Assembly (NCBI RefSeq): GCF_023169965.1
Contig: NZ_AP025592.1
Coordinates: 1,116,001-1,180,000, forward strand
Length of the DNA: 64,000 bases
Direction: 5' to 3'
Origin: Anaeromyxobacter paludicola
Lineage (GTDB): Bacteria > Myxococcota > Myxococcia > Myxococcales > Anaeromyxobacteraceae
Shown: in pieces, positions 1-64,000 of the stretch
Numbering within the stretch: position 1 is the stretch's first letter
Layout: the number at the start of each line of letters is the position of its first letter
Translations under genes and position numbers: made by a program
Notes under the pieces: generated by a model
Database searches by the model: none
Told to the model about the DNA's origin: nothing
Seen by the model: only the letters and a program-made list of their open reading frames with translations

Positions 1-579
1 GAGGTGAACGCCGCGGTGGACCAGGCCGTCGCCACCTTCGGGCGGCTCGACGTCCTCGTGAACAACGCCGGGCTGCAGTTCGTCTCCCCGCTCGAGGAGT
101 TCCCGGCCGACAAGTTCGAGCTCCTCCTCCGCGTCATGGTGGTGGGGCCCTTCCTCGCCACCAAGCGCGCCTTCCCGCAGATGAAGCGGCAGCGGCACGG
201 GCGCGTCCTCAACATGGCCTCGGTGAACGGGCTCATCGGCTTCGCCGGCAAGGCCGCCTACAACAGCGCCAAGCACGGGCTCGTCGGGCTGACCCGGGTG
301 ACCGCGCTCGAGGGGGCGCCGCACGGGATCACCGCCAACGCCCTCTGCCCGGGGTACGTGGACACGCCGCTCGTGCGCAACCAGCTCGCGGACCTGGCGC
401 GCACCCGGGGCGTCCCGCTCGAGAAGGTGCTCGAGGAGGTCATCTACCCGCTCGTGCCGCAGCGCCGGCTGCTCGACGTGGAGGAGGTCGCGCGCTACGC
501 CCTGTTCCTGGCCGCGGACGGCTCCGGCGGGATCACCGGGCAGCCGGTGGTGATCGACGGCGGGTACACCGCGCAGTAG
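1..579 (+). CDS. 3-hydroxybutyrate dehydrogenase-like SDR (5' end cut by window edge)
   Basis: C-terminal three quarters of a short-chain dehydrogenase; about 70 N-terminal residues, including the first part of the NAD-binding Rossmann fold, lie left of the window. Counting from the GTG codon at base 4, the NNAG motif is near residues 20-23, the catalytic Ser is residue 73 (MASVNG), and the YxxxK pair is Tyr86/Lys90. The tail, with a long insert (LVRNQLADLARTRGVPLEKV) and the ending VIDGGYTAQ, matches the pattern I know from D-beta-hydroxybutyrate dehydrogenases, which interconvert 3-hydroxybutyrate and acetoacetate with NAD(H) in polyhydroxybutyrate or ketone-body use. SDR membership is certain. 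The substrate is inferred, and other medium-length SDRs are possible. Confidence 0.8.
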   Translation, partial: EVNAAVDQAVATFGRLDVLVNNAGLQFVSPLEEFPADKFELLLRVMVVGPFLATKRAFPQMKRQRHGRVLNMASVNGLIGFAGKAAYNSAKHGLVGLTRVTALEGAPHGITANALCPGYVDTPLVRNQLADLARTRGVPLEKVLEEVIYPLVPQRRLLDVEEVARYALFLAADGSGGITGQPVVIDGGYTAQ

Positions 580-656
580 CCGGCCACCCGCCCGGGGGGC
601 TCGCGCCGGCGCGTGCGAGGTGGGATGCTCGTCGCGCTCGAGCAGGGAGGTGGAGC

Positions 657-1178
657 TTGGCCTGGGCCTGGCCGCGGATCCTCCTCGGAGTCGCCCTCGG
701 CGGCGCGCTCCTCCTCGAGCCCGGCGCGGCGCGCGGCGCGGACGGCGGCCCGGCGCCGCTCTACCAGGCGGAGCCCCCGCCCTTCACGCCCGGCATCTTC
801 CCCTGCACCCAGTGCCACCAGGGCCCGGGCGATCCCACGCGGCGCCGGCTCGGCTTCCACGACGACGTCCAGGACCGCTTCGACCACGACGCCGAGCACC
901 GCTGGTGCCTCGACTGCCACGACAACGCCGACCGGGACGTGCTCCACCTCTCCTCGGGCGAGCGCGTGCCCTTCACCGCCTCCTACCGGCTCTGCGGCCA
1001 GTGCCACGGGGACAAGTTCCGCGACTGGCGGGTGGGCGTCCACGGCAAGCGCACCGGGCAGTGGAACGGCGCCAAGACCTACTACCTCTGCGTCAACTGC
1101 CACGACCCGCACTCGCCGCGCTTCAAGCCGCTCCGCCCCGATCCCCGGCCGCAGCGGCCCGAGGAGATGGGGCCGTGA
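657..1178 (+). CDS. periplasmic tetraheme cytochrome c
   Basis: A 173-aa protein with a hydrophobic N-terminal signal segment (about residues 6-28) and four CxxCH heme-c sites at residues 50 (CTQCH), 84 (CLDCH), 113 (CGQCH) and 145 (CVNCH). Extra His residues near the sites (for example HDPHSPRF after heme 4) could be distal ligands. The start is TTG at 657, preceded by an AGGGAGG Shine-Dalgarno about 5 bases upstream. The stop overlaps the GTG of the following ferredoxin gene, and an NrfD-like membrane subunit follows, so this is probably the periplasmic electron acceptor or donor of a quinone-linked complex. It resembles small cytochrome c3/c7-type carriers. The partner enzyme is not visible in the window. 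Confidence 0.85.
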   Translation: MAWAWPRILLGVALGGALLLEPGAARGADGGPAPLYQAEPPPFTPGIFPCTQCHQGPGDPTRRRLGFHDDVQDRFDHDAEHRWCLDCHDNADRDVLHLSSGERVPFTASYRLCGQCHGDKFRDWRVGVHGKRTGQWNGAKTYYLCVNCHDPHSPRFKPLRPDPRPQRPEEMGP

Positions 1179-2074
1179 GCGCGGGCGGGCCGGGCGGAGG
1201 CGGGCTCTCGCGCCGCCAGTTCCTCGGGCGCGGGCTCGCGGTGGTGGCCGCCGCCGCGGCCTCCGGCTGCCGCGTCGAGGAGCTCATCGGGCGGAGCTTC
1301 CGCGAGCTCTCCCGGGACGACGTGGCGCGGGTGCTGGCGCGGGCCGCGCGCCGGCAGTCGGCGCGGTTCGGGCGGCCGGTCACGGTGGACGGGGCGGGGC
1401 CGCTCCCGGGCGTGGACTTCGGCTACGGCCTCGACCTCTCGCGCTGCATCGGCTGCCGCCGCTGCGTCACCGCCTGCGTGAAGGAGAACAACCCGTCCCG
1501 GCGGCGCCCCCAGATCCAGTGGATCAAGGTGCTCGAGCTCGACAAGGCCCGCGGCGTGGACCTGGCGCACGCCGACGCCTACTACGAGGCGGACGCGGTG
1601 CCCCGCCCCGGCCACTTCTACATGCCGGTGCAGTGCCAGCAGTGCCGCAAGCCGCCGTGCGTGAAGGTCTGCCCGGTGGGCGCCACCTGGAAGGAGCCCG
1701 ACGGCATCGTGGTGGTGGACTACGACTGGTGCATCGGCTGCCGCTGCTGCATGTCGGCCTGCCCGTACGGCGCCCGCCACTTCAACTGGGCCGAGCCGGA
1801 CCTGCCGGCCGACGAGCTCAACCCCTCCACCCACTACCTCGGGAACCGCCCGCGCCCCAAGGGCGTGGTGGAGAAGTGCACCTTCTGCATCCAGCGGGTG
1901 CGCCACGGCCGCTACCCGGCCTGCGTCGAGGCCTGCCCGGTGGGCGCCCGCAAGTTCGGGAACCTCCTCGACCCGGAGAGCGAGATCCGCCAGGTGATGG
2001 AGCGGAAGCGGGTCTTCGTGCTCAAGGAGGACCTCGGGACCCAGCCGCAGTTCTACTACTTCTACGCGACGTGA
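1175..2074 (+). CDS. Tat-exported four-cluster ferredoxin subunit (HybA/DmsB/NrfC type)
   Basis: A 299-aa protein starting at GTG 1175, overlapping the cytochrome stop by 4 bases. The N-terminus carries a twin-arginine signal (SRRQFLG, residues 12-18), then a hydrophobic stretch ending in ASGC at residues 29-32, a possible lipobox. Four Cys-rich [4Fe-4S] motifs follow: CIGCRRCVTAC, CQQCRKPPCVKVCP, CIGCRCCMSACPYG and CTFCIQRV...CVEACPVGA. This layout is typical of electron-transfer subunits that link an NrfD-like quinone subunit to a catalytic or cytochrome subunit on the outer face of the inner membrane. Context: a tetraheme cytochrome upstream and NrfD-like subunit 13 bases downstream. No molybdopterin or hydrogenase catalytic subunit adjoins it. 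Confidence 0.88.
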   Translation: MSAGGPGGGGLSRRQFLGRGLAVVAAAAASGCRVEELIGRSFRELSRDDVARVLARAARRQSARFGRPVTVDGAGPLPGVDFGYGLDLSRCIGCRRCVTACVKENNPSRRRPQIQWIKVLELDKARGVDLAHADAYYEADAVPRPGHFYMPVQCQQCRKPPCVKVCPVGATWKEPDGIVVVDYDWCIGCRCCMSACPYGARHFNWAEPDLPADELNPSTHYLGNRPRPKGVVEKCTFCIQRVRHGRYPACVEACPVGARKFGNLLDPESEIRQVMERKRVFVLKEDLGTQPQFYYFYAT

Positions 2075-2087
2075 GCGGGAGGGGCGC

Positions 2088-3341
2088 TTGGGACGACTGC
2101 TCGACTTCGCCGGCGGCTGCGTCCGGGTCCTCGCGCGCGGCAACCGCGCCTACCGCGCCTGGGTGGCGCTGCTCCTCGCCATGATCGGGACCGGGGCGCT
2201 CGCCTACGCCCACCAGGCGCGGCTCGGCCTCATCGCCACCCACATGCGCGACCAGGTCTCCTGGGCCTTCTACGTGGGCAACTTCACCTTCCTCGTGGGC
2301 GTGGCGGCGGCCGCGGTGCTGCTCGTCATCCCGGCCTACGTCTACGACTGGAAGCCGCTCAAGGAGGTGGTGATCCTGGGCGAGCTGCTCGCCATCTCCG
2401 CCATCGTGATGTGCCTGCTCTTCATCCTCGTGGACATGGGCCGGCCGGAGCGCTTCCTGCACCTCGCCCCGCTGCTGGGGACGCCGCACTGGCCGGCGTC
2501 GCTGCTCACCTGGGACGCGCTGGTGCTGAACCTCTACCTCGCGGTGAACGTGGCGGTGGCGGCGCACATCCTCTACCGCGCCTGGCGCGGCCGCCCCTAC
2601 GACCGCCGGGTGGTGGTGCCGCTCGTGCTCTTCTCCATCCCGATGGCGGTCTCGACCCACACCGTCACCGCCTTCCTGTACAGCGGGATGGCGGCGCGGC
2701 CCTACTGGAACGCCTCGATCCTGGCGCCGCGCTTCCTCGCCTCGGCCTTCTGCTCCGGGCCGGCGGTGCTGCTGGTGCTGTTCCAGGTGCTGCGGCGGAC
2801 GACCGGCCTCGAGATCAAGGACGAGGCCATCTCCAAGGTGGCCGAGCTCATGGCCTACGCCATGTTCGTGAACCTGTTCCTGCTCGGCGCGGAGGTCTTC
2901 AAGGAGTACTACTCCGGCACCGAGCACCTCCTCTACACCCAGTACTTCTGGAGCGGGATCGGGCGGCACCGCGCCCTCGTCCCCTTCGCCTGGACCGGGC
3001 TCGCCTGCAGCCTGGCCGCGTTCCTGCTGTTCCTCGTGCCGCGCACCCGCCACCACCCGGTGACCCTCAACCTCGGCTGCGCCCTCATCTTCGCCGGGGT
3101 CTACATCGAGAAGGGGATGGGGCTCGTGATCCCCGGGATGACGCCGGACACGCTCGGTGAGATCTACGAGTACCGGCCCACCCTCACCGAGTGGCTGGTG
3201 GCGACGGGGATCTTCGGCGTGGGCTTCCTGGTCTTCACGGCGCTCGTGAAGCTGGCCGTGCCCATCCTCTCGGGCCGCCTCCGGGCGTCCGGGACCGCCG
3301 CCGGCGCCCCGCCCGCGCTCGCGCCGGGGGCGGCGCCGTGA
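2088..3341 (+). CDS. NrfD/HybB-like integral membrane quinone subunit
   Basis: A 417-aa polytopic protein with roughly nine to ten hydrophobic helices, beginning at TTG 2088 after GGGAGGGG. It contains long hydrophobic runs and conserved polar positions (for example MGRPERFLHL in the first third and IYIEKGMG-like VYIEKGMG near the end) characteristic of the NrfD/PsrC/HybB family. This family holds the (mena)quinone site and passes electrons to or from a four-cluster ferredoxin. With the two preceding genes it makes a three-part quinone-to-periplasm oxidoreductase. Direction and final partner cannot be read from sequence. A quinol dehydrogenase feeding periplasmic respiratory cytochromes is the simplest guess. 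Confidence 0.87.
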   Translation: MGRLLDFAGGCVRVLARGNRAYRAWVALLLAMIGTGALAYAHQARLGLIATHMRDQVSWAFYVGNFTFLVGVAAAAVLLVIPAYVYDWKPLKEVVILGELLAISAIVMCLLFILVDMGRPERFLHLAPLLGTPHWPASLLTWDALVLNLYLAVNVAVAAHILYRAWRGRPYDRRVVVPLVLFSIPMAVSTHTVTAFLYSGMAARPYWNASILAPRFLASAFCSGPAVLLVLFQVLRRTTGLEIKDEAISKVAELMAYAMFVNLFLLGAEVFKEYYSGTEHLLYTQYFWSGIGRHRALVPFAWTGLACSLAAFLLFLVPRTRHHPVTLNLGCALIFAGVYIEKGMGLVIPGMTPDTLGEIYEYRPTLTEWLVATGIFGVGFLVFTALVKLAVPILSGRLRASGTAAGAPPALAPGAAP

Positions 3342-3353
3342 CCGCGCCGCGCG

Positions 3354-4340
3354 TCACACGTTGACGCGCGACATCATCTGCTCCGGGTAGCGCGGGCCCG
3401 CCGCGGCGCCCCGGGGCGCCACCTCGTCGATGCGCCGGAGCTCGTCCGGCGTGAGCCGGAGGGCGGCGGCGGCGACGTTCTCCTCGAGGTGCTTGCGGGT
3501 GGTGGTCCCCGGGATCGGGACCACGTCGTCGCCGCGCGCGAGCACCCAGGCCAGGGCGAGCTGCGCAGGCTTCACGCCGCGCCCCTCGGCGAGCTCGCGG
3601 ATCCGGGCCACGAGGTCGAGGTTCCTCGCGAAGTTCTCGCCCTGGAAGCGGGGGCTGTTGCGGCGGTAGTCGCCCTCCGGGATGTCCTCCGGCTTCTGGA
3701 AGCGGCCGGTCAGGAACCCGCGGCCGAGCGGGCTGTAGGCCACGAAGCCGATGCCGAGCTCGCGGACGGTGGGGAGGAGCTCGTCGTCCGGGTCGCGGCT
3801 CCAGAGCGAGTACTCGGTCTGCAGCGCGGTGATGGGGTGGACCGCGTGCGCCCGCCGGATGGTGCGCGGGGCCGCCTCGGAGAGCCCGAGGTACCGGACC
3901 TTCCCCGCCCGCACCAGCTCCGCCATCGCCCCCACCGTCTCCTCGATGGGGACGGTGGTGTCCACCCGGTGCTGGTAGTAGAGGTCCACGTGGTCGACGC
4001 CGAGCCGGCGCAGGGAGGCGTCGCAGGCCTGGCGCACGTACTCGGGGCGGCCGTTGATGCCCACGAAGCTGCCGTCGGCCCCCCGCTCGTTGCCGAACTT
4101 GGTCGCGAGCTGCACGCGGTCGCGCCGGCCGCGGAGGGCCCGGCCGACCAGCTCCTCGTTCTTGAACGGACCGTACATGTCGGCGGTGTCGAGGAAGGTC
4201 ACCCCGAGCTCGATGGCCCGCTGGAGGGTGGCGATCGACTCGGCCTCGTCGGCCCCCGCGTAGAACTCGCTCATCCCCATGCAGCCGAGCCCGATGGCCG
4301 ACACCGTGAGCCCCTGCGCGCCGAGCTTCCTCTGCTCCAT
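3354..4340 (-). CDS. aldo/keto reductase (AKR13/YajO-like)
   Basis: A 328-aa NADPH-dependent oxidoreductase with a TIM-barrel fold. The start [20 protein letters not shown] is the family's usual first strand; codons upstream of it are out of family. Visible motifs are GMSEFYAG, the catalytic-region DTADMYG (Asp/Tyr), the Lys of LATKFGN, the His of YYQHRVD, and the cofactor-binding [13 protein letters not shown] near the C-terminus. These support the Tyr/Lys/Asp/His tetrad. The close match in pattern is to plant auxin-induced-like and bacterial AKRs that reduce aldehydes and ketones. It converges with the NrfD gene, 12 bases apart. The physiological substrate is unknown. Confidence 0.9.
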
Positions 4341-4427
4341 GACGTTCCCCTCCTTCGCTGTCGGCCGCCGCGGCCGGCGGGTGGATCTAGCGCCGGGCGG
4401 CCGGGACGCACGCGGAAGACGGCTCAC

Positions 4428-4444
4428 GTAACCGCCGCGGTTAC
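4428..4444. promoter_or_regulatory. 17-bp perfect palindrome upstream of the copper efflux operon
   Basis: GTAACC-GCCGC-GGTTAC, in effect an 8-bp perfect inverted repeat around one central base. It lies 121 bp before the outer-membrane factor gene and 88 bp before the divergent aldo/keto reductase. A 17-bp palindrome of the same form (GTGACC-N5-GGTCAC) lies at 12069-12085 in front of another copper-protein gene, so a shared operator is plausible. The regulator is unknown. Confidence 0.5.
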
Positions 4445-4535
4445 CCTGTGGCGGGGGCCGGCGCCCCGCCGCCCGGGCGGCGCGGCCGCGCTCGCCGGAA
4501 TGGGCGAAACTCGGCGCGTTCTCGGGCCTTGCCTT

Positions 4536-4551
4536 TGGCCCGGGAACTGCA
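4536..4551 (+). promoter_or_regulatory. possible sigma54 -24/-12 element before cusC-like gene
   Basis: TGGCCCG-GGAA-CTGCA keeps the invariant GG-N10-GC spacing of sigma54 promoters, with mismatches in the -24 block (C for A) and -12 block (CTGC for TTGC). If used, transcription would begin only a few bases before the ATG at 4565. It also overlaps an inverted repeat (CGGGCC...GGCCCG, 4523-4542). Weak call. Confidence 0.25.
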
Positions 4552-4564
4552 CAGGCTCGCCGCC

Positions 4565-5986
4565 ATGAAGTGCTCGCTCGCCCTGCTGGCCCTCCTCTCC
4601 GCCTCCGCCGCATCCGCCCAGGAGCCGGCGCGCGGCGCCCCGCCCGACGCGCCCGACCCGATCCTCGAGGGCCTCGTCCAGGACGCGCTGACGCACCGCC
4701 CGGAGCTCGCCCAGTCGTCCACCGCCGTGGAGGCCGAGCGGGAGCGCGTGCCGCAGGCCGGCGCGATGCCGGACCCGATGTTCCAGGTCGGCATCCAGAA
4801 CGACGGCTTCAAGGAGATCCAGATCGGCAAGATGGAGACGAGCTACCTGTCCTTCATGCTCACGCAGCCCTTCTTCTTCCCGGGCAAGCGCGGGCTGCGC
4901 GGCGAGGTGGCCCGGCTCGGCGCCGACCAGGCCGAGGCGGCCGTCGCGCGGATGCGGCTCTCGGTGGAGGCGGAGGTGCGGCGCGCCTACCTCGACCTGC
5001 TCCTCGCCCGCGATCAGCTCGCGCTCCTCGCCCGGACGGAGGCCCTCTGGCTCCAGTCGGAGAAGGCGGCGCGGGCCCGCTACGCGGTGGGCGAGGGCGC
5101 CCAGTCCGACCTGCTCCGGGCCCAGCTCGAGCGGATGCGGCTGCGGCAGCAGCGGCTCGCGCTCGAGGCGCAGGAGCGGACCCGGGTCCAGGAGCTGAAC
5201 CGGCTCCGGCACCGGCCGCTCGCCGAGCCCATCCCGACCGTCCGCCGGATCCGCGATCTCGCCGATCCGGCGCTGCCCCCGGTCGCCGAGGCGCTCGCCG
5301 ACGCCGAGGCGCGCACCCCGGAGCTCGCCCAGGCCCAGCTCGCGCAGGCCCAGGCCGAGAAGCGGGTGGCGCTCGCCCGGCGCGAGAAGCTCCCCGACTT
5401 CACCGTGAGCGCCGGGGTGATGGCGCGCGGCGAGCTCGACCCGATGTGGCAGCTCTCCCTCGGCGTGACGCTGCCGGTCTGGTCGGGGCAGAAGCAGAAC
5501 CGGGCGGTCGCCGAGAGCGCCGCCCGGGCGCGCGGCTCGGCGCACGGCGAGATGGCGGTCCGCGACCTCGTCCGGCTGCGGACCGAGGAGCGGCTCGCCC
5601 TGCTGGCGAGCGCGCGCGAGACGGTGAAGCTCTACCGGCAGGAGCTGCTGGTGCAATCGGAGGCGATGGCGACGAGCACCCTCGGCCAGTACCAGACCGG
5701 GCGGATCCCGTTCGCTTCGGTCCTCGACGGGCTCAACACCTGGCTCGCCACCCAGGGCGGCTTCCTCGACGCCGTGGCGCAGCTGCAGCGGCTCGGGATC
5801 GCCCAGCGTGAGCTCTCGCTGGAGGCGCCGGGCGGCGCGGGGGGCGGCATGGCGACCGGGCCGGTGCCGGGCGCGGGCGGCGGCATGGGCGGGCAGAAGG
5901 CGATGGGCGGCGGCGCGAGCGTGAGCCAGGGCGCCCCGGCGCCGGCGGAAGAGAGCGGCGGCGCCGCGACCTCGGGTGGCATGTGA
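4565..5986 (+). CDS. outer-membrane efflux protein (TolC/CusC family)
   Basis: A 473-aa protein with a signal peptide ([18 protein letters not shown], cleavage likely before QEP). It has the repeated alpha-helical hairpin pattern of the outer-membrane-factor family, with long Ala/Arg/Glu-rich amphipathic helices and two similar halves. It would form the trimeric outer-membrane duct of the metal efflux complex encoded by the next two genes. The C-terminal 45 residues are a Gly/Met/Ala-rich tail ([19 protein letters not shown]) whose Met residues may bind soft metal ions, an inference that fits a Cu(I)/Ag(I) system. The ATG at 4565 is the only start giving a signal peptide. Its stop overlaps a possible GTG start of the adaptor gene. 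Confidence 0.88.
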
Positions 5987-6006
5987 TCCACGGAGACGAG
6001 ACGAAC

Positions 6007-7458
6007 ATGAACGACGGCACCCCCTCCCCCTCCTCGAAGCGCGGCTCCGGCAAGGCGGCCCTCGCCCTCACCCTCGCCGCCGGGCTCGCCCTCGGCGCCG
6101 GCGGCGCGACGCTGCTCGGCCGCGGCGGTCACCGCCACGACGCCAGGGAGGGCACCGGCGCCCCCGCTCCGGCCGCAGAGGCGAAGAAGGTCAAGTACCA
6201 GTGCCCGATGCACCCGACCATCGTGCAGGACCACCCGGGCGAGTGCCCGATCTGCGGCATGCAGCTCGTGGCCATGGACGGCGGCGCCCCGGCGCCGGCC
6301 GGCGGCGCCGCCGGGCGGAAGGTGAAGCTCTACCGCTCGCCCATGGACCCGAAGCAGACCTCGCCCACGCCGCGGAAGGACGAGATGGGGATGGACTACC
6401 TCCCCGTCTACGAGGACGAGCTCGCGGGCGAGGGCGGCCCCAAGGCCGACGGCCTCGCCACCGTCACCATCGATCCGTCGCGGCAGCAGCTCATCGGGCT
6501 CGCCACGGCCGAGGTCACCCGCGGCCAGGTGGGCTCGAGCTGGCGCACGGTGGGGCGGGTCGCGATCGACGAGACCCACGTCCACCACGTGAACGTGAAG
6601 GTGAACGGCTACGTGGAGCGGATCTACGTGGACTTCATCGGCAAGCCGGTGAAGCGCGGCGATCCCCTCTTCTCCATCTACAGCCCCGAGCTCATGAGCG
6701 CGCAGAGCGAGTACCTGCTCGCCCGCGGCACCCGCGCCGCGCTGGCCGAGGGCGGCGCCAGCCCCGCCGGCGGCGACGAGCTCGTGGCCGCGGCCCGCGC
6801 CCGGCTCCGGCTCTGGGACGTGCCCGACTCCGAGATCCGGGAGCTGGAGCGGACCGGCAAGCCGCAGAAGGACCTGCTCCTCGTCTCGCCGATGGCGGGC
6901 GTGGTCACGGCGAAGAGCGTGGTGCACGGGATGCGCGTCAACGCCGGCGACATGCCCTACGAGATCACCGACCTCTCGGAGGTCTGGGTGCTCGCCGACG
7001 CCTACGAGGGCGACCTCGCCCGGCTGCACGTCGGGATGCCGGCCTCCTTCAGGCTCACCGCCTTCCCCGACCGGCAGTTCAAGGGCAAGGTGGCCTTCAT
7101 CGACCCGGTGCTCGACCCGAAGACGCGCACCGCCAAGGTGAGGCTCGCCTTCGCGAACCCCAAGGGCGAGCTGCGCCCCGAGATGTTCGGCGAGGTGACC
7201 CTCGAGTCGGCGCCGCGCGAGGGGCTCCGCGTCCCCTCCGACGCCGTGATCGACTCGGGCGCGCAGAAGGTGGTCTTCGTGGCGCTCGGCGACGGCAAGT
7301 TCCAGCCCAGGCCGGTGGAGCTCGGGGCCGCGAGCGGCGATCAGGTGGAGGTGGCGAAGGGGCTCTCCGAGGGCGAGAAGGTGGTGATCCGCGCCAACTT
7401 CCTCGTCGACTCGGAGTCACGCCTGCGCGCGTCGCTCGCCGCCATGGGAGGCAAGTAG
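6007..7458 (+). CDS. cusB: periplasmic adaptor of Cu/Ag efflux with heavy-metal-binding domain (CusB family)
   Basis: A 483-aa HlyD/CusB-type membrane-fusion protein. A single N-terminal helix (about residues 16-38) anchors it. Residues 64-87 form the YQCPMHP...CPICGM metal-binding module known from CusB/CopA-associated proteins. A second, degenerate copy follows (YRSPMDP...DEMGMDYLPVY), with Cys lost but Met/Asp kept. The barrel-sandwich and beta-barrel regions occupy the rest. I chose ATG 6007 because GGAGACGAG lies just upstream; GTG 5983, overlapping the previous stop, would add eight residues. The protein bridges the inner-membrane pump and the outer-membrane duct and probably delivers Cu(I) or Ag(I). 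Confidence 0.9.
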   Translation: MNDGTPSPSSKRGSGKAALALTLAAGLALGAGGATLLGRGGHRHDAREGTGAPAPAAEAKKVKYQCPMHPTIVQDHPGECPICGMQLVAMDGGAPAPAGGAAGRKVKLYRSPMDPKQTSPTPRKDEMGMDYLPVYEDELAGEGGPKADGLATVTIDPSRQQLIGLATAEVTRGQVGSSWRTVGRVAIDETHVHHVNVKVNGYVERIYVDFIGKPVKRGDPLFSIYSPELMSAQSEYLLARGTRAALAEGGASPAGGDELVAAARARLRLWDVPDSEIRELERTGKPQKDLLLVSPMAGVVTAKSVVHGMRVNAGDMPYEITDLSEVWVLADAYEGDLARLHVGMPASFRLTAFPDRQFKGKVAFIDPVLDPKTRTAKVRLAFANPKGELRPEMFGEVTLESAPREGLRVPSDAVIDSGAQKVVFVALGDGKFQPRPVELGAASGDQVEVAKGLSEGEKVVIRANFLVDSESRLRASLAAMGGK

Positions 7459-7462
7459 CCCC

Positions 7463-10400
7463 ATGATCAAGGCCATCATCAAGTTCTCCGCCGAGAACCG
7501 GTACCTCGTCATCGGCGCGGTGGCCGCGCTGCTCGCCATCTCCTTCTGGACGATGCGCCACATCCCGCTCGACGCCCTGCCCGACCTGTCGGACACGCAG
7601 GTGATCGTCTACTCGAAGTGGGACCGCAGCCCGGACATCGTGGAGGACCAGGTCACCTACCCCATCACCGCGGCGCTCCTCGGCGCGCCCAAGGTGAAGG
7701 CGGTGCGCGGCTTCTCCGACTTCGGCTACAGCTACGTCTACGTCATCTTCGAGGACGGCACCGACATGTACTGGGCCCGCACCCGCGTGCTCGAGTACCT
7801 CTCGAAGATCCTGCCGCAGCTGCCGAAGGGGGTCTCGACGGAGCTCGGCCCGGACGCCACCAGCGTGGGCTGGACCTTCCAGTACGCGCTCGTGGACCAC
7901 TCCGGGAAGCACTCCTCCGACGAGCTGCGCAGCTACCAGGACTGGTTCCTGCGCTACGCCATCCAGAGCGTCCCCGGCGTGTCGGAGGTCGCCACCGTCG
8001 GCGGGCAGGTGAAGCAGTACCAGGTCTCGGTGAACCCGACCCAGCTCGCCGCCTACAAGCTGCCCCTCTCCGCCGTCATCGACGCCATCCGCAAGGGCAA
8101 CAACGACGTGGGCGGCCGGCTCGTCGAGTACTCCGGCCGCGAGTACATGGTCCGCGGGCGCGGGTACGTGAAGTCGATCCAGGACATCGAGCAGATCGTC
8201 CTCAAGACCGACCGCGGGACGCCCATCACCGTGAAGGACGTGGCGAGCGTCCAGCTCGGCCCGGAGATCCGGCGCGGCATCGCCGACCTCGACGGCAAGG
8301 GCGACGTGGTGGGCGGCATCGTGGTGATGCGCCAGGGCGAGAACGCCCTCAACCTCATCGACCGGGTGAAGGCCAAGCTGGAGGAGCTGAAGCCGTCGCT
8401 GCCGCAGGGCGTCGAGGTGATCACCACCTACGACCGGTCGGAGCTCATCGGCCACGCCATCGAGACGGTGAAGGGGAAGCTCATCGAGGAGATCGTGGTG
8501 GTCTCCCTCATCATCCTGCTCTTCCTCTGGCACGTCCCCTCGGCGCTCGTGCCGATCATCACCATCCCGGTGAGCGTGGCGCTGGCGTTCATCCCCATGT
8601 ACGCCATGGGGCTCAACGCCAACCTGATGTCGCTCGCCGGCATCGCCATCTCCATCGGCGTGCTGGTGGACGGCGCCATCGTCGAGGTGGAGAACGCCTA
8701 CAACAAGATCTTCCACTGGATCCAGGGCGGGAAGAAGGGCGACTTCCACAAGGTCCGCCTCGAGGCGCTCATGGAGGTCGGGCCGGGGGTGTTCTTCTCC
8801 CTGCTCGTCATCGCCGTGGCCTTCATGCCGGTCTTCACGCTGGTGGACCAGGAGGGCCGGCTCTTCCGCCCGCTCGCCTTCTCCAAGAACCTGGCGATGG
8901 CGATCGCGGCGCTGCTCGCCATCACCCTCGACCCGGCCATGCGCATGCTCTTCGCGCGCATCGAGCCCTTCACCTTCAAGCCGCGGTTCCTCGCCTGGAG
9001 CGCCACGCAGCTGCTCGTCGGGAAGTACTACTCCGAGGAGCGGCACCCCATCAGCCGCGCGCTCCACCGCGTCTACGAGGGGCCCTGCCGGTTCGTGCTG
9101 CGCCACCCCAGGGCGACCATCGCCGCCGCCCTGCTGCTCGTCGCGAGCGCGGTCCCGGTGTTCCTGAAGCTCGGCTCGGAGTTCATGCCGCCGCTCGACG
9201 AGGGCACCCTCCTCTACATGCCCTCGGCGGTCGAGCCGGGCATGAGCGTGGCGGAGGCGCAGAAGGCGCTGCAGCTCCAGGACAAGATCCTGCGCACCTT
9301 CCCCGAGATCGAGCGGGTCTTCGGGAAGGCCGGCCGCGCCTCCACCTCCACCGACCCGGCGCCGTTCACGATGATGGAGACCACCATCGTGCTCAAGCCG
9401 GAGCGGGAGTGGCGCGAGAAGCCGCGCTGGTACTCGTCGTGGGCGCCGGAGTGGCTCAAGCGAGGGCTGCGCCCGTTCTGGCGCGACCGGATCACCGAGG
9501 ACGAGCTCAAGAACGAGATGAACGCGGCGCTCGACCTCCCTGGCATCTCCAACGCCTGGACCATGCCGATCAAGGGTCGCCTCGACATGCTCTCCACCGG
9601 CATCCGCACGCCGGTCGGCATCAAGATCTCCGGCGCCAGGCTGGAGGAGATCGAGAAGGTCGCGCTCGACGTCGAGGCGGCCATCCAGAAGGTGCCGGGC
9701 ACGCGCAGCGTCTACGCCGAGCGCGTCGCGGGCGGCTACTTCCTCGACTTCGTGCTCAAGCGCGACCGGCTCGCCCGCTACGGCCTCTCGGTGGACGACG
9801 CCAACGACATGGTCATGACCGCGGTCGGCGGCGACAACCAGAGCACCACCATCGAGGGGCGCGAGCGGTACGGGATCAACGTGCGCTACGCCCGCGACTA
9901 CCGCGAGGATCTCTCCGCCCTGCGGCGCGTCCTGCTGCCGCTGCCGAACGGCCAGGGCCAGATCCCGATGGAGGAGATCGCCGAGGTGAAGCTCGCCTCC
10001 GGGCCGTCGATGATCCGCGACGAGAACGGGCTCCTCGCCGGCTACGTCTACGTGGACTTCGACACCTCCGCCATCGACGTCGGCGGCTACGTCGCGCGCG
10101 CCAAGCATGCGGTCGCCGCGTCGGTGAAGACGCCCACGGGCTACGGCCTCACCTGGAGCGGCCAGTACGAGAACATGCTCCGCGTGAAGGAGCGGATGAA
10201 GCTCGTGCTGCCCATCACCCTGCTGCTCATCTTCGCGCTGCTGTACATGAACACGAAGTCGAGCTTCAAGGCGCTGCTGGTGATGCTGGCGGTGCCCTTC
10301 TCGGCGGTGGGGGCGGTCTGGCTCCTCTGGGCCCTCGGCTACAACGTCTCCATCGCGGTCTGGGTGGGCATGATCGCGCTCATGGGGCTCGACGCCGAGA

Positions 10401-10762
10401 CCGGCGTGTTCATGCTCCTCTTCCTCGACCTCTCGCACGACGAGGCGAAGCAGCGCGGCCAGCTCCGGACCACCGGCGATCTCGTGGAGGCCATCGTCCA
10501 CGGCGCGGTGAAGCGCGTCCGCCCCAAGGCGATGACCGTCTTCGCCGCCATGATCGGCCTGCTCCCCATCATGTGGTCCACCGGCACCGGCGCGGACCTC
10601 ATGAAGCGCATCGCCGCGCCGATGGTGGGCGGGCTCGTCACCTCCTTCCTCATGGAGCTCCTCGTCTACCCGGCGGTCTACCTCCTCTGGAAGCGCAAGG
10701 AGGTGGTGGAGGGGCCGGCGACGCCGCTCGAGCTGGTGGAGGCCCACGCCCAGGAGGCGTGA
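7463..10762 (+). CDS. cusA: heavy-metal RND efflux pump (CusA/CzcA family)
   Basis: A 1099-aa inner-membrane proton-driven pump of the HME-RND family, full length for the family. It begins IIKFSAENRYLV with the first transmembrane helix, has two large periplasmic loops, and has the usual clusters of helices (about 340-500 and 900-1080). Family signatures include HIPLDALPDLSDTQVIVY near the start, FMPPLDEGTLLYMPSAVEPG, GKAGRASTSTDPAPF and IRDENGLLAGYVYVDF. The proton-relay helix reads GLDAETGVFMLLFLDL, resembling monovalent Cu/Ag pumps more than the Zn/Co/Ni pumps. It follows the adaptor by 4 bases and closes the efflux operon. The Cu/Ag assignment is family inference, strengthened by neighbouring cupredoxins. 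Confidence 0.93.
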   Translation: MIKAIIKFSAENRYLVIGAVAALLAISFWTMRHIPLDALPDLSDTQVIVYSKWDRSPDIVEDQVTYPITAALLGAPKVKAVRGFSDFGYSYVYVIFEDGTDMYWARTRVLEYLSKILPQLPKGVSTELGPDATSVGWTFQYALVDHSGKHSSDELRSYQDWFLRYAIQSVPGVSEVATVGGQVKQYQVSVNPTQLAAYKLPLSAVIDAIRKGNNDVGGRLVEYSGREYMVRGRGYVKSIQDIEQIVLKTDRGTPITVKDVASVQLGPEIRRGIADLDGKGDVVGGIVVMRQGENALNLIDRVKAKLEELKPSLPQGVEVITTYDRSELIGHAIETVKGKLIEEIVVVSLIILLFLWHVPSALVPIITIPVSVALAFIPMYAMGLNANLMSLAGIAISIGVLVDGAIVEVENAYNKIFHWIQGGKKGDFHKVRLEALMEVGPGVFFSLLVIAVAFMPVFTLVDQEGRLFRPLAFSKNLAMAIAALLAITLDPAMRMLFARIEPFTFKPRFLAWSATQLLVGKYYSEERHPISRALHRVYEGPCRFVLRHPRATIAAALLLVASAVPVFLKLGSEFMPPLDEGTLLYMPSAVEPGMSVAEAQKALQLQDKILRTFPEIERVFGKAGRASTSTDPAPFTMMETTIVLKPEREWREKPRWYSSWAPEWLKRGLRPFWRDRITEDELKNEMNAALDLPGISNAWTMPIKGRLDMLSTGIRTPVGIKISGARLEEIEKVALDVEAAIQKVPGTRSVYAERVAGGYFLDFVLKRDRLARYGLSVDDANDMVMTAVGGDNQSTTIEGRERYGINVRYARDYREDLSALRRVLLPLPNGQGQIPMEEIAEVKLASGPSMIRDENGLLAGYVYVDFDTSAIDVGGYVARAKHAVAASVKTPTGYGLTWSGQYENMLRVKERMKLVLPITLLLIFALLYMNTKSSFKALLVMLAVPFSAVGAVWLLWALGYNVSIAVWVGMIALMGLDAETGVFMLLFLDLSHDEAKQRGQLRTTGDLVEAIVHGAVKRVRPKAMTVFAAMIGLLPIMWSTGTGADLMKRIAAPMVGGLVTSFLMELLVYPAVYLLWKRKEVVEGPATPLELVEAHAQEA

Positions 10763-10834
10763 GGCGCCTGGCCCGGCGCCCCGGCGGCCCGCGGCGGCCG
10801 AAGCCGGGACGCGCCGGGCTCCGGTGCGGGTAGG

Positions 10835-11269
10835 ATGCAGGAGATGACCTCGATCCACGCGCGACGGCTGCTCCTCCCCCTGCTCCTGGCGCTCACCCCG
10901 TTCGCCGCCGCGCACGCCCAGCACCGCGGCGCCCCTCCGCCGCGGCCGAACCGGGCGCCGGGGCCCGAAGAGCCGCCGCGCACGCCGCCCCCGCCGCCGG
11001 CCGAGCGGCGGCTCGAGGTGAAGGCCACCGAGAAGGGCTTCGAGCCGGCCCTGATCGTGGTGAGGAAGGGCGAGCGGATCCGGCTGGAGGTCACGCGGGT
11101 GAGCGACGCGGCGCCGGCGAAGGATCTCGTGGTGGACGCGGCGCTGTTCGTGAAGCCGCTGCCCGTCGGGAAGCCGGTGTCGGTCGCCTTCGTGCCGGAT
11201 CGCGTGGGGGACCTGCGCTTCACCGACAAGACCGAGAAGGTGGTCGGCATCCTCCGCGTCGAGGAGTGA
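10835..11269 (+). CDS. secreted cupredoxin-fold protein lacking obvious copper ligands
   Basis: A 144-aa protein with a signal peptide (about residues 10-28), a Pro/Arg-rich linker and a beta-rich C-terminal domain (LEVKATEKGFEPALIVVRKGERIRLEVTR) that matches the start of cupredoxin_1/EfeO-type domains. The second half lacks the Cys-Met/His cluster usual for type 1 copper (it reads VAFVPDRVGDLRFTDK), so copper binding in the classical way is unlikely. It lies 72 bp after the efflux pump and may be cotranscribed with it. It is related in sequence pattern to the cupredoxin encoded convergently at 11526-11942. Function unknown; a periplasmic metal-handling or structural role is a guess. The start ATG 10835 follows GGGTAGG; a second ATG at 10844 is possible. 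Confidence 0.7.
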   Translation: MQEMTSIHARRLLLPLLLALTPFAAAHAQHRGAPPPRPNRAPGPEEPPRTPPPPPAERRLEVKATEKGFEPALIVVRKGERIRLEVTRVSDAAPAKDLVVDAALFVKPLPVGKPVSVAFVPDRVGDLRFTDKTEKVVGILRVEE

Positions 11270-11312
11270 GCGGAGCCGCCTCCCCGGCGAGCAGGCTGCC
11301 GCGCGGGAGGGG

Positions 11313-11509
11313 CCCCAGCGCAGCTGGGGAGGGCGCAGGCGAGCCTCCGCGACCCGCGAAAGCGGGCGCGGAGGCGCAAGGGACCCGGCGAGCAGGGGTG
11401 GGGCCCCGACGGCTCCGCCGGCGGGGCGGGGCAGCATGCCCCGTTCAAATGGAAGGGGCGGCGGGGTCACCCCCGCCGCCCCCTCCGGGACTTCCCGCCA
11501 GCGCGGGAA
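11313..11509. terminator. run of four strong hairpins between convergent genes
   Basis: The 256-bp gap between the convergent cupredoxin genes holds at least four perfect or near-perfect stems. They are CCCCAG-5-CTGGGG (11313-11329); a 14-bp stem with one bulged A and a GAAA tetraloop (11343-11375); GGGGCGGCGGGG-TCAC-CCCCGCCGCCCC (11455-11482); and TTCCCGC-CAGC-GCGGGAA (11492-11509). None is followed by a clear T run. A bidirectional transcription block is likely; a structured RNA is possible. Confidence 0.55.
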
Positions 11510-11525
11510 CCCTGGCCGACCGCTC

Positions 11526-11942
11526 CTACTCGACGACGATCTTCCCGGCGATCATGTCCATGCCGCAGGCGTAGCGGATGGTCCCGGGCTTCGCCGGCTT
11601 CACGAAGACGGTCTGCGGCTTGTCGAGCGGGAGCGGCACGTTCACGCCCTCCGACTTCATCACGATCTCGGTGGCGCAGGTCTTCTCGGTCTTGCGCGTC
11701 ACGACGAGCTTCAGCGGCTCGCCGGCCTTGGCCCTCACCTCCGCCGGCTCGAAGCCGGCCTTGGTGACGGTGATCTCGACGGTGCGGGCCTTGGCCTGGT
11801 CGGACTTGCTGAGCTTCGCGCCGGCGGCATCGCCGTGGGCGTGTTCGCCGGCGGCCGCGCCGTGGGCGTGCTCGCCGGCGAGCGCCGGGGTGGCGAAGAG
11901 CGCGGTGGCAGCGAACAGGGTGGCGAGCTTCTTGAGGTTCAT
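11526..11942 (-). CDS. secreted cupredoxin with His-Ala-His-Gly N-terminal repeats
   Basis: A 138-aa protein with a clear signal peptide (MNLKKLATLFAATALFATPALA). The mature N-terminus carries two EHAHG repeats, a likely metal-binding segment. The cupredoxin_1 domain begins VEITVTKAGFEPAEV and ends with GTIRYACGMDMIAGKIVVE; the Cys and Met residues of ACGMDM are candidate ligands. The usual first His is not obvious, where TCATEIVM suggests Cys instead. A start at ATG 11942 is supported by GGAGAAGAG just upstream. Its gene diverges from the thiol peroxidase gene, with a 17-bp palindrome between them. Probable periplasmic copper-binding protein; cargo and partner unknown. Confidence 0.8.
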   Translation of the reverse strand: MNLKKLATLFAATALFATPALAGEHAHGAAAGEHAHGDAAGAKLSKSDQAKARTVEITVTKAGFEPAEVRAKAGEPLKLVVTRKTEKTCATEIVMKSEGVNVPLPLDKPQTVFVKPAKPGTIRYACGMDMIAGKIVVE

Positions 11943-12068
11943 CTCTTCTCCGGGGGTGGTTGACGACGACCAATGGGCAGAGCACGGATCATGCCATCCC
12001 GCGGGCACCCTGCAAGCTGCGCGAAATGGCGCCCGCCGCCGGCGGACCGGCCCCGGGCCGGACACAGT

Positions 12069-12085
12069 GTGACCGGGCGGGTCAC
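12069..12085. promoter_or_regulatory. 17-bp palindrome GTGACC-N5-GGTCAC in cupredoxin/tpx divergent region
   Basis: A perfect 6-bp inverted repeat with a 5-bp spacer, 127 bp before the cupredoxin start and 96 bp before the thiol peroxidase start. It matches the form of the palindrome at 4428-4444 (GTAACC-N5-GGTTAC) ahead of the copper efflux operon, differing by one compensated base pair. Candidate operator for a common regulator. Confidence 0.5.
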
Positions 12086-12180
12086 GCCGTCCGCAGTTCA
12101 CGCCGCTCGTCGAACGGCGAGCCGGGCGGCGCCCCGCCGGTTAGGATGAGGGCTCCACCCACCTGACACTGGGAGTCATC

Positions 12181-12684
12181 ATGGCCACCGTCACGCTCAA
12201 GGGGAACCCCATCCGCACCAACGGCGAGCTGCCCGCCGTCGGCGCCGCCGCGCCCGACTTCGTCCTCACCGGCGGCGACCTCAAGGACGTCTCGCTGAAG
12301 GACTTCGCCGGCAAGCGCAAGGTCCTCAACATCGTCCCCAGCCTCGACACCGCCGTCTGCGCCACCTCGACCCGCCGCTTCAACGAGAAGGCGGGCTCGC
12401 TCGGCGGCGCGGTGGTGCTGGTGGTCTCGGCCGACCTCCCCTTCGCCTCCAAGCGCTTCTGCACGACCGAGGGGCTCGCCAACGTGGTCCCGCTCTCGAT
12501 GATGCGCTCGAAGCACTTCGCCAAGGACTACGGCGTGATGATCGAGGACGGCCCGCTCGCCGGCCTCTCGGCGCGCGCGGTGGTGGTGCTGGACGAGCGG
12601 GACAAGGTGATCTACCGGCAGCTCGTCCCCGAGATCGGCCAGGAGCCGGACTACGACGCGGCCCTGAAGGCCGTGCAGGGCTGA
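12181..12684 (+). CDS. tpx: thiol peroxidase, Tpx family
   Basis: A 167-aa atypical two-Cys peroxiredoxin. The peroxidatic Cys60 sits in [16 protein letters not shown] and the resolving Cys94 in KRFCTTEGL, both standard for Tpx, and the length is normal. It reduces lipid and hydrogen peroxides using thioredoxin in the cytoplasm or periplasm. No signal peptide is visible. The ATG at 12181 follows a GGGAG motif (CTGGGAGTCATC). It is divergent from the cupredoxin gene, so it may share regulation with copper or oxidative stress; that link is inference. Confidence 0.95.
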
Positions 12685-12712
12685 GTCCCTCCAAGGCAGG
12701 ATCCCCGCGCAG

Positions 12713-12734
12713 GACGGCCGAGGTGCTGGCCGTC
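12713..12734 (+). terminator. hairpin after tpx
   Basis: GACGGCC-8-GGCCGTC, a 7-bp perfect stem 28 bases after the tpx stop, without a T run. Possible terminator. Confidence 0.35.
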
Positions 12735-12813
12735 GGGCGCCGGAGTGTGCGAACGTGCGTGCAACGGCGCGGGGGGCGTCGTTTCATTCACGGACAGTAC
12801 ACGTTCTGCCGGC

Positions 12814-12867
12814 GGCGTCCTCCGCGCCTCGACCGCGCGCGCCTCGAGCGCGCGCCCGGAGGACGCC
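12814..12867 (+). promoter_or_regulatory. hairpin that buries the cytochrome c ribosome-binding site
   Basis: GGCGTCCTCCG (12814-12824) pairs perfectly with CGGAGGACGCC (12857-12867). An inner 8-bp stem GCGCGCGC-CTCGA-GCGCGCGC (12835-12855) sits inside it. The right arm contains the Shine-Dalgarno GGAGGA (12858-12863), 7 bases before the GTG at 12871, and the left arm contains its exact complement TCCTCC. As RNA this would hide the ribosome-binding site. It could act as a translational switch, or simply be a terminator for upstream transcription. Confidence 0.5.
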
Positions 12868-12870
12868 ACC

Positions 12871-13170
12871 GTGCTCAAGCTCTTCGCCTTCGTCGTCGCC
12901 GCCTCGCTCGCGCTCCCCACTCTCGCCGGGAACGTGCCCCCCGCCCTGCTCTTCCAGAACCGCTGCGCCGAGTGCCACGGCAAGGACGCTCGCACGCCGA
13001 CCGCCAAGGGCCGCGCCGCGGGCGCCCCGAACCTCGCCGGCGGCGAGCGCTCCGCGATCGAGGTGGAGCAGGTGATCCTGCACGGCAAGGGCCGCATGGC
13101 CCCCATCGGCATGAAGCTTTCCCCGGAGCAGGTCGGCGCCGTCGCCGCTTGGGTGGCCCGGCTCCAGTGA
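12871..13170 (+). CDS. monoheme class I cytochrome c
   Basis: A 99-aa secreted protein: signal peptide VLKLFAFVVAASLALPTLAG, one heme site CAECH at residues 32-36, and a distal Met in the segment GRMAPIGMKLSPEQV, followed by the usual C-terminal helix (VGAVAAWVARLQ). This is the normal layout of a small class I cytochrome c (cytochrome c551/c5 or c6-like). It should shuttle electrons in the periplasm. GTG 12871 is chosen because it starts the signal peptide and follows CGGAGGA at good spacing; in-frame codons upstream encode nothing family-like. Its ribosome-binding site lies inside a strong hairpin. Confidence 0.9.
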   Translation: MLKLFAFVVAASLALPTLAGNVPPALLFQNRCAECHGKDARTPTAKGRAAGAPNLAGGERSAIEVEQVILHGKGRMAPIGMKLSPEQVGAVAAWVARLQ

Positions 13171-13299
13171 CGCGGAGGTCGCCCCGCGCAGCGCGACCCC
13201 GGGCCGCGCCGGGGACGACACTGGAGCGGCCCGGATCCGCCCCGGCGCCGGGCAGCCCCCTTCGCCGCGGCGCACCGGCCGTGTAGCATCGCGGGGGCG

Positions 13300-15378
13300 A
13301 TGCACGACCCCCACGAGTTCCTGACGGCGCTCACGCTGGTCCTGGCCGTCGCGGCGGTGACCACGGTGCTGTTCCATCGGCTGAAGCAGCCGGTGGTGCT
13401 CGGCTACCTCCTCGCCGGGCTGGTCGTGGGACCGCACGTCCCGGTGCCGCTCGTCGCCAACCGCGCGGTGGTGGAGGGGCTCTCCGAGCTCGGCATCATC
13501 CTCATCATGTACGCGCTCGGCCTCGAGTTCAGCCTGCGCGGGCTGCTCAAGGTCGGGCCGGTCGCGGCGGTCACCGCGGCCATCGAGACGAGCCTCATGC
13601 TCTGGCTCGGCTTCCTGGCCGGCCGGGCCTTCGGCTGGTCCGCGCGCGAGAGCCTCTTCGCGGGCGCCCTCGTCGCCATCTCGAGCACCACCATCATCGC
13701 GAAGACCTTCGGCGAGCTGAAGGTCACGGGCCACCTGCGGAACCTGGTGGTCGGGGTGCTGGTGGTGGAGGACCTCGTCGCCATCCTGCTCCTGGCGCTC
13801 CTCACCGCCGTGGCCGGCGGGCGCGGGCTCTCGGCCGGGCAGGTGGCCTTCGCGGTGGGGCGGCTCGCCGCCTTCCTGGTCGGCCTGCTCGTGGTGGGGA
13901 TGCTGGTCGTGCCGCGCGCCATGCGGACCGTGAACCGGCTCGGCCAGTCGGAGACCACCCTGGTCGCGAGCCTGGGCATCTGCTTCGGCGTCTCCCTGCT
14001 CGCCGCCCGCTTCGGCTACTCGGTCGCGCTCGGGGCCTTCATCGCCGGGTCGCTGGTCTCGGAGGCCGGGGAGGAGCGGCCGGTGGAGCCGCTGGTCCAG
14101 CCGGTGCGCGATCTCTTCGGCGCCATCTTCTTCGTGTCGGTGGGCCTGCTCATCGACCCCCACCTGGTGGCGGCGCACTGGCGCGCGGTGGTGGCCCTCA
14201 CCGCCATCGTGCTCGGCGGGAAGGTGCTGGCGGTCACGGCCGGCGCCTTCCTCACCGGCAACGGAAACCGGATCTCGGTCCAGGCCGGGCTCAGCCTGGC
14301 GCAGATCGGGGAGTTCTCCTTCATCATCGCCGGGCTCGGCGCCGCCACCGGGGCCACCCGCCCCTTCCTCCTCCCGGTCGCGGTGGCGGTCTCGGCCCTC
14401 ACCACCCTCTCGACCCCCTGGCTCGTGCGCGCCTCGCCGCACGTCGCGGCCTTCATCGACCGCAAGCTCCCCCGGCCCATCCAGACCTTCGCCGCGCTCT
14501 ACGGCAGCTGGGTGGAGCAGCTCGGCGGGACCTCGCGCCGCCCGTCGGTCGCGGCGCGGGTGCGGCGGATGGTCCGCCTCCTGCTCCTCGACGCCGCCCT
14601 CCTGGCCGGGATCGTGATCGGCACCTCGGTGGCGCTGGGACGCGCCGCGGCGCTCCTGCGGGCCCGGGCCGGGCTCGAGGCCGGGCTGGCGCGGGTGGCG
14701 GTGCTCGCCGCGGCTGGCGCCCTCTCCGCCCCCTTCTGCCTCGGCCTCGTGCGCACCGCCCGCCGGCTCGGGGTGGTGCTCGGCTCGGCCGCCCTGCCCC
14801 ACGGCGCCGGGCTCGACCTCGCGGCGGCGCCGCGGCGCGCCCTGGTGGTCGCGCTGCAGCTCGGCGCGCTCGCCCTCGTCGGCGTCCCGCTCCTCGCGGT
14901 CACGCAGCCCTTCCTCCCCGGCGTGCCCGGCGCGGCGCTCCTGATCCTGCTCCTGGCGGTCCTGGGCGTGGGGCTCTGGCGCAGCGCCACCAACCTGCAG
15001 GGGCACGTGCAGGCCGGGGCGCAGCTCATCGTGGAGGCGCTCGCGAAGCAGGCCCGGGACGCGGCGGGCGGCGGGGAGGCGCACGCGCTCGACGACATGC
15101 GGCGGATGCTGCCGGGGCTCGGCGAGCCGGAGCCGTTCCGGCTGCCGGCCACGAGCGCCGCCGTCGGCCGCTCCCTCGCCGCGCTCGACCTGCGCGGCCT
15201 CACCGGCGCGACCGTGCTCGCCATCGTCCGCGAGTCGGAGGGCGCCATCGTCCCGAGCGCGGCGGAGGTGCTCCGCGCGGGCGACCTGCTCGCGCTCGCG
15301 GGGACCCATGAGGCGATCGCGGCGGCGAAGGAGGTGCTGGCCGCCGGCGCGGGCGCCTCGGCGGCTGCCCCGCCCTGA
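13300..15378 (+). CDS. Kef-type monovalent cation:proton antiporter (CPA2) with TrkA-C domain
   Basis: A 692-aa membrane protein. The N-terminal about 390 residues form the 12-13-helix Na+/H+ exchanger fold of the CPA2 family (LGYLLAGLVVGPHVPVP, ISSTTIIAKTFGEL, VLVVEDLVAILLL, AIFFVSVGLLIDP, SLAQIGEFSFIIAGLG). A second hydrophobic region of about four to five helices spans roughly 425-560. The last 90 residues form a TrkA-C (RCK_C) domain (VGRSLAALDLRGLTGATVLAIVR). No complete nucleotide-binding RCK_N domain is visible between them, unlike KefB/KefC. It likely exchanges K+ or Na+ for protons across the inner membrane. Confidence 0.88.
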   Translation: MHDPHEFLTALTLVLAVAAVTTVLFHRLKQPVVLGYLLAGLVVGPHVPVPLVANRAVVEGLSELGIILIMYALGLEFSLRGLLKVGPVAAVTAAIETSLMLWLGFLAGRAFGWSARESLFAGALVAISSTTIIAKTFGELKVTGHLRNLVVGVLVVEDLVAILLLALLTAVAGGRGLSAGQVAFAVGRLAAFLVGLLVVGMLVVPRAMRTVNRLGQSETTLVASLGICFGVSLLAARFGYSVALGAFIAGSLVSEAGEERPVEPLVQPVRDLFGAIFFVSVGLLIDPHLVAAHWRAVVALTAIVLGGKVLAVTAGAFLTGNGNRISVQAGLSLAQIGEFSFIIAGLGAATGATRPFLLPVAVAVSALTTLSTPWLVRASPHVAAFIDRKLPRPIQTFAALYGSWVEQLGGTSRRPSVAARVRRMVRLLLLDAALLAGIVIGTSVALGRAAALLRARAGLEAGLARVAVLAAAGALSAPFCLGLVRTARRLGVVLGSAALPHGAGLDLAAAPRRALVVALQLGALALVGVPLLAVTQPFLPGVPGAALLILLLAVLGVGLWRSATNLQGHVQAGAQLIVEALAKQARDAAGGGEAHALDDMRRMLPGLGEPEPFRLPATSAAVGRSLAALDLRGLTGATVLAIVRESEGAIVPSAAEVLRAGDLLALAGTHEAIAAAKEVLAAGAGASAAAPP

Positions 15379-15402
15379 GCGGGCTCCCGGGGAGCCACCG
15401 CC

Positions 15403-16023
15403 GTGTCGGACCCCCGCCGTACGCTCCCGGACATGGGACGAGACACGGCGCGCTATCCGCCCCCGGGCTGGAGCGAGGTGCCGGCCCTCCTGCCCCTCGC
15501 GCGGGCCTGCCAGGCCGGGCGGCTCGCCCGCATCCGCTACCGCGACGCGGGCGGGCACGAGACCGAGCGGGAGGTGGCGGTGCTCGGGCTGGGGTGGCGC
15601 CGCGAGGGGTGGCTCTTCGCCGCCTTCTGCGAGCTCCGGCAGGCGTGGCGGCTCTTCCGGGCCGAGCGGGTGCTCGCGATCCGGGTCACCCGCCGCCGCG
15701 CCCCGTCGGCCCCCGCCGCGTTCGACGGCCGCCGCTTCGCCACCGAGGACCTCTCCGGCCCCGCGCCGGCCGGCCGGGTCGCGGTCGCCCTCGACGCGCC
15801 CCTGGCGCGCCTGGCGCCCGCCCTCTTCCCCTCGGCGCTCCTCGAGCGGCGGGGGCGGGGCTGCGTGGCGCACCTTCGCGCCAGCGCCATCGACGGGGTC
15901 GCCGGGCTCTGCCTCTCGCTCGGCCAGGGCGCCCGGGTGGTCTCGCCGCCCGAGGCCGGGGCGCTCTTCGCCGGGCTCCGGGCGGCCCTGGAGCGGCAGC
16001 GCGCCCGCCGCCCCGAGCCGTGA
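15403..16023 (+). CDS. stand-alone WYL-like domain protein
   Basis: A 206-aa soluble protein. Residues about 25-90 (ARACQAGRLARIRYRDAGG...REVAVLGLGWRREGWLFAAFCELRQAWRLF) show the beta-rich WYL pattern found at the C-terminus of DeoR-type and defence-related regulators. There it is thought to bind ligands or nucleic acid. No helix-turn-helix precedes it, so it is not a complete WYL transcription factor. The remaining residues match nothing I recognise. GTG 15403 follows GGGGAG; ATG 15433 is an alternative. It sits 24 bp after the antiporter gene and may be in the same transcript. Function unknown. Confidence 0.55.
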   Translation: MSDPRRTLPDMGRDTARYPPPGWSEVPALLPLARACQAGRLARIRYRDAGGHETEREVAVLGLGWRREGWLFAAFCELRQAWRLFRAERVLAIRVTRRRAPSAPAAFDGRRFATEDLSGPAPAGRVAVALDAPLARLAPALFPSALLERRGRGCVAHLRASAIDGVAGLCLSLGQGARVVSPPEAGALFAGLRAALERQRARRPEP

Positions 16024-16038
16024 CCGTCCTTTGGCCGC

Positions 16039-16053
16039 GGGCGCCGGGCGCCC
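16039..16053. terminator. short hairpin between convergent genes
   Basis: GGGCGC-CGG-GCGCCC in the 34-bp gap between the WYL-like gene and the leftward hemolysin III gene. A probable shared terminator, without a T run. Confidence 0.35.
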
Positions 16054-16057
16054 CTCG

Positions 16058-16723
16058 CTAGCTGATGGCTCGCACCGCCCCGACCACCACCGCGTAGTGG
16101 CAGGCGGCGGCGGCGATCACGAGCGCGTGGAACACCTCGTGGTAGCCGAAGATGCGCGGGAACGGATCGGGGCGCCGCGTCGCGTAGATGAGGGCGCCGC
16201 CGGTGTAGAGCAGGCCGCCGGCGGCCAGGAGCACCACGCCGGCGGTCCCGAGCGAGGCGTGGAGCTGCGGCAGCAACGGGACGATCACCCAGCCCAGGAG
16301 CAGGTAGAGCGCCACCGCGATGCCCCGCGGCGCGCGCGGCCAGATCATGGCGCGCAGGATGCCGACCAGCGCCCCGCCCCAGGCGATCGCCAGCAGGGCG
16401 AGCCCCCGCCGGCCGCCCAGCAGCAGGCAGAACGGCGTGTAGGTGCCGGCGATGAGGACGAAGATGGCGGAGTGGTCGAGCCGGCGCAGCCAGAGCCGCG
16501 GCCCGGGCGCCCAGTTCGGCCGGTGGTAGAGGGCGCTCGTCCCGAAGAGCGTGAACAGGCTCACGCCGTACACCGTGGCCGCGGCGCTGGCGCGCGGGAC
16601 CTCGGCGCGGGCGAGCAGCACGATCCAGGCGACCACCGCGACGGCGGCGGCCACCTCGTGGGACACCCCGCGCAGGAGCGGCTTGACGCGGGGCGCGACG
16701 GACTCGGCGCGATGGCTGGCCAT
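16058..16723 (-). CDS. hemolysin III family membrane protein (PAQR/HlyIII)
   Basis: A 221-aa integral membrane protein with seven hydrophobic helices and the HlyIII/PAQR signatures. These are a first-helix VSHEVAA, SALYHRPN and the LDHSAIFVLIAGTYTPF block with conserved Asp/His, and a C-terminal GYHEVFHALVIAAAACHY with the His pair. These Asp/His residues are the presumed metal-dependent hydrolase-like site of the family. Roles proposed for bacterial members include membrane-lipid or stress functions; hemolysis is historical. I prefer ATG 16723; GTG 16750 would add nine unlikely residues. It converges with the WYL-like gene. Confidence 0.9.
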   Translation of the reverse strand: MASHRAESVAPRVKPLLRGVSHEVAAAVAVVAWIVLLARAEVPRASAAATVYGVSLFTLFGTSALYHRPNWAPGPRLWLRRLDHSAIFVLIAGTYTPFCLLLGGRRGLALLAIAWGGALVGILRAMIWPRAPRGIAVALYLLLGWVIVPLLPQLHASLGTAGVVLLAAGGLLYTGGALIYATRRPDPFPRIFGYHEVFHALVIAAAACHYAVVVGAVRAIS

Positions 16724-16787
16724 GCCGGGATCGTGCGCCCCCCACGTCACGGTCAGGTAACGAAGGCGCCCTCGACCAGGTGGCCCT

Positions 16788-17645
16788 TCAGGGCCGGATG
16801 AAGGTGCCCTCGCGGAGCTCGCGCAGGGTCTCGCGGATCTCGTCCGGCGTGTTCATCACGAACGGCCCGTAGCGGGCGTACGGCTCGTGGAGCGGCTGCG
16901 CCGAGAGGAGCAGGAACCGGGCCTCCTCCCCGATGGCGTGGACCCGCACCACGTCGCCGTCCCCGAGCACCACCAGCCGCGGCGACGGGATGGCCTGGCT
17001 CGCGCCCGCGGCCGGGCCGCCCACCGCGACCTCGCCCCGGTACACGTAGAGGAGGCCGGTGTGGCCGCGCGGGATGGGCTGCTCGAAGCTGCGGCCGGCC
17101 GGGAGCCGCACGTCGAGGTACGTGGGCCCGGCGAAGATCTCCCGGACCGCGCCCTCGACGCCGTCCACCTGCCCGGCCACCACCCGGATCGCCGCGCCGT
17201 CGGGGCGCGCCACCTCGGGGATGCGCGCCGCCGGCACGTCCTGGTAGCGCGGGCGCGTCATCTTGAGCTTCGCCGGCAGGTTCACCCAGATCTGGAACCC
17301 GTCGAGCCGGCGCGGGCCGGCCTTGGGCATCTCCTCGTGCAGGATGCCGCTCCCGGCGGTCATCCACTGCACGTCACCGGTGCCGATCACGCCGGCGTTG
17401 CCCAGGCTGTCGCGGTGGGCCACGCTGCCGTCGAGCATGTAGGTCACGGTCTCGATCCCGCGGTGCGGGTGGAGCGGGAACCCGGCCAGGTAGTCGTCCG
17501 GACGCTCCGAGCCGAAGTGATCGAAGAGGAAGAACGGATCGAGGTGGTCGAGCGTGGGGGTGGCGATGCTCCGCTTCAGGAGCACGCCCGCGCCGTCGCT
17601 CGCCGGGGTGGGGGTGATGACGTCCTTCACGTTGCGCTCGGTCAT
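16788..17645 (-). CDS. pirin family protein
   Basis: A 285-aa bicupin of the pirin family. The N-terminal cupin carries the metal-binding His/Glu set seen in HPHRGIETVTYM and GSGILHEEM, and the block DPFFLFDHFG is a pirin hallmark. The C-terminal cupin (PRGHTGLLYVYRGEVAVGG) is also present. Bacterial pirins can act as quercetin 2,3-dioxygenases or as redox-sensing partners of metabolic enzymes; which applies here cannot be told. The length is standard. It is a leftward single gene, separated by 64 bp from hemolysin III and 99 bp from the upstream PLP-enzyme gene. Confidence 0.92.
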   Translation of the reverse strand: MTERNVKDVITPTPASDGAGVLLKRSIATPTLDHLDPFFLFDHFGSERPDDYLAGFPLHPHRGIETVTYMLDGSVAHRDSLGNAGVIGTGDVQWMTAGSGILHEEMPKAGPRRLDGFQIWVNLPAKLKMTRPRYQDVPAARIPEVARPDGAAIRVVAGQVDGVEGAVREIFAGPTYLDVRLPAGRSFEQPIPRGHTGLLYVYRGEVAVGGPAAGASQAIPSPRLVVLGDGDVVRVHAIGEEARFLLLSAQPLHEPYARYGPFVMNTPDEIRETLRELREGTFIRP

Positions 17646-17744
17646 GGCCTCTAGATAGCCACCGCCGCGGCGCGGACAACCGCCGGGGCGGGGAAGGACC
17701 GTTCGCGATCGGAAACGACGGCGTCGCCGGGGCGCGCTGGGGGA

Positions 17745-18947
17745 TCAGCCCCGAAGCGCCCGGTCGATCGCCGAGAGCACGAGCGGCACCTCCTCCGGCC
17801 GGTTCGGCCACTGCGGCGCGAACCGGACGTGCCCGTCGGGGATCGCCACCGCCACCCCGCTCGCGGCGAGCCGGTCGCGCAGGCGCTCGAGCTCGACCCC
17901 GGGCGGTGGACGGGCGCAGAGCATGCCGGAGCGGCGGCCGGGCTCCCTCGCGCGGACGCTCGCGAAGCCGCGCTCGGCCAGCCCGGGCTCGAGCAGGTCG
18001 AGGTAGCGGTCCAGCCAGGCGCGGATCTCCCCGACCCCGACCTCGAGCAGGAGCCCGACGGCGGCGTCGAGCGCCACGAGGGAGACCAGCGAGGACGAGC
18101 CGTACTCGAAGGCGTCGGCGCGCCGCCGGAGCGGCCGGTCGTAGCGGAGGAGCCCCGGGCCCTTCGAGAGGAAGCTCACCGGGTCCTCGGTGGAGAGCCA
18201 GCCGCCCACGCCGAAGCGGAGCGCCTCCACCCGCTCCGGCCGGACGTAGAGCACGCCGGCCCCCTCGAGCCCCATGAGCCACTTGTGGCTCCCGCCGGCC
18301 AGGTAGTCCACCTCGAGGGCGCGCACGTCGAGGGGCGTCGCCCCGAGGGCCTGGACCGCGTCCACCGCCAGCTCGGCGCCGTGGGCGTGACAGAGGCGCG
18401 CGAGCGGGCCGAGCGGCATGGCGAGCCCGGTCTGGAACTGCACCGCCGAGACCGCGACCAGCCGCGCCCCCGCCCGGAGCTCCGCCTCCACGGCCGCGAG
18501 CCCCTCCTCGTCGCCGCGGTGGAAGGGCGCGAGCGGGACGAAGCGCACCTCGAGCCCGAAGAGGGCCGCCGCGCGCTGCCAGGGGACGACGTTGGCCGGG
18601 AACTCGCCCTCGAAGCAGACCACGCGGTCGCCGGCGCGCCACGGGAAGGAGAGCGCCACGTCGATGAGGCCGCTCGAGGTGCTGCTCGTGAGCGCGAGGT
18701 CCTCCGGCGAGGCCCCGAGGAGCCGCGCCAGCTTCTCGCGGAGCGCCGCGCGCCGGGGGAACCAGCGGGCGAAGGCGCCGCCCCCGTGCCGGCCGTAGTC
18801 GTCGGTGAAGCCGGCGACGGCGCGGCGGACCGGGAGCGAGAGCGGCGAGAGGCCGGCGTGGTTCAGGTAGGCGGCCGGCGCGAGGTCGGGGAAGAGCGCG
18901 CGATCGCCGAGGCGCGGCGGCGGGAGGTCCGGGAGCGGGTCGGCCAT
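17745..18947 (-). CDS. PLP-dependent class V aminotransferase / cysteine desulfurase-like enzyme
   Basis: A 400-aa fold-type I PLP enzyme. Visible features are the N-terminal YLNHAGLSPLSLPVR segment, SSTSSGLIDVALSF, AVDAVQALGATPLDV with the PLP-contacting Asp, and the Schiff-base Lys in GGSHKWLMG. It lacks an evident loop Cys of IscS/SufS-type desulfurases. It more resembles the isopenicillin-epimerase/CsdA-like branch whose substrates are often unknown. It ends 12 bp before the leftward DEAD-box helicase stop region begins upstream, so it is likely cotranscribed with that gene. Function is assigned only to family level. Confidence 0.85.
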   Translation of the reverse strand: MADPLPDLPPPRLGDRALFPDLAPAAYLNHAGLSPLSLPVRRAVAGFTDDYGRHGGGAFARWFPRRAALREKLARLLGASPEDLALTSSTSSGLIDVALSFPWRAGDRVVCFEGEFPANVVPWQRAAALFGLEVRFVPLAPFHRGDEEGLAAVEAELRAGARLVAVSAVQFQTGLAMPLGPLARLCHAHGAELAVDAVQALGATPLDVRALEVDYLAGGSHKWLMGLEGAGVLYVRPERVEALRFGVGGWLSTEDPVSFLSKGPGLLRYDRPLRRRADAFEYGSSSLVSLVALDAAVGLLLEVGVGEIRAWLDRYLDLLEPGLAERGFASVRAREPGRRSGMLCARPPPGVELERLRDRLAASGVAVAIPDGHVRFAPQWPNRPEEVPLVLSAIDRALRG

Positions 18948-18959
18948 CGACCCTCTCTC

Positions 18960-20840
18960 CTAACGCTTCTTGCCGTACCGCGGCACGCCGTCGGTCCGGT
19001 GCCCCTCGCCGGAGCGCGTCTGGACGCCCGGCCGCGGCTTCCCGTAGGGCTTCGCCCCGGCCCGGGGGGCGGGCTTGCCGTAGCCCTTCGCCGCCGGCCG
19101 GGCCGCGCCGCCGGCAGCGGCGCGCGGGTGCGCGCCCTTCCCCCCCGCTCCGGGGGCGCCGGGCGCGTAGCCGGGCGGGGGCTGCGAGGGGAGGATGTGC
19201 TGGCGGGGGTGGCGCGGGTCGGGCTCCCCGGCGGCCTCGGCGAACCGCTCGGCCACGCTGCGCGCGATCTCGAAGCGGGTCTCCTCGGCGAGGATCACGA
19301 TCCGGCCGATCTCGCGGTTGGTGACGCCGCCGCGGTGGCAGAGGAGCGGCACGATGAAGCGCGGGTCGGCCCCCTCGCGCCGGCCCAGGGTGAGCTTGAA
19401 CCAGGTGCTGTCGCCGGGGGTCACGTTGACCACCTTGCCCTTGGGCCGGGGCCCCTCGCCGTCGGCGGCCGGCGCGCGCATCCGCGCGGGCTCGCGGAGC
19501 CGCAGCGCCCCGGTCTCGGGCAGCTCCTCCGGCGAAGGCAGCTTCTGCCGCTCGGAGCGGACCAGCGCCGCGGCGAGCGCGAGCGGGGTCTTGGCGGCGA
19601 GGAGCCGCTCGGCGACGGCGAGGTCCTCCTCGGCCGGCTCGGCGGCGAGCGCCTCGACCGCCTCGAGGAGCCGCTCCTGATCGCGGGCGCGGACCGCGTC
19701 GGCGTCGGGCGCCGGCGTCCAGGGCACCTCGACGCGGGCGGTCCGCAGCATCCGCTCGCCGAGCGCGCGGCGCGCCGGCGGCACGAGCAGCACCGAGACC
19801 CCCTTGCGGCCGGCCCGGCCGGTGCGGCCGCTCCGGTGGAGGAGCCCCGGCGCGTCGCGCGGGAGGTCGGCGTGGATCACGAGCGACACGTCGGGGAGGT
19901 CGAGCCCGCGCGCGGCGACGTCGGTCGCGACCAGCACCCGGGCGCGCCCGTCGCGCAGCTGCTTCAGGGCCCGGGTGCGCTCGGCCTGCGTGAGCTCGCC
20001 GGAGATGGCGACGGTGGCGAAGCCGCGCTCGTCGAGGCTGGCCGAGAGGTGGTTCACCGCCTCGCGGGTGTTGCAGAAGACGAGCGCGCTGCGGGCGTCC
20101 TGCAGCCGGAGCACGTTCACCACCGCCCGCTCCCGCTCGCGCGTGGAGACGAAGTGGGCCCGGTACTCGATGTCCTGGTGGGCCTCGCCGGCCGGGGTGG
20201 CGGCGATCCGGAGCGCGTCCTGCTGGTACTTGCGCGCCAGCTCGACGATGGGCTTCGGCAGCGTGGCCGAGAAGAAGATGGTCCGGCGCTTCGAGGGGGC
20301 GGCGGCGAGGATGAGCTCGAGCTCGTCGCGGAAGCCCATGTCGAGCATCTCGTCGGCCTCGTCGAGCACCAGCGCCCGCAGCGCGCCGAGGGTGAGGTTC
20401 TTCCGGTCGAGGTGGTCGCAGAGCCGCCCCGGCGTGCCGACCACCACGTGGCAGCCGGCGGCGAGGGCCCGCTGCTCGCGGCGGGGGTCCATCCCGCCCA
20501 CGCAGGCGGTGACCCGCGCGCCGAGCGGCGCGTAGAGCCAGGAGAGCTCGGCCTGCACCTGCATGGCGAGCTCGCGGGTGGGCTCGATGACGAGCACGAG
20601 CGGCTGGCCGGCGGGCGGCAGCGCGCCCGTGCCGAGCAGGTCCGGCGCGACCGCCAGGCCGAAGGCGACGGTCTTCCCCGACCCGGTCTGGGCGGAGACG
20701 AGCAGGTCGCGGCCGGCGTGGTCGGCAGCGAGCACCGCGGCCTGCACCGGCGTCGGGGCGGCGTACCCCTTGGCGGAGAGCGCCTGCCGCAGCGCCGGGT
20801 GGAGGTCGAGGGCGTCGAAGGTGGTCGAGGTCTCTTGCAT
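18960..20840 (-). CDS. DEAD-box ATP-dependent RNA helicase with DbpA-type RNA-binding domain
   Basis: A 626-aa helicase starting at MQETSTTFDALDLHPAL. Motifs in order: Q motif PTPVQAAV, Walker A AQTGSGKT, PTRELAMQ, TPGRL, DEAD (VLDEADEMLDMGF), SATLPK, then helicase C with VLVATDVAARGLDLPDV and HRSGRTGRAGRKG. A DbpA-like RNA-binding domain follows (VVNVTPGDSTWFKLTLGR...REIGRIVILAEETRFEI). A basic Gly/Lys/Pro/Arg tail with repeated YGKP units (KGYGKPAP, KPYGKPRP) ends at RYGKKR. Probably involved in ribosome assembly or cold adaptation, as for CsdA/DbpA. The long open frame continues upstream of the start, but that part is out of family. Confidence 0.93.
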   Translation of the reverse strand: MQETSTTFDALDLHPALRQALSAKGYAAPTPVQAAVLAADHAGRDLLVSAQTGSGKTVAFGLAVAPDLLGTGALPPAGQPLVLVIEPTRELAMQVQAELSWLYAPLGARVTACVGGMDPRREQRALAAGCHVVVGTPGRLCDHLDRKNLTLGALRALVLDEADEMLDMGFRDELELILAAAPSKRRTIFFSATLPKPIVELARKYQQDALRIAATPAGEAHQDIEYRAHFVSTRERERAVVNVLRLQDARSALVFCNTREAVNHLSASLDERGFATVAISGELTQAERTRALKQLRDGRARVLVATDVAARGLDLPDVSLVIHADLPRDAPGLLHRSGRTGRAGRKGVSVLLVPPARRALGERMLRTARVEVPWTPAPDADAVRARDQERLLEAVEALAAEPAEEDLAVAERLLAAKTPLALAAALVRSERQKLPSPEELPETGALRLREPARMRAPAADGEGPRPKGKVVNVTPGDSTWFKLTLGRREGADPRFIVPLLCHRGGVTNREIGRIVILAEETRFEIARSVAERFAEAAGEPDPRHPRQHILPSQPPPGYAPGAPGAGGKGAHPRAAAGGAARPAAKGYGKPAPRAGAKPYGKPRPGVQTRSGEGHRTDGVPRYGKKR

Positions 20841-20897
20841 TTCGCCGAGGCTTCTAGCAGAAAGCGCGCCGCCGGGCGATGATGCCCCCCTCCGCGT

Positions 20898-21500
20898 ATG
20901 CCCCGCCGCACCCGCATCCCCGACCTGTCCCAGCGCTGCCCGGCGTGCTTCTTCCGCCCGGAGGACTGCCTCTGCCCGGCCTGCCTGCCGCCGGTCGAGA
21001 CCCGGACGCGGCTCCTGGTGCTCCGGCACGTGAGCGAGCGGCTGCGCCCCACCAACACCGCGCGCTGGGCGGCGCTGGCGCTCGCCGGGGCCCGGCTCCT
21101 CGACTACGGCGCCCGGGACGCCCTGCTCGACGAGGCGCCGCTCGCGGAGCCGGGCACCTGCGTGCTCTGGCCCGGCGGCGCGCCGCTCGCCGAGCCGCCC
21201 CGCCAGGTGGTGGTGGTGGACGCGAGCTGGTCGCAGGCCCGCCGCATGCTCCAGCGCATCCCGGCGCTTCAGTCCCTGCCGCGCCTCTCCCTGCCCGGGC
21301 CGCCGCCCGGCTCGCTGCGGCTGCGGGAGCCGCCCGTGGCCGGCGGCATGTCCACCATCGAGGCCATCGCCCGGGCGCTCGACCTCCTCGGCGAGCCCGA
21401 CGCGGCCGCCCGGCTCGACCGGATCCACGCCCTGTCGGTCGAGCGGGGGCTCCGGCTGCGGATGGGGCCGGACTACGCCCGGCTCGCCCGCGCCGGCTGA
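20898..21500 (+). CDS. DTW-domain tRNA aminocarboxypropyltransferase-like protein
   Basis: A 200-aa protein of the DTW (TapT/YfiP) family, which adds a 3-amino-3-carboxypropyl group to uridine in tRNA using S-adenosylmethionine. Evidence: the N-terminal Cys cluster CPACFFRPEDCLC, the block RLLVLRHVSERLRPTNTAR, the DTW-motif position reading VVVDASWSQARRM, and STIEAIARAL in the last third. The signature reads DASW rather than DTxW. It is divergent from the helicase gene, 57 bp apart, and is followed 30 bp later by a YheT-like hydrolase. Family assignment good; the modified base is inferred. Confidence 0.82.
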   Translation: MPRRTRIPDLSQRCPACFFRPEDCLCPACLPPVETRTRLLVLRHVSERLRPTNTARWAALALAGARLLDYGARDALLDEAPLAEPGTCVLWPGGAPLAEPPRQVVVVDASWSQARRMLQRIPALQSLPRLSLPGPPPGSLRLREPPVAGGMSTIEAIARALDLLGEPDAAARLDRIHALSVERGLRLRMGPDYARLARAG

Positions 21501-21530
21501 CGAGCCCGTGAAGAAGTCCCCTCCCGCGCC

Positions 21531-22514
21531 ATGACCTTCTCCCCCGCCCGCTGGCTCCCCGGCCCCCATTTCCAGACCATCTGGTCGAGCCTCGGCCGGC
21601 GCCCGGTCCGGCTCGACTCGGTCATGGAGCGGCTCGAGCTGGCCGACGGCGACTTCGTGGACGTGGAGCGGTTCGCCGGGCCCTCGCCGGACGCGCCGGT
21701 GCTGGTCGCCTGCCACGGGCTCGAGGGGAGCTCGCGCGCCGTCTACGTGCGCGGCCTCGTGCGCGAGGCGCTCTCGCGCGGGCTCGCGGCGGCGGCGCTC
21801 AACTTCCGCGGCTGCTCCGGCGAGCCGAACCGGCTCCCGCGCTTCTACCACTCGGGCGACACGGGCGACCTCGCCGCGCTGGTGGCGCGGCTCCGGGCCG
21901 AGCGGCCCGGGCGCGCCATCCTGCTGGCGGGCTTCTCGCTCGGCGGCAACGTGGTCGCGAAGTACCTCGCCGAGGGGGGCGACGCCCTCCCGCCGGAGGT
22001 GCGGGCCGGCGCGGTGATCTCGGTGCCGTTCGACCTCGCTCGCTGCGCCGCGGCCATCGACGCCCCCGGCGCCATGCAGCGGATCTACCGGGAGCGGTTC
22101 CTGCGGATGCTGCGGGCCAAGGCGGCCGAGAAGGCCCGGCGCTTCCCCGGGGCCGCCGACTGGGACGCGGTCCGGCGCGCCCGCACCTTCTCCGAGTTCG
22201 ACGGCCGGCTCACCGCCCCGCTGCACGGCTTCGCCTCCGCGGCCGACTACTGGGCCCGCTCCAGCTCCGGGCCGCTGCTCGCCGGCGTCCGCCGGCCGCT
22301 CCTCGCGCTCTCCTCCATCGACGACCCCATCGCCCCCGGCGCCTGCCTCCCGCTCGCCGCGGCGCGAGCCAACCCGGCCGTCTCGCTGCGCGTGCTGCCC
22401 GCCGGCGGCCACGTCGGCTTCGTGGGCGGGAGCCCGTGGCGGCCGGCCTTCTGGGCCGAGGCCGAGGCCGCCCGCTGGCTCGCCGCGCAGGCCGGAACCC
22501 CGGAGTCCCATTGA
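21531..22514 (+). CDS. YheT-type alpha/beta hydrolase
   Basis: A 327-aa alpha/beta hydrolase of the AB-hydrolase-4/YheT group. The start [19 protein letters not shown] matches this group's PGxHxQTI opening. The nucleophile elbow is GFSLGGN, the oxyanion region is ACHGLEGSS, the acid is in SSIDDPIAP, and the His is in GGHVGFVGG. The YheT pattern [19 protein letters not shown] is complete. Esterase or lipase-like activity is likely; the natural substrate is unknown. Its stop overlaps the TTG start of the RNase H gene, implying translational coupling. Confidence 0.9.
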
Positions 22515-23032
22515 CCGACGACCTCCGCTTCTTCCTCTACGCCGACGGCAGCGCCCTCGTGAACCCGGGCGGCCCGGGCGCGACCGGCTACGTGGTGCTC
22601 GACCGCGCCTGCCGCGCGCTCCGCTTCGGCGCGACCCGCTACACGGTGGACGGGCAGTACGCGGTCACCAACAACCGGATGGAGCTGCGGGCGGTGCTGG
22701 AGGGGCTCGAGGGGCTCCCCGACGGCGCCGGCGTGCAGGTCTGCTCCGACTCGCGCTACACCATCGACGCCCTCTCGAAGTGGATCCACGGCTGGCGGCG
22801 CAAGGGGTGGCGCACCGCGACCGGCCAGCCGGTGCTGAACCGCGACCTCATCGAGGCGCTCGACGCCCGGATCGCCTCGCTCGAGGTCCGCTTCCACTGG
22901 GTCCGCGGCCACGCCGGCCACCCGGTCAACGAGGTGGTGGACGAGCTCGCCCAGTGCTGCGCCCGCGGCGCCGCGGGGCCCGACCGGGCGCGCGTGATCG
23001 CGGCGCTCCGGGCCGAGGGGCTCCTCGGCTGA
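22511..23032 (+). CDS. rnhA: ribonuclease HI
   Basis: A 173-aa RNase HI that cleaves the RNA strand of RNA-DNA hybrids. All acidic residues of the active site are visible: Asp in [14 protein letters not shown], Glu in NNRMELRAV, Asp in [10 protein letters not shown] and the C-terminal Asp in NEVVDELAQ, along with the substrate-loop His in VRGHAGHP. The start is TTG 22511, sharing TTGA with the stop of the preceding hydrolase. No better start exists because upstream codons belong to the hydrolase in another frame. The length is usual. Confidence 0.93.
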
Positions 23033-23097
23033 GCGGCAGGGAGCGGCAGCGCGGCTCCCGGCGGGCCTCGGAGCGATGAGGGGTCGCGGCCGGCCGT

Positions 23098-24117
23098 TCA
23101 GGGCACGAGCAGCACCTTCCCCACGTTCTGCCGCTCCTGGATGCAGCGGTGCGCGTCGGCGGCCCGCTCGAGGGGGAAGGTGGCCGCGATGCGCGGCCGG
23201 ATGGCGCCTCGGGCGTACAGCGCCATCAGCTCCGCGAACTCGGCGGAGAGCAGCTCCTGCCGGTGCCAGAGGTGGCCCATGTTGACCCCCGCCACCGCCC
23301 GGTTCTGGTTCATGAGCGAGATGGGGTTGAAGAGCGGCACCCGCACCATCTGCGTCGCGAGGCGCAGGTAGCTGCGCCCCCCTTCCCCCGAGAGGTTCGC
23401 GAACCCGTAGCAGACGAGCCGCCCGGCCTCGCGCAGGAGCGCGTAGCCCTTGCGCGTGTCGCCGCCGCCGAGCGGATCGAGCACCAGGTCCACGCCCTCC
23501 CCGCCCGTGAGCCGGCGCACCTCGTCGGCCCAGTCGCGGGCGCGGTAGTCGATGGGATAGGCGCACCCCTCCTCGCGCAGCACCGGGTGCTTCGACGCCG
23601 ACGCGGTGCCGAATGTGAGAACCCCCTCGACGGTCCGGCAGAGCTGCAGCACGGCGATCCCGACGCCGCCCGCCGCCATGTGCACCAGCACCCGATCGCC
23701 GGGCCGCAGCGCCGCGACGCGGAACAGCATGTGCCACGCCGTCAGGTAGTTCACCGGGATCGCGGCGGCCTCCTCGAACCCCATCCCCTCCGGCATGGGG
23801 ATCGCCTGCGCTGCCGGGACGCAGAGGACGTCGGCGTGCGCGCCGAACCGGGTCATCGCCATCACCCGCGTGCCCGGGGCCGGACCGCTCACGCCGGGGC
23901 CGAGCGCGTCCACCACGCCGGACGCCTCGTAGCCCACGACGCAGGGGAATCGGGGCGCGTCGGGGTAGAGCCCCTGCCGCGCCATCACCTCGGCGAAGTT
24001 GAGCCCCGCCGCCCGGACCCGCACCCGCACCTCGCCGCTCCTCGGCTTCGGGTCGGCCGACTCGCGGACCTCGAGCACCTCGGGCCCGCCGGGGCGGGTG
24101 ATGAAGACGGCTCGCAT
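23098..24117 (-). CDS. zinc-free medium-chain quinone oxidoreductase / enoyl reductase-like
   Basis: A 339-aa MDR-superfamily NADPH oxidoreductase. It has the GroES-like domain (RAAGLNFAEVMARQGLYP, VVGYEASGVVDALGPGV) and the Rossmann domain with AAGGVGIAVLQL. It lacks the Cys/His zinc ligands of alcohol dehydrogenases, which points to quinone reductase or VAT-1-like enzymes. Late features such as GANL/INQ-like PLFNPISLMNQNRAV and ISPHI/PRIAATFPLERAADAHR are of the VAT-1 kind. It likely reduces quinones or alpha,beta-unsaturated carbonyls. It is leftward and alone. It diverges from the response regulator gene. Confidence 0.88.
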   Translation of the reverse strand: MRAVFITRPGGPEVLEVRESADPKPRSGEVRVRVRAAGLNFAEVMARQGLYPDAPRFPCVVGYEASGVVDALGPGVSGPAPGTRVMAMTRFGAHADVLCVPAAQAIPMPEGMGFEEAAAIPVNYLTAWHMLFRVAALRPGDRVLVHMAAGGVGIAVLQLCRTVEGVLTFGTASASKHPVLREEGCAYPIDYRARDWADEVRRLTGGEGVDLVLDPLGGGDTRKGYALLREAGRLVCYGFANLSGEGGRSYLRLATQMVRVPLFNPISLMNQNRAVAGVNMGHLWHRQELLSAEFAELMALYARGAIRPRIAATFPLERAADAHRCIQERQNVGKVLLVP

Positions 24118-24185
24118 GTGGTCTCCTCCCGGACCTCTCCATACTCCTCGCCCGCCTCCTGCGTGAACGTCCAGTTGGGCGAGCG

Positions 24186-24207
24186 CCGGGCCGCAAGCCC
24201 GGATTTT
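24186..24207 (+). terminator. terminator-like hairpin with T tail in the response-regulator leader region
   Basis: CCGGGC-CGCAA-GCCCGG followed by ATTTT, 165 bp upstream of the response regulator start. No rightward gene ends just before it, so it may be a leader attenuator or stop antisense transcription. The rest of the 254-bp gap holds nothing else I can identify. Confidence 0.4.
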
Positions 24208-24371
24208 CCTGCGTCACCTCACCCCGGGTGGGGGATGTCGCCTATCTTTGGCACCCCTGGGTCGGGACGACCCCTCTCAACCTCGCAGGATCACGCTGCT
24301 CCGGTTCACCCAAGGGAAGGTCGGCGGTGGCCCGGCGATTGCTACTTCGGAGCGGCTCGCGGAGGAGCAGC

Positions 24372-25034
24372 ATGTATCGGATCCTGGTCGTGGACGACGA
24401 GCCGCAGGTCGCGAAGGCGCTCCGCCGCCTCCTCTCGAAGGAGTTCGAGGTGGAGGTGGCGTACGGCGGCGCGGAGGCGCTCGAGAAGCTCGAGACCTTC
24501 CAGCCCGACGCGGTGCTGACCGACCGGCGCATGCCCGGCCTCTCCGGCCCGGACCTGCTCGCCGAGGTGAAGCGCCGGATGCCGCTCGCCCTGCGCGTCA
24601 TCGTCTCCGGCGTCAGCGACGATCCGGACCAGCCGGCGAGCGAGCAGGCGGGCGGCATCTGCAGCTACCTGCCGAAGCCGTGGGACGAGTCGGAGGTCCT
24701 CGGCCTGTTCCGCAGCGCCCTCCCCGCCCGCGACCTGCTCCGCGCCCTGCGCAAGGGGCTCGCGTGCGCGCCGGGCATCCAGGCCGAGCTGGTGCAGAAG
24801 GATCGCAAGCTGGTGCTCCGGGCCTTCCGCGCCGGCACGCCCATCCCGCCGCAGCAGGCGCTCCGGATCCTGGCCGCCTTCGCGCGCGAGCTCGACGAGG
24901 AGTCGCTCCAGGCCCTCGGGAGCCTGCTCGAGCCGCACGACATCACCGTCGCCGCCGAGGGCGGCGGGACGGAGGCGGGGCTGGCGGTCGAGCTCCCCGT
25001 CCCCGAGCCGCTCCTCGCCAGCGGCAGCCGCTAG
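24372..25034 (+). CDS. response regulator with non-DNA-binding C-terminal extension
   Basis: A 220-aa protein. Residues 1-125 are a canonical receiver domain: acidic pair DDE (8-10), phospho-acceptor Asp51 in VLTDRRMPG, Ser in VSGVSDD, and Lys in YLPKPWDESE. The TDxRMPG and KPW patterns resemble receivers of RpfG- or HoxA-like two-component proteins. The C-terminal about 90 residues hold no helix-turn-helix, GGDEF or HD motif. They end with HDITVAAEGGGTEAGLAVELPVP, which faintly recalls the end of a histidine-kinase ATPase domain. No kinase gene adjoins it. Output unknown. The last codons lie in a 24-bp sequence that is duplicated downstream. Confidence 0.85.
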   Translation: MYRILVVDDEPQVAKALRRLLSKEFEVEVAYGGAEALEKLETFQPDAVLTDRRMPGLSGPDLLAEVKRRMPLALRVIVSGVSDDPDQPASEQAGGICSYLPKPWDESEVLGLFRSALPARDLLRALRKGLACAPGIQAELVQKDRKLVLRAFRAGTPIPPQQALRILAAFARELDEESLQALGSLLEPHDITVAAEGGGTEAGLAVELPVPEPLLASGSR

Positions 25035-25084
25035 AAGCGGCCGTGCTGGCTATCGCGGCAGCAGCCGCTAGAAGCGGCCGTGCT
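25024..25084. repeat. 24-bp direct duplication spanning two convergent gene ends
   Basis: Two identical 24-base copies at 25024-25047 and 25061-25084, 37 bases apart start to start. Each contains GCCGCT-AGA-AGCGGC (a hairpin) and a CTAG that can stop both strands. Copy 1 holds the response-regulator stop; copy 2 holds the ClC-channel stop. The layout suggests the two genes once shared overlapping stop codons and were separated by a small tandem duplication. Confidence 0.85.
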
Positions 25085-26942
25085 TGAGGAGGTCGCGCTT
25101 CGAGACGGTGCCCACCAGCCGATGGTGTGAGTCCACCACCGGTAGCCGCTCGAGGTCGCTCTCCGCGAACCGCTCCGCCACCGCGGCGAGCCGCATGTCG
25201 GGGGTGAGCGGGCGCACGGTGCGATCCATCACGTCGGCCGCGACGATCATCGACAGGTTGGCCTCCTCGTTGATGGTGCCCTTGAGCGCCTCGAGCTCGA
25301 TGACGCCCAGGAACTCGCCGCCCGGGGCGGTGACGTAGAGGTCGTGCCCGGGCGGCAGCGCCAGCAGCTTCAAGAGCACCTGCTGGAAGGGCACGCTCGG
25401 CTCCACCCGCTCGGCGGCGTCGGTGACCAGCCCGGCCACGGGCGTGACCTGCAGCCAGTCCGGGCGCGGCAGCTCGGGGAGCTTCACGCCCCGGCGGCGC
25501 AGCGGCGCGGTGTAGAGCGAGTCGGGCTCGATGGCCCGGCTGATGGCCGCGGCGAGCGTCGCGGTGAGCATGAGCGGCAGGATCACGCCGTAGTCGCCGG
25601 TGAGCTCGAAGATGATGAGCACCGAGGAGACCGCCGCGTGGGTGGTCCCGGCGAGCACGCCGGCCATCCCGATGAGCGCCATGGCGCCGACCGGCGGGCC
25701 GCTGTGGAAGGCCCGCTGGATGAGCTCGCCGAGCCCGCCGCCGAGGAGGGCGCCGTAGTAGAGCGAGGGCGTGAAGAGGCCGCCCGGGACGCCGGCGCCG
25801 GCGCAGAGCGCGGTCGCGGCCAGCTTCAGCGCCGGGAGCAGGAGCAGCGCCGGCAGCGCCAGGTTCCCGAGCAGCGCCGCGTTGACGGTGTCGTAGCCGT
25901 TGCCGAGGAGCTGCGGGAACGGGATCGAGGCCGCGCCGAGCAGGGAGAGCCCGAGCGGCGGCAGCCAGCGCACGACCTGCTTCGGGAGGCGGTAGAGCTT
26001 CACCTCGACCCAGCCCATCACCCGCACGTAGAGCACCGAGGCGAGGGCGAGGATGGGCGCGCAGGCGAGGCCGAGGAACACCTCGGACGGCCGCATGAGC
26101 GCGTACTCGGGGATGACGTAGCCAGGGTGGCCGCCGGCGAGGATGCGCGAGAGGATGGTGGCGACGACGCAGCTCACCACGATGGGCCCGAGCAGCTCGA
26201 GCGCGAAGCTGCCGAGCAGCACCTCGAGCCCGAAGAGCGCGCCGCCGATGGGCACGTTGTAGGCGGCCGCGATCCCGGAGGCGGCGCCGCAGGCGACGAG
26301 GAGCCGGGCCTGGCGGCGGGTCACCTGGAGCCGGTCGGCGAGCCACGAGCCGCTCGCGGCCCCGGTGGAGACGAGCGCGCCCTCGCGCCCGAGGGACGCG
26401 CCCATGCCGACCGCCACGATCGAGATCGCGCCCCGCAGGAGCGCGCGGCCGAGCGGCAGCCGGCCGCGCTGCACCCAGATGGCCTCGATGATCCCCGCCG
26501 TGCCGTGCCCGCCGAGCGGGCGGTGGGTGAAGAAGGAGACCCCGGTGATGAGGAGCCCCGCCAGGCCCGGCACCAGCACCCGCTGGAGCGGCGGCGCGCC
26601 CTCGACCGAGCCGAGGTAAGTCTCGCCCCCCGGCCAGGCGAGCAGCTTCACGAGCTCCAGCAGGCGCAGCAGCAGCACCGAGCCGAGCCCGCCGACGGCG
26701 CCCGTGAGCACCACGAGGAGCCAGAACCGCTGCGCGACGCGCGGCAGCTGCCGAAGGAACTCGCCGACCGAGTGATAGAAGACCGGCCGGCGCAGGACCG
26801 TGCCGCGCAGGTCCGCGTCGTCCGGGGGCTGGGACGGCCGATGTGCGCGCCGGGGCAAGGGTCCGACAGCAAGGTAGGGACGCGCGCGGACGCTCGCCTT
26901 CGGGCCGCCGCCCCCGGCGTCCGCGGGCGGGCCACGGGTCAC
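25068..26942 (-). CDS. ClC-family chloride channel/antiporter with C-terminal CBS domains
   Basis: A 624-aa protein if translated from GTG 26942. The ClC core shows the selectivity-filter blocks: GLGSVLLL..., GASLGREGALVSTGAASGSW (the GxEGP-like GREGA), AAAYNVPIGGALFGLEV, and AGVPGGLFTPSLYYGALLGG (GxFxP). The external gating-glutamate position is within GREGA. The last about 130 residues form a CBS pair (VEPSVPFQQVLLKLLAL..., VMDRTVRPLTPDMRLAAVAERF...LVGTVSKRDLL), usually a nucleotide-sensing regulatory module. The N-terminal about 45 residues are low in family similarity, so the true start may be further in, for example TTG 26858. It is preceded upstream by an MFS gene on the same strand. 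Confidence 0.9.
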   Translation of the reverse strand: MTRGPPADAGGGGPKASVRARPYLAVGPLPRRAHRPSQPPDDADLRGTVLRRPVFYHSVGEFLRQLPRVAQRFWLLVVLTGAVGGLGSVLLLRLLELVKLLAWPGGETYLGSVEGAPPLQRVLVPGLAGLLITGVSFFTHRPLGGHGTAGIIEAIWVQRGRLPLGRALLRGAISIVAVGMGASLGREGALVSTGAASGSWLADRLQVTRRQARLLVACGAASGIAAAYNVPIGGALFGLEVLLGSFALELLGPIVVSCVVATILSRILAGGHPGYVIPEYALMRPSEVFLGLACAPILALASVLYVRVMGWVEVKLYRLPKQVVRWLPPLGLSLLGAASIPFPQLLGNGYDTVNAALLGNLALPALLLLPALKLAATALCAGAGVPGGLFTPSLYYGALLGGGLGELIQRAFHSGPPVGAMALIGMAGVLAGTTHAAVSSVLIIFELTGDYGVILPLMLTATLAAAISRAIEPDSLYTAPLRRRGVKLPELPRPDWLQVTPVAGLVTDAAERVEPSVPFQQVLLKLLALPPGHDLYVTAPGGEFLGVIELEALKGTINEEANLSMIVAADVMDRTVRPLTPDMRLAAVAERFAESDLERLPVVDSHHRLVGTVSKRDLLKHGRF

Positions 26943-26992
26943 CCGCCCGGGCCATCCCGGAGGGGAGCCCCGGAGCCTCGACCGCCCCTACC

Positions 26993-28249
26993 CTACCCGC
27001 TCGCGGCCGCGCCGCTGCCGCTCCGGCGCGTGAGCGCCACCATCCCGAGCAGGACGCCGATGCCGGCGAAGGTGAGCACGGCGTCGGCGATGAGGGCGCC
27101 GCGCGCCCCGAGGCCGCGCAGCTCCGAGCCCCAGCCGTCGAGGGCGGTCACGTAGTTGCTCGCCACGTTGGCGATGGCGATGAAGAGCGTGTACTTGGTC
27201 GCGGCCGCGGCGCTGTGGCCGACCATCTCGAGGATGAAGGCGGCGAGGGTGGCGAACGCGATCCCGTTCGCGAAGTTGTAGGCGAGCGTGCCCCAGGCGT
27301 AGGTGAGCGGCGTGAGCGGGGCCGCCAGCATCGCCACCGCGGAGAGGGCGGTGATGCCGGCGGAGAGCGCGTAGGCGAGCCGCCGGTTCATGTGGTCGGC
27401 GAGGTAGCCGCCCACGAGCGACCCGACCGCGCCGACGAGCCCGCCGCCGAGCCCGCTCACCACCGCCACCACGTGCTCCGAGGCGCCGTAGTCCACCGCC
27501 ATGGCGGAGAAGAGGTTCGTGAGCGCGCCCGCGCCGACCGGCAGCGCGCAGATGACGAGCCCGGTCCAGCCGTCGCGGCTGCGCACCGTCCCCCAGAGGT
27601 CGTCGAGGATCCCCCGGACGCGGACCCAGAGCGCCCGCCCGAAGCTGCCGGCCCGCTCCACCGCCGGGTCGCGGAAGTGGGGCTCGACGATGAGGAGGGC
27701 GGCGAACGCGCTCGCCGCGGTGACCGCGGCCATGACCGCGCCGGCCGCCGGCACCGAGGCGCGCGAGGCCACCCAGAGCGCGAGCGCGCCGAGCACGCCC
27801 GTCCCGCCCACGTTCCCCGCCATGCGCCACCCGCCCGCCTTGCCCTTGTCCTCGAGCCGGGTGGTGGCGGCCATGAGCCCGTCGGCGGCGACGCAGGCGG
27901 TGGTGCCCGCCACCTGGGCCGCGGTGGCCACCGCGGTGAAGAGGCCGAGGTGGCGGGCCAGGTCCGGCACCAGCGCGAGGGCGCCGAGCAGCGCCGCGCA
28001 GGCGAGCGTCATCCCCACGAACCAGACCTTCCGGTAGGAGCCGATGTCCACCAGCGGCGCCCAGAGGAACTTGATGGCGTGCGGCGTCATCGTGGTGGCC
28101 GAGATGGCGCCGATGACCGCGAGCGACACCCCCTGGCTCTTGAGCCAGAAGGGGGCCGCGATCGACACGTAGCCGATGGCCGCCGCGAACGGGACGATGG
28201 TGACGGCGAAGACGGCGGGCGGCGTCGGCCGGACGGAGTCGTGGTTCAC
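26993..28249 (-). CDS. AmpG-like MFS transporter
   Basis: A 418-aa protein with about 12 transmembrane helices and the MFS inter-helix-2/3 region (LKSQGVSLAVIGAISATTMTPHAIKFLWAPLVD), whose KFLWAPLVD matches the AmpG/acetyl-CoA-transporter-like subfamily. Other blocks: GGYLADHMNRR between helices 8 and 9. AmpG imports muropeptides for cell-wall recycling, but this distant branch also includes carriers of other solutes, so the cargo is uncertain. Start GTG 28249. Its stop is 50 bp upstream of the ClC reading frame, so the two may be cotranscribed. Confidence 0.82.
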   Translation of the reverse strand: MNHDSVRPTPPAVFAVTIVPFAAAIGYVSIAAPFWLKSQGVSLAVIGAISATTMTPHAIKFLWAPLVDIGSYRKVWFVGMTLACAALLGALALVPDLARHLGLFTAVATAAQVAGTTACVAADGLMAATTRLEDKGKAGGWRMAGNVGGTGVLGALALWVASRASVPAAGAVMAAVTAASAFAALLIVEPHFRDPAVERAGSFGRALWVRVRGILDDLWGTVRSRDGWTGLVICALPVGAGALTNLFSAMAVDYGASEHVVAVVSGLGGGLVGAVGSLVGGYLADHMNRRLAYALSAGITALSAVAMLAAPLTPLTYAWGTLAYNFANGIAFATLAAFILEMVGHSAAAATKYTLFIAIANVASNYVTALDGWGSELRGLGARGALIADAVLTFAGIGVLLGMVALTRRSGSGAAASG

Positions 28250-28327
28250 GGCCTCGTGTCTACCACGGGGCGCGCGTCCCCGCGCCTCCGAGCCGAGGAG
28301 ACGTCCGGAGGGATCCCTCCCCGGCGC

Positions 28328-30883
28328 TCAGCCGCGCCGCGCCGCGAGCCAGCGCCCGATGGCGGCCTGGGTCCGCTCGCGGAGCTCCACGTCCTGGCGC
28401 ATCCGCTCCAGGGTCTGCGCCGCGGCCTGGCGGGCCGCCTCCACCGGGTGGATCTGGAGCAGCGTGGTGGCCTCGTCGAGGTGACGCCGCTCCGGCAGCG
28501 CGCCGAGCGCCTCGATCACGCGCCGGAGCAGCATCGGCGCGCCGGCGGTGGTGAGCCGCACCTCCTCGAAGCGGGCCTGCAGCTCCACCCAGAAGGCCTC
28601 GCGCGCCGACCGGTTCCCGAGCAGCGTCGCCATGTAGGACGCGAGGTCCTGCAGCGGCACCGAGCCGTCGAAGGCGAGCGCCTCGCCGCGGCGGGCGAGC
28701 GACGGCTCCTCGAACTGGGCCAGGGCAAGCAGGTACCGGCGCCGGAAGGCCGGATCGCGCTCGTTCCGGTAGAGCTCGCGGAGCTGCTCGAAGCGGGCCG
28801 CGCCGCCCATCCGCGCCGCCATCGCCACCGCCGCCTCGTGGAGGTTGGCCTCGAGGGCGTGGGGGTCGCCGGCGAGGAAGCGGTCGAGGCGCGCCGCCCC
28901 CTCCTCCACCAGCGCCGGCAGCCGCGCCACGAGCCCGAGGGCCCGCACCAGCGCCGAGCGCCGGAGCCGGATCGCGTCCGGCTCGCCCGGCTGGGCGTTC
29001 CAGCCGATCTCCTCGAAGCGGGGGCCGAACAGCGCCGCCACCCAGGCCTGGAAGCGCGGGCGATCGGAGTCGGCCACCAGCCGGTGCTCGATGGCGGCGA
29101 GCCGGCCGACCAGCTCGTCGAGGACGGCGTGGTCCTGCTCGGCGCCGAACGCGGCGCAGAGGTCGAGGAAGACGCCCACCTCGCGCTCCGCCGCCCGCAC
29201 CAGCGCCCACTCGTCCGCCACCAGCTGGATCCGCTCGGATGGCTCGAGCTTCGCGAGGTGGTGGCGCAGGTCGGCGAGGGCGGCGCCCTCGTAGGCCACC
29301 CGGTAGAACCCGGTCGCGCCGCCGTTGGCGCAGACCCAGCGCACCCTGCCCTGCGCCGGGAGCTCGACCACGGCGGACCGGTCGCGCAGGAGCGCGCGGT
29401 GGGTCTTCACGCCGGCGTCGTCCTCGTACCGGAGCACGAGCGGGACCGGCCAGCGGCCCGGGCCCGACTCGCCGGGCGCGGAGAAGAAGCGGCGCTGCTC
29501 GAGCCGCAGCCGCGCCCCGTCGCGGCCCACCGAGACGAGCGGGAAGCCCGGCTGCCGGATCCAGTCGTTCGCGAGCTCGAGGATGGGCTGGCCCGAGGCC
29601 TCGGCGAGGGCGCTCCAGAGGTCGTCGGCGACCGCGTTGGCGCGCCCGTGCTTGCGCATGTAGGCGCGGATCCCCTCGCGGAACGGGACCTCGCCCAGGT
29701 AGCTCTCGATCATGCGGAGCACCGCTCCGCCCTTCTCGTAGGTGATGACGTCGAAGCTCTCGGTCGCCTCGGCCGCGTTCTTCACGTAGGCGTGGATGGG
29801 GTGCGTGGAGCGGAGCGCGTCGAGGTGCAGCGCCGCCGCCTTGCCGGTGTCGAACTCCAGCCAGACGCGCCAGCCCGGCATCCAGCCGTCCACCACCTTG
29901 AAGGCCATCCAGGTGGCGAACGCCTCGTTGAGCCAGAGGTCGTCCCACCACTGCATGGTGACCCAGTTCCCGAACCACATGTGCGCGAGCTCGTGGGTGA
30001 CCACCTCCGCCACCCGCTTCTTCTGCGCCAGCGAGGCGGTCGCGGGATCGAGCAGCAGGGCCACCTCGCGGAAGGTGACGAGCCCCGCGTTCTCCATCGC
30101 GCCGGCCTCGAAGTCGGGGACCGCGACCTGGTCGAGCTTGCCGAAGGCGTACGGCAGGCCGAAGTAGTCCTCGAGCCGCGGCAGCACCTCCACCGCGACC
30201 TCCTGGCCGAAGGCGGCGAGCCGCGCCTTCTCGGCGACGGCCCAGGTCCGCACCGGCACGTTCCGCACCGCGATGGCCGGGCTCGGGGCCAGGGCGCCCG
30301 CGCAGAGCGCCACGAGGTAGGAGGAGAGCGGCGGCGTCTCGGCGAACTCCACCCGCTTGCGCCCGCCCGAGACCTCCTCCCGGACCGCGGGACCGTTCCC
30401 GAGCGCGACGGCGCCCTCCGGCACGTCCACCGAGACCGACCAGACCGCCTTGAAGGCCGGCTCGTCGAAGCACGGGAAGACCCGGCGCGCGTCGGCGGCC
30501 TCGAACTGCGTCACCGCCACCGGGCCGGCGTGGTACAGGCCGCGCAGGCCGTCGCACATCTTGCCGCGCCACGCCAGCTCGAGCGACGCCGGCCCGGCGG
30601 GCACCGGCTCGGGGAAGCGGAGCAGGAGCGTCTCGCTCGCCTTCGCCACCTCCACCCGGGTCGCCGCGAGGGCCCGGCCGGCGGAGCGGCAGACGGCGCG
30701 GTCCACCTCGAGGTCCACCCCGTGGAGGACGACCTCCTGCGCCGGCTCGCCGAGCGACAGCTCGATCGTGGCCTCGCCCGTGAAGCGCTTCGCGTCGAGG
30801 TCGATGGAGAGGTGCGCCTGGTACCGCGCGGGACGGACGGTCTGCGGGAGCCGGAAGTTTCGGTCCGTGGTGGGGTGGGCCAT
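28328..30883 (-). CDS. pepN: aminopeptidase N, M1 family zinc metallopeptidase
   Basis: An 851-aa M1 aminopeptidase. The N-terminal beta domain starts at NFRLPQTVRPARYQAHLSID. The exopeptidase motif GAMEN (near residue 265) and the zinc site HELAHMWFGNWV with the downstream Glu in NEAFATWMA (near 295-320) are intact. The catalytic Tyr region TYEKGGAVL follows, and the C-terminal helical domain (ERAP1_C-like) completes it. It removes N-terminal residues from peptides. The ATG at 30883 gives the conserved N-terminus; the open frame upstream is a shadow of the SbcC gene. No signal peptide, so probably cytoplasmic. Confidence 0.95.
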   Translation of the reverse strand: MAHPTTDRNFRLPQTVRPARYQAHLSIDLDAKRFTGEATIELSLGEPAQEVVLHGVDLEVDRAVCRSAGRALAATRVEVAKASETLLLRFPEPVPAGPASLELAWRGKMCDGLRGLYHAGPVAVTQFEAADARRVFPCFDEPAFKAVWSVSVDVPEGAVALGNGPAVREEVSGGRKRVEFAETPPLSSYLVALCAGALAPSPAIAVRNVPVRTWAVAEKARLAAFGQEVAVEVLPRLEDYFGLPYAFGKLDQVAVPDFEAGAMENAGLVTFREVALLLDPATASLAQKKRVAEVVTHELAHMWFGNWVTMQWWDDLWLNEAFATWMAFKVVDGWMPGWRVWLEFDTGKAAALHLDALRSTHPIHAYVKNAAEATESFDVITYEKGGAVLRMIESYLGEVPFREGIRAYMRKHGRANAVADDLWSALAEASGQPILELANDWIRQPGFPLVSVGRDGARLRLEQRRFFSAPGESGPGRWPVPLVLRYEDDAGVKTHRALLRDRSAVVELPAQGRVRWVCANGGATGFYRVAYEGAALADLRHHLAKLEPSERIQLVADEWALVRAAEREVGVFLDLCAAFGAEQDHAVLDELVGRLAAIEHRLVADSDRPRFQAWVAALFGPRFEEIGWNAQPGEPDAIRLRRSALVRALGLVARLPALVEEGAARLDRFLAGDPHALEANLHEAAVAMAARMGGAARFEQLRELYRNERDPAFRRRYLLALAQFEEPSLARRGEALAFDGSVPLQDLASYMATLLGNRSAREAFWVELQARFEEVRLTTAGAPMLLRRVIEALGALPERRHLDEATTLLQIHPVEAARQAAAQTLERMRQDVELRERTQAAIGRWLAARRG

Positions 30884-30903
30884 GCACCCTGTGTTTACCG
30901 GGT

Positions 30904-33900
30904 TCAGCCTGCCCGTACCACCACCGTGGAGCCCTGCTGCCCCTTGAGGACCTCCACCCGGGCCGGGATCCGCCGCTTGAGCTCCTCCACGTGGGAGATG
31001 ATCCCGACCATGCGCCGCGCGGCGCGCAGCTCGTCGAGCGCCTGGAGCGCCTGGTCCAGCGTCTCCTCGTCGAGCGAGCCGAAGCCCTCGTCCACGAACA
31101 GGGCGTCGAGCCGCCTCCCGCCGCTGCGCGCCAGGACGACGTCGGACAGGCCGAGCGCGAGCGACAGGCTGGCGAGGAAGCTCTCCCCGCCCGAGAGCGC
31201 CCCCACCGCGCGATCGTGCCCCGTCCAGCCGTCCTCCACGAGCAGCGAGAGCCCCGCCGCCGCGTTGGCCCGCGCCTTGGCCGCGTCGTGCCGGAAGCGG
31301 TAGCGGCCCCGGGACATGACGAGGAGGCGGCGGCTCGCGGCCTCCGCCACCTCCTCCATGCGCGCCGCGAGCACGTACCGCTGCAGGCTCAGGTTGAGCG
31401 AGCCGCGCAGCCGGCCGGAGCAGACGTCGGCCAGCCGGCGCGCCACCGCGAGCCGCTCCTCGACCGCCGCCCGCTCCCGCGCGAGCTCGTCCAGCCGCGC
31501 CCGGCGGGCGGCGACCGCCTCTCGCTCCCGCTCCAGCGCGCCGCAGCGCTCGCGGGCCCCCGCCAGCGCCGCCCTGGCCTCGTCCCGCCGGGCCCGCGCC
31601 GCCGCGAGGTCGGGCCGGAGGAGCCCCTCGAGCGCCGCCTCGAGCTCCCCGGCCGCGCTCGCCGCCGCGGCCTGCTGCTCGCGCCGGGAGCGGACCGACC
31701 CCTCCAGCGCCGCGAGGGCGGCGGCGTCGAGCAGCGCGGCCCGGACCGCCTCGCCCGAGCCGAACCCGGCCCCGCGGCAGGCCTCCTCCAGCGCCGCCGC
31801 CGCGCGGGCGCGCCGCGCGCGCGCCGCCTCGAGCTCTCCTTCGGCCGCGCCGCGCCGGCTGCTCGCCGCCGCGAGCGCCGCGGCCGCCTCGCCCTCCGTC
31901 CGGACCGCCCTCCTGGCCGCCGACTCGAGCGCGGCGAGCCGCTCCCGCGCCTCCGCCAGCTCGGGGCGCGGGTCGCCCGCCACGCCGGCCTCTCCGGCCT
32001 GGCGCGCCAGGGCCTCGAGGGCCGCCGCGGCCGCGGCGAGCGCCTCGCGCGCCGCTCCCAGCGCGGCCTCGGCCGCGGCCAGCTGCGGCCGCGCGCCCTG
32101 GAGCCGGGCGGCGAGCTTCTGCCGCGCCGCCGAGGCGCTCTCCATCTCCGCCGCCGCGGAGCGCGCGAGCAGGACCCGGCGGCCGGCCTCCTCCTTCGCC
32201 TTCCGCAGCGCGTCGGCGGCGCCGCAGTCGGCGAGCGCCGCGAGCCGGGCCTGCGCCTCGTCCCGCTCCGCCGCCGCGCGCGCGGCCGCCGCGCCCTGCT
32301 CGGTGGCGCGGGCGCGGAGGGCCGCCGCGGCCCGCTCGGCCTCGTCCACCCGCTCGCGCGCCACCAGCGCGCCGGTGGCCTTGGCCGGGTGCTCCGTCGC
32401 CCCGCACACGGGGCAGGCGTGGCCGGGCGCGAGCTTCCCCGCGAACCAGGCCGCCATGCCGGCCTCCCGCGCCCGGGAGAGCGCCCGGGCCGCCTCCTCG
32501 GCCGACGACGACGCCGCGCTCGCGGCCGAGGCCGCCGCCTGCGCGCGTTCCAGCGCCGCGGCCCGTTCGCGGGCCCGCTCGGCGGCCTCGGCGCGCTCCC
32601 GGGCCACGTCGAGCGCGCGCTCCGCCGCGGCGAGCGCCTGCGCCGCCTCGCCGCCCGCCGCGGCGATCGGGCGGAGCTCCTCGAGCCGCCGGTCGGCCTC
32701 GCCGAGGCGCCGCTCCGCCTCGGTCACCTGCCGGGCCCGCTCGTCCCGCTCGGCGGCCCGCCGCGCCACCTCGGCCTCCGTCCCGTCCCGCGCCGCGATG
32801 GCCGCCGCCCGCCGCTGGAACGGCTCGACCGCGAGCTCGAGCCGCGCCGCCCGGGCGCGCAGGGCCTCGCGCTCCGGCCCCGCGGCCTCCGCGCCCGCCA
32901 GCTCCTTCCGGGCCGCCGCCAGCGCGGCCGCGGCGGCCTCCTCGGCCCGACCGGCCGCGCCCAGCCCCTCGAGCCGCTCCCGCTCGGCCCGGGCCGCCTC
33001 GGCCCCGCGCTCGAGCTCCGCCCGGACCCCCTCGGCCCGCCGCGCCGCCTCGAGGCGCGCCTCGTCGGCCAGGAGCCCGTCCCGCGCGGCCTCCAGCCGC
33101 GCCAGCGCCCCCCGCGCGGCGTCGAGCCGCCCGAAGCGCTCCGCCAGCGCCTCCGCCTCCCGGAGGGCCCGCTCGGAGAGCGCGTCTTCCGCCTCGCGCC
33201 GCGCGGCCTCGGCGCGCGCCGCCGCGAGCGCCCCCTCGCCCTCCTCGGCCCGCGCCGCGAGCGCCGCCGGCTCCTCGTCGCCGAGCTGCTCGCGCCAGCG
33301 GGTGTCGAGCACCGCCCGCTCCTGCCCGAGCGCCTGGGCGCGCCGCTCGAGCAGGTTCGCGACCTGCTCGTAGTCCTCGGTGCCGAAGAGCTTCTTGAGC
33401 AGGTCCTCGCGCTCCCGCGAGTCGGCCAGCAGGAGCCGCTTGAACTCTCCCTGCGGCAGCAGCACCACCTGGGTGAACTGCGCCGCGTCGAAGCCCAGCA
33501 GCTCCTCGATCTGCTCCGTCACCGCGCCGGCCCTGGTGGCCAGCACGGCCCCGTCCCGCTCGCGCCGCAAGGAGGCGGTGGGCGCCTGATCCACCTCGCC
33601 GTGGCCGCGCCGGGCCGGCCGGGTGAAGGCGGCCGTCCGCTCCACCGTGTAGACCTCGTCCCCCAGCGCGAACCGGAACCGGGCCCGGGGCGCCTCCTCC
33701 GGCGGGGCGAGGTCGCTCTTGAGCCTCGGCTGCGCGCCGCGCGACCCCGGCACTTCCCCGTACAGGGCGAAGACGATGGCGTCGAAGAGCGAGGTCTTGC
33801 CGGCGCCGGTCGGGCCGTGGATGAGGAACAGATCGCTGCCGCCGAGGAGCGCGAAGTCCACCACCTGCCGGCCGCGGTAGGGGCCGAACGCGGTCACCTC

Positions 33901-33918
33901 CAGCTCGAGCGGCCTCAC
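30904..33918 (-). CDS. sbcC: exonuclease subunit SbcC (Rad50-like)
   Basis: A 1004-aa SMC-like ATPase. It starts VRPLELEVTAFGPYRGRQ with Walker A GPTGAGKTS near residue 30 and the Q-loop LLPQGEFKRLL. Two very long Ala/Arg/Glu-rich coiled-coil arms flank a zinc hook CPVCGATEHP near residue 503. The C-terminal lobe holds the signature LSGGESFLASLSLALG and Walker B LDALFVDEGFGSLD. With SbcD it forms the nuclease that opens DNA hairpins and processes double-strand breaks. GTG 33918 overlaps the sbcD stop by 4 bases (GTGA), showing translational coupling. The coiled-coil coding strand is unusually repetitive in Ala/Arg codons, which creates long spurious frames on the other strand. Confidence 0.94.
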   Translation of the reverse strand: MRPLELEVTAFGPYRGRQVVDFALLGGSDLFLIHGPTGAGKTSLFDAIVFALYGEVPGSRGAQPRLKSDLAPPEEAPRARFRFALGDEVYTVERTAAFTRPARRGHGEVDQAPTASLRRERDGAVLATRAGAVTEQIEELLGFDAAQFTQVVLLPQGEFKRLLLADSREREDLLKKLFGTEDYEQVANLLERRAQALGQERAVLDTRWREQLGDEEPAALAARAEEGEGALAAARAEAARREAEDALSERALREAEALAERFGRLDAARGALARLEAARDGLLADEARLEAARRAEGVRAELERGAEAARAERERLEGLGAAGRAEEAAAAALAAARKELAGAEAAGPEREALRARAARLELAVEPFQRRAAAIAARDGTEAEVARRAAERDERARQVTEAERRLGEADRRLEELRPIAAAGGEAAQALAAAERALDVARERAEAAERARERAAALERAQAAASAASAASSSAEEAARALSRAREAGMAAWFAGKLAPGHACPVCGATEHPAKATGALVARERVDEAERAAAALRARATEQGAAAARAAAERDEAQARLAALADCGAADALRKAKEEAGRRVLLARSAAAEMESASAARQKLAARLQGARPQLAAAEAALGAAREALAAAAAALEALARQAGEAGVAGDPRPELAEARERLAALESAARRAVRTEGEAAAALAAASSRRGAAEGELEAARARRARAAAALEEACRGAGFGSGEAVRAALLDAAALAALEGSVRSRREQQAAAASAAGELEAALEGLLRPDLAAARARRDEARAALAGARERCGALEREREAVAARRARLDELARERAAVEERLAVARRLADVCSGRLRGSLNLSLQRYVLAARMEEVAEAASRRLLVMSRGRYRFRHDAAKARANAAAGLSLLVEDGWTGHDRAVGALSGGESFLASLSLALGLSDVVLARSGGRRLDALFVDEGFGSLDEETLDQALQALDELRAARRMVGIISHVEELKRRIPARVEVLKGQQGSTVVVRAG

Positions 33919-35075
33919 GCGCCCCTCCCGGCCTTGAGGACCTCGTCGCAGGCCTCCTGGAAGAGCCGCCGCTCCTCCTCCCCGGGGGGCGCCCCGGCCA
34001 TCTCGGCGAAGAACCCCTCGAAGAGCCGCAGGTGGTCGCCCCCCGCCGCCGCGAGGCGCGCGGCGAAGGAGCCCTCCACCGCCGCGGGGGTGAGCCCCTC
34101 CCGCTGCACCTCCAGCACGTGGGAGAACCGCTGCCGGAGCTTCCCGACCGCGTCGACGACGTAGCCCGGGTCGGTGAGCGTCGCCTGCACGAGATCGGTC
34201 CGGTGCCGCTCGTGAGCCGGGTCGCCGAGGAGCTCGGCCAGGGTCCCCCGAAGCTGGACCACGTCGCGCCGCGGCGTCAGCGAGAGGCGGCGGGTGCGCA
34301 CCTCCCCGGGCGCGAGCTCGACCAGCTCCACCCCCTTCTCCTGCGCGGCCTCGCCGAAGGAGTACTTGAGGAGCGACCCGCTGTAGCGGAGCCATTCGCT
34401 CCCGGCGCTCTGCGGCGCGTGCAGGTGGCCGAGCGCGACGTAGTCGAAGCCGGCGAAGGTCTCGGGCGGGACGGCGCCGCTGCCGCCGACCGTGAGGGAC
34501 CGCTCGCTCTCGGACGAGGCCGCGCCGTCCACGAAGGCGTGGGCGGCGAGGACCCGGACGCCGCCCCGGCCCGCGGCGTCGGCCCGGGCGCGCTCGAGCA
34601 CCGCCGCGGTGGCGGCGGCGTGCCCCCGCAGCGCCTCGTCGCCGGTCTCGGCCCGGACCACCTCCGGCTCCACGTAGGGCACGGGGTAGAGGAAGCAGTC
34701 CACCCCGCCGCCCGACAGCGCCACCGGCTCCCCGGCGCGACGGCAGGTCCCCCGCACGTGGACGCCCTGCGCCTCGAGCAGCCGGGCGCCGAAGGCCAGC
34801 CGCTCGCCCGAGTCGTGGTTGCCGGCGAGGAGCACGAGCGGGATGCCGAGCTCGGCGCGGGTCCGGGTGAGGAAGTCGTCGAGGAGCGCCACCGCCTCGG
34901 CCGGCGGCACCGCCCGGTCGTAGACGTCCCCCGAGATCACCACCGCGTGCGGCCGCTCCTCCCGGAGCAGGAGCCGGAGCTGCTCGAGCGCGTGAACCTG
35001 GTCCTCGAGCAGCGACTCGCCATGGAGGGCACGGCCCAGGTGCCAGTCGGAGGTGTGGAGGAGCCGGAAGGCCAT
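33915..35075 (-). CDS. sbcD: exonuclease subunit SbcD (Mre11-like nuclease)
   Basis: A 386-aa calcineurin-like phosphoesterase. Metal-binding motifs are in order: TSDWHLGRAL, SGDVYDRAVPP, LAGNHDSGERLAF, later AHAFVDGAASSESER and YVALGHLHAPQS. The C-terminal SbcD_C cap domain follows (RTRRLSLTPRRDVVQLRG). It is the nuclease half of SbcCD. ATG 35075 is the natural start because MAFRLLHTSDWHLG is the family N-terminus. It is first gene of the sbcDC operon and is divergent from the EF-hand-like membrane protein gene. Confidence 0.95.
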   Translation of the reverse strand: MAFRLLHTSDWHLGRALHGESLLEDQVHALEQLRLLLREERPHAVVISGDVYDRAVPPAEAVALLDDFLTRTRAELGIPLVLLAGNHDSGERLAFGARLLEAQGVHVRGTCRRAGEPVALSGGGVDCFLYPVPYVEPEVVRAETGDEALRGHAAATAAVLERARADAAGRGGVRVLAAHAFVDGAASSESERSLTVGGSGAVPPETFAGFDYVALGHLHAPQSAGSEWLRYSGSLLKYSFGEAAQEKGVELVELAPGEVRTRRLSLTPRRDVVQLRGTLAELLGDPAHERHRTDLVQATLTDPGYVVDAVGKLRQRFSHVLEVQREGLTPAAVEGSFAARLAAAGGDHLRLFEGFFAEMAGAPPGEEERRLFQEACDEVLKAGRGA

Positions 35076-35182
35076 GCGGGCACTCTACACGGAGGTCCGA
35101 CACGGTCCCCCCACCCCCGATCCCCGGCGACGGGGAGGCGTGGTACATCTCCCGGGTCCACGCCGACCTCCCGGGAACCGCC

Positions 35183-37393
35183 ATGTCCGACTCCACCGCA
35201 CCCGCCCTCACCGAAGGCTCGCTGCCCGGCGCGGCCAACGAGCCCCGCGCAGCGTCCCACCGCTGGCGCTTCCACCGCGTCGGCGGCCTCGACCAGGTCG
35301 CCCTCGAGACCGGCGAGGACCTGGCCCGCCTCGAGGCCCTCGACCCGAAGCTCTGGACCGCCCTCTCCTGCCCGACGAAGGGGCTCGAGCTCGACCCGCG
35401 CACCCTGGAGCTGCTCGACACCGACAAGGACGGGCGGGTGCGCGTCCCCGAGGTGCTGGCGGCGCTCCGCTGGTGCGCGGCGCGGCTCGCCGATCTCGGG
35501 GCGCTCATCCCGGGGGACGAGGCGCTCCCGCTCGCGGCCCTGTCGGACGGCACCGCCGAGGGGCGCGCCCTGCTCGGCGGCGCGCGGCGCATCCTCGAGA
35601 GCCTCGGCAAGCCCGGCGCCACGGAGCTCGTGCCCGCGGACGTGGCCGACACCAGCAAGGTGTTCGAGGGGACCCTCTTCAACGGCGACGGCGTCGTGCC
35701 GCCCGAGGCGGCCGAGGAGCCGGAGCTGCGGCAGCTCCTCGAGGAGGTCGTCGCCTGCGCCGGCGCGGTCCCGGACCGGAGCGGCCGCCCCGGCGTGGAC
35801 CAGGCCCACCTCGACCGGTTCTTCGAGGAGCTGGAGCGGTTCGTCGCCTGGTGGCGGGACGGGGACGCCGCCGAGGGCGCCATGCCGCTCGGCGCGGCCA
35901 CGCCCGCCGCGTTCGAGGCGGTGCGCGCCGTCCGGGAGCGGGTGGACGACTACTTCGCCCGCTGCGCGCTCGCCGGGCTCGACCCCCGCGGCGCCGCCGC
36001 GCTCAACCGGAGCGAGGCCGAGTGGGCCGCGCTCGCGGCGGGCGAGCTGTCCGCCGCCGGGCTCTCGGCCGCGGCCGCCTTCCCGCTCGCGCGCGTCGAG
36101 CCGGGCCGGTCGCTGCCGCTCCTCGAGGGGCTCAACCCGGCCTGGGCCGAGCGGATCGCCGCGTTCCGGCGCGACGCCGTGCTGCCCTTCCTGGGCGAGG
36201 CGCACGGGCGCGAGCTCGGCGCCGAGGCCTGGCGGAGCCTGAAGGCCGCGCTCGCCGCCCACGAGGCGTGGCAGGGGCGCAAGGCGGGCGCCGCGGTCGA
36301 GCCGCTCGGGCTCCTGCGCGCGCAGGCGCTGCTCGCCGGCGACGCCAAGGCGCAGGCCGAGGCGTTGCTCGGCCGCGACCGCGCCCTCGAGGCCGAGGCG
36401 GCGGCGGTCGGCGACGTGGCGCGGATGGTCCACTACCACCGCGACCTCTACCGGCTCCTGCGCAACTTCGTCTCCTTCGCCGACTTCTACGACGCCGGCG
36501 CCCAGGCGGTGTTCCAGGCGGGGACGCTCTACCTCGACGGGCGGAGCTGCGACCTCTGCGTGCAGGTGGACGACCCGGCGGCCCACGCCGGGCTCGCCGC
36601 GCTCTCGCGCATGTACATCGCCTACTGCGAGTGCCGGCGGCCGGGCGGCGAGAAGCTGCGCATCGCCGCCTGCTTCACGCAGGGCGACTCCGACTTCCTG
36701 ATGGTCGGCCGCAACGGCGTCTTCTTCGATCGCAAGGGCCGGGACTGGGACGCGACCATCGTCAAGATCGTGGACAACCCCATCTCCATCCGGCAGGCGT
36801 TCTTCGCGCCCTACAAGAAGGCGCTCAAGCTGGTCGAGGAGCAGGTGCACCGGTTCGCCGCCAGCAAGTCCAAGGCGGCCGACGACCGGCTCGCGAACGG
36901 GATCGGCCACGCGTCGGACGCGGTGCTGCACGGGAAGCCGCCCGCGCCGGAGCCGGTGGACGTGGGGAAGATGGTCGGCATCGTCGCCGCCCTCGGCGTC
37001 GGCATCGGCGCCCTCGGCACGCTCTTCGGCGGGTTCGCCTCGGGCTTCCTCTCCCTCCAGCCCTGGTGGGCCAAGCTCGCCGCGATCGGCGGGGTGGTGC
37101 TGCTCATCTCCGGCCCCTCGATGCTCATCGCCTGGCTCAAGCTCCGCCAGCGGACGCTCGGGCCGGTGCTCGACGCCAACGGCTGGGCGGTCAACGGGCG
37201 GGTCCGGGTCAACATCCCGCTCGGCACGGCGCTCACCGCCCGCGCCGTCCTCCCGCCCGGCGCGAGCCGGTCGCTCGAGGACCCCTACGAGGACCGGGCC
37301 GCCCGGCGGCGGCGGCGGCAGGCCTGGGCCGTGGCGGCGCTGCTGGGCGCGGCGCTCCTCGCGGCCCGCCTCGCCCACCGCTGGCCGTTCTGA
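35183..37393 (+). CDS. large protein of unknown function with an EF-hand and C-terminal membrane helices
   Basis: A 736-aa protein I do not recognise as a named family. Residues 79-90 (DTDKDGRVRVPE) form a perfect 12-residue EF-hand calcium loop: Asp at 1, 3, 5, Gly at 6, Val at 8 and Glu at 12. A degenerate second loop (NGDGVVPPE near 180) and a weak third (DRSGRPGVDQ) follow. Residues about 240-560 are soluble, with the segment YHRDLYRLLRNFVSFADFYD and a Cys-containing stretch GRSCDLCVQV...YCECRRPG. Two long hydrophobic helices (about 600-660) and a third at the C-terminus (706-725) anchor it. The promoter lies in a 107-bp gap shared with sbcD. A calcium-responsive membrane-associated protein is a reasonable but untested idea. 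Confidence 0.75.
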   Translation: MSDSTAPALTEGSLPGAANEPRAASHRWRFHRVGGLDQVALETGEDLARLEALDPKLWTALSCPTKGLELDPRTLELLDTDKDGRVRVPEVLAALRWCAARLADLGALIPGDEALPLAALSDGTAEGRALLGGARRILESLGKPGATELVPADVADTSKVFEGTLFNGDGVVPPEAAEEPELRQLLEEVVACAGAVPDRSGRPGVDQAHLDRFFEELERFVAWWRDGDAAEGAMPLGAATPAAFEAVRAVRERVDDYFARCALAGLDPRGAAALNRSEAEWAALAAGELSAAGLSAAAAFPLARVEPGRSLPLLEGLNPAWAERIAAFRRDAVLPFLGEAHGRELGAEAWRSLKAALAAHEAWQGRKAGAAVEPLGLLRAQALLAGDAKAQAEALLGRDRALEAEAAAVGDVARMVHYHRDLYRLLRNFVSFADFYDAGAQAVFQAGTLYLDGRSCDLCVQVDDPAAHAGLAALSRMYIAYCECRRPGGEKLRIAACFTQGDSDFLMVGRNGVFFDRKGRDWDATIVKIVDNPISIRQAFFAPYKKALKLVEEQVHRFAASKSKAADDRLANGIGHASDAVLHGKPPAPEPVDVGKMVGIVAALGVGIGALGTLFGGFASGFLSLQPWWAKLAAIGGVVLLISGPSMLIAWLKLRQRTLGPVLDANGWAVNGRVRVNIPLGTALTARAVLPPGASRSLEDPYEDRAARRRRRQAWAVAALLGAALLAARLAHRWPF

Positions 37394-37462
37394 GCGGGGC
37401 GCCCGGAGCGCACGGCGGCTCGGGCGCGCGACCGGCTCCACCTCCGGAGCGGCGAGCGCCCG

Positions 37463-38422
37463 CTACAGCGCGAGGAAGTGGACGCTGAAGAGCCGCTCGT
37501 CGTCCACCCAGAGGCCGCCCTGGCGGAACCCGGCGCGCGCCGCCAGCGCCACGAACTCGCCGGGGCCGTACTTGTAGGAGCTCTCGGTGTGGATGCTCTC
37601 GCCGTCCTCGAAGCGGAAGGCGCGGCCGAGCGCGTGCACCTCCTGGCGCCCCACGCTCACGAGGTGCATCTCGATCCGGCTGCGCACCCGGTCGAAGAAG
37701 GCCCGGTGGCGGAAGCGGTCGAGGTCGAAGTCGGCGCCGAGCTCCCGGTTGGCCCGCGCGAGGAGGTTCAGGTTGAAGGCGGCGGTGACGCCCAGCCGGT
37801 CGTTGTAGGCCGCCTCCAGCACCGCCGGATCCTTGCGCAGATCCACGCCGATGAGGAGCGCGCCGCCCGGTCCGGCCTGCGAGGCGATGTGGCGCAGGAG
37901 CCCGACCGCCTCCGGCGGGTGGAAGTTCCCGATGGTCGACCCGGGAAAGTACACGGCCCGGCGCGCCGGCTGCAGCCCCTCGAGCGGGAGCGCGAGGTGG
38001 GCGGTGAAGTCGCCGCAGACCGGCCGGATCGGGATCGCCGGGAAGCGCTCCCGCAGCGCCGCCGCCGCCGCGAGGAGCGGCTCGCGCGAGATGTCCACCG
38101 GCACGTAGCCGGCCGGCCGGTCGAGCTCGCGCAGGAGCACGCGGGTCTTGAGCGACGAGCCGGAGCCGTACTCGACGACGACGCAGCGCGGCCCGAGCAG
38201 CGCGGCCATCTCGCCGCCCCAGGTCTCCATGATGTCGAGCTCGGTCCGGGTCGGGTAGTACTCCGGCAGCTCGCAGATGAGGTCGAAGAGCCGCGAGCCG
38301 CGCTCGTCGTAGAAGTACTTGGCCGGGAGCTCCTTCGCCGGGCGCGACAGCCCCTCCACGAGGTCGGCGGCGAAGCCGGTCGCGGTACCGACGAGCGGGG
38401 TGGCGAGGTCGTTCGCGATCAT
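37463..38422 (-). CDS. egtD: L-histidine N(alpha)-methyltransferase, ergothioneine pathway
   Basis: A 319-aa SAM-dependent methyltransferase that makes trimethylhistidine (hercynine), the precursor of ergothioneine. Visible family features: LPAKYFYDERGSRLFDLICELPEYYPTRTE near the N-terminus, the SAM-binding VVEYGSGSSLKTRVLL, PVDISREPLL, FPGSTIGNFHP and the C-terminal IHTESSYKYGPGEF. Start ATG 38422 overlaps the egtB stop by 4 bases. The pair egtB-egtD is the core ergothioneine operon; egtA, egtC and egtE are absent from the window. Confidence 0.94.
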   Translation of the reverse strand: MIANDLATPLVGTATGFAADLVEGLSRPAKELPAKYFYDERGSRLFDLICELPEYYPTRTELDIMETWGGEMAALLGPRCVVVEYGSGSSLKTRVLLRELDRPAGYVPVDISREPLLAAAAALRERFPAIPIRPVCGDFTAHLALPLEGLQPARRAVYFPGSTIGNFHPPEAVGLLRHIASQAGPGGALLIGVDLRKDPAVLEAAYNDRLGVTAAFNLNLLARANRELGADFDLDRFRHRAFFDRVRSRIEMHLVSVGRQEVHALGRAFRFEDGESIHTESSYKYGPGEFVALAARAGFRQGGLWVDDERLFSVHFLAL

Positions 38423-39759
38423 CGGAGATCCTTCGCGACCCGCAGGCCGGCGAGCTGCCAGCGGGCGTCGGGGTAGAAGAAGTTGCGGTAGGTGGGGCGC
38501 AGGTGGGACGCGGGGGTGAAGGCGGAGCCGCCGCGCAGGACGAGCTGGCTCACCATGAACTTGCCGTTGTACTCGCCGAGGGCGCCGGGGGCCGGGGCGA
38601 AGCCGGGGTACGGCGCGTAGGCGCTGCGGGTCCACTCCCAGACGTCGCCGAAGAGCTGACCCGGCCCGTCCGCCGAGGCCGCCGCGCACGGGTGGTAGCG
38701 GCCCGCCTCGGCGAGGTTGCCCGCCACCTCGGCCCCCGAGGCCGCGGCCTCCCACTCCTCCTCGGTCGGGAGCCGCGCCCCGAGGAAGCGGGCCACCGCG
38801 TCGGCCTCGAAGAAGGAGAGGTGCGCCGCCGGCGCGTCGAGGTCGAGCGGCCGCGTCCCCGCGAGCGTGAACTCCGCGAACCCTCCGCCGTCGGGCTCCC
38901 AGTAGAGCGGCGCCTCCCAGCCGCGCGCCTTCACCGCGGCGAAGCCGTCGGAGAGCCAGAGCTCCGGTCGCCGGTAGCCGCCCTCCGCCACGAACTCCGC
39001 CACCTCGCCGTTGGAGACCGGGCGCGCCGCGAGCGCGAAGGGCTCGAGGAACGCCCGGTGCCGGGGCCGCTCGTTGTCGAAGGCGAAGCCCGCGCCGCCA
39101 TCGCCCACCTCCACGAGGCCGCCCGGCAGCGCCTCGAAGCGGAGCGGCCCGGCGGCGGCGCCGGACGGACCGGGCAGGTCGGCGCGCCAGGCGGGCCGGA
39201 GCGGGTTCTGGAAGAGCGCGTGCTTCACGTCGGTGAGGACGAGCTCCTGGTGCTGCTGCTCGTGGTGCAGCCCGAGCTCGAGCACGTCGAGCTCCCCGCC
39301 GCCGCAGCGCCCGGCGTCGAGCCACTCCCCCACCCCGGCGTCCACGTGCGCCCGGTAGGCGTGGACCTCGGCGAGCGACGGCCGCGTGAGGAGCCCGCGC
39401 CGCGGCCGCTCGTGCCTCGGGCCCACCGCCTCGTAGTAGGAGTTGAACAGGTAGGCGAAGCGCGGGTGGAAGCGGGGGCGCCGCGGCAGGGCGCGCGAGA
39501 GGACGAACTCCTCGAAGAACCAGGTCGTGTGCGCGAGGTGCCACTTCACCGGGCTCGCGTCCGGCATCGACTGCACCTGCTGGTCCTCGGGGCTGAGCGG
39601 CGCCGCGAGCGCGAGGGTGGCCCGGCGCACCGCGTCGAAGCGCTCGCGCAGCGTCGCGGCCCTGGCCCGGTCGGGCTCGCCGCGACGCTTCCCCGCACCG
39701 ATCTGGGCCGCGGTCGAGTCCACCTCCGGGAACGTGAGGTGCCGGACCGCCCCGAGCAA
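38419..39759 (-). CDS. egtB: ergothioneine sulfoxide synthase
   Basis: A 446-aa non-heme iron enzyme that joins hercynine to a thiol donor (gamma-glutamylcysteine or cysteine) with O2. The N-terminal DinB-like half carries the iron ligands in VKWHLAHTTWFFEEFVL and LHHEQQHQELVLTD. The C-terminal half is an FGE-sulfatase domain (FDNERPRHRAFLEPFALAARPVSNGE, GDVWEWTRSAYAPYPG, LRGGSAFTP). It starts at TTG 39759 or, 12 codons in, GTG 39723; neither has a perfect Shine-Dalgarno. It is followed by egtD with a 4-base overlap. Confidence 0.93.
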   Translation of the reverse strand: MLGAVRHLTFPEVDSTAAQIGAGKRRGEPDRARAATLRERFDAVRRATLALAAPLSPEDQQVQSMPDASPVKWHLAHTTWFFEEFVLSRALPRRPRFHPRFAYLFNSYYEAVGPRHERPRRGLLTRPSLAEVHAYRAHVDAGVGEWLDAGRCGGGELDVLELGLHHEQQHQELVLTDVKHALFQNPLRPAWRADLPGPSGAAAGPLRFEALPGGLVEVGDGGAGFAFDNERPRHRAFLEPFALAARPVSNGEVAEFVAEGGYRRPELWLSDGFAAVKARGWEAPLYWEPDGGGFAEFTLAGTRPLDLDAPAAHLSFFEADAVARFLGARLPTEEEWEAAASGAEVAGNLAEAGRYHPCAAASADGPGQLFGDVWEWTRSAYAPYPGFAPAPGALGEYNGKFMVSQLVLRGGSAFTPASHLRPTYRNFFYPDARWQLAGLRVAKDLR

Positions 39760-39829
39760 GCTCCAGAGCGCGCCCTCCCCGCCTGTGTCCCGGGCGAACC
39801 CCAGTGATTCCCGCTAGACCCGGAAGGTC

Positions 39830-41299
39830 ATGGACGCGAGGCGCCCCATCCTGGTGACCGGCGCGACCGGCTACGTCGGCGGCCGGCTGGCGCCGCGGCT
39901 CGTGGAGCTGGGCGAGCGGGTGCGCGTGCTGGCGCGGGAGCCGGGGCGGCTCGCCGGCCGCCCCTGGCTCGGCAAGGTGGAGGTGGTCGCGGGGGACGTG
40001 CTCCGGCCGGAGACCCTGGGCGCGGCCCTGCGCGACGCGCGCGCCGCCTGCTACCTCGTGCACAGCATGGCGGGGAGCCGGGGGTTCCACGAGCGCGACC
40101 TCCGCGCGGCGGCCACCTTCGCCGCCGCGGCGCGCGAGGCCGGCGTGGAGCGGATCGTCTACCTGGGCGGGCTCGGCGCCGGGCCGGAGCTCTCGCCGCA
40201 CCTCCGCTCGCGGCAGGAGACGGGCGACGCGCTGCGGGCCGCCGGCGTGCCGGTCGTCGAGCTCCGGGCCGGCATCGTGGTCGGCTCGGGCTCCGTCTCG
40301 TTCGAGATGATCCGCTACCTCACCGAGCGGCTCCCGGTGATGATCTGCCCGCGCTGGGTCTACCGCCGGATCCAGCCCATCGCCATCCGCGACGTGCTCG
40401 CCTACCTCGCCGCGGCCCTCGCCCTCCCCGCCGGCGAGGGGCTCACCGTCGAGATCGGCGGCGCCGACGTCCTCACCTACCGGGACCTCATGCTCGGCTA
40501 CGCCCGGCTGCGCGGGCTCAAGCGGCTCCTGGTCCCGGTCCCGGCGCTCACGCCCGGGCTCTCGGCCCGGTGGGTCCACCTCGTGACGCCCGTGCCCGCG
40601 CGGCTGGCGCGCCCGCTCGTGGAGGGGCTGCGCGCCGACGTCGTCGTCCGCGACGACTCGGCCCGGCGGCTCTTCCCGGAGATCCGGCCGATGGGCTACG
40701 AGCCGGCCCTGCGGCTCGCGCTCGAGAAGCTCGACCGGGGCGAGACCGAGACCAGCTGGACCGACCCGCTCGTCTCCTCCCAGGGCGACGTCCCGCCGGT
40801 GCAGCTCACCACCGAGCGCGGCCTGGTGGTGGAGCGGCGACAGCTCAAGGTGGCCGCGCCCCGGGAGACGGTGTTCCGCGCCTTCACCGGCCTGGGCGGC
40901 GCGCGCGGCTGGCTGTACGCCGACTGGGCCTGGAAGCTGCGCGGCGCGGCGGACCGGCTCCTCGGCGGCGTCGGCTTCCGCCGGGGTCGGCGCCACCCCG
41001 ACGAGCTCCGGCCGGGCGACGCGCTCGACTTCTGGCGCGTCGAGGCGGTCGAGCCGGACCGGCTCCTGCGACTGCGCGCGGAGATGAAGGTGCCGGGGCG
41101 GGCCTGGCTCCAGTTCGAGGCGAACCCGATCGCCGGCGGCGAGGTGCTCCTCACCCAGACCGCCTTCTTCGCGCCGCGGGGGCTCGGCGGCCTCCTCTAC
41201 TGGTACCTGCTCTACCCCATCCACGGGCTCATCTTCTCGAACCTGGTCCGGCGCGTCGCGGAGCGGGCGCGCGCGCTCGCCGCGGCGGAGGGCCGGTGA
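39830..41299 (+). CDS. NAD(P)-binding epimerase-like protein fused to DUF2867
   Basis: A 489-aa two-domain protein. Residues 1-300 are an atypical SDR with the glycine-rich VTGATGYVGGRLAPRL and the active-site-region YLVHSMAGSRGFHERDL, as in NmrA/epimerase-like proteins. Residues about 330-485 match DUF2867, an SRPBCC-like domain (VERRQLKVAAPRETVFRAFTGLGG...WYLLYPIHGLIFSNL). This fusion is widespread in bacteria and uncharacterised as far as I know. It is usually assumed to act on a hydrophobic ligand. Its stop overlaps the GTG start of the photolyase gene, so the two are probably coupled, perhaps in a light or stress response. Confidence 0.85.
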   Translation: MDARRPILVTGATGYVGGRLAPRLVELGERVRVLAREPGRLAGRPWLGKVEVVAGDVLRPETLGAALRDARAACYLVHSMAGSRGFHERDLRAAATFAAAAREAGVERIVYLGGLGAGPELSPHLRSRQETGDALRAAGVPVVELRAGIVVGSGSVSFEMIRYLTERLPVMICPRWVYRRIQPIAIRDVLAYLAAALALPAGEGLTVEIGGADVLTYRDLMLGYARLRGLKRLLVPVPALTPGLSARWVHLVTPVPARLARPLVEGLRADVVVRDDSARRLFPEIRPMGYEPALRLALEKLDRGETETSWTDPLVSSQGDVPPVQLTTERGLVVERRQLKVAAPRETVFRAFTGLGGARGWLYADWAWKLRGAADRLLGGVGFRRGRRHPDELRPGDALDFWRVEAVEPDRLLRLRAEMKVPGRAWLQFEANPIAGGEVLLTQTAFFAPRGLGGLLYWYLLYPIHGLIFSNLVRRVAERARALAAAEGR

Positions 41300-42930
41300 A
41301 GGCGGGGCGGTCCAGGGGCGCGGCGGCGCCGGAGGTCCGCTCCCGGGGCGAGCCCGCGCCCGACCTGCGCGTCCGCGCCGCCAACGATCGCCCGGTCGCG
41401 CCCGGCGGCGCCTACGTCCTCTACTGGATGATCGCGGCCCGGCGCCCCGCCTTCAGCCACGCGCTCGACCGGGCGGTGGCGCTCGCGCGCGAGCTGCGCA
41501 AGCCGCTGCTGGTGCTCGAGCCCCTGCGCGCCGGGTATCCGTGGGCGAGCGACCGGCTCCACCGCTTCGTCATGGACGGGATGGCGGCGAACGCCCGGGC
41601 CTTCGCGCGCGCCGGGGCGAGCTACCTCCCCTACCTCGAGCCCGAGCCCGGCGCCGGGAAGGGGCTCCTCGAGGCGCTCGCCGCGCGGGCGGCGGCGGTC
41701 GTGACCGACGACTGGCCGGCCTTCTTCCTGCCGCGGATGGTGGCGGCGGCGGCGGCGCGCCTGCCGGTCCGGCTCGAGGCGGTGGACGGGAACGGGCTCC
41801 TGCCGATGCGCGCCGCGCCGCGCCTCTTCCTGAACGCGCAGGGGCTGCGGCGCTTCCTCCAGGGCCACCTCGCGCCGCACCTGCGCGCGCTCCCGTCGCC
41901 GGCGCCGCTCGAGGAGGACTTCCCGCGGCGGCTCGCGCTCCCGGACGACGTGCTCCGCCGCTGGCCGCCCGCCTCCGGGGCGGACCTCGCGCCCGGCGGC
42001 CCGCTCCTGGCGCGGCTCCCCATCGATCACGCGGTCCCGCCGGCGCCGCTCCAGGGCGGCTGCGAGGCCGGCGCGGCGGCGCTCGCGTCCTTCGTCGAGG
42101 ACGGCCTCGCCCGCTACGGCGGCGACCGGAGCCGGCCCGACGAGGAGATGGGGAGCGGCCTCTCGCCCTACCTGCACTTCGGCCACGTCGGCGCGCACCA
42201 GGCCTTCCTCGCGGTGGCGGCGCGGGAGGGCTGGGCGGAGACCCGCCTCTCGTGGGAGGTGACGGGGCAGCGGCTCGGGTGGTGGGGGCTGTCGGAGGGG
42301 GCGGAGAGCTTCCTCGACGAGCTCGTCACCTGGCGCGAGCTCGGCTTCAACATGTGCCACCTCCGGCCCGACCACCTCGCCTACGGCTCGCTCCCGGAGT
42401 GGGCGCGCGCCACCCTCGCCGCGCACGCCTCCGACCCGCGCCCGCACCGCTACGGCCTGGCGGAGCTCGAGGCGGCCGCCACCCACGACCCGCTCTGGAA
42501 CGCCGCGCAGCGCGAGCTCCTCGGCGCCGGCCGCATCCACTCCTACCTGCGGATGCTCTGGGGGAAGAAGATCCTGGAGTGGTCGCCGTCACCGGAGGAG
42601 GCGCTCCGGGTGATGCTCCACCTCAACGACAGGTACGCCCTCGACGGGCGCGACCCGAACTCGGCCACCGGCATCTTCTGGGTGCTCGGCCGGTACGACC
42701 GCCCCTGGGCGCCGGAGCGGCCCATCTACGGGAGCATCCGCTACATGAGCAGCGAGCGGACGCTGAAGAAGCTGGGCGGGCTCGCCGGGTACCTGCGCCG
42801 CTGGGGGGCGCCGGGGCGGAGCGCGCCCGAGCAGCTCGAGCTTCACGGGGCGCCCGCCGGGGAGGCCGGGGGGCCCGGCGCGGCCGGGCGCCGCGCATCG
42901 GGCGTGGCCCGCCGCCGGCGCGGGCGCTAA
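41296..42930 (+). CDS. phrB: class II deoxyribodipyrimidine (CPD) photolyase
   Basis: A 544-aa FAD enzyme that repairs cyclobutane pyrimidine dimers with blue light. The N-terminal alpha/beta domain includes AYVLYWMIAARRPAFSHALDRAVALA, typical of class II rather than class I enzymes. The C-terminal FAD-binding half shows SGLSPYLHFGHVGAHQ, FLDELVTWRELGFNMC, AGRIHSYLRMLWGKKILEWS and NDRYALDGRDPNSATGIFWVLGRYDRPW. The last two blocks carry the class II Trp residues used for FAD photoreduction. The C-terminal about 45 residues are a Gly/Arg-rich tail of no clear function. GTG 41296 overlaps the preceding stop. Confidence 0.94.
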   Translation: MKAGRSRGAAAPEVRSRGEPAPDLRVRAANDRPVAPGGAYVLYWMIAARRPAFSHALDRAVALARELRKPLLVLEPLRAGYPWASDRLHRFVMDGMAANARAFARAGASYLPYLEPEPGAGKGLLEALAARAAAVVTDDWPAFFLPRMVAAAAARLPVRLEAVDGNGLLPMRAAPRLFLNAQGLRRFLQGHLAPHLRALPSPAPLEEDFPRRLALPDDVLRRWPPASGADLAPGGPLLARLPIDHAVPPAPLQGGCEAGAAALASFVEDGLARYGGDRSRPDEEMGSGLSPYLHFGHVGAHQAFLAVAAREGWAETRLSWEVTGQRLGWWGLSEGAESFLDELVTWRELGFNMCHLRPDHLAYGSLPEWARATLAAHASDPRPHRYGLAELEAAATHDPLWNAAQRELLGAGRIHSYLRMLWGKKILEWSPSPEEALRVMLHLNDRYALDGRDPNSATGIFWVLGRYDRPWAPERPIYGSIRYMSSERTLKKLGGLAGYLRRWGAPGRSAPEQLELHGAPAGEAGGPGAAGRRASGVARRRRGR

Positions 42931-42941
42931 GGACTGCAGCC

Positions 42942-43958
<1,017 letters not shown>

Positions 43959-43998
43959 CGGGCCCCCGGCGCCGGCCCGGACGCGGTATGACCGTGGG

Positions 43999-45804
43999 GT
44001 GACGACCGCGCCCGCCGAGATCGCCGCGCGACTCCGCGAGCGGCTCGCCGCGCGCCGGGCCCGGCTGGCCGCGCTCGACGCCCACGACGCGCGCTGGGCC
44101 GCTGCCCGGCTCGCCGCCTTCGCCGCCCTGGTCGCGGCGGGCTGGCTCGCCTTCGGCCACCGGCTCTCCTTCGCCTGGTCCCTCGCCCCCGCGCTCGCCT
44201 ACGGCGGGCTCGCCCTGCTCCACGATCGGGCGCTGCGGGCCCGGGCGCGGCTCGGGCGCGCCGTCGCCTTCCACGAGGCGGCGCTGGCGCGCGTGGAGGG
44301 GCGCTGGGCGGGGCGCGGCAACGCCGGCGAGCGGTTCGCCTCCCCGGAGCACCCCTACGCGCTCGACCTCGACCTCTTCGGCCAGGGCTCGCTCTTCGAG
44401 CTGCTCTGCACCGCGCGGACGCGCGCCGGGGAGGAGCGCCTGGCGGGGTGGCTGCTCGCGCCCGCCGGCCCGGACGAGGTGGCGCTCCGCCAGGAGGCGG
44501 TCCGCGAGCTCACGCCGGGCCTCGACCTCGCCGAGGAGCTCTCGGTGCTGGGCGAGGACGTGCGGGCCGAGGTGGACCCGGCCCGCCTCGCCGCCTGGGG
44601 CGAGGCCCCGCCCGCCCTGCCCGCCTGGGCGGCGCCGGCCGCCGCGGCGCTCGCCGCCGTCAACGCGCTGCTCGCAGCGCTCTGGGAGCGGGTGCCGTTC
44701 CTGCCGCTCGCGGGCGGGCTCTCGCTCCTCGCGACCTGGGCGCTCCAGCGGTGGCTCCGCGACCGGGTCGCCGCGGTGCGCGACGCGGTGGACCGCCCGG
44801 CCGCCGAGCTGCGGGTGCTGGGGCTCCTGCTGGCGCGGCTCGAGGCGGAGCCCTTCCGTGCCCCCCTCCTCGCCGGCCTGCGCGAGCGGCTCCTCCGCCC
44901 GGCCCCGGCCTCGCGGCGCATCGCCCGGCTCTCCCGCGCCGCCGAGCTCTTCGAGTGGACGCACAACGAGCTCTTCGCGCTGCTCGGGTTCTTCGTGCTC
45001 TGGAAGCCGCTCGTCGCGGCGCGCGTCGAGCGCTGGCGCCGGCGGGACGGGCGCCACCTGCGCGGCTGGCTGGAGGCCGTCGCGGACCTCGAGGCGCTCT
45101 GCTCCCTGGCGGGCTTCGCCCGCGAGCACCCCGAGCTCACCTTCCCGTCGCTCGCGCCCGGGCCCGCCGCGTTCCGGGCCGAGGGGCTCGCCCACCCGCT
45201 CCTGCCCGGCGCGGTGCCGAACGACGTCGCCCTGGGGGTCGCCGCGCCGGAGCGCGGGGGCGAGGCCCCCAGGCGCGTCCTGCTCGTCTCCGGCTCCAAC
45301 ATGTCGGGGAAGAGCACGCTGCTCCGGACCGTCGGCGCGAGCGCGGTGCTCGCGCAGGCCGGCGCCCCGGTCCGCGCCCGGTCGCTGGCGCTCACGCCCC
45401 TCGCGGTCGGGGCCACGCTGCGGATCCAGGACTCGCTCCAGGCCGGGCGGTCCCGCTTCTACGCGGAGATCACGCGCCTGAAGGAGCTCATGGACCTCGC
45501 CCGCGGCGAGCGTCCGCTCCTGTTCCTCCTCGACGAGATCCTGAACGGCACCAACTCGCACGACCGGCGCATCGGCGCCGAGGCGGTGGTCCGCGCCCTC
45601 GCCGATCGCGGCGCGCTCGGCCTCGTCACCACGCACGACCTCACCCTCACCGAGCTCGGCCGGACGCTCGCCGGGGCGGAGAACGCCCACTTCGAGGATC
45701 AGCTGCGGGACGGCCGGATCGCGTTCGACTACCGGCTGCGCCCGGGCGTGGTGGAGCGCTCGAACGCCCTCGCGCTGATGCGGGCGGTCGGCCTCGAGGT
45801 CTGA
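43999..45804 (+). CDS. membrane-embedded MutS-family ATPase
   Basis: A 601-aa protein. The C-terminal third is a MutS-type ATPase: Walker A SGSNMSGKSTLLRT near residues 432-445, then AVGATLRIQDSLQAGRSRFYAEI, Walker B with LLFLLDEILNGTNSHDR, and VTTHDLTLTEL. It lacks the mismatch-recognition and connector domains of MutS1. Instead the N-terminal part has two hydrophobic helices (about residues 36-75) and another pair (about 208-255) flanking a MutS core-like segment. This points to an inner-membrane protein. Such short MutS relatives exist in other phyla, but their role is unknown to me. GTG 43999 is the most upstream sensible start. It stands alone, convergent with the hydrogenase maturation operon. 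Confidence 0.85.
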   Translation: MTTAPAEIAARLRERLAARRARLAALDAHDARWAAARLAAFAALVAAGWLAFGHRLSFAWSLAPALAYGGLALLHDRALRARARLGRAVAFHEAALARVEGRWAGRGNAGERFASPEHPYALDLDLFGQGSLFELLCTARTRAGEERLAGWLLAPAGPDEVALRQEAVRELTPGLDLAEELSVLGEDVRAEVDPARLAAWGEAPPALPAWAAPAAAALAAVNALLAALWERVPFLPLAGGLSLLATWALQRWLRDRVAAVRDAVDRPAAELRVLGLLLARLEAEPFRAPLLAGLRERLLRPAPASRRIARLSRAAELFEWTHNELFALLGFFVLWKPLVAARVERWRRRDGRHLRGWLEAVADLEALCSLAGFAREHPELTFPSLAPGPAAFRAEGLAHPLLPGAVPNDVALGVAAPERGGEAPRRVLLVSGSNMSGKSTLLRTVGASAVLAQAGAPVRARSLALTPLAVGATLRIQDSLQAGRSRFYAEITRLKELMDLARGERPLLFLLDEILNGTNSHDRRIGAEAVVRALADRGALGLVTTHDLTLTELGRTLAGAENAHFEDQLRDGRIAFDYRLRPGVVERSNALALMRAVGLEV

Positions 45805-45837
45805 GCCTCGCGGGCGCTCGCCGCCGGCCGGCCGCCC

Positions 45838-46143
45838 TCAGGGCGGGGCCCTCGACGGCGCCCGGGCGCGCGCCCAGAGCGGGTAGTCGAGCCCGGCGAG
45901 CCGGTTGATGGCGATGGCCTGGAGCACCAGCAGGGCCACCGCCAGCTCGATGAGCGCGAGGTACCCCGGCCGCGTCAGCGCGCCGGCCGCGAACACGGTC
46001 GCGCCGGCGTACGGCACGAGGGCGGTGTCGAAGTCCTTCAGCCCCCGGCTGCCGACGACGATGCCGAGCACCACCAGGAAGGCGGTGAGCAGCCCCCACC
46101 CGGCGGCGTGCGCCGCGTCCGATCCTCGCCCGGTGATCTCCAT
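45838..46143 (-). CDS. small membrane protein downstream of hypE
   Basis: A 101-aa protein starting at MEITGRGSDAAH, with about three hydrophobic helices (LLTAFLVVLGIVVGS; VPYAGATVFAAGALTRP; LALIELAVALLVLQAIAINRLAGL) and a short basic tail. I do not recognise the family. It lies 98 bp beyond the hypE stop on the same strand and may be the last gene of the maturation operon, or an independent gene. Its lack of charged pockets or Cys/His argues against a cofactor-binding role. Confidence 0.55.
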   Translation of the reverse strand: MEITGRGSDAAHAAGWGLLTAFLVVLGIVVGSRGLKDFDTALVPYAGATVFAAGALTRPGYLALIELAVALLVLQAIAINRLAGLDYPLWARARAPSRAPP

Positions 46144-46241
46144 GCCCGCCTCGCGTCCGGCTGCGCGAGGGATCTGGCCGGGCCGCGGGGCCGCGCAAGG
46201 CGGAGCGCCAGGCCCGCCCCATCTGGTGATCACGGCGGTCC

Positions 46242-47303
46242 TCAGCAGATCCGCGGCAGCGACTCCCCGTAGGGCAGGTCGAGGATTCGCTGCCCGCCGA
46301 TGGGGGTACGGAGGGTCACGAAGCCCGGGTGCTCGGCAACCACCCGCCCGATCCGCGCCGCCTCCCGCCCCAGCGGGTGCGACCGCAAGGCGGCGAGGGC
46401 CCGCTCCGCGCCCGCCTCCGGCACGAAGGCCACGAGCTTCCCCTCGTTCGCCACCACGAACGGATCGAGCCCGAGGAGCTCGCAGGCGCCGCGCACCCCG
46501 TCGTGGACCGGCACGGCCCGCTCGTCCACCTCGACGCCCAGCCGCCGCCGGCCGGCGATCTCGCAGAGCGCCGAGGCGAGGCCGCCGCGGGTCGGGTCGC
46601 GCATGGCGTGCACGCCCGGGAAGGCCTCGAGCAGCGCCGCCACCAGCCCGTGCAGCGGCGCGGTGTCGCTCCGCACCTCGCCCCCGAAGGCGAGCCCCTC
46701 GCGCTGCGAGAGGATGGTCACGCCGTGATCGCCGACGGCCCCGGAGAGCAGGATGGCGTCCCCCGCCGCCACCCGGCGCGAGGAGAGCTCGGCGCCCGGC
46801 AGCGCGACCCCGATCCCGGCGGTGTTGACGAAGACCTTGTCTCCCTTGCCCCGGTCCACCACCTTCGTGTCCCCGGTCACCACCTGCACGCCGGCCGCCT
46901 CCGCGGCGCGCCGGATCGACGCGATCACCCGCTCCAGCTCGGAGAGGGCGAGCCCCTCCTCCAGGATGAGCGCCAGCGAGAGGAAGAGCGGCCGGGCGCC
47001 GCCCATGGCGAGGTCGTTGACGGTGCCGTTCACCGCCGGCTCGCCGATGTCGCCGCCGGGGAAGAAGAGCGGCGTGACCACGTAGGAGTCGGTGGTGAAG
47101 GCGAGCCGCGCCCCGCCGGCGTCCACCCAGGCCTGATCGTCGAGCGGCTCGAGCATGGGGTTGCGGAAGGCGGGCAGGAGGAGCTGCTCCACCAGCCGGG
47201 CGGTCAGCTTCCCCCCGCTCCCGTGCCCCATCAGGATCTCCCGGACCTCGGTGAGCGGGACCGGGCAGGCGCCGAACGGCGCGGCGGCGTCGCTAGAGGA
47301 CAT
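46242..47303 (-). CDS. hypE: hydrogenase maturation factor HypE
   Basis: A 353-aa PurM-like protein. HypE dehydrates a C-terminal thiocarbamoyl-Cys to a thiocyanate, which supplies the cyanide ligands of the [NiFe] site. The C-terminus SLPRIC ends with the carrier Cys in the conserved PRIC form. ATP-binding PurM blocks are visible: ILMGHGSGGKLTARL near the start, FTTDSYVVTPLFFPGGDIG, GTVNDLAMGGARP, VVTGDTKVVDRGKGDKVFV and MRDPTRGGLASAL. The start ATG 47303 has GGGGAGGAC just upstream and overlaps the SIS gene's end by 11 bases. Confidence 0.96.
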   Translation of the reverse strand: MSSSDAAAPFGACPVPLTEVREILMGHGSGGKLTARLVEQLLLPAFRNPMLEPLDDQAWVDAGGARLAFTTDSYVVTPLFFPGGDIGEPAVNGTVNDLAMGGARPLFLSLALILEEGLALSELERVIASIRRAAEAAGVQVVTGDTKVVDRGKGDKVFVNTAGIGVALPGAELSSRRVAAGDAILLSGAVGDHGVTILSQREGLAFGGEVRSDTAPLHGLVAALLEAFPGVHAMRDPTRGGLASALCEIAGRRRLGVEVDERAVPVHDGVRGACELLGLDPFVVANEGKLVAFVPEAGAERALAALRSHPLGREAARIGRVVAEHPGFVTLRTPIGGQRILDLPYGESLPRIC

Positions 47304-47870
47304 CGTCCTCCCCGAGGGCGAGGTGGACCTCGTCCCAGAGCAGGTGCAGGAGCAGCGTGTGCGTCTCCTGCACGCGGTGGATGGACCAGGTCCTCACCAC
47401 GAAGAGGTGGTCGCAGAGGTCCGGCATCCGCCCGCCGTCGCGCCCGGCGAAGCCGATGGTGAGGAGCCCGAGCTCGCGGGCGCGCCGCAGCGCCCGGTTG
47501 ACGTTGGACGAGGCGCCGGAGGTCGAGATCCCGAGGGCGGCGTCGCCGGGCCGCGCCTGGATGGCGAGCTGGTCCACGAAGATCTGCGAGAAGTCGGCGT
47601 CGTTGCCGATGGCGGTGAGGGCCGGGGTGGACGAGGTGAGCGCCAGCGCCGGCAAGGGTCGGCGCTTCTCCACGATGGGGTGGACGAACTCGACCGCGGC
47701 GTGCTCGGCGTCGCAGGCCGAGCCGCCGTTCCCGAAGGCGAGGAGCCGCCCGCCGGCGCGGAAGCGCCCGGCCAGCGCGCGGGCGCAGGCGGCGAGCGGC
47801 TCCGCCTGCTCCTCGAAGAAGCGGAGCTTCACCTCGGCGCTCTCGCGCGCCTTGCGCAGGATGGCGTCCC

Positions 47871-47874
<4 letters not shown>
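47293..47874 (-). CDS. SIS-domain sugar-phosphate isomerase-like protein inside the hyp operon
   Basis: A 193-aa GmhA-type SIS protein, starting at GTG 47874, overlapping the hypD stop. It has [46 protein letters not shown] and the C-terminal [20 protein letters not shown]. These contain the substrate-phosphate loop and the Glu/His pairs of sedoheptulose-7-phosphate isomerase. LPS heptose synthesis would be the usual role. But its position between hypD and hypE, with overlapping ends on both sides, links it to hydrogenase maturation or expression instead. Which reaction it performs there is unknown. Confidence 0.85.
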
Positions 47875-48997
<1,123 letters not shown>

Positions 48998-49001
<4 letters not shown>

Positions 49002-49297
49002 GGCGGCTTCCCCCCGGCGTCCGCCGGCGCCCCGCTCCGCTCCCGGTCCGCCCGGTCGGCCGTCAGCTCGGCGGTGTGCCCCATGACGTCGAGGGCCCGG
49101 TAGGCCCGCTCCGCCTCCTCCCGGTCGATGCGCGAGATGGCGAAGCCCACGTGCACCAGCACGAACTCGCCGGGGACGGCGTCGGGCAGGCACTCCAGGC
49201 AGACCTCGCGGACGATGCCGGCGAAGCGCACGTCGGCGAACCGCACCGGCCCGTCCGTCCGGACCGTCAGGATCTCGCCGGGGATGCCGAGGCACAT
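48998..49297 (-). CDS. hypC: hydrogenase maturation chaperone HypC
   Basis: A 99-aa HypC/HupF protein. The N-terminus MCLGIPGEI has the essential Cys2, which is why ATG 49297 is the start rather than upstream codons. Later, the segment [22 protein letters not shown] is typical. It carries the iron-cyanide-carbonyl unit from HypD to the large subunit. It is first gene of the leftward hypC-hypD-SIS-hypE operon, divergent from the structural genes with a 173-bp shared promoter region. The C-terminal 20 residues ([15 protein letters not shown]) exceed the common HypC length and are poorly conserved. Confidence 0.95.
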
Positions 49298-49369
49298 GGC
49301 CCTTAGAACGTGGCGGGCCGGGGCGGCGTCACAAGCTCTCTTCACGGGTCGGCGCCGGTCGGGAGGGAG

Positions 49370-49440
49370 CGCCCCGCCGCGCCGCCGCCTCGGGAGCGCA
49401 CCGCGCGCGCCCCGCCCGGTTGCGGCGCGGCGGCGGGGCG
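49370..49440. promoter_or_regulatory. long-range inverted repeat in the hyp/hydrogenase divergent region
   Basis: CGCCCCGCCGC (49370-49380) is the exact complement of GCGGCGGGGCG (49430-49440), leaving a 49-base loop, in the 173-bp gap between hypC and the small-subunit gene. It may be a structured 5' leader of the hydrogenase mRNA or a chance product of GC-rich sequence. No convincing -10/-35 or -24/-12 element was found here. Confidence 0.35.
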
Positions 49441-49470
49441 TCCACGTTCTCCACCCGGAGGGCTTCCCGC

Positions 49471-50541
49471 ATGGCCACCAAGTCGGGCGTGGACGAGGTC
49501 CACATCCTCTGGATCTCGGAGGGGATGAGCTGCGACGGGGACACCGTGTCCATCACGGCCGCCACGCAGCCCGCGATCGAGGACGTGGTCCGCGGGCTCA
49601 TCCCCGGGCTGCCCAAGGTGCACCTGCACAACAAGGTCCTCGCCTTCGAGCTCGGCGGCGAGCCGTACCTGGCCGCCTTCCGCCAGGCGGCGCGCGGCGA
49701 GCTCGGCCCCTTCGTGCTGGTGGTGGAGGGCTCGATCCCGAACGAGCAGATCAACGGCGAGGGCTACTGGACCTCCTTCGGCAACGACCTCGAGACCGGC
49801 GAGCCGATCACGATCAACGCGTGGCTCGACCAGCTCGCCCCCAAGGCCTGGGCGGTGGTGGCCATCGGCACCTGCGCCACCTACGGCGGGATCCACGCCA
49901 TGGCCGGGAACCCCACCGGCAGCATGGGGCTCGCCGACTACCTCGGCTGGAACTTCCGCTCGCGCGCCGGGATCCCGATCGTGAACGTGCCCGGGTGCCC
50001 GGTCCAGCCCGACAACTTCATGGAGACCCTGACCTGGCTCCTCTACCAGGCCGCGGGCGAGAACCCGATGATCCCGCTCGACGAGCAGCTCCGCCCCACC
50101 TGGCTCTTCGGGAAGACGGTGCACGAGGGCTGCGACCGGGCCGGCTACTACGAGCAGGCCGACTTCGGCCTCGACTACAACTCGCCCAAGTGCCAGGTGA
50201 AGATCGGCTGCTGGGGGCCGGTGGTGAACTGCAACGTGCCGAAGCGCGGCTGGATGGCCGGCGTCGGCGGCTGCCCCAACGTCGGCGGGATCTGCATCGG
50301 CTGCACCATGCCGGGGTTCCCCGACAAGTTCATGCCGTTCATGGACCAGCCGCCCGGCTCCACCGCCTCCACCGGCCTCGTGACCGCCTACGGCAAGCTC
50401 ATCCGCAGCCTGCGGGCGCTCACCAACGCCACCGTGAACGAGGAGCCGCGCTGGCACCACCGCCGGCCCGAGCTCACCACCGGGTACGAGCCGCGCTGGC
50501 CGCACCGCTCCGAGCGGTCCCCCGCGCCGGCGCACCACTAG
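49471..50541 (+). CDS. [NiFe]-hydrogenase small subunit, group 1h (actinobacterial/high-affinity type)
   Basis: A 356-aa iron-sulfur subunit without a Tat signal peptide, as in group 1h enzymes. The proximal-cluster motif reads WISEGMSCDGDTVS: Cys21 is followed three residues later by Asp24 where most hydrogenases have Cys. This matches the 3Cys-1Asp cluster known for this class. Further ligands are visible in IGTCATYGG, VPGCPVQPDN, VHEGC, SPKC, GCWG, VNCN, GGCPN and GICIGCTMPGF. The extra Cys near the medial cluster suggests three [4Fe-4S] clusters. ATG 49471 is chosen because SEGMSCDGD then lies at the usual distance. It is the first gene of the rightward operon. Confidence 0.94.
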   Translation: MATKSGVDEVHILWISEGMSCDGDTVSITAATQPAIEDVVRGLIPGLPKVHLHNKVLAFELGGEPYLAAFRQAARGELGPFVLVVEGSIPNEQINGEGYWTSFGNDLETGEPITINAWLDQLAPKAWAVVAIGTCATYGGIHAMAGNPTGSMGLADYLGWNFRSRAGIPIVNVPGCPVQPDNFMETLTWLLYQAAGENPMIPLDEQLRPTWLFGKTVHEGCDRAGYYEQADFGLDYNSPKCQVKIGCWGPVVNCNVPKRGWMAGVGGCPNVGGICIGCTMPGFPDKFMPFMDQPPGSTASTGLVTAYGKLIRSLRALTNATVNEEPRWHHRRPELTTGYEPRWPHRSERSPAPAHH

Positions 50542-50576
50542 CACCACCCGCAGCAGGCAGGAGAGGGAGGCAGGGG

Positions 50577-52367
50577 ATGCCCGGCGGAACCGAGGTACAG
50601 CCGCAGCGCAAGCTCGTCGAGATGGCCTGGGACCCGGTCACCCGGATCATCGGCAACCTCGGCATCTACACCAAGATCGACTTCGAGAACCGCGAGGTGG
50701 CCGAGTGCCGGAGCACCTCCTCGCTCTTCCGCGGCTACAGCGTGTTCATGAAGGGGAAGGACCCGCGCGACGCCGGCTTCATCACCAGCCGCATCTGCGG
50801 GATCTGCGGCGACAACCACACCACCTGCTCCGTCTACGCGCAGAACATGGCGTACGGCATCAAGATGCCGCCGCTGGCGGAGTGGATCTACAACCTCGGC
50901 GAGGCGGCCGAGTACATGTTCGACCACGCCATCTTCCAGGACAACCTGGTGTTCGTGGACTTCTGCGCGCAGATGGTGAAGGAGACCAACCCCGGCCTCC
51001 TCGAGCGCGCCGACCGCACCGACGCGCCCCACGCCGACGTCCACGGCCACCGGACCATCGGCGACATCATGCGCTCGTACGACCCCTTCACCGGGAAGAT
51101 GTACCTGGAGGCGCTCGCCATGAGCCGCCTCACCCGCGAGATGTTCTGCCTCATGGAGGGGCGCCACGTGCACCCCTCCACGCTCTACCCCGGGGGCACG
51201 GGCACGGTGGCCACGCCGCAGGTCTTCACCGACTACCTCTCGCGGCTGATGAAGTTCCTCGACTTCGTGAAGCGGCTCGTGCCGCTCAACGACGACCTGC
51301 TCGACTTCTTCTACCAGGCGCTCCCCGGCTACGAGCAGGTGGGGAACCGCCGCGTCCTGCTCGGCTGCTGGGGCTCCTTCCAGAACCCGTGGGTCTGCGA
51401 CTACCGCTACGCCAACATGACGAAGTGGGGCCGGGCCATGTACGTCACCCCGGGCATCGTGGTGGACGGCAAGCTCGTCACCACCGACCTCGTCGAGATC
51501 AACCTCGGGATCCGGATCCTCCTCGGCAGCTCGTACTACGACGACTGGGAGCAGGAGGAGACCTTCGTCCAGGAGGACCCGCTCGGCAACGCCGTGGACA
51601 AGCGCCACCCCTGGAACCAGACCACGCTGCCGAGGCCGCAGAAGCGCGACCTCGAGGGTGGCCGGTACAGCTGGGTCATGAGCCCGCGCTGGCACGACGA
51701 GCGGACCGGCGACCACCTCGCGCTCGACACCGGCGGCGGCCCCCTGGCGCGGCTCTGGGCCACGGCGCTCGCCGGCCTGGTGGACACGCCCTACGTGAAG
51801 TCCACCGGCTCGAGCGTCCGCATCTCGCTCCCGCGCACCGCCTCGTTCCCGGCGATGGACTACGAGTGGAAGATCCCGCAGTGGTCGAACACCATCGAGC
51901 GGGACCGGGCGCGCGCCTACTTCATCGCCTACGCCGGCGCGATGGCGGTGTTCTTCATCGAGGAGGCGATGAAGCTCATCCGGCAGGGGGACGTGAAGGT
52001 CTTCCAGGACTTCGAGGTGCCGGAGGACGGGATCGGCTGCGGCTTCCACGAGGCGGTCCGCGGGGTGCTCTCGCACCACCTCGTCATCCGCGACGGCAAG
52101 ATCGCCAACTACCACCCCTACCCGCCCACCCCCTGGAACGCGAGCCCGCGCGACAGCTTCGGCACCCCCGGGCCGTACGAGGACGCGGTGCAGGGGCTGC
52201 GCCTGTTCGAGGAGAACGGCCCCGCGTCGTTCAAGGGGATCGACGTCATGCGCACCGTGCGCAGCTTCGACCCCTGCCTCCCCTGCGGCGTCCACATGTA
52301 CCTGGGCCCGGGCCGGCTGCTCGAGCAGCGGCACTCGCCGATGCTGGGGCTCGGCGCCCTGAGGTGA
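50577..52367 (+). CDS. [NiFe]-hydrogenase large subunit, group 1h
   Basis: A 596-aa catalytic subunit holding the Ni-Fe site. L1 motif RICGICGDNHTTC supplies Cys74 and Cys77. L2 motif DPCLPCGVH supplies Cys567 and Cys570. A 23-residue C-terminal tail (MYLGPGRLLEQ...) follows His573 and should be removed by the protease encoded at 55147. The wording of both motifs (GDNH in L1, PCGVHMY in L2) is typical of the O2-tolerant, high-affinity group 1h enzymes that oxidise trace H2. ATG 50577 has GAGAGGGAGG upstream; the open frame that runs much further upstream is a shadow of the small-subunit gene. Confidence 0.95.
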   Translation: MPGGTEVQPQRKLVEMAWDPVTRIIGNLGIYTKIDFENREVAECRSTSSLFRGYSVFMKGKDPRDAGFITSRICGICGDNHTTCSVYAQNMAYGIKMPPLAEWIYNLGEAAEYMFDHAIFQDNLVFVDFCAQMVKETNPGLLERADRTDAPHADVHGHRTIGDIMRSYDPFTGKMYLEALAMSRLTREMFCLMEGRHVHPSTLYPGGTGTVATPQVFTDYLSRLMKFLDFVKRLVPLNDDLLDFFYQALPGYEQVGNRRVLLGCWGSFQNPWVCDYRYANMTKWGRAMYVTPGIVVDGKLVTTDLVEINLGIRILLGSSYYDDWEQEETFVQEDPLGNAVDKRHPWNQTTLPRPQKRDLEGGRYSWVMSPRWHDERTGDHLALDTGGGPLARLWATALAGLVDTPYVKSTGSSVRISLPRTASFPAMDYEWKIPQWSNTIERDRARAYFIAYAGAMAVFFIEEAMKLIRQGDVKVFQDFEVPEDGIGCGFHEAVRGVLSHHLVIRDGKIANYHPYPPTPWNASPRDSFGTPGPYEDAVQGLRLFEENGPASFKGIDVMRTVRSFDPCLPCGVHMYLGPGRLLEQRHSPMLGLGALR

Positions 52368-52370
52368 GCC

Positions 52371-52616
52371 ATGCGCAAGAAGAAGCTGCTCGGGAACCTG
52401 AAGGTGGGGCGGGCCGACGTGTCCCCCTCGGCGCCCTCCCACGTGCGCGGCGTGCGGGAGGGGAACCAGCCCGGCGCGATCGACCGGATGAGCGGGCTGC
52501 ACCCCCACCCGACCGACGCGCGCTTCGCCACCGGCACGGCGGAGCGCTCCACCGGCATCAACGCCCGCGCGCGGAACCCCATCGACCCGGCGAGCCCGAA
52601 CCTCTCGCCGTCGTAG
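52371..52616 (+). CDS. small hydrogenase-operon protein of unknown function
   Basis: An 81-aa basic, Gly/Pro/Ser-rich protein with no membrane helix, signal or Cys. Patterns such as SPSAPSHVRGVREGNQPGA and ERSTGINARARNPIDP look conserved rather than random. It starts 3 bases after the large-subunit stop, so it is surely cotranscribed. Group 1h operons commonly carry a small extra gene at this place. In mycobacterial Huc a small subunit (HucM) scaffolds the complex, and this could be a counterpart of its hydrogenase-binding part. That is inference from position, not a sequence match I can verify. Confidence 0.7.
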   Translation: MRKKKLLGNLKVGRADVSPSAPSHVRGVREGNQPGAIDRMSGLHPHPTDARFATGTAERSTGINARARNPIDPASPNLSPS

Positions 52617-52634
52617 CCCCCGGGAGCGGCGGCC

Positions 52635-53198
52635 ATGGCCTCGGCGGAGACGGCGGAGACCGCGGGGCGCGACCTCTCGCGCCACGGCGAGCGGGTGGAG
52701 CGGCTCCTCGAGGAGCTGCGCGGCCTCGCCGGCCCCTCGGCGTTCGCGCGGGTGGAGGAGCTGGTGCGCCTCCTGGTCGAGCTGTACGGCGCCGGGCTGG
52801 AGCGGCTCCTCGGCCACGCCGCCGAGGCCGGCGCGCCGGCGGCGGAGCTCGACCGCCGCCTCTCGGACGACGAGCTGGTCTCGAGCCTGCTGCTCCTGCA
52901 CGGGCTCCACCCGCTCCCGACCCGGGCGCGCGTGGAGCGAGCCGTGGCCGCCGCCGGCGCGCGGCTCGGCGGCGGCGCGCGGCTCGAGCTCCTCGGGCTC
53001 TCGGACGACGGGCGGGTCCGGCTCCGGCTCGGCGCCGCGCCGGGCGGCTGCCCCTCCACGCGCGCCCGGCTCCTGCAGGCCGTCCGCGAGGCGATCCAGG
53101 AGGCCGCGCCCGAGGTCTCGCAGGTGGACGTCGAGGACGCGGCCGCCGCCGAGCCGGCGCGGCTCGTCACGCTCGGCGGGCCGCGCGGGCGGAGGTGA
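52635..53198 (+). CDS. NifU-like domain protein with degenerate cysteine motif
   Basis: A 187-aa protein. The N-terminal half is helical and Leu/Glu-rich. The C-terminal NifU-type domain (about residues 110-170) reads RLRLGAAPGGCPSTRARLLQAVREAI. The classical C-x-x-C is reduced to a single Cys: the first Cys position is Pro and CPSS is kept only as CPST. It therefore probably cannot hold a NifU-style cluster alone. NifU-like proteins are standard members of group 1h hydrogenase operons, presumably helping Fe-S insertion into the small subunit. It is preceded by the 81-aa gene (18 bp) and followed by the DUF5947-like gene. Confidence 0.78.
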   Translation: MASAETAETAGRDLSRHGERVERLLEELRGLAGPSAFARVEELVRLLVELYGAGLERLLGHAAEAGAPAAELDRRLSDDELVSSLLLLHGLHPLPTRARVERAVAAAGARLGGGARLELLGLSDDGRVRLRLGAAPGGCPSTRARLLQAVREAIQEAAPEVSQVDVEDAAAAEPARLVTLGGPRGRR

Positions 53199-53201
53199 CC
53201 G

Positions 53202-53855
53202 TTGCTCCCCCTGCGCGCCCTCGAGCGGTTCGCCCGCCCCGCCGCCCGGCCAAGGCCCGCCGCCGGGGAGGCCTGCGAGCTCTGCGCGGCCCCGGTCGGC
53301 GAGGCCCACCCGCACGTGGTCGATCTGGAGCGGCGCGCCCTGTGCTGCGCTTGCCCCACCTGCTCCCGGCTCTTCGTGCAGCCGGGCGCCGGCGCCCGGT
53401 TCCGGACCGTGCCCGACCGCGTCCGCTCCGATCCCGGGCTGGCGCTCACCGACGCCGACCTGGCCGCGCTCGGCGTCCCGGTGCGGCTCGTCTTCTTCGC
53501 GCGCGGCGGCCGCGACGGCCGCTGGTTCGCCACCTTCCCCGGATCGGCCGGCGCCGTCGAGGGGGCGCTCGACCCGGCGGCCTGGGCGGCGCTCGCGACG
53601 AGGACCCCGCTCGTGGCCGCGGCCGAGCCGGACGTCGAGGCGCTCCTCGCCTGGGGGGAGCGCGGCGAGCCCGGGATCGCGCTCCTGCTCGTGCCGGTCT
53701 CGGCCTGCTACGCGCTCGCCGGCCTCGTCCGGCGGCGCTGGCGCGGGCTCGACGGCGGACCCGAGGTCTGGCGCGAGGTGGCCGACGCGCTCGCGGCGCT
53801 GCGCGCCCGGGCCCGCCCGCTCCGCCCCTCGGAGCGGAAGGAGCCGCGCCCATGA
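53202..53855 (+). CDS. DUF5947-like cysteine-rich hydrogenase-associated protein
   Basis: A 217-aa protein starting at TTG 53202 after a good GGAGGTG. Near residues 20-55 it has CELCAAPVGEAHPHVVD and RALCCACPTCSRLFV, six Cys that could bind iron or zinc. The remainder is an alpha/beta domain with DGRWFATFPG and AYALAGLVRRRWRG. This pattern fits DUF5947, a family found in actinobacterial-type hydrogenase operons; that family name is from memory. A rubredoxin-like or cluster-carrier role in maturation or electron transfer is possible. The stop overlaps the next gene's ATG by 4 bases. Confidence 0.65.
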   Translation: MLPLRALERFARPAARPRPAAGEACELCAAPVGEAHPHVVDLERRALCCACPTCSRLFVQPGAGARFRTVPDRVRSDPGLALTDADLAALGVPVRLVFFARGGRDGRWFATFPGSAGAVEGALDPAAWAALATRTPLVAAAEPDVEALLAWGERGEPGIALLLVPVSACYALAGLVRRRWRGLDGGPEVWREVADALAALRARARPLRPSERKEPRP

Positions 53856-55150
53856 GCTTCGAGTCGCTCCGCGCCGTCGCCGACGCCGTCCTCCTGGAGG
53901 GCTACGTCCTCTACCCCTACCGCGCCTCGGCGCCCAAGAACCGCTACCGCTGGACCTTCGGCGTGCTCGCGCCGCGCGCGTGGAGCGAGGCGGGCGGCTG
54001 CGAGGCCTGGTGGATGGAGGCGCAGGTGCTCGTCGAGCCGGGACGGGAGGCCCCGGCGCTCGACGGCCGGCTCCGCTTCCTGCAGCTGCGGCGGCGCGGG
54101 GTGGAGGCGGCACGCGACGGCGGGCTCGCGCCAGTGGACCGGCTCGAGCTGCCGGGACGGCTCCTCGTCCCCTTCGAGGAGGGGGACCTGCGCGAGGTGG
54201 CGCTCGGCGTCGCGCTCGTCCCCGGCGCCGGGCTTGAGGTCCCCTTCGCGCTCGAGGGCGACCGCCGCGAGGAGGCGCTCCGGGGCGAGGACGGCGCGCT
54301 CGCCGGCCGGGTCGTGCAGGAGCGGTGGCCGGTGCAGGGGCGCGTCCTCCTCTCCTGCGAGCGGGTCCCGGCCGAGCGGCCGCTGCTCCGGGTCCGGATC
54401 CGGGTGGAGAACCTCACCGCCTGGGAGGAGCCCCGTGCGCCGCGGGAGCGCGCCATGCGGGCCTCCTGCCTCTCGGCGCACCTCCTCCTCGCCGTCGAGG
54501 GCGGCGCGCTGGTCTCGCTCCTCGACCCGCCCCCCTGGGCCCGGGCCGCCGCGGCGGCCTGCCGCAGCACGCGGCTCTGGCCGGTGCTGGCCGGCGAGCC
54601 CGGGCGGCGCGACCTCGCGCTGGCGGCGCCCATCATCCTCTACGACCACCCCCAGGTCGCGCCCGAGAGCGGTGGCGACTTCTTCGACGCCACCGAGATC
54701 GACGAGCTGCTCGCCCTGCGCACCGCCACCCTCACCGAGGACGAGAAGCGGCAGGTCCGCGCCACCGACCCGCGTGCCGCCGAGGTGCTGGCGAGGGTGG
54801 AGGGGCTCCCGCCGGAGCTGATGCGCCGGCTGCACGGCGCCGCGCGCGGGCTGGCCGGGGCGGAGATGGTCCCGCGCGCGCCGCCCGCCGGGGACGGGGC
54901 GCCCGGGCTCACCCCCGGCCGCCGGGTCCGCCTCAAGGCGCCCGGGGACCGGCGCACCGACGCGCAGGACCTGCTCTACGCCGGGCGCACGGCGACGGTG
55001 GAGAAGGTGGTGCACGACCTCTCCGGCGAGCCGCTCCTCGCGGTCACCATCGACGGCGACCCGGCCGCCGAGCTGCACCGCTGGAAGGGGCGCTTCCACT
55101 ACTACCGGCTCGACGAGGTGGACCTCCTGCCGGCGGAGGACCGGCCGTGA
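53852..55150 (+). CDS. conserved hydrogenase-operon protein of unknown function
   Basis: A 432-aa soluble protein opening with LLEGYVLYPYRASAPKNRYRWTFGVL, a segment I recall from group 1h hydrogenase operons. It is mostly beta-rich, with LRVRIRVENLTAWEE, and blocks such as ILYDHPQVAPESGGDFFDATEIDELL. The last about 70 residues (GRRVRLKAPGDRRTDAQDLLYAGRTATVEKVVHDLSGE...LHRWKGRFHYYRLDEVDLL) resemble an SH3-like barrel. No signal, helix span or Cys cluster is evident. Starts and stops overlap both neighbours by 4 bases, showing strict co-expression. Probably a maturation or assembly factor, but no function can be stated. Confidence 0.7.
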   Translation: MSFESLRAVADAVLLEGYVLYPYRASAPKNRYRWTFGVLAPRAWSEAGGCEAWWMEAQVLVEPGREAPALDGRLRFLQLRRRGVEAARDGGLAPVDRLELPGRLLVPFEEGDLREVALGVALVPGAGLEVPFALEGDRREEALRGEDGALAGRVVQERWPVQGRVLLSCERVPAERPLLRVRIRVENLTAWEEPRAPRERAMRASCLSAHLLLAVEGGALVSLLDPPPWARAAAAACRSTRLWPVLAGEPGRRDLALAAPIILYDHPQVAPESGGDFFDATEIDELLALRTATLTEDEKRQVRATDPRAAEVLARVEGLPPELMRRLHGAARGLAGAEMVPRAPPAGDGAPGLTPGRRVRLKAPGDRRTDAQDLLYAGRTATVEKVVHDLSGEPLLAVTIDGDPAAELHRWKGRFHYYRLDEVDLLPAEDRP

Positions 55151-55638
55151 CGCCGCGGGTGCTGGTGGCCGGGGTCGGCAACGTCTTCTTCGGGGACGAC
55201 GGCTTCGGGCCGGAGCTGGCGCGCCGGCTCGCCGCCCGGCCGCTGCCGCCGGGAGTGCGCGCCGCCGACTTCGGCATCCGCGGGCTCCACCTCGCCTACG
55301 AGCTGCTCGAGCCGCTCGACCTGCTGGTGGTGGCCGACGCCGTACGGCGCGGCGGCCCGCCCGGCGAGCTCTACCTCCTCGCCCCGGAGCTGGAAGAGCT
55401 CCCGGGGGCCGCCGACGGCCACGCCATGGCCCTGCCCGCCGTCTTCGCCGCGCTCCGGGCCATGGGGGGCACGCCGCCGCGGCTGCTCCTCGTCGGCTGC
55501 GAGCCGTCCGCGTGCGAGGGGCTCGGGCTGAGCGAGCCGGTGGCCGGCGCGCTCGACGCGGCGGCCGAGCTGGTGCTGGAGCTGGCGGCGAGGGCGGGCG
55601 AGCCCGCGCCGGAACCTGTGCGGGAGGCCGGGCCATGA
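55147..55638 (+). CDS. [NiFe]-hydrogenase C-terminal maturation protease (HupD/HyaD family)
   Basis: A 163-aa peptidase, starting at GTG 55147 on top of the previous stop. VAGVGNVFFGDDGFGPELARRL is the family's first block, with the Asp that contacts nickel. The middle Asp is in LLVVADAVRRGG, and the His is in ADGHAMALPAVFAALR. VGCEPSACEGLGLSEPV completes the pattern. It should trim the 23-residue tail of the large subunit after nickel insertion. It overlaps the next gene by 4 bases. Confidence 0.93.
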   Translation: MTPRVLVAGVGNVFFGDDGFGPELARRLAARPLPPGVRAADFGIRGLHLAYELLEPLDLLVVADAVRRGGPPGELYLLAPELEELPGAADGHAMALPAVFAALRAMGGTPPRLLLVGCEPSACEGLGLSEPVAGALDAAAELVLELAARAGEPAPEPVREAGP

Positions 55639-55778
55639 AGAAGCGGAAGATCGAGCGGTCGCACCGGACGCGGAACCTGCTGATCCTCGGCGCGCTCGGG
55701 GCCGCCGTCGGGACGGCGATGGTCTCCTTCGGCGTCGTCCCCGGCCTGCGCCGCTACCTGCGCATGACGCGGATGTAG
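55635..55778 (+). CDS. 47-aa single-pass membrane peptide ending the hydrogenase operon
   Basis: A 47-aa basic peptide: MKKRKIERSHRTRN is cytoplasmic, followed by one hydrophobic helix (LLILGALGAAVGTAMVSFGVV) and a short basic end. It has an ATGA overlap with the protease gene, so it is translated with the operon despite its size. It resembles small DUF6893-type peptides noted beside hydrogenase genes (from memory). It could anchor part of the complex at the membrane or be an assembly aid. Confidence 0.7.
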   Translation: MKKRKIERSHRTRNLLILGALGAAVGTAMVSFGVVPGLRRYLRMTRM

Positions 55779-55805
55779 CGCTCGCAGCCGCCGGCGCGGC
55801 TCACC

Positions 55806-56795
55806 TCAGACCACGGTCAGGATCTCGGCCCCGTCCTCGGTCACGACCAGGGTGTGCTCGAACTGGGCCGACCGCTTCCCGTCCGCGGTGACCGCCGTCC
55901 ACCCGTCGCGCCAGACCAGCGCCTCCCAGGAGCCGGCGGTGATCATGGGCTCCACGGTGAAGGTCATGCCGGGGACCATGATGGTCCGCGCGCCCGGCGA
56001 GTCGTGGTGCGGGATCTGGAGCTGGGTGTGGAAGCTCGCGCCGATGCCGTGGCCGCAGTAGGCCCGCACAACGCCGAAGCCGTGGCGGCTCGCGTGCGCC
56101 TCGACGGCCCTCCCGATGGCGCGGACCGGCAGCCCGGGCTTCACCGCGGCGATCCCGACGTCGAGGCACTCCTTCGCGACCCGCACCAGCCGCTGCGACT
56201 CGGCGTCCACCTGCCCCACGAGGAAGGTCGCCGAGCAGTCGCCGTGCATCCCGTCCTTGTAGACGGTGATGTCGAGGTTCACGATGTCGCCGTCGGCGAG
56301 GGGGCGGCTGTCGGGGATGCCGTGGCAGATCACCTCGTTCACCGAGGTGCAGATCGACTTCGGGAACCCGCCGTAGTTGAGCGGGCTCGGGTAGCAGCCC
56401 AGCCGGACGATCTCGGCGTGGGCCACCGCGTCGAGGGCGTCGGTGGTGACGCCGGGCCGCACCGCGGCGCCCGCCACCTGCAGCACCCGCGCGGCGTCCT
56501 TGCAGGCCCGCCGCAGCCGCGCGAGCTCCTCCGCCGTCTTCACGTCCCCGCCGCCGGTCCGCTTGGGCCGGCCGGAGGCCGCGTAGTCGGGGCGCGGGAT
56601 CTCGGGCGGCACCGGCAGGGCCGGCGACACGCGCCCGGGCTCCAGCCCGGCCGGCGCGCGGCGCGGCTCGGCTGGCTGGAGCGCCTGGTCGGCGTCGAGG
56701 TGGCAGCGCTTGTACTTCTTGCCGCTGCCGCACCAGCAGGGATCGTTGCGCCCGGGGGCGCGCGGCGGGGAGATCTGCGGGAGCTCGGTGGTCAC
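55806..56795 (-). CDS. map: type I methionine aminopeptidase with N-terminal SEC-C motif
   Basis: A 329-aa enzyme. The N-terminal SEC-C zinc motif is NDPCWCGSGKKYKRCH (residues 17-32). The catalytic domain has metal ligands Asp in VNLDITVY and GDCSATF, His in GHGIGASFHTQ, Glu in TVEPMI and Glu in FEHTLVV. It removes the initiator Met from new proteins. SEC-C-tagged MetAPs are known in many bacteria and are thought to recruit the enzyme to ribosomes or SecA-related complexes. GTG 56795 is the start. It lies 15 bp after the hemerythrin gene on the same strand. Confidence 0.94.
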   Translation of the reverse strand: MTTELPQISPPRAPGRNDPCWCGSGKKYKRCHLDADQALQPAEPRRAPAGLEPGRVSPALPVPPEIPRPDYAASGRPKRTGGGDVKTAEELARLRRACKDAARVLQVAGAAVRPGVTTDALDAVAHAEIVRLGCYPSPLNYGGFPKSICTSVNEVICHGIPDSRPLADGDIVNLDITVYKDGMHGDCSATFLVGQVDAESQRLVRVAKECLDVGIAAVKPGLPVRAIGRAVEAHASRHGFGVVRAYCGHGIGASFHTQLQIPHHDSPGARTIMVPGMTFTVEPMITAGSWEALVWRDGWTAVTADGKRSAQFEHTLVVTEDGAEILTVV

Positions 56796-56810
56796 CCGCC
56801 ACTTATAACG

Positions 56811-57302
56811 TCAAATGCGGGCCGGCGCGTCGGTCTGGTTCGGCACGTCCAGGCGCGCGTCGCCCTGGGCCTCGAGCTGCTTCATGAGGTCCTCCATCTG
56901 CGACCCGAGCCGATCGAGCAGGTCGTCGTCGAGCGCCTTCTCCACCTTGGGGAAGAGCTCCGACTCCTCCTCCTCCACGTGGTGCAGCACCTGCTCCTTC
57001 AGGACCTTCATCTTGGCGTCGAGCTCCTCGCCGTCGGGCTCCTGCTCGACGATGTCGGCGATGATCCGCTTGCCGGCCAGGTGCTCCTCGACCGCCTCCA
57101 GGAGCAGCTCCTCGGTCCGGGCGTCCTTGGTGGCCGGGTAGAAGATCTTCTCCTCGATCTCGTCGTGGATGGCGAGCTGGTCCGAGATCTGCTGGCAGAG
57201 GCTGGTCCGGGTCTTCCTGGCCCCCGCCCCCAGCTTCTCGAACCTCTCGAACAGCGCCTCCACCTCCCGGTGCTGCTGCTTCAACAGCGCGATGGCGTTC
57301 AT
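56811..57302 (-). CDS. HHE-domain hemerythrin-like protein
   Basis: A 163-aa four-helix protein starting at MNAIALLKQQHREVEALF. Iron-ligand positions are His in QQHREVE, His/Glu in IHDEIEEKIFYP, His in EEHLAGKRI and His/Glu in VLHHVEEEESELFP, all present. Such proteins bind O2 or NO, or repair Fe-S clusters under nitrosative stress. ATG 57302 is used because in-frame codons upstream are out of family. It is positioned between the octaheme cytochrome gene (100 bp away) and the methionine aminopeptidase gene. Confidence 0.9.
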   Translation of the reverse strand: MNAIALLKQQHREVEALFERFEKLGAGARKTRTSLCQQISDQLAIHDEIEEKIFYPATKDARTEELLLEAVEEHLAGKRIIADIVEQEPDGEELDAKMKVLKEQVLHHVEEEESELFPKVEKALDDDLLDRLGSQMEDLMKQLEAQGDARLDVPNQTDAPARI

Positions 57303-57401
57303 GCGGCCTCCCTTACCGCGAAGGGTAGGCACGGCGCCCGCCGCGTCCAGCCCGGGGGGACGCCTGCCCGCGCCCACGGCGCCGGGCGCGGGGGGCGGCC
57401 G

Positions 57402-59057
57402 CTATTTCCCGAGCGTCTGGGGCGTGGGCGGCTGGGGAGCCACCGCCGCATTGGGCGGCGCCACCTGCCGCGTGGAGCTCGTCTCCTGCAGGTACCAGGC
57501 GTGCTCCGGGCGGCGCAGGATGCCGTCGATGACGCCGTTCACCGCGTCGGCCTGCGCCCTCTTCCCGTGCTCGGCCGCCGCCCGGGCGAGCTCGCGCGCC
57601 TCGGGGACGAGCGCGTGGTAGAAGCGCTCCGCCACCTCGAACATGCCGTGCCAGTGGGCGTAGTCGGGCGCGTTCATCGAGACGCCGTGCCGCGCCCGGC
57701 GTCCCTCGTGGTGCCACAGGTAGAACCAGTCCCACTCGATCTTCTCGTCGAACTCCTTCGGCGTGATGAGCCCCTGCTTCTTGAGCTCGTCCATGATCGC
57801 CTTGCCCGGCCTGGCGAACTTCTCGTTGTAGAGCCGCTCGAAGTCGTCGTACTGGACGTAGAAGTCGTTCACGTAGCTCTGCGCGTGACAGACGTTGCAG
57901 GCCTGCTTCATGCGGTCGCGCTTCTGCTCCGCGGTGTCCACCACCGCCGCCTTGCGCTTCGCCGGGTCGGTCTCCGTGACCACCTTGTGCTGCGCGTCGG
58001 TGTCCATCCGCTGCGAGATGGGCGGCCGGTTGGTCCAGCTGATCCGCTCGCCCGGATCGTGGGTCACCTTCCCGCCGTTCACGTTGGCCGACATGTGGCA
58101 CGAGGCGCAGGTGGGCGCGGCGGTGTAGTCCTTGCCGAGCACCCAGCTCTTCGCGCCGAGCGCCATCTCGTCCTTCCGGTCGCGGTAGGCGATGCCGTGC
58201 TTCGACTCCTCGAAGATCTCCTTCTGCGGGTGGTCGGGCCCGAGGTGGCACTTGCCGCAGTTCTCCGGCTGCCGCGCCCGGCGCGGCGAGAAGTCGTGGC
58301 GGGCGTGGCAGGCGGTGCAGCTGCCGAGCGAGCCGTCGAGGTTCATGCGGCCGATGCCGGTGTTGGGCCAGGTGGCGGCGACGAAGAGCGGCCGGCCGTC
58401 GGCGTCCCGCGCCACCCGGGCGAGCGCCTCGGGGCGGGTCGGCTTCCCGTCCGGCCCGGGCGCGAGGTCGTCCACGGTGATCCGCCCGCCGTCCTTGGAC
58501 TGGAGCGCCACCTTGGTGCCGTGGCAGTTCTGGCAGCCCGACTCGGCGCTCGCCATCCCGTTCACGCTCTCGAGGGCCGGGGCGCCGGCCGGCGCGTGCG
58601 GGTTGAAGCGCTCGCGCGCCCCCTCCACCGTCTCGGCCATGAAGTTGTCGAGCGAGGCGAGGATGTTCCCCGCCTTGGCGTGGTGGCTCGCCTCGAACTC
58701 CCTGTCCTCGCGCTGGTGGCAGCGGGCGCAGTCGCGGGGCGTGACCACGGTCGCGACGAGCGCGCCGTTGTGCTCGAAGGCATCGGCGTCGCCCCGCTCG
58801 GCGCGGTGGCACTCGAGGCAGCCCACGCCCTTCCGCGCGTGCCCGCTCTCCCGCCACTGCTGCACGATGCCGGGGTTGGTCGAGGCGTGGCAGTCGAGGC
58901 AGGCCTGCGACCCCTTCGAGACGACGACCCCCGCGGCCTTGGGGGCCTTGGGGGTCTTCCTGGCTCCGCCCTCGCCCGCCGCCAGGGAGGCGGCCGGGGC
59001 GAGGACGGCGAGGGCGACGGCGACGGACGCTGCTCGGAGCGCGGAAGCGGGCCTCAC
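57402..59057 (-). CDS. octaheme c-type cytochrome of the hydroxylamine oxidoreductase family
   Basis: A 551-aa secreted cytochrome with eight CxxCH sites: CLDCH, CLECH, CARCH, CQNCH, CTACH, CGKCH, CASCH and CNVCH. The blocks HARHDFSPRRARQPENCGKC, HLGPDHPQKEIFEESKHG and HHEGRRARHGVSMNAPDYAH are signatures of the HAO family. Family members either oxidise hydroxylamine or reduce nitrite, NO or hydroxylamine. Whether the Tyr that crosslinks the catalytic P460 heme is present needs alignment. It starts at GTG 59057 after GGAGGTCAC and has a signal peptide to about residue 27. It lies 37 bp after the NO reductase stop, so they form one operon. Confidence 0.93.
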   Translation of the reverse strand: MRPASALRAASVAVALAVLAPAASLAAGEGGARKTPKAPKAAGVVVSKGSQACLDCHASTNPGIVQQWRESGHARKGVGCLECHRAERGDADAFEHNGALVATVVTPRDCARCHQREDREFEASHHAKAGNILASLDNFMAETVEGARERFNPHAPAGAPALESVNGMASAESGCQNCHGTKVALQSKDGGRITVDDLAPGPDGKPTRPEALARVARDADGRPLFVAATWPNTGIGRMNLDGSLGSCTACHARHDFSPRRARQPENCGKCHLGPDHPQKEIFEESKHGIAYRDRKDEMALGAKSWVLGKDYTAAPTCASCHMSANVNGGKVTHDPGERISWTNRPPISQRMDTDAQHKVVTETDPAKRKAAVVDTAEQKRDRMKQACNVCHAQSYVNDFYVQYDDFERLYNEKFARPGKAIMDELKKQGLITPKEFDEKIEWDWFYLWHHEGRRARHGVSMNAPDYAHWHGMFEVAERFYHALVPEARELARAAAEHGKRAQADAVNGVIDGILRRPEHAWYLQETSSTRQVAPPNAAVAPQPPTPQTLGK

Positions 59058-59094
59058 GTGACCTCCAGCCCGCCTCCGCGCTCCCGCGCCCCGC

Positions 59095-61383
59095 TCAGGC
59101 GGCGCGCTTCAGGGAGCCGTTGCGGGTGCTGGAATCGTCGCGCTCCTTCCGCCGCAGCGCCAAGTCCCCAAAGATGGCCTTCGCGACGAAGGCGACCAGG
59201 GCGAGCGCGCCCGCGTCGAACACCACGTCGGGGAAGACGCGCAGCCAGGTGGCGGTGTGGATGAAGGACGAGCCGGTCACCTCCGGGCTGCGCGCGTACC
59301 AGATGCCGTGCTTGATGGCGATGGCGAACTGGTAGAAGCCGGCCGGGAGGAGCGAGAGGACGATCATCCCGGCGAGGCCGAGGTTGAGCGCCCAGAAGGC
59401 GAACCCGAGCAGGCGATCGTCCCAGGCGGCCTTGCGGACGGTGTGGCGCATCGAGAAGAGCATGAGCGCGATGGCGAGGAAGCCGTACACGCCGAACAGC
59501 GCGCCGTGCGAGTGGATGGGCGTCGTGTTGAGCCCCTGCGCGTAGTAGAGGACGATCGGCGGGTTGATGAGGAACCCGAAGACGCCGGCCCCGATCATGT
59601 TCCAGAAGGCCACCGCCGTGAAGAAGTAGAGCGGCCAGCGGTAGGGCGACTGGTTGCCCGCGAGCTTCGCGACCTTGAGGTTCTGGTAGACCTCGAAGCC
59701 GAGCAGCGTGAGCGGCACCACCTCGAGCGCCGAGAAGGTCGCGCCGAGCGCCGTGATCATGAGCGGCGAGCCGGTGAAGTAGAGGTGGTGGAAGGTGCCG
59801 ATGATGCCGGAGCCGAGGTAGAGCAGGATGCTGAAGTAGGTGGCCTTGAGGGCGCTCGAGGACTTCACCGCGCCGATCTGGGTGAGCACGAAGGCGAGCG
59901 CGACGGTCGCGAACACCTCGAAGAAGTTCTCCACCCAGAGGTGCACCACCCACCAGCGCCAGTAGTCGGCCATCGCGATGTGGGTGCCCGGCGTGTAGAA
60001 GAGCCCCACCGAGTAGAAGAGCGGGATGGAGACCGAGGCGTAGAGGAGGAGGTGGGTGAGGCCGCCCTTGTCCTGCTCCTTCTGCAGGGCCGGCTTGATG
60101 GCGCGGTAGACGAGGACGAGCCAGAGCAGCATGCCGGCGATGAGCGCCACCTGCCAGACGCGGCCGAGCTCGATGTACTCGTAGCCCTGGTGGCCGATGA
60201 GCCAGCCGTTCTCGCCGGAGAGCTTGCCCTGGATGCCGGCCCAGGTGCCGACCAGCGAGCCGACGACGACCACCACCAGCGCGCCGAGGAGGGTCAGCAC
60301 GAGCGCCTTCTGGGCCTTCGGCTCCACGCCGCCCACCGCCGGGCCGATGAAGAGGCCGGTGGCGAGCCAGCAGGTGGCGATCCAGAACACCGCGAGCTGC
60401 AGGTGCCAGGTGCGGCTGGCCGCGTACGGCAGGATGCCGCCGAGGTCCATGCCGAAGAACTTGTTGCCCTCGACCGCGTAGTGACCGGTGAGCGAGCCGA
60501 GCGCGGCCTGGAGCACGAAGAGCACGAGGGCGATGAGGAAGAAGGGCAGCGTGGCGCGCTGGCTCGGGGTCGGGTTCGGCTCGGCGAGCGGCGCGAGCTC
60601 GGGCCGGTGCTCGTCCTCGCCGTTGCGCATGTAGAAGTAGATGGCGAGGCCGGTGCCGGCGATGAGCAGGAGCACGCTGGCGATGGACCAGATCAGGGCC
60701 GACGGGAGCGGGCCGTTGCCGGCGAGCGGGTCGAAGGGCCAGTTGGCGGTGTAGGTGAAGGTCTCGCCGGGGCGGTCGGTCATCCCGCTCCAGGCGGTCC
60801 AGAAGTAGAACGCGGTCACCTGGCGGGCGCGCTCGGGCGAGTCCACGAACCCGGGCGGGATCGACATCGCGTCCGAGCCCTTCTGGAAGAGCTGGTCGTA
60901 GTAGGCGACCAGGGTCGGGAAGGCGGTGGCCTGGCCGCGCGAGAGGGTGAGCGTGTCGGTCGCCGCGTCGTAGCGGTTCCGGTGCAGCTCGTCCTTCACG
61001 AGGGCCTGCACGCGCCCCCGCTCGCCGGCGTCGAGCGCCTCGAGGTCGGCCTGCGTGAAGGCGCGCGCCGCGCCGGCGTCGAGCCCGTGCGCCAGGCCGG
61101 CGGTCACGAGCGCGGTGCGGTGGAGGCTGTCCGCCGTCCAGTCGGGCGCGAGGTACGCGCCGTGGCCCAGGATGGAGCCCACGTGCTGCCCGCCGCGCGA
61201 CAGATAGTACTTCTGGCCGGCGACGACGTCCTCGGCGGTGAAGATCACCTGGCCTTGGGCGTCCACCACGCGGCCCGGGATGGGCGGCTTGTAGCGGCTG
61301 ATCTGGGCTCCGCCGAAGATGAGCACGCTGAAGGCGGCCACGACGACGAAGAGGAGTACGGCTCGGGTGCGGTGACTGGGCAT
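59095..61383 (-). CDS. norZ: quinol-dependent nitric oxide reductase (qNOR)
   Basis: A 762-aa heme-copper-oxidase relative that reduces NO to N2O using quinol. The N-terminal about 220 residues form the NorC-like periplasmic domain without CxxCH (GRVVDAQGQVIFTAEDVVAGQ), which distinguishes qNOR from cNOR. The catalytic subunit has about 12 further helices with heme and iron ligands in ASRTWHLQLAVFWIATCW, WWVVHLWVENFFEVF, IGTFHHLYFTG and IHSHGALFGVYGF. ATG 61383 is the natural start after GAGAGGAAGCACC. Upstream, a hemerythrin gene ends 146 bp away. Confidence 0.96.
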   Translation of the reverse strand: MPSHRTRAVLLFVVVAAFSVLIFGGAQISRYKPPIPGRVVDAQGQVIFTAEDVVAGQKYYLSRGGQHVGSILGHGAYLAPDWTADSLHRTALVTAGLAHGLDAGAARAFTQADLEALDAGERGRVQALVKDELHRNRYDAATDTLTLSRGQATAFPTLVAYYDQLFQKGSDAMSIPPGFVDSPERARQVTAFYFWTAWSGMTDRPGETFTYTANWPFDPLAGNGPLPSALIWSIASVLLLIAGTGLAIYFYMRNGEDEHRPELAPLAEPNPTPSQRATLPFFLIALVLFVLQAALGSLTGHYAVEGNKFFGMDLGGILPYAASRTWHLQLAVFWIATCWLATGLFIGPAVGGVEPKAQKALVLTLLGALVVVVVGSLVGTWAGIQGKLSGENGWLIGHQGYEYIELGRVWQVALIAGMLLWLVLVYRAIKPALQKEQDKGGLTHLLLYASVSIPLFYSVGLFYTPGTHIAMADYWRWWVVHLWVENFFEVFATVALAFVLTQIGAVKSSSALKATYFSILLYLGSGIIGTFHHLYFTGSPLMITALGATFSALEVVPLTLLGFEVYQNLKVAKLAGNQSPYRWPLYFFTAVAFWNMIGAGVFGFLINPPIVLYYAQGLNTTPIHSHGALFGVYGFLAIALMLFSMRHTVRKAAWDDRLLGFAFWALNLGLAGMIVLSLLPAGFYQFAIAIKHGIWYARSPEVTGSSFIHTATWLRVFPDVVFDAGALALVAFVAKAIFGDLALRRKERDDSSTRNGSLKRAA

Positions 61384-61529
61384 GGTGCTTCCTCTCGAGA
61401 CGGCTGCGGTGAGGCGACGGTGAGGCGGGCTGGGGACGGATCCCTCCCGTCGGGGCGCCACCTCGCCGTCGGAGGAGCGAGGCAGCGCCGCGTGGGAGGG
61501 AGGAGGGAGGGGGTGGGCGGGACGGCGGG

Positions 61530-62156
61530 CTAGCAGCAGCCGCCGGACACGGGGAACCGGGGACCGGCGCCAGCGCCGCAGGCGGCGCGGGCCGGGGCGT
61601 GGCGGGCCACGAGCGCCTCGGCGCTCTTCGCGAGCTCGGCGGGGCGGCCGGAGGCGCCCTTCTCGACCTCGTAGCGCTCGCAGGCGGCGGAGACGGCGTC
61701 CAGGGCGGCCGGGGCGAGCCGCTGCTCGGCCATGGGGTAGAGGATGGCGTCCTCCTTGTGGATGTGGTTGTGCAGGAGCTGGGCGTACCCGCCGGCGGCC
61801 TCGACGAGGCGGGCCCGGTCGAGGTCCGTCCAGGGGGCCTGCTGCTCGACGAGCCCCTTCAGGACGGCGATCTGGCGGCGCCCCTCGTCGTGCTCCATCA
61901 GCATCACGGCGATGGGGCCGGCGTGGCGCGGGAAGCCGGCCTCGACCATCGCGGCGAAGAGGATGTCCTCCTCCTTGCCGTGGTGATGGGCGTCGGCGAA
62001 CTCGCGGACGAACGCGACGAAGCGGCCGAGCTCGGCCCGGTCCTCGGCGGTCCCCACGGCCTGGCGCCGGCGGAGCTCGTCGGCGTAGGCGGCGAGGGCG
62101 TCGATCGCGCTCTCGATGAGTCGGTGCTCCTGCATCAGGGTCTCGATGGCGTCCAT
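61530..62156 (-). CDS. hemerythrin-domain protein with cysteine-ended tail, first gene of NO operon
   Basis: A 208-aa HHE protein. Di-iron ligands are visible: His in MQEHRLIES, the block ADAHHHGKEEDILF, His in MEHDEGRRQI, and LLHNHIHKEDAILYP. The C-terminal tail, about 50 residues beyond the domain, ends SGGCC with another Cys (RAACGAGAG) and may bind a metal or a disulfide. ATG 62156 lies only about 14 bases from the -12 element of the sigma54 promoter. So either the message is nearly leaderless or translation begins at Met8 (62135). A role in NO sensing, binding or cluster repair fits the neighbours. Confidence 0.92.
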   Translation of the reverse strand: MDAIETLMQEHRLIESAIDALAAYADELRRRQAVGTAEDRAELGRFVAFVREFADAHHHGKEEDILFAAMVEAGFPRHAGPIAVMLMEHDEGRRQIAVLKGLVEQQAPWTDLDRARLVEAAGGYAQLLHNHIHKEDAILYPMAEQRLAPAALDAVSAACERYEVEKGASGRPAELAKSAEALVARHAPARAACGAGAGPRFPVSGGCC

Positions 62157-62169
62157 GCCCTTGCCCTAG

Positions 62170-62185
62170 AGCAACTCGCTTGCCA
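62170..62185 (-). promoter_or_regulatory. sigma54 -24/-12 promoter for the hemerythrin-NO reductase operon
   Basis: Read leftward: TGGCAAG-CGAG-TTGCT, with exact GG-N10-GC spacing and only one departure (AAG for ACG) from the TGGCACG-N4-TTGCW consensus. It points at the hemerythrin/NO reductase operon and is divergent from a sigma54 activator, the standard enhancer-binding arrangement. Transcription would start near 62158-62160. Confidence 0.8.
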
Positions 62186-62238
62186 AGCAGCCAACCTCCC
62201 GGAATTCCAGTCGTTGACCTGCGTGCGCGCGATCGCCC

Positions 62239-62296
62239 CACCGCCTTTTCGGTGGAAGGCGCACCGACATTCGGGTGCGACACCGAAATTCCGGTG
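62239..62296. promoter_or_regulatory. three 16-bp palindromes, likely activator binding sites
   Basis: CACCG-N6-CGGTG occurs at 62239-62254 and 62281-62296, and CACCG-N6-GGGTG at 62262-62277. Spacings start to start are 23 and 19 bp, near two helical turns. They lie 54-127 bp upstream of the sigma54 promoter, the normal place for an enhancer. Three sites is the number NorR uses in E. coli, but the sequence differs from the E. coli GT-N7-AC core. Confidence 0.75.
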
Positions 62297-62310
62297 CGGA
62301 TCGCGATGTT

Positions 62311-62339
62311 TTGACAAGGCCACCCGCATTTCGTTAGTC
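62311..62339 (+). promoter_or_regulatory. weak sigma70-like promoter for the norR-like gene
   Basis: TTGACA at 62311-62316, then a 17-bp spacer and TTAGTC at 62334-62339. The -35 is perfect, the -10 poor. The start would fall just before the ATG at 62348. It sits immediately beside the palindromes, so the activator could repress its own gene. Confidence 0.4.
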
Positions 62340-62347
62340 CCGATCCG

Positions 62348-63913
<1,566 letters not shown>

Positions 63914-63932
63914 CGAGCGGCGCGGCCCGGCC

Positions 63933-64000
63933 TCAGTCCTCGTCCTCCTTCACCTGCTGGGCGAGGTAGTTCTGCGCGCCCACCTGGTCGATGAGCGTGA
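63933..64000 (-). CDS. bacterioferritin-like C-terminus (5' end outside window)
   Basis: Only the last 22 codons are in the window; read leftward they end [21 protein letters not shown] and stop. This pattern matches the end of bacterioferritin's last helix (LIDxxGxQNYLxxQ). Converges with the norR-like gene, 19 bp away. Iron storage near an NO-stress cluster is a sensible neighbour, but the identification rests on this short end only. Confidence 0.6.

Follow-up and report, generated by a model that had tools for sequence, protein, structure and literature searches.

A widespread lineage of MutS-type ATPases with two predicted membrane hairpins

What could a MutS-type ATPase be doing in a membrane? 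The question is raised by a gene of Anaeromyxobacter paludicola, found in a stretch of 64,000 nucleotides of contig NZ_AP025592.1 that was analysed as a whole (hereafter the window). A preliminary description had read its product as an intact MutS ATPase core, joined to two pairs of hydrophobic helices that stand in place of the mismatch-binding domains. The features of the gene are collected in Table 1.

Table 1. Features of the membrane-type MutS gene, in window positions
Feature	Residues	Position	Strand	Basis
Membrane-type MutS ATPase, 601 aa		43999..45804	+	ORF; GTG start (predicted), stop included
Putative TM1, tip of helix 5-54	34-54	44098..44160	+	Family hydropathy; AlphaFold2 helix
Putative TM2, start of helix 58-99	58-77	44170..44229	+	Conservation; AlphaFold2 helix
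Start of MutS domain III (core)	117-205	44347..44613	+	Pfam MutS_III in 73/75; structural alignment
Putative TM3	210-228	44626..44682	+	Family hydropathy; AlphaFold2 helix
Putative TM4, start of helix 235-283	235-253	44701..44757	+	Family hydropathy, AlphaFold2 helix; below peak threshold in window protein
MutS domain V ATPase	426-601	45274..45801	+	Pfam MutS_V, profile 2-171/188, E 2.7e-23
Walker A GSNMSGKS	432-439	45292..45315	+	Motif; 74/75 aligned proteins
Walker B LFLLDE	508-513	45520..45537	+	Motif; 71/75 aligned proteins
His-loop TTHD	544-547	45628..45639	+	Motif; 74/75 aligned proteins

ATPase core and hydrophobic hairpins

The ATPase core proved to be intact, as described. Pfam MutS_V matches residues 429-598 of the window protein with 83.4 bits (cut-off 30.2), and Walker A, Walker B and the His-loop are all present, which places the protein in the MutS superfamily. 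The end of the MutS_V profile (172-188 of 188) is absent, and the C-terminal helix-turn-helix, an element that assists MutS dimers, is shortened. Up to E 0.1, the only other Pfam match is a weak one to MutS_III on residues 129-181, below its cut-off. Full-length alignments of relatives begin at residues 2-18. A family alignment was assembled from the window protein and 74 of 80 loci from GTDB genomes, five incomplete loci and one other (L099) being omitted. At E 0.01, its 75 proteins matched 11 Pfam families, among them MutS_V (75/75) and MutS_III (73/75); MutS_I, MutS_II and MutS_IV (the clamp) were absent from the list. A GTN stretch is present in all 75.

Hydrophobic peaks were defined by a mean Kyte-Doolittle value of at least 1.6. 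The window protein has 3 such peaks, a number equalled or exceeded in 527 of 2000 shuffles (shuffle mean 1.87). For so alanine-rich a protein, single-protein hydropathy was therefore dropped as proof of membrane helices. The family alignment was more informative: each hairpin is hydrophobic at its place in 75/75 rows, all four segments pass in 65/75, and at least 3 peaks are found anywhere in 67/75. The soluble controls were mostly devoid of peaks. Among 24 MutS1 rows, most of them cut at the N terminus by the locus end, 18 had no peak and 6 had one; for 13 MutS2 rows, the numbers were nine with none, three with one and one with three; and for six KamC rows, three with none and three with one. 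In ten rows of the family alignment, one or more of the four segments show no clear hydrophobic stretch, and one row (L055) has a single peak, below its own shuffles. Since ten shuffled rows of the alignment average 1.6-2.3 peaks, peak counts alone carry little weight, and it is position that decides. Charge is rare in the four segments: only 5 to 11% of their columns are charged in at least 20% of rows. We conclude that the two hydrophobic helix pairs of the preliminary description are real segments, as confirmed by conservation in the family sequences and not by the window protein alone.

Conservation differs between the hairpins: it amounts to 1.32 bits for TM1, 1.72 for TM2, 1.08 for TM3 and 1.04 for TM4, with 2.73 bits for the ATPase. 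In TM2, positions W60, P64, Y/F68 and H75 are conserved, and a basic stretch (net +16.7 per 100) follows directly, on what is presumably the cytosolic side. In TM3 and TM4, hydrophobicity is kept more than the residue letters. This low letter conservation fits a role of TM3 and TM4 as anchors or lever ends more than as a substrate path, while TM1 and TM2 are better conserved, with W, P, Y/F and H at fixed positions, and may do more than anchor the protein. The third hydrophobic peak of the window protein, at residues 325-343, coincides with helices 324-332 and 335-376 and could represent a lever tip close to the membrane.

An AlphaFold2 model made with the family alignment (pLDDT 94.7, pTM 0.93) was used to place the hairpins in the MutS fold. 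It predicts a first long hairpin of helices 5-54 and 58-99, and a second of helices 211-227 and 235-283. Structural alignment against the PDB gave, in the 50 rows listed, MutS and MutS2 structures with Z of 26.1-33.1, aligned from model residues 111-117 to the C terminus. Examples are E. coli MutS (3zlj_B, Z 31.8), Thermus thermophilus MutS2 (7vuf_A, Z 28.9, model residues 117-601 onto MutS2 1-484) and ribosome-bound Bacillus subtilis MutS2 (7qv3_v, Z 27.7). None of the 50 listed alignments includes model residues before 111, which leaves the first hairpin outside the MutS core. The preliminary description had named burial of the helices in a soluble core as the finding that would speak against it; the model suggests otherwise, at least for this hairpin. 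In several alignments, model residue 117 meets residue 270 of E. coli MutS and residue 1 of MutS2, which would put the first hairpin in place of domains I and II. In the model, the second hairpin follows the first part of domain III and precedes the ATPase, and the corresponding stretch in MutS forms the levers and the clamp. It would therefore go with loss of the clamp (domain IV), rather than of the mismatch-binding domain. The equivalence of the second hairpin to levers and clamp is approximate, since in profile comparisons the aligned part is confined to residues 349-601 and 353-601, and the MutS1 rows cannot be relied on across this region in the HMM alignment. A motif-spacing count gave values in only 4/75 and 7/13 rows and was set aside. 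The idea that the helices replace the mismatch-binding domains thus stands for the first hairpin, but not for the second, which belongs to the domain III, lever and clamp stretch.

A separate lineage of the MutS superfamily

The closest NCBIfam models for the window protein were MutS1 (110 bits), MutS2 (86.4 bits) and KamC (74.7 bits), all far below their cut-offs. With MutS1 it shares the ATPase motifs and its top score, but the MutS1 equivalog models require 480 and 641.7 bits, against 110 and 91.4 obtained. It also differs by having no recognisable mismatch, connector or clamp domain: no Pfam match to domains I, II or IV was found, up to E 0.1 for the window protein and at E 0.01 for the 75 proteins. 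Moreover, the host genome (4.59 Mb, single contig) has a MutS1 of its own. It holds three MutS_V genes, namely the membrane type, one that goes with MutS1 (L001) and one that goes with MutS2 (L002) by HMM score and tree, as well as one MutL above its cut-off. MutS2 resembles the membrane type in being devoid of domains I and II and in consisting of core and domain V. However, the score of the window protein is 86.4 bits where MutS2 requires 400, and the membrane type has two predicted membrane hairpins, no recognisable clamp, and no Smr or KOW domain detectable by Pfam in the window protein or its 74 aligned relatives. KamC is likewise a MutS-type ATPase and, going by its NCBIfam name (lysine 5,6-aminomutase reactivase ATPase), has a protein substrate; it differs by its few hydrophobic peaks and by its own branch, which adjoins MutS2 in a quick tree, and the window protein stays well under its cut-off of 300 bits.

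A closer likeness was found with MutS-like proteins of about 540 aa, for example from Staphylococcus aureus (WP_000106330), Ruminococcus albus (WP_013483470) and Spirosoma (WP_232563919), which belong to the same membrane clade. By peak position they share the second hairpin, both segments of which pass the threshold in 4/9 rows. No first hairpin was seen in this one-hairpin type (one row, L218, is cut short and uninformative), and 3/9 rows (L204, L205 and L208) have a single, separate N-terminal hydrophobic segment. Scores against an HMM of the family alignment ranged from 437 to 812 bits for two-hairpin proteins, seven of which were already in the alignment and hence not independent, and from 180 to 212 bits for the one-hairpin type, which has just the second hairpin. 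Two soluble proteins, some 500 aa long, scored 143-161, MutS1 at most 146, and MutS2 and KamC at most 96 bits.

The phylogeny against MutS2 that the preliminary description had proposed was computed on the ATPase region of 82 rows, giving an unrooted tree whose bootstrap is not fully settled. Eight MutS1 rows had been removed for thinning, as had eight 'other' rows, five of them long-branched and three placed with MutS2 in the quick tree. All membrane-type rows (36 with two hairpins and nine with one) fall on one branch with support 100/97, found in 100% of 200 bootstrap trees, while the two-hairpin rows alone have 95/67. The 13 MutS2 rows form a distinct group (100/96), and so do the six KamC rows (99/96); the MutS1 rows do not make up a single group, two changes being required. 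Two soluble 500-aa rows attach to the membrane-type rows (99/99), a grouping that carries a long-branch warning. The quick tree of all 98 rows agrees, with a support of 95 for the membrane clade. The nearest named row to the window protein comes from Anaeromyxobacter oryzisoli (L069). Taken with the predicted hairpins, this indicates that the membrane type forms its own lineage within the MutS superfamily, distinct from MutS1, MutS2 and KamC; one origin is the simplest reading of the unrooted tree.

Side observations were made on related genes. The soluble MutS-like proteins, some 500 aa in length, that the tree places with the membrane clade come from loci L179 and L190 (G194); the SAR86-labelled genome has five MutS_V genes. 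Acidicapsa dinghuensis (G198, L221) has two adjacent divergent MutS_V genes (2857-6200, minus strand; 552 and 571 codons) with long branches in the quick tree.

The lineage is far from rare. Among 193 sampled genomes of the phylum of the window, 124 carry a membrane MutS (best E <= 1e-60). In a phylum sample around an Acidobacteriaceae genome, 15/60 match at 1e-50, one of them over a C-terminal stretch only, and in another around a genome labelled Bacillota (G193), 11/61 match, ten at full length and one (G217) of the shorter type. Record titles add Planctomycetota, Gemmatimonadota, Eiseniibacteriota, Verrucomicrobiota, Lentisphaerota, Binatota, Pseudomonadota, Bdellovibrionota and Bacteroidota. 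The labels thus name eleven phyla besides Myxococcota, although many records are metagenome bins and single labels may err. The protein had been regarded as an unexpected case; tree and phylum samples make it instead a member of a widespread clade of its own, and not a one-off fusion. That a membrane lineage on one branch bears the labels of a dozen phyla suggests an ancient and retained recruitment of the MutS ATPase to the membrane.

Four genomes (G111, G117, G160 and G019) gave four matches, compared to the usual three. Two of them, G111 and G117, clearly have two full-length membrane MutS copies; in G019, the extra match is 55% identical over residues 334-601, and lies in a 494-codon frame.

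A passage of PMC12292046, citing Ogata 2011, states that many prokaryotic MutS subfamilies devoid of domains I and II are largely uncharacterised, and the membrane clade may already be numbered in Ogata 2011. Among the matches listed from openly licensed PMC papers, we recognised no description of a membrane MutS. In public genomes, members are annotated as 'MutS family DNA mismatch repair protein' or 'DNA mismatch repair protein MutS', probably wrongly. The clade is apparently an old, widespread and unstudied branch, whose role is probably not mismatch repair.

Possible function

In MutS dimers, ATP binding moves levers that carry DNA clamps. Our main reading, to which we give a probability of roughly 45%, is that the membrane-embedded lineage is a mechanochemical remodelling ATPase acting on a membrane protein or a membrane-bound complex, and not in mismatch repair. 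The protein would lie in the inner membrane, with its N and C termini in the cytoplasm, and, like MutS proteins, would form a dimer by way of its ATPase sites; binding and hydrolysis of ATP would then move the lever helices. As DNA clamps are missing and the helices are predicted to end in the membrane, it is the membrane helix bundle, or else a partner located in the arch between membrane and ATPase, that would receive the movement. Such coupling of the ATP stroke to the bundle is proposed by homology. The outcome would be the remodelling of a membrane-bound partner. Several observations count against this reading: the hydropathy of the window protein stays within chance, TM1 and TM2 are conserved well enough that they may do more than anchor, the C-terminal helix-turn-helix is shortened, and no neighbour gene recurs widely enough to point to a partner. 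MutS2 of B. subtilis splits stalled ribosomes, according to a passage of PMC10897456, and with KamC, whose name points to an aminomutase, this shows that the MutS ATPase module can act on proteins; roles away from DNA are already known in the superfamily. We tentatively entertain a broader proposal, which has perhaps one chance in three: the lineage would be a third functional branch of MutS, in which the lever machine was rewired once, early in bacterial evolution, into a membrane motor that drives or senses a bundle of transmembrane helices. The preliminary description had suggested a membrane-fixed ATPase with a different substrate; given the hairpins, the absence of domains I, II and IV and the model, this is still the best reading, shorn of its exceptional status.

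Three other explanations were weighed. The protein might be soluble after all, its hydrophobic helices serving as an oligomerisation or core element. The hydropathy of the window protein, within chance for its composition, and the ten rows with a missing segment are consistent with this, but a soluble element would hardly account for two hairpins that stay hydrophobic throughout the family with so few charged columns, for helices of 42-50 residues of which the first pair lies outside the MutS core, or for the related one-hairpin type, with its second hairpin kept and a separate N-terminal hydrophobic segment in some rows. We consider a soluble protein very improbable. A second proposal is that the protein rescues ribosomes that have stalled at the membrane, as a membrane-bound counterpart of MutS2. 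It would use the same ATPase module as the ribosome-splitting MutS2 of B. subtilis, to whose ribosome-bound structure the model aligns. However, the KOW and Smr domains, which recruit MutS2, were not found by Pfam, and the host genome also has a soluble MutS2-type gene; this role appears decidedly unlikely.

The protein could also be a membrane-tethered DNA ATPase, which would hold or process branched or incoming DNA, or attach the chromosome, in a wide channel like that of MutS2. The MutS core is kept, and MutS2, equally devoid of domains I and II, is reported in a passage of PMC12292046 to bind Holliday junctions and D-loops. Against this, the DNA-binding clamp is unrecognisable (domain IV in 0/75), and no recurring DNA-processing neighbour was seen in 78 loci or in 21 Myxococcota loci. 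In Myxococcus xanthus, mitomycin C lowers the 'MutS-related protein' MXAN_3030, a candidate relative only, instead of raising it: according to a passage of PMC12288472, the change is log2 -1.7 at 10 h, with no significant effect at 5 h. Nothing tying the membrane MutS to DNA was found in the domains, neighbours or literature examined, and we regard a DNA role as rather unlikely. Remodelling of a membrane-bound partner is the reading that we retain.

Gene neighbourhood and mobility

Upstream of the gene, on the same strand, are an epimerase/DUF2867 gene, a photolyase-like gene (323 bits, below the model cut-off) and an alpha/beta hydrolase gene; the downstream genes, including hypE, are on the opposite strand. 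Neighbours were counted in 78 of the 80 loci of the GTDB scan, whose flanks differ in length; two loci (L074 and L127) were dropped as our crude gene caller missed the gene. Across phyla, the commonest neighbour cluster occurs in 5/78 loci only, at scattered positions. Among 21 Myxococcota loci (the window and 20 others), the largest cluster has 8 loci, and merges two different sigma-54 activators at different positions. An operon clue to a partner was rejected on these grounds.

Two local arrangements provide weak leads. In 4/21 Myxococcota loci (L156, L158, L161 and L162, family f4), a Crp-like regulator gene lies immediately upstream, preceded on the same strand by a sigma-54 response regulator gene, and three of the four also have a histidine kinase gene (Pfam was run on L156 only). 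This cassette is the only hint of signalling, and a local one. The suggestion of a membrane-linked role in DNA or signalling thus retains this hint on its signalling side, and nothing on its DNA side. Thiolase and 3-hydroxyacyl-CoA dehydrogenase genes are found near four loci of two families (L154, L155, L156 and L160, with a different orientation in L160; Pfam was run on L154 only), a weak lead towards fatty-acid beta-oxidation.

A defence system was rejected: no PADLOC model matched the window protein, and two of three relatives gave weak matches to the P-loop only. A mobile gene was rejected as well: matches were obtained in 10 plasmid and 16 phage records, but no single stretch in any of them spans 80% of the query. 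Two plasmid records hold two-hairpin members (L203 and L206), yet they carry housekeeping genes. The 'plasmid' records of L203 and L204 (NZ_OY725917.1 and NZ_CP077935.1), with ribosomal-protein or ilv/tsa genes, are perhaps pieces of chromosome, and an unannotated 'Listeria phage' scaffold (OR848760.1, L208) with a bacterial-looking one-hairpin MutS gene is perhaps carry-over of host DNA.

Two other groups of genes were noticed in the window. At 37463-39759 (minus strand), a gene for a histidine-specific methyltransferase (Methyltransf_33) adjoins one for an FGE-sulfatase/DinB_2 protein (Pfam), an arrangement that resembles an EgtD-EgtB pair for ergothioneine synthesis. At 46242-49345 (minus strand), genes for HypE, a SIS-domain protein, HypD and HypC form a hydrogenase maturation cluster with the SIS-domain gene inside it.

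Follow-up and report, generated by a model that had tools for sequence, protein, structure and literature searches.

A predicted reductive octaheme cytochrome in the sigma-54 regulon of a quinol-dependent nitric oxide reductase in Anaeromyxobacter paludicola

A published ancestral reconstruction places His in the reductive HAOs and Tyr in the oxidative HAOs at the key site (PMC12758564). The Kuenenia stuttgartiensis HAOr (Kustc0457/0458, PDB 6h5l), which is devoid of the P460 cross-link, converts nitrite to NO, and the HAO-like octaheme protein Kuste4574 of Kuenenia is part of the Rieske/cytochrome b complex R/b-3 encoded by kuste4569-4574 (PMC12485887). In Phycisphaerae without nir, a putative octaheme HAO-like protein, 'Onr', has been proposed to replace NirK/NirS, from its presence only (PMC11266412). 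Anaeromyxobacter dehalogenans reduces N2O and has no nirS/nirK; hence it is not a canonical denitrifier (PMC10653820). The NO reductase of the E. coli NorR-norVW system, a flavorubredoxin, is controlled by a divergent GAF-AAA+-HTH activator and a sigma-54 promoter. The locus compared here with these systems lies in a stretch of 64,000 nucleotides (the window; bases 1116001-1180000) of the 4.59 Mb single-contig genome of Anaeromyxobacter paludicola.

The minus strand of the window carries a gene run that opens with HHE1, a hemerythrin-domain protein (62156-61530; PF01814, 9e-22), followed by qNOR (norZ), a quinol-dependent nitric oxide reductase of 762 aa (61383-59095, with ATG at 61383), and by OCC, a secreted octaheme cytochrome c of the HAO superfamily (551 aa; 59057-57402, with a GTG start). 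A second hemerythrin-domain protein, HHE2 (57302-56811, minus strand; PF01814, 9e-16), lies downstream of OCC and precedes a methionine aminopeptidase (56795-55806). REG, a sigma-54 activator of GAF-AAA+-HTH architecture (62348-63913, plus strand; Sigma54_activat 5e-69, GAF 2e-10), is divergent from the run. Genes, coordinates and strands all agree with the original prediction of a leftward hemerythrin-qNOR-octaheme run and a divergent activator. HHE1 is YtfE/DnrN-like, with scores below the YtfE/DnrN cut-offs, and HHE2 is PA2171-like, with 115.8 bits against a cut-off of 190. The intergenic gaps measure 146 nt (HHE1-qNOR), 37 nt (qNOR-OCC) and 99 nt (OCC-HHE2). A search on the same strand inside the run gave no match to a sigma-70-like promoter or a T-tailed terminator, and a single transcript presumably extends through OCC. 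A strong hairpin at 59040-59080 (minus strand) holds the Shine-Dalgarno sequence and GTG start of OCC in its loop; it is missing in the related genomes G024 and G022 and was dropped as evidence.

OCC begins with a hydrophobic, signal-like stretch and contains eight CxxCH motifs (residues 53, 80, 110, 175, 247, 267, 317 and 387). It matches Pfam Multi-haem_cyto at 3e-21 and, in profile comparisons with the PDB, 4qo5 from Ignicoccus hospitalis (4e-50), Kuenenia HAOr 6h5l (6e-27) and HAO 1fgj (3e-21). The top matches of a fold search all belong to the HAO family, 4qo5 being again the best. The AlphaFold model is globally poor (pLDDT 68, TM 0.3), including near the active site; it was rejected for locating heme 4 and used for family assignment only. 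The archaeal 4qo5 protein shares with OCC the insertion PN-x-G-[IV]-GR-x-N-x-DGSLG, but has DV instead of DH, so that the active-site His is missing. OCC resembles Kuenenia HAOr in its octaheme HAO fold family, in the absence of the P460 Tyr and in the active-site DH after heme motif 6. It differs in that sequence identity is low, no Kustc0457-type partner is found beside the window OCC, and HAOr is not encoded with an NO reductase as far as PMC12485887 says.

Active-site residues were mapped on the N. europaea HAO (NeHAO) sequence, which is identical to PDB 4fas over 491 residues. The active-site pair D267/H268 of NeHAO corresponds to D275/H276 of OCC; this pair is invariant in 80/80 relatives and, together with the pocket motifs, across 36 aligned sequences. 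Alignment to HAO, which the original prediction had proposed as a check for the P460 cross-link tyrosine, gave a negative answer: Tyr467 of NeHAO (in NPGGWTYTEGW) is replaced by His468 in OCC (NAPDYAHWHGM), invariant in 80 relatives, and the motif PDY[AT]HWHG is present in 80/80. This position was assigned with HMMER through a paralog from the same genome, in which Tyr467 becomes Leu (NPDYALWYGW); the paralog was aligned by the same route to Kuenenia HAOr (QQDVSWWWGQ). Alternative gap placements put Tyr467 on Trp469 or, with MAFFT alone, on Gly, and never on Tyr; the MAFFT placement is off by a few columns and was discarded, the HMMER route having resolved the position. A conserved Tyr466 lies two residues from His468, and Tyr334 of NeHAO is Arg344 in OCC. 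OCC therefore has the eight hemes and the Asp/His pair of oxidative, P460-type HAO but not its cross-link Tyr, and combines superfamily sequence, eight hemes and absence of that Tyr, as in reductive cross-link-less octaheme HAOs. Since the tyrosine is absent, and in view of the reconstructed His/Tyr division (PMC12758564) and the activity of HAOr (PMC12485887), OCC should be a reductase. Most likely it is one, and by comparison with HAOr and from the gene context its substrate is probably nitrite.

The qNOR protein combines a NorB cytochrome c-like domain (PF22085, 5e-56) with COX1 (4e-54) and aligns from end to end with solved qNORs (E about 1e-200). It has no CxxCH, as expected of a fused NorB whose cytochrome c-like N-terminal domain lacks this motif. 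The predicted reduction of NO to N2O is thus borne out at the level of homology by a bona fide qNOR. Full-length homology extends to the enzymes of Alcaligenes xylosoxidans, Neisseria and Geobacillus (E about 1e-187 to 1e-201), whereas the operon partners OCC and hemerythrins set the window qNOR apart.

The description of the activator as NorR-like holds for its domain architecture and not for its identity. REG has the GAF-AAA+-HTH order of NorR, is divergent from an NO reductase gene and shows 34% identity to E. coli NorR (L177). However, the NorR iron-site residues R75, R81, D96, H111, C113 and D131 are replaced and D99 is semi-conserved (E/D), and REG was rejected as a canonical NorR on these seven positions. 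It scores 327.7 bits against the NorR equivalog cut-off of 476, and also falls below the NifA and FhlA cut-offs. REG may not be an NO sensor. Further differences from NorR-norVW are the enhancer half-sites, CACC-N8-GGTG in the window, and the presence of qNOR in place of flavorubredoxin.

The REG-HHE1 gap contains three exact CACC-N8-GGTG sequences, predicted to be upstream activator sites (UAS; 62239-62254, 62262-62277 and 62281-62296), and one -24/-12 element, TGGCAAGCGAGTTGCT (62170-62185, minus strand), predicted to be the sigma-54 promoter of the HHE1-qNOR-OCC run. This element is conserved in relatives and is the only such sigma-54 match on the minus strand of the window. A -24/-12 element with repeated upstream sites is the arrangement of sigma-54 enhancer-dependent operons. 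The element ends 13 nt before the HHE1 ATG, compared with 48-79 nt in those relatives where the distance was measured, and the mRNA of the window run is therefore predicted to be almost leaderless. Thirteen qNOR promoters of the family contain 8 exact CACC-N8-GGTG sites versus 0.08 in dinucleotide shuffles, and 29 sites versus 2.4 when up to one mismatch is allowed.

The definition of sites and promoter came from qNOR loci; only then were the sequences preceding unlinked OCC genes inspected. The qNOR-type arrangement is found upstream of the unlinked OCC in G013, G014 and G019, with two one-mismatch sites at about -168 and -147 and a sigma-54 element at -79; these three g2 genomes, being closely related, amount to roughly one event. 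In G016 the UAS/sigma-54 arrangement precedes an HHE1-like remnant, followed by OCC. Over 24 genomes, the joint UAS and sigma-54 pattern gave 41 matches versus 1 for the reversed control, with HHE1-qNOR, OCC, qNOR-OCC, NapA, YwiC-like and DUF438-hemerythrin genes downstream. The shared promoter type is evidence that OCC may belong with NO reduction at the regulon level, independently of adjacency, and the proposed co-expression of OCC and qNOR gains support from it even where the two genes are unlinked. YwiC-like membrane protein genes with a UAS and sigma-54 promoter occur in four genomes (L157, L158, L162 and L164) and are candidates for addition to the nitrogen-oxide regulon. In G029, a UAS and sigma-54 site stands before genes for a DUF2249-like protein and a 220-aa secreted protein (L065, 10721-11852), which are convergent with OCC. 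Two matches in the window genome itself (1667004 and 3916714) have atypical site centres and may be due to chance.

Within the family, genera g1, g2 and g3 keep the order REG/HHE1/qNOR, which is rearranged in g6. In g1-g3 it is mostly followed by HHE2 and methionine aminopeptidase, and HHE2 stands directly after qNOR in genera without OCC at the locus. In g1, OCC is inserted behind qNOR in the window and in G024, the contig of the latter breaking off upstream of qNOR. The G022 genome (g3) has qNOR-OCC after a nosZ-nosD-nosF cluster. Adjacency of qNOR and OCC thus occurs in two genera, and the OCCs adjoining qNOR form one clade in a FastTree tree (support 0.91). The conserved synteny indicates that the gene run is not due to chance. 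In g2, OCC is unlinked to qNOR and about 0.4 Mb away (OCC at 2.41 Mb and qNOR at 2.83 Mb in G013; 2.02 and 1.61 Mb in G014). Several genomes have qNOR without OCC; among them G023 (92% complete) has qNOR and no close OCC. Conversely, OCC is present in G029 (95% complete) with no qNOR match. An obligate pair was accordingly rejected, each gene occurring without the other, and the notion of a 'closed' OCC-qNOR unit is weakened by G029.

Beyond the run, the window encodes a [NiFe] hydrogenase with maturation genes (46242-55638; small subunit 49471-50541, large subunit 50577-52367), a poor match to named NCBIfam hydrogenases, which we take to resemble the group 1h/5 high-affinity type. In G024, of the same genus, a NasC-like molybdopterin oxidoreductase/ferredoxin/Rieske-like cluster occupies this position. 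A 102-aa remnant (45838-46143) corresponds to a 354-aa membrane protein found in G024.

OCC has relatives of 60-89% identity in Planctomycetota, Acidobacteriota, Gemmatimonadota and other phyla. At loci outside Myxococcota with enough upstream flank, genes for cytochrome b (60/71) and Rieske (59/71) lie just upstream of OCC, and NapA lies just downstream in 22 of the 68 loci with enough downstream flank; the NapA tested scores above the NCBIfam equivalog cut-off. The order Rieske-cytochrome b-octaheme(-NapA) is widespread in Planctomycetota, Acidobacteriota and Gemmatimonadota (L077-L156). Rrf2-type regulators (13), globins (8), hemerythrins (5) and Hcp (3) also occur near OCC in other phyla. 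Judged from these neighbours, the context of OCC there is nitrate/nitrite reduction and NO management. Kuste4574 is likewise encoded with Rieske/cytochrome b, a likeness in context to those 60 of 71 relatives; the window OCC, unlike Kuste4574, sits with qNOR and outside such a context. The Rieske/cytochrome b partner is absent beside OCC in Myxococcota, and a search of the window genome, run without a positive control, found none.

Members of the Anaeromyxobacter family are classed as nir-less ammonifiers. In the window genome and its genus, neither NirK nor NirS was found above cut-off, and no NosZ was found. The window genome has one NrfA, clustered with NrfH, a NapA-like protein and another octaheme cytochrome: locus L073 (G000:C1:1707000-1726000) encodes, at 3860-10136, NrfH, NrfA, NapA-like and NapD-like proteins and then an octaheme HAO-like protein of 418 aa. 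A third octaheme HAO-like protein, of 440 aa with nine CxxCH, is encoded at 8337-9659 of L074, and a second qNOR at 3.96 Mb of the window genome.

On balance, it seems probable that the run is a nitrogen-oxide stress or respiration operon, activated by REG, in which OCC works reductively and qNOR removes NO. REG would switch the run on through the three CACC-N8-GGTG sites and the -24/-12 promoter. OCC would reduce its substrate, most likely nitrite from NapA, to NO and/or ammonium in the periplasm, and the membrane-bound qNOR would use quinol electrons to convert NO from OCC, NrfA or iron chemistry to N2O. As the search of the window genome turned up no nitrous-oxide reductase (NosZ), the qNOR branch is predicted to end at N2O, which would leave the cell. 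A probable role of the hemerythrins is to bind or buffer NO/O2 or to repair iron centres. For the substrate and product of OCC, and for the signal of REG, this scheme gives what we infer.

A more specific proposal, which can be advanced tentatively, is that OCC is an NO-forming nitrite reductase replacing NirS/NirK, so that NapA, OCC and qNOR would form a chain within one sigma-54/UAS regulon of the Anaeromyxobacter family; in relatives such as G022, NosZ would be added to this NirS/NirK-independent denitrification chain. Several points count against the reductive scheme as a whole: 4qo5, the nearest solved relative, has Val where OCC has the active-site His, HAOr works slowly in vitro, NrfA, present in the window genome, already gives ammonium and some NO, OCC and qNOR each occur without the other, and the search for a Rieske/cytochrome b partner in the window genome found none. 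The main rival is a purely detoxifying reductase. OCC would then be a second, periplasmic sink converting NO or hydroxylamine to ammonium in parallel to qNOR, nitrite not being its main substrate. The stress-type regulon common to OCC, qNOR and hemerythrins suits such a sink, as does the occurrence of NO-related genes (Rrf2-type regulators, globins, hemerythrins, Hcp) around OCC in other phyla. The commonest partners, Rieske/cytochrome b and NapA, suit respiratory nitrite reduction better, and the sink is considered rather unlikely.

The original prediction held that OCC oxidises hydroxylamine to NO, which qNOR would then reduce to N2O in a closed detoxification route. Superfamily membership, the conserved D275/H276 pair and co-regulation with qNOR are all compatible with this, but the cross-link Tyr has given way to an invariant His and Tyr334 to Arg, the nearest relatives lack the cross-link, those HAOs without the cross-link that have been examined act as reductases (PMC12485887, PMC12758564), and the partners in other phyla are NapA and Rieske/cytochrome b. 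Oxidation of hydroxylamine by OCC is thus unsupported, and the route as a whole is highly improbable. A role as an electron-transfer cytochrome merely feeding other periplasmic reductases would fit the eight hemes and the lack of a membrane quinol partner encoded at the locus, and a wire-like function is conceivable for some HAO-like proteins. A pure wire would have no need of an invariant D275/H276 pair and pocket motifs, and qNOR draws its electrons from quinol with no cytochrome required; this role is very unlikely.

Each part of the proposed reductive operon is of a known kind, and an octaheme stand-in for NirK/NirS has already been raised for Phycisphaerae (PMC11266412). Unlike that 'Onr', OCC is linked to an NO reductase by evidence from operon and promoter. 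Among the open-licence papers searched, none was found to report this octaheme protein as sharing a regulon and an operon with qNOR in the Anaeromyxobacter family. HAO-like gene calls in such genomes should not be taken as a sign that hydroxylamine is oxidised or that nitrification takes place. The presence of OCC in an NO-reductase regulon, in genomes without detectable NirS/NirK, makes it a candidate source of biological NO and N2O, and cultured strains exist among such bacteria. If the proposal is true, OCC could form NO that ends as the greenhouse gas N2O in this soil-type bacterium.
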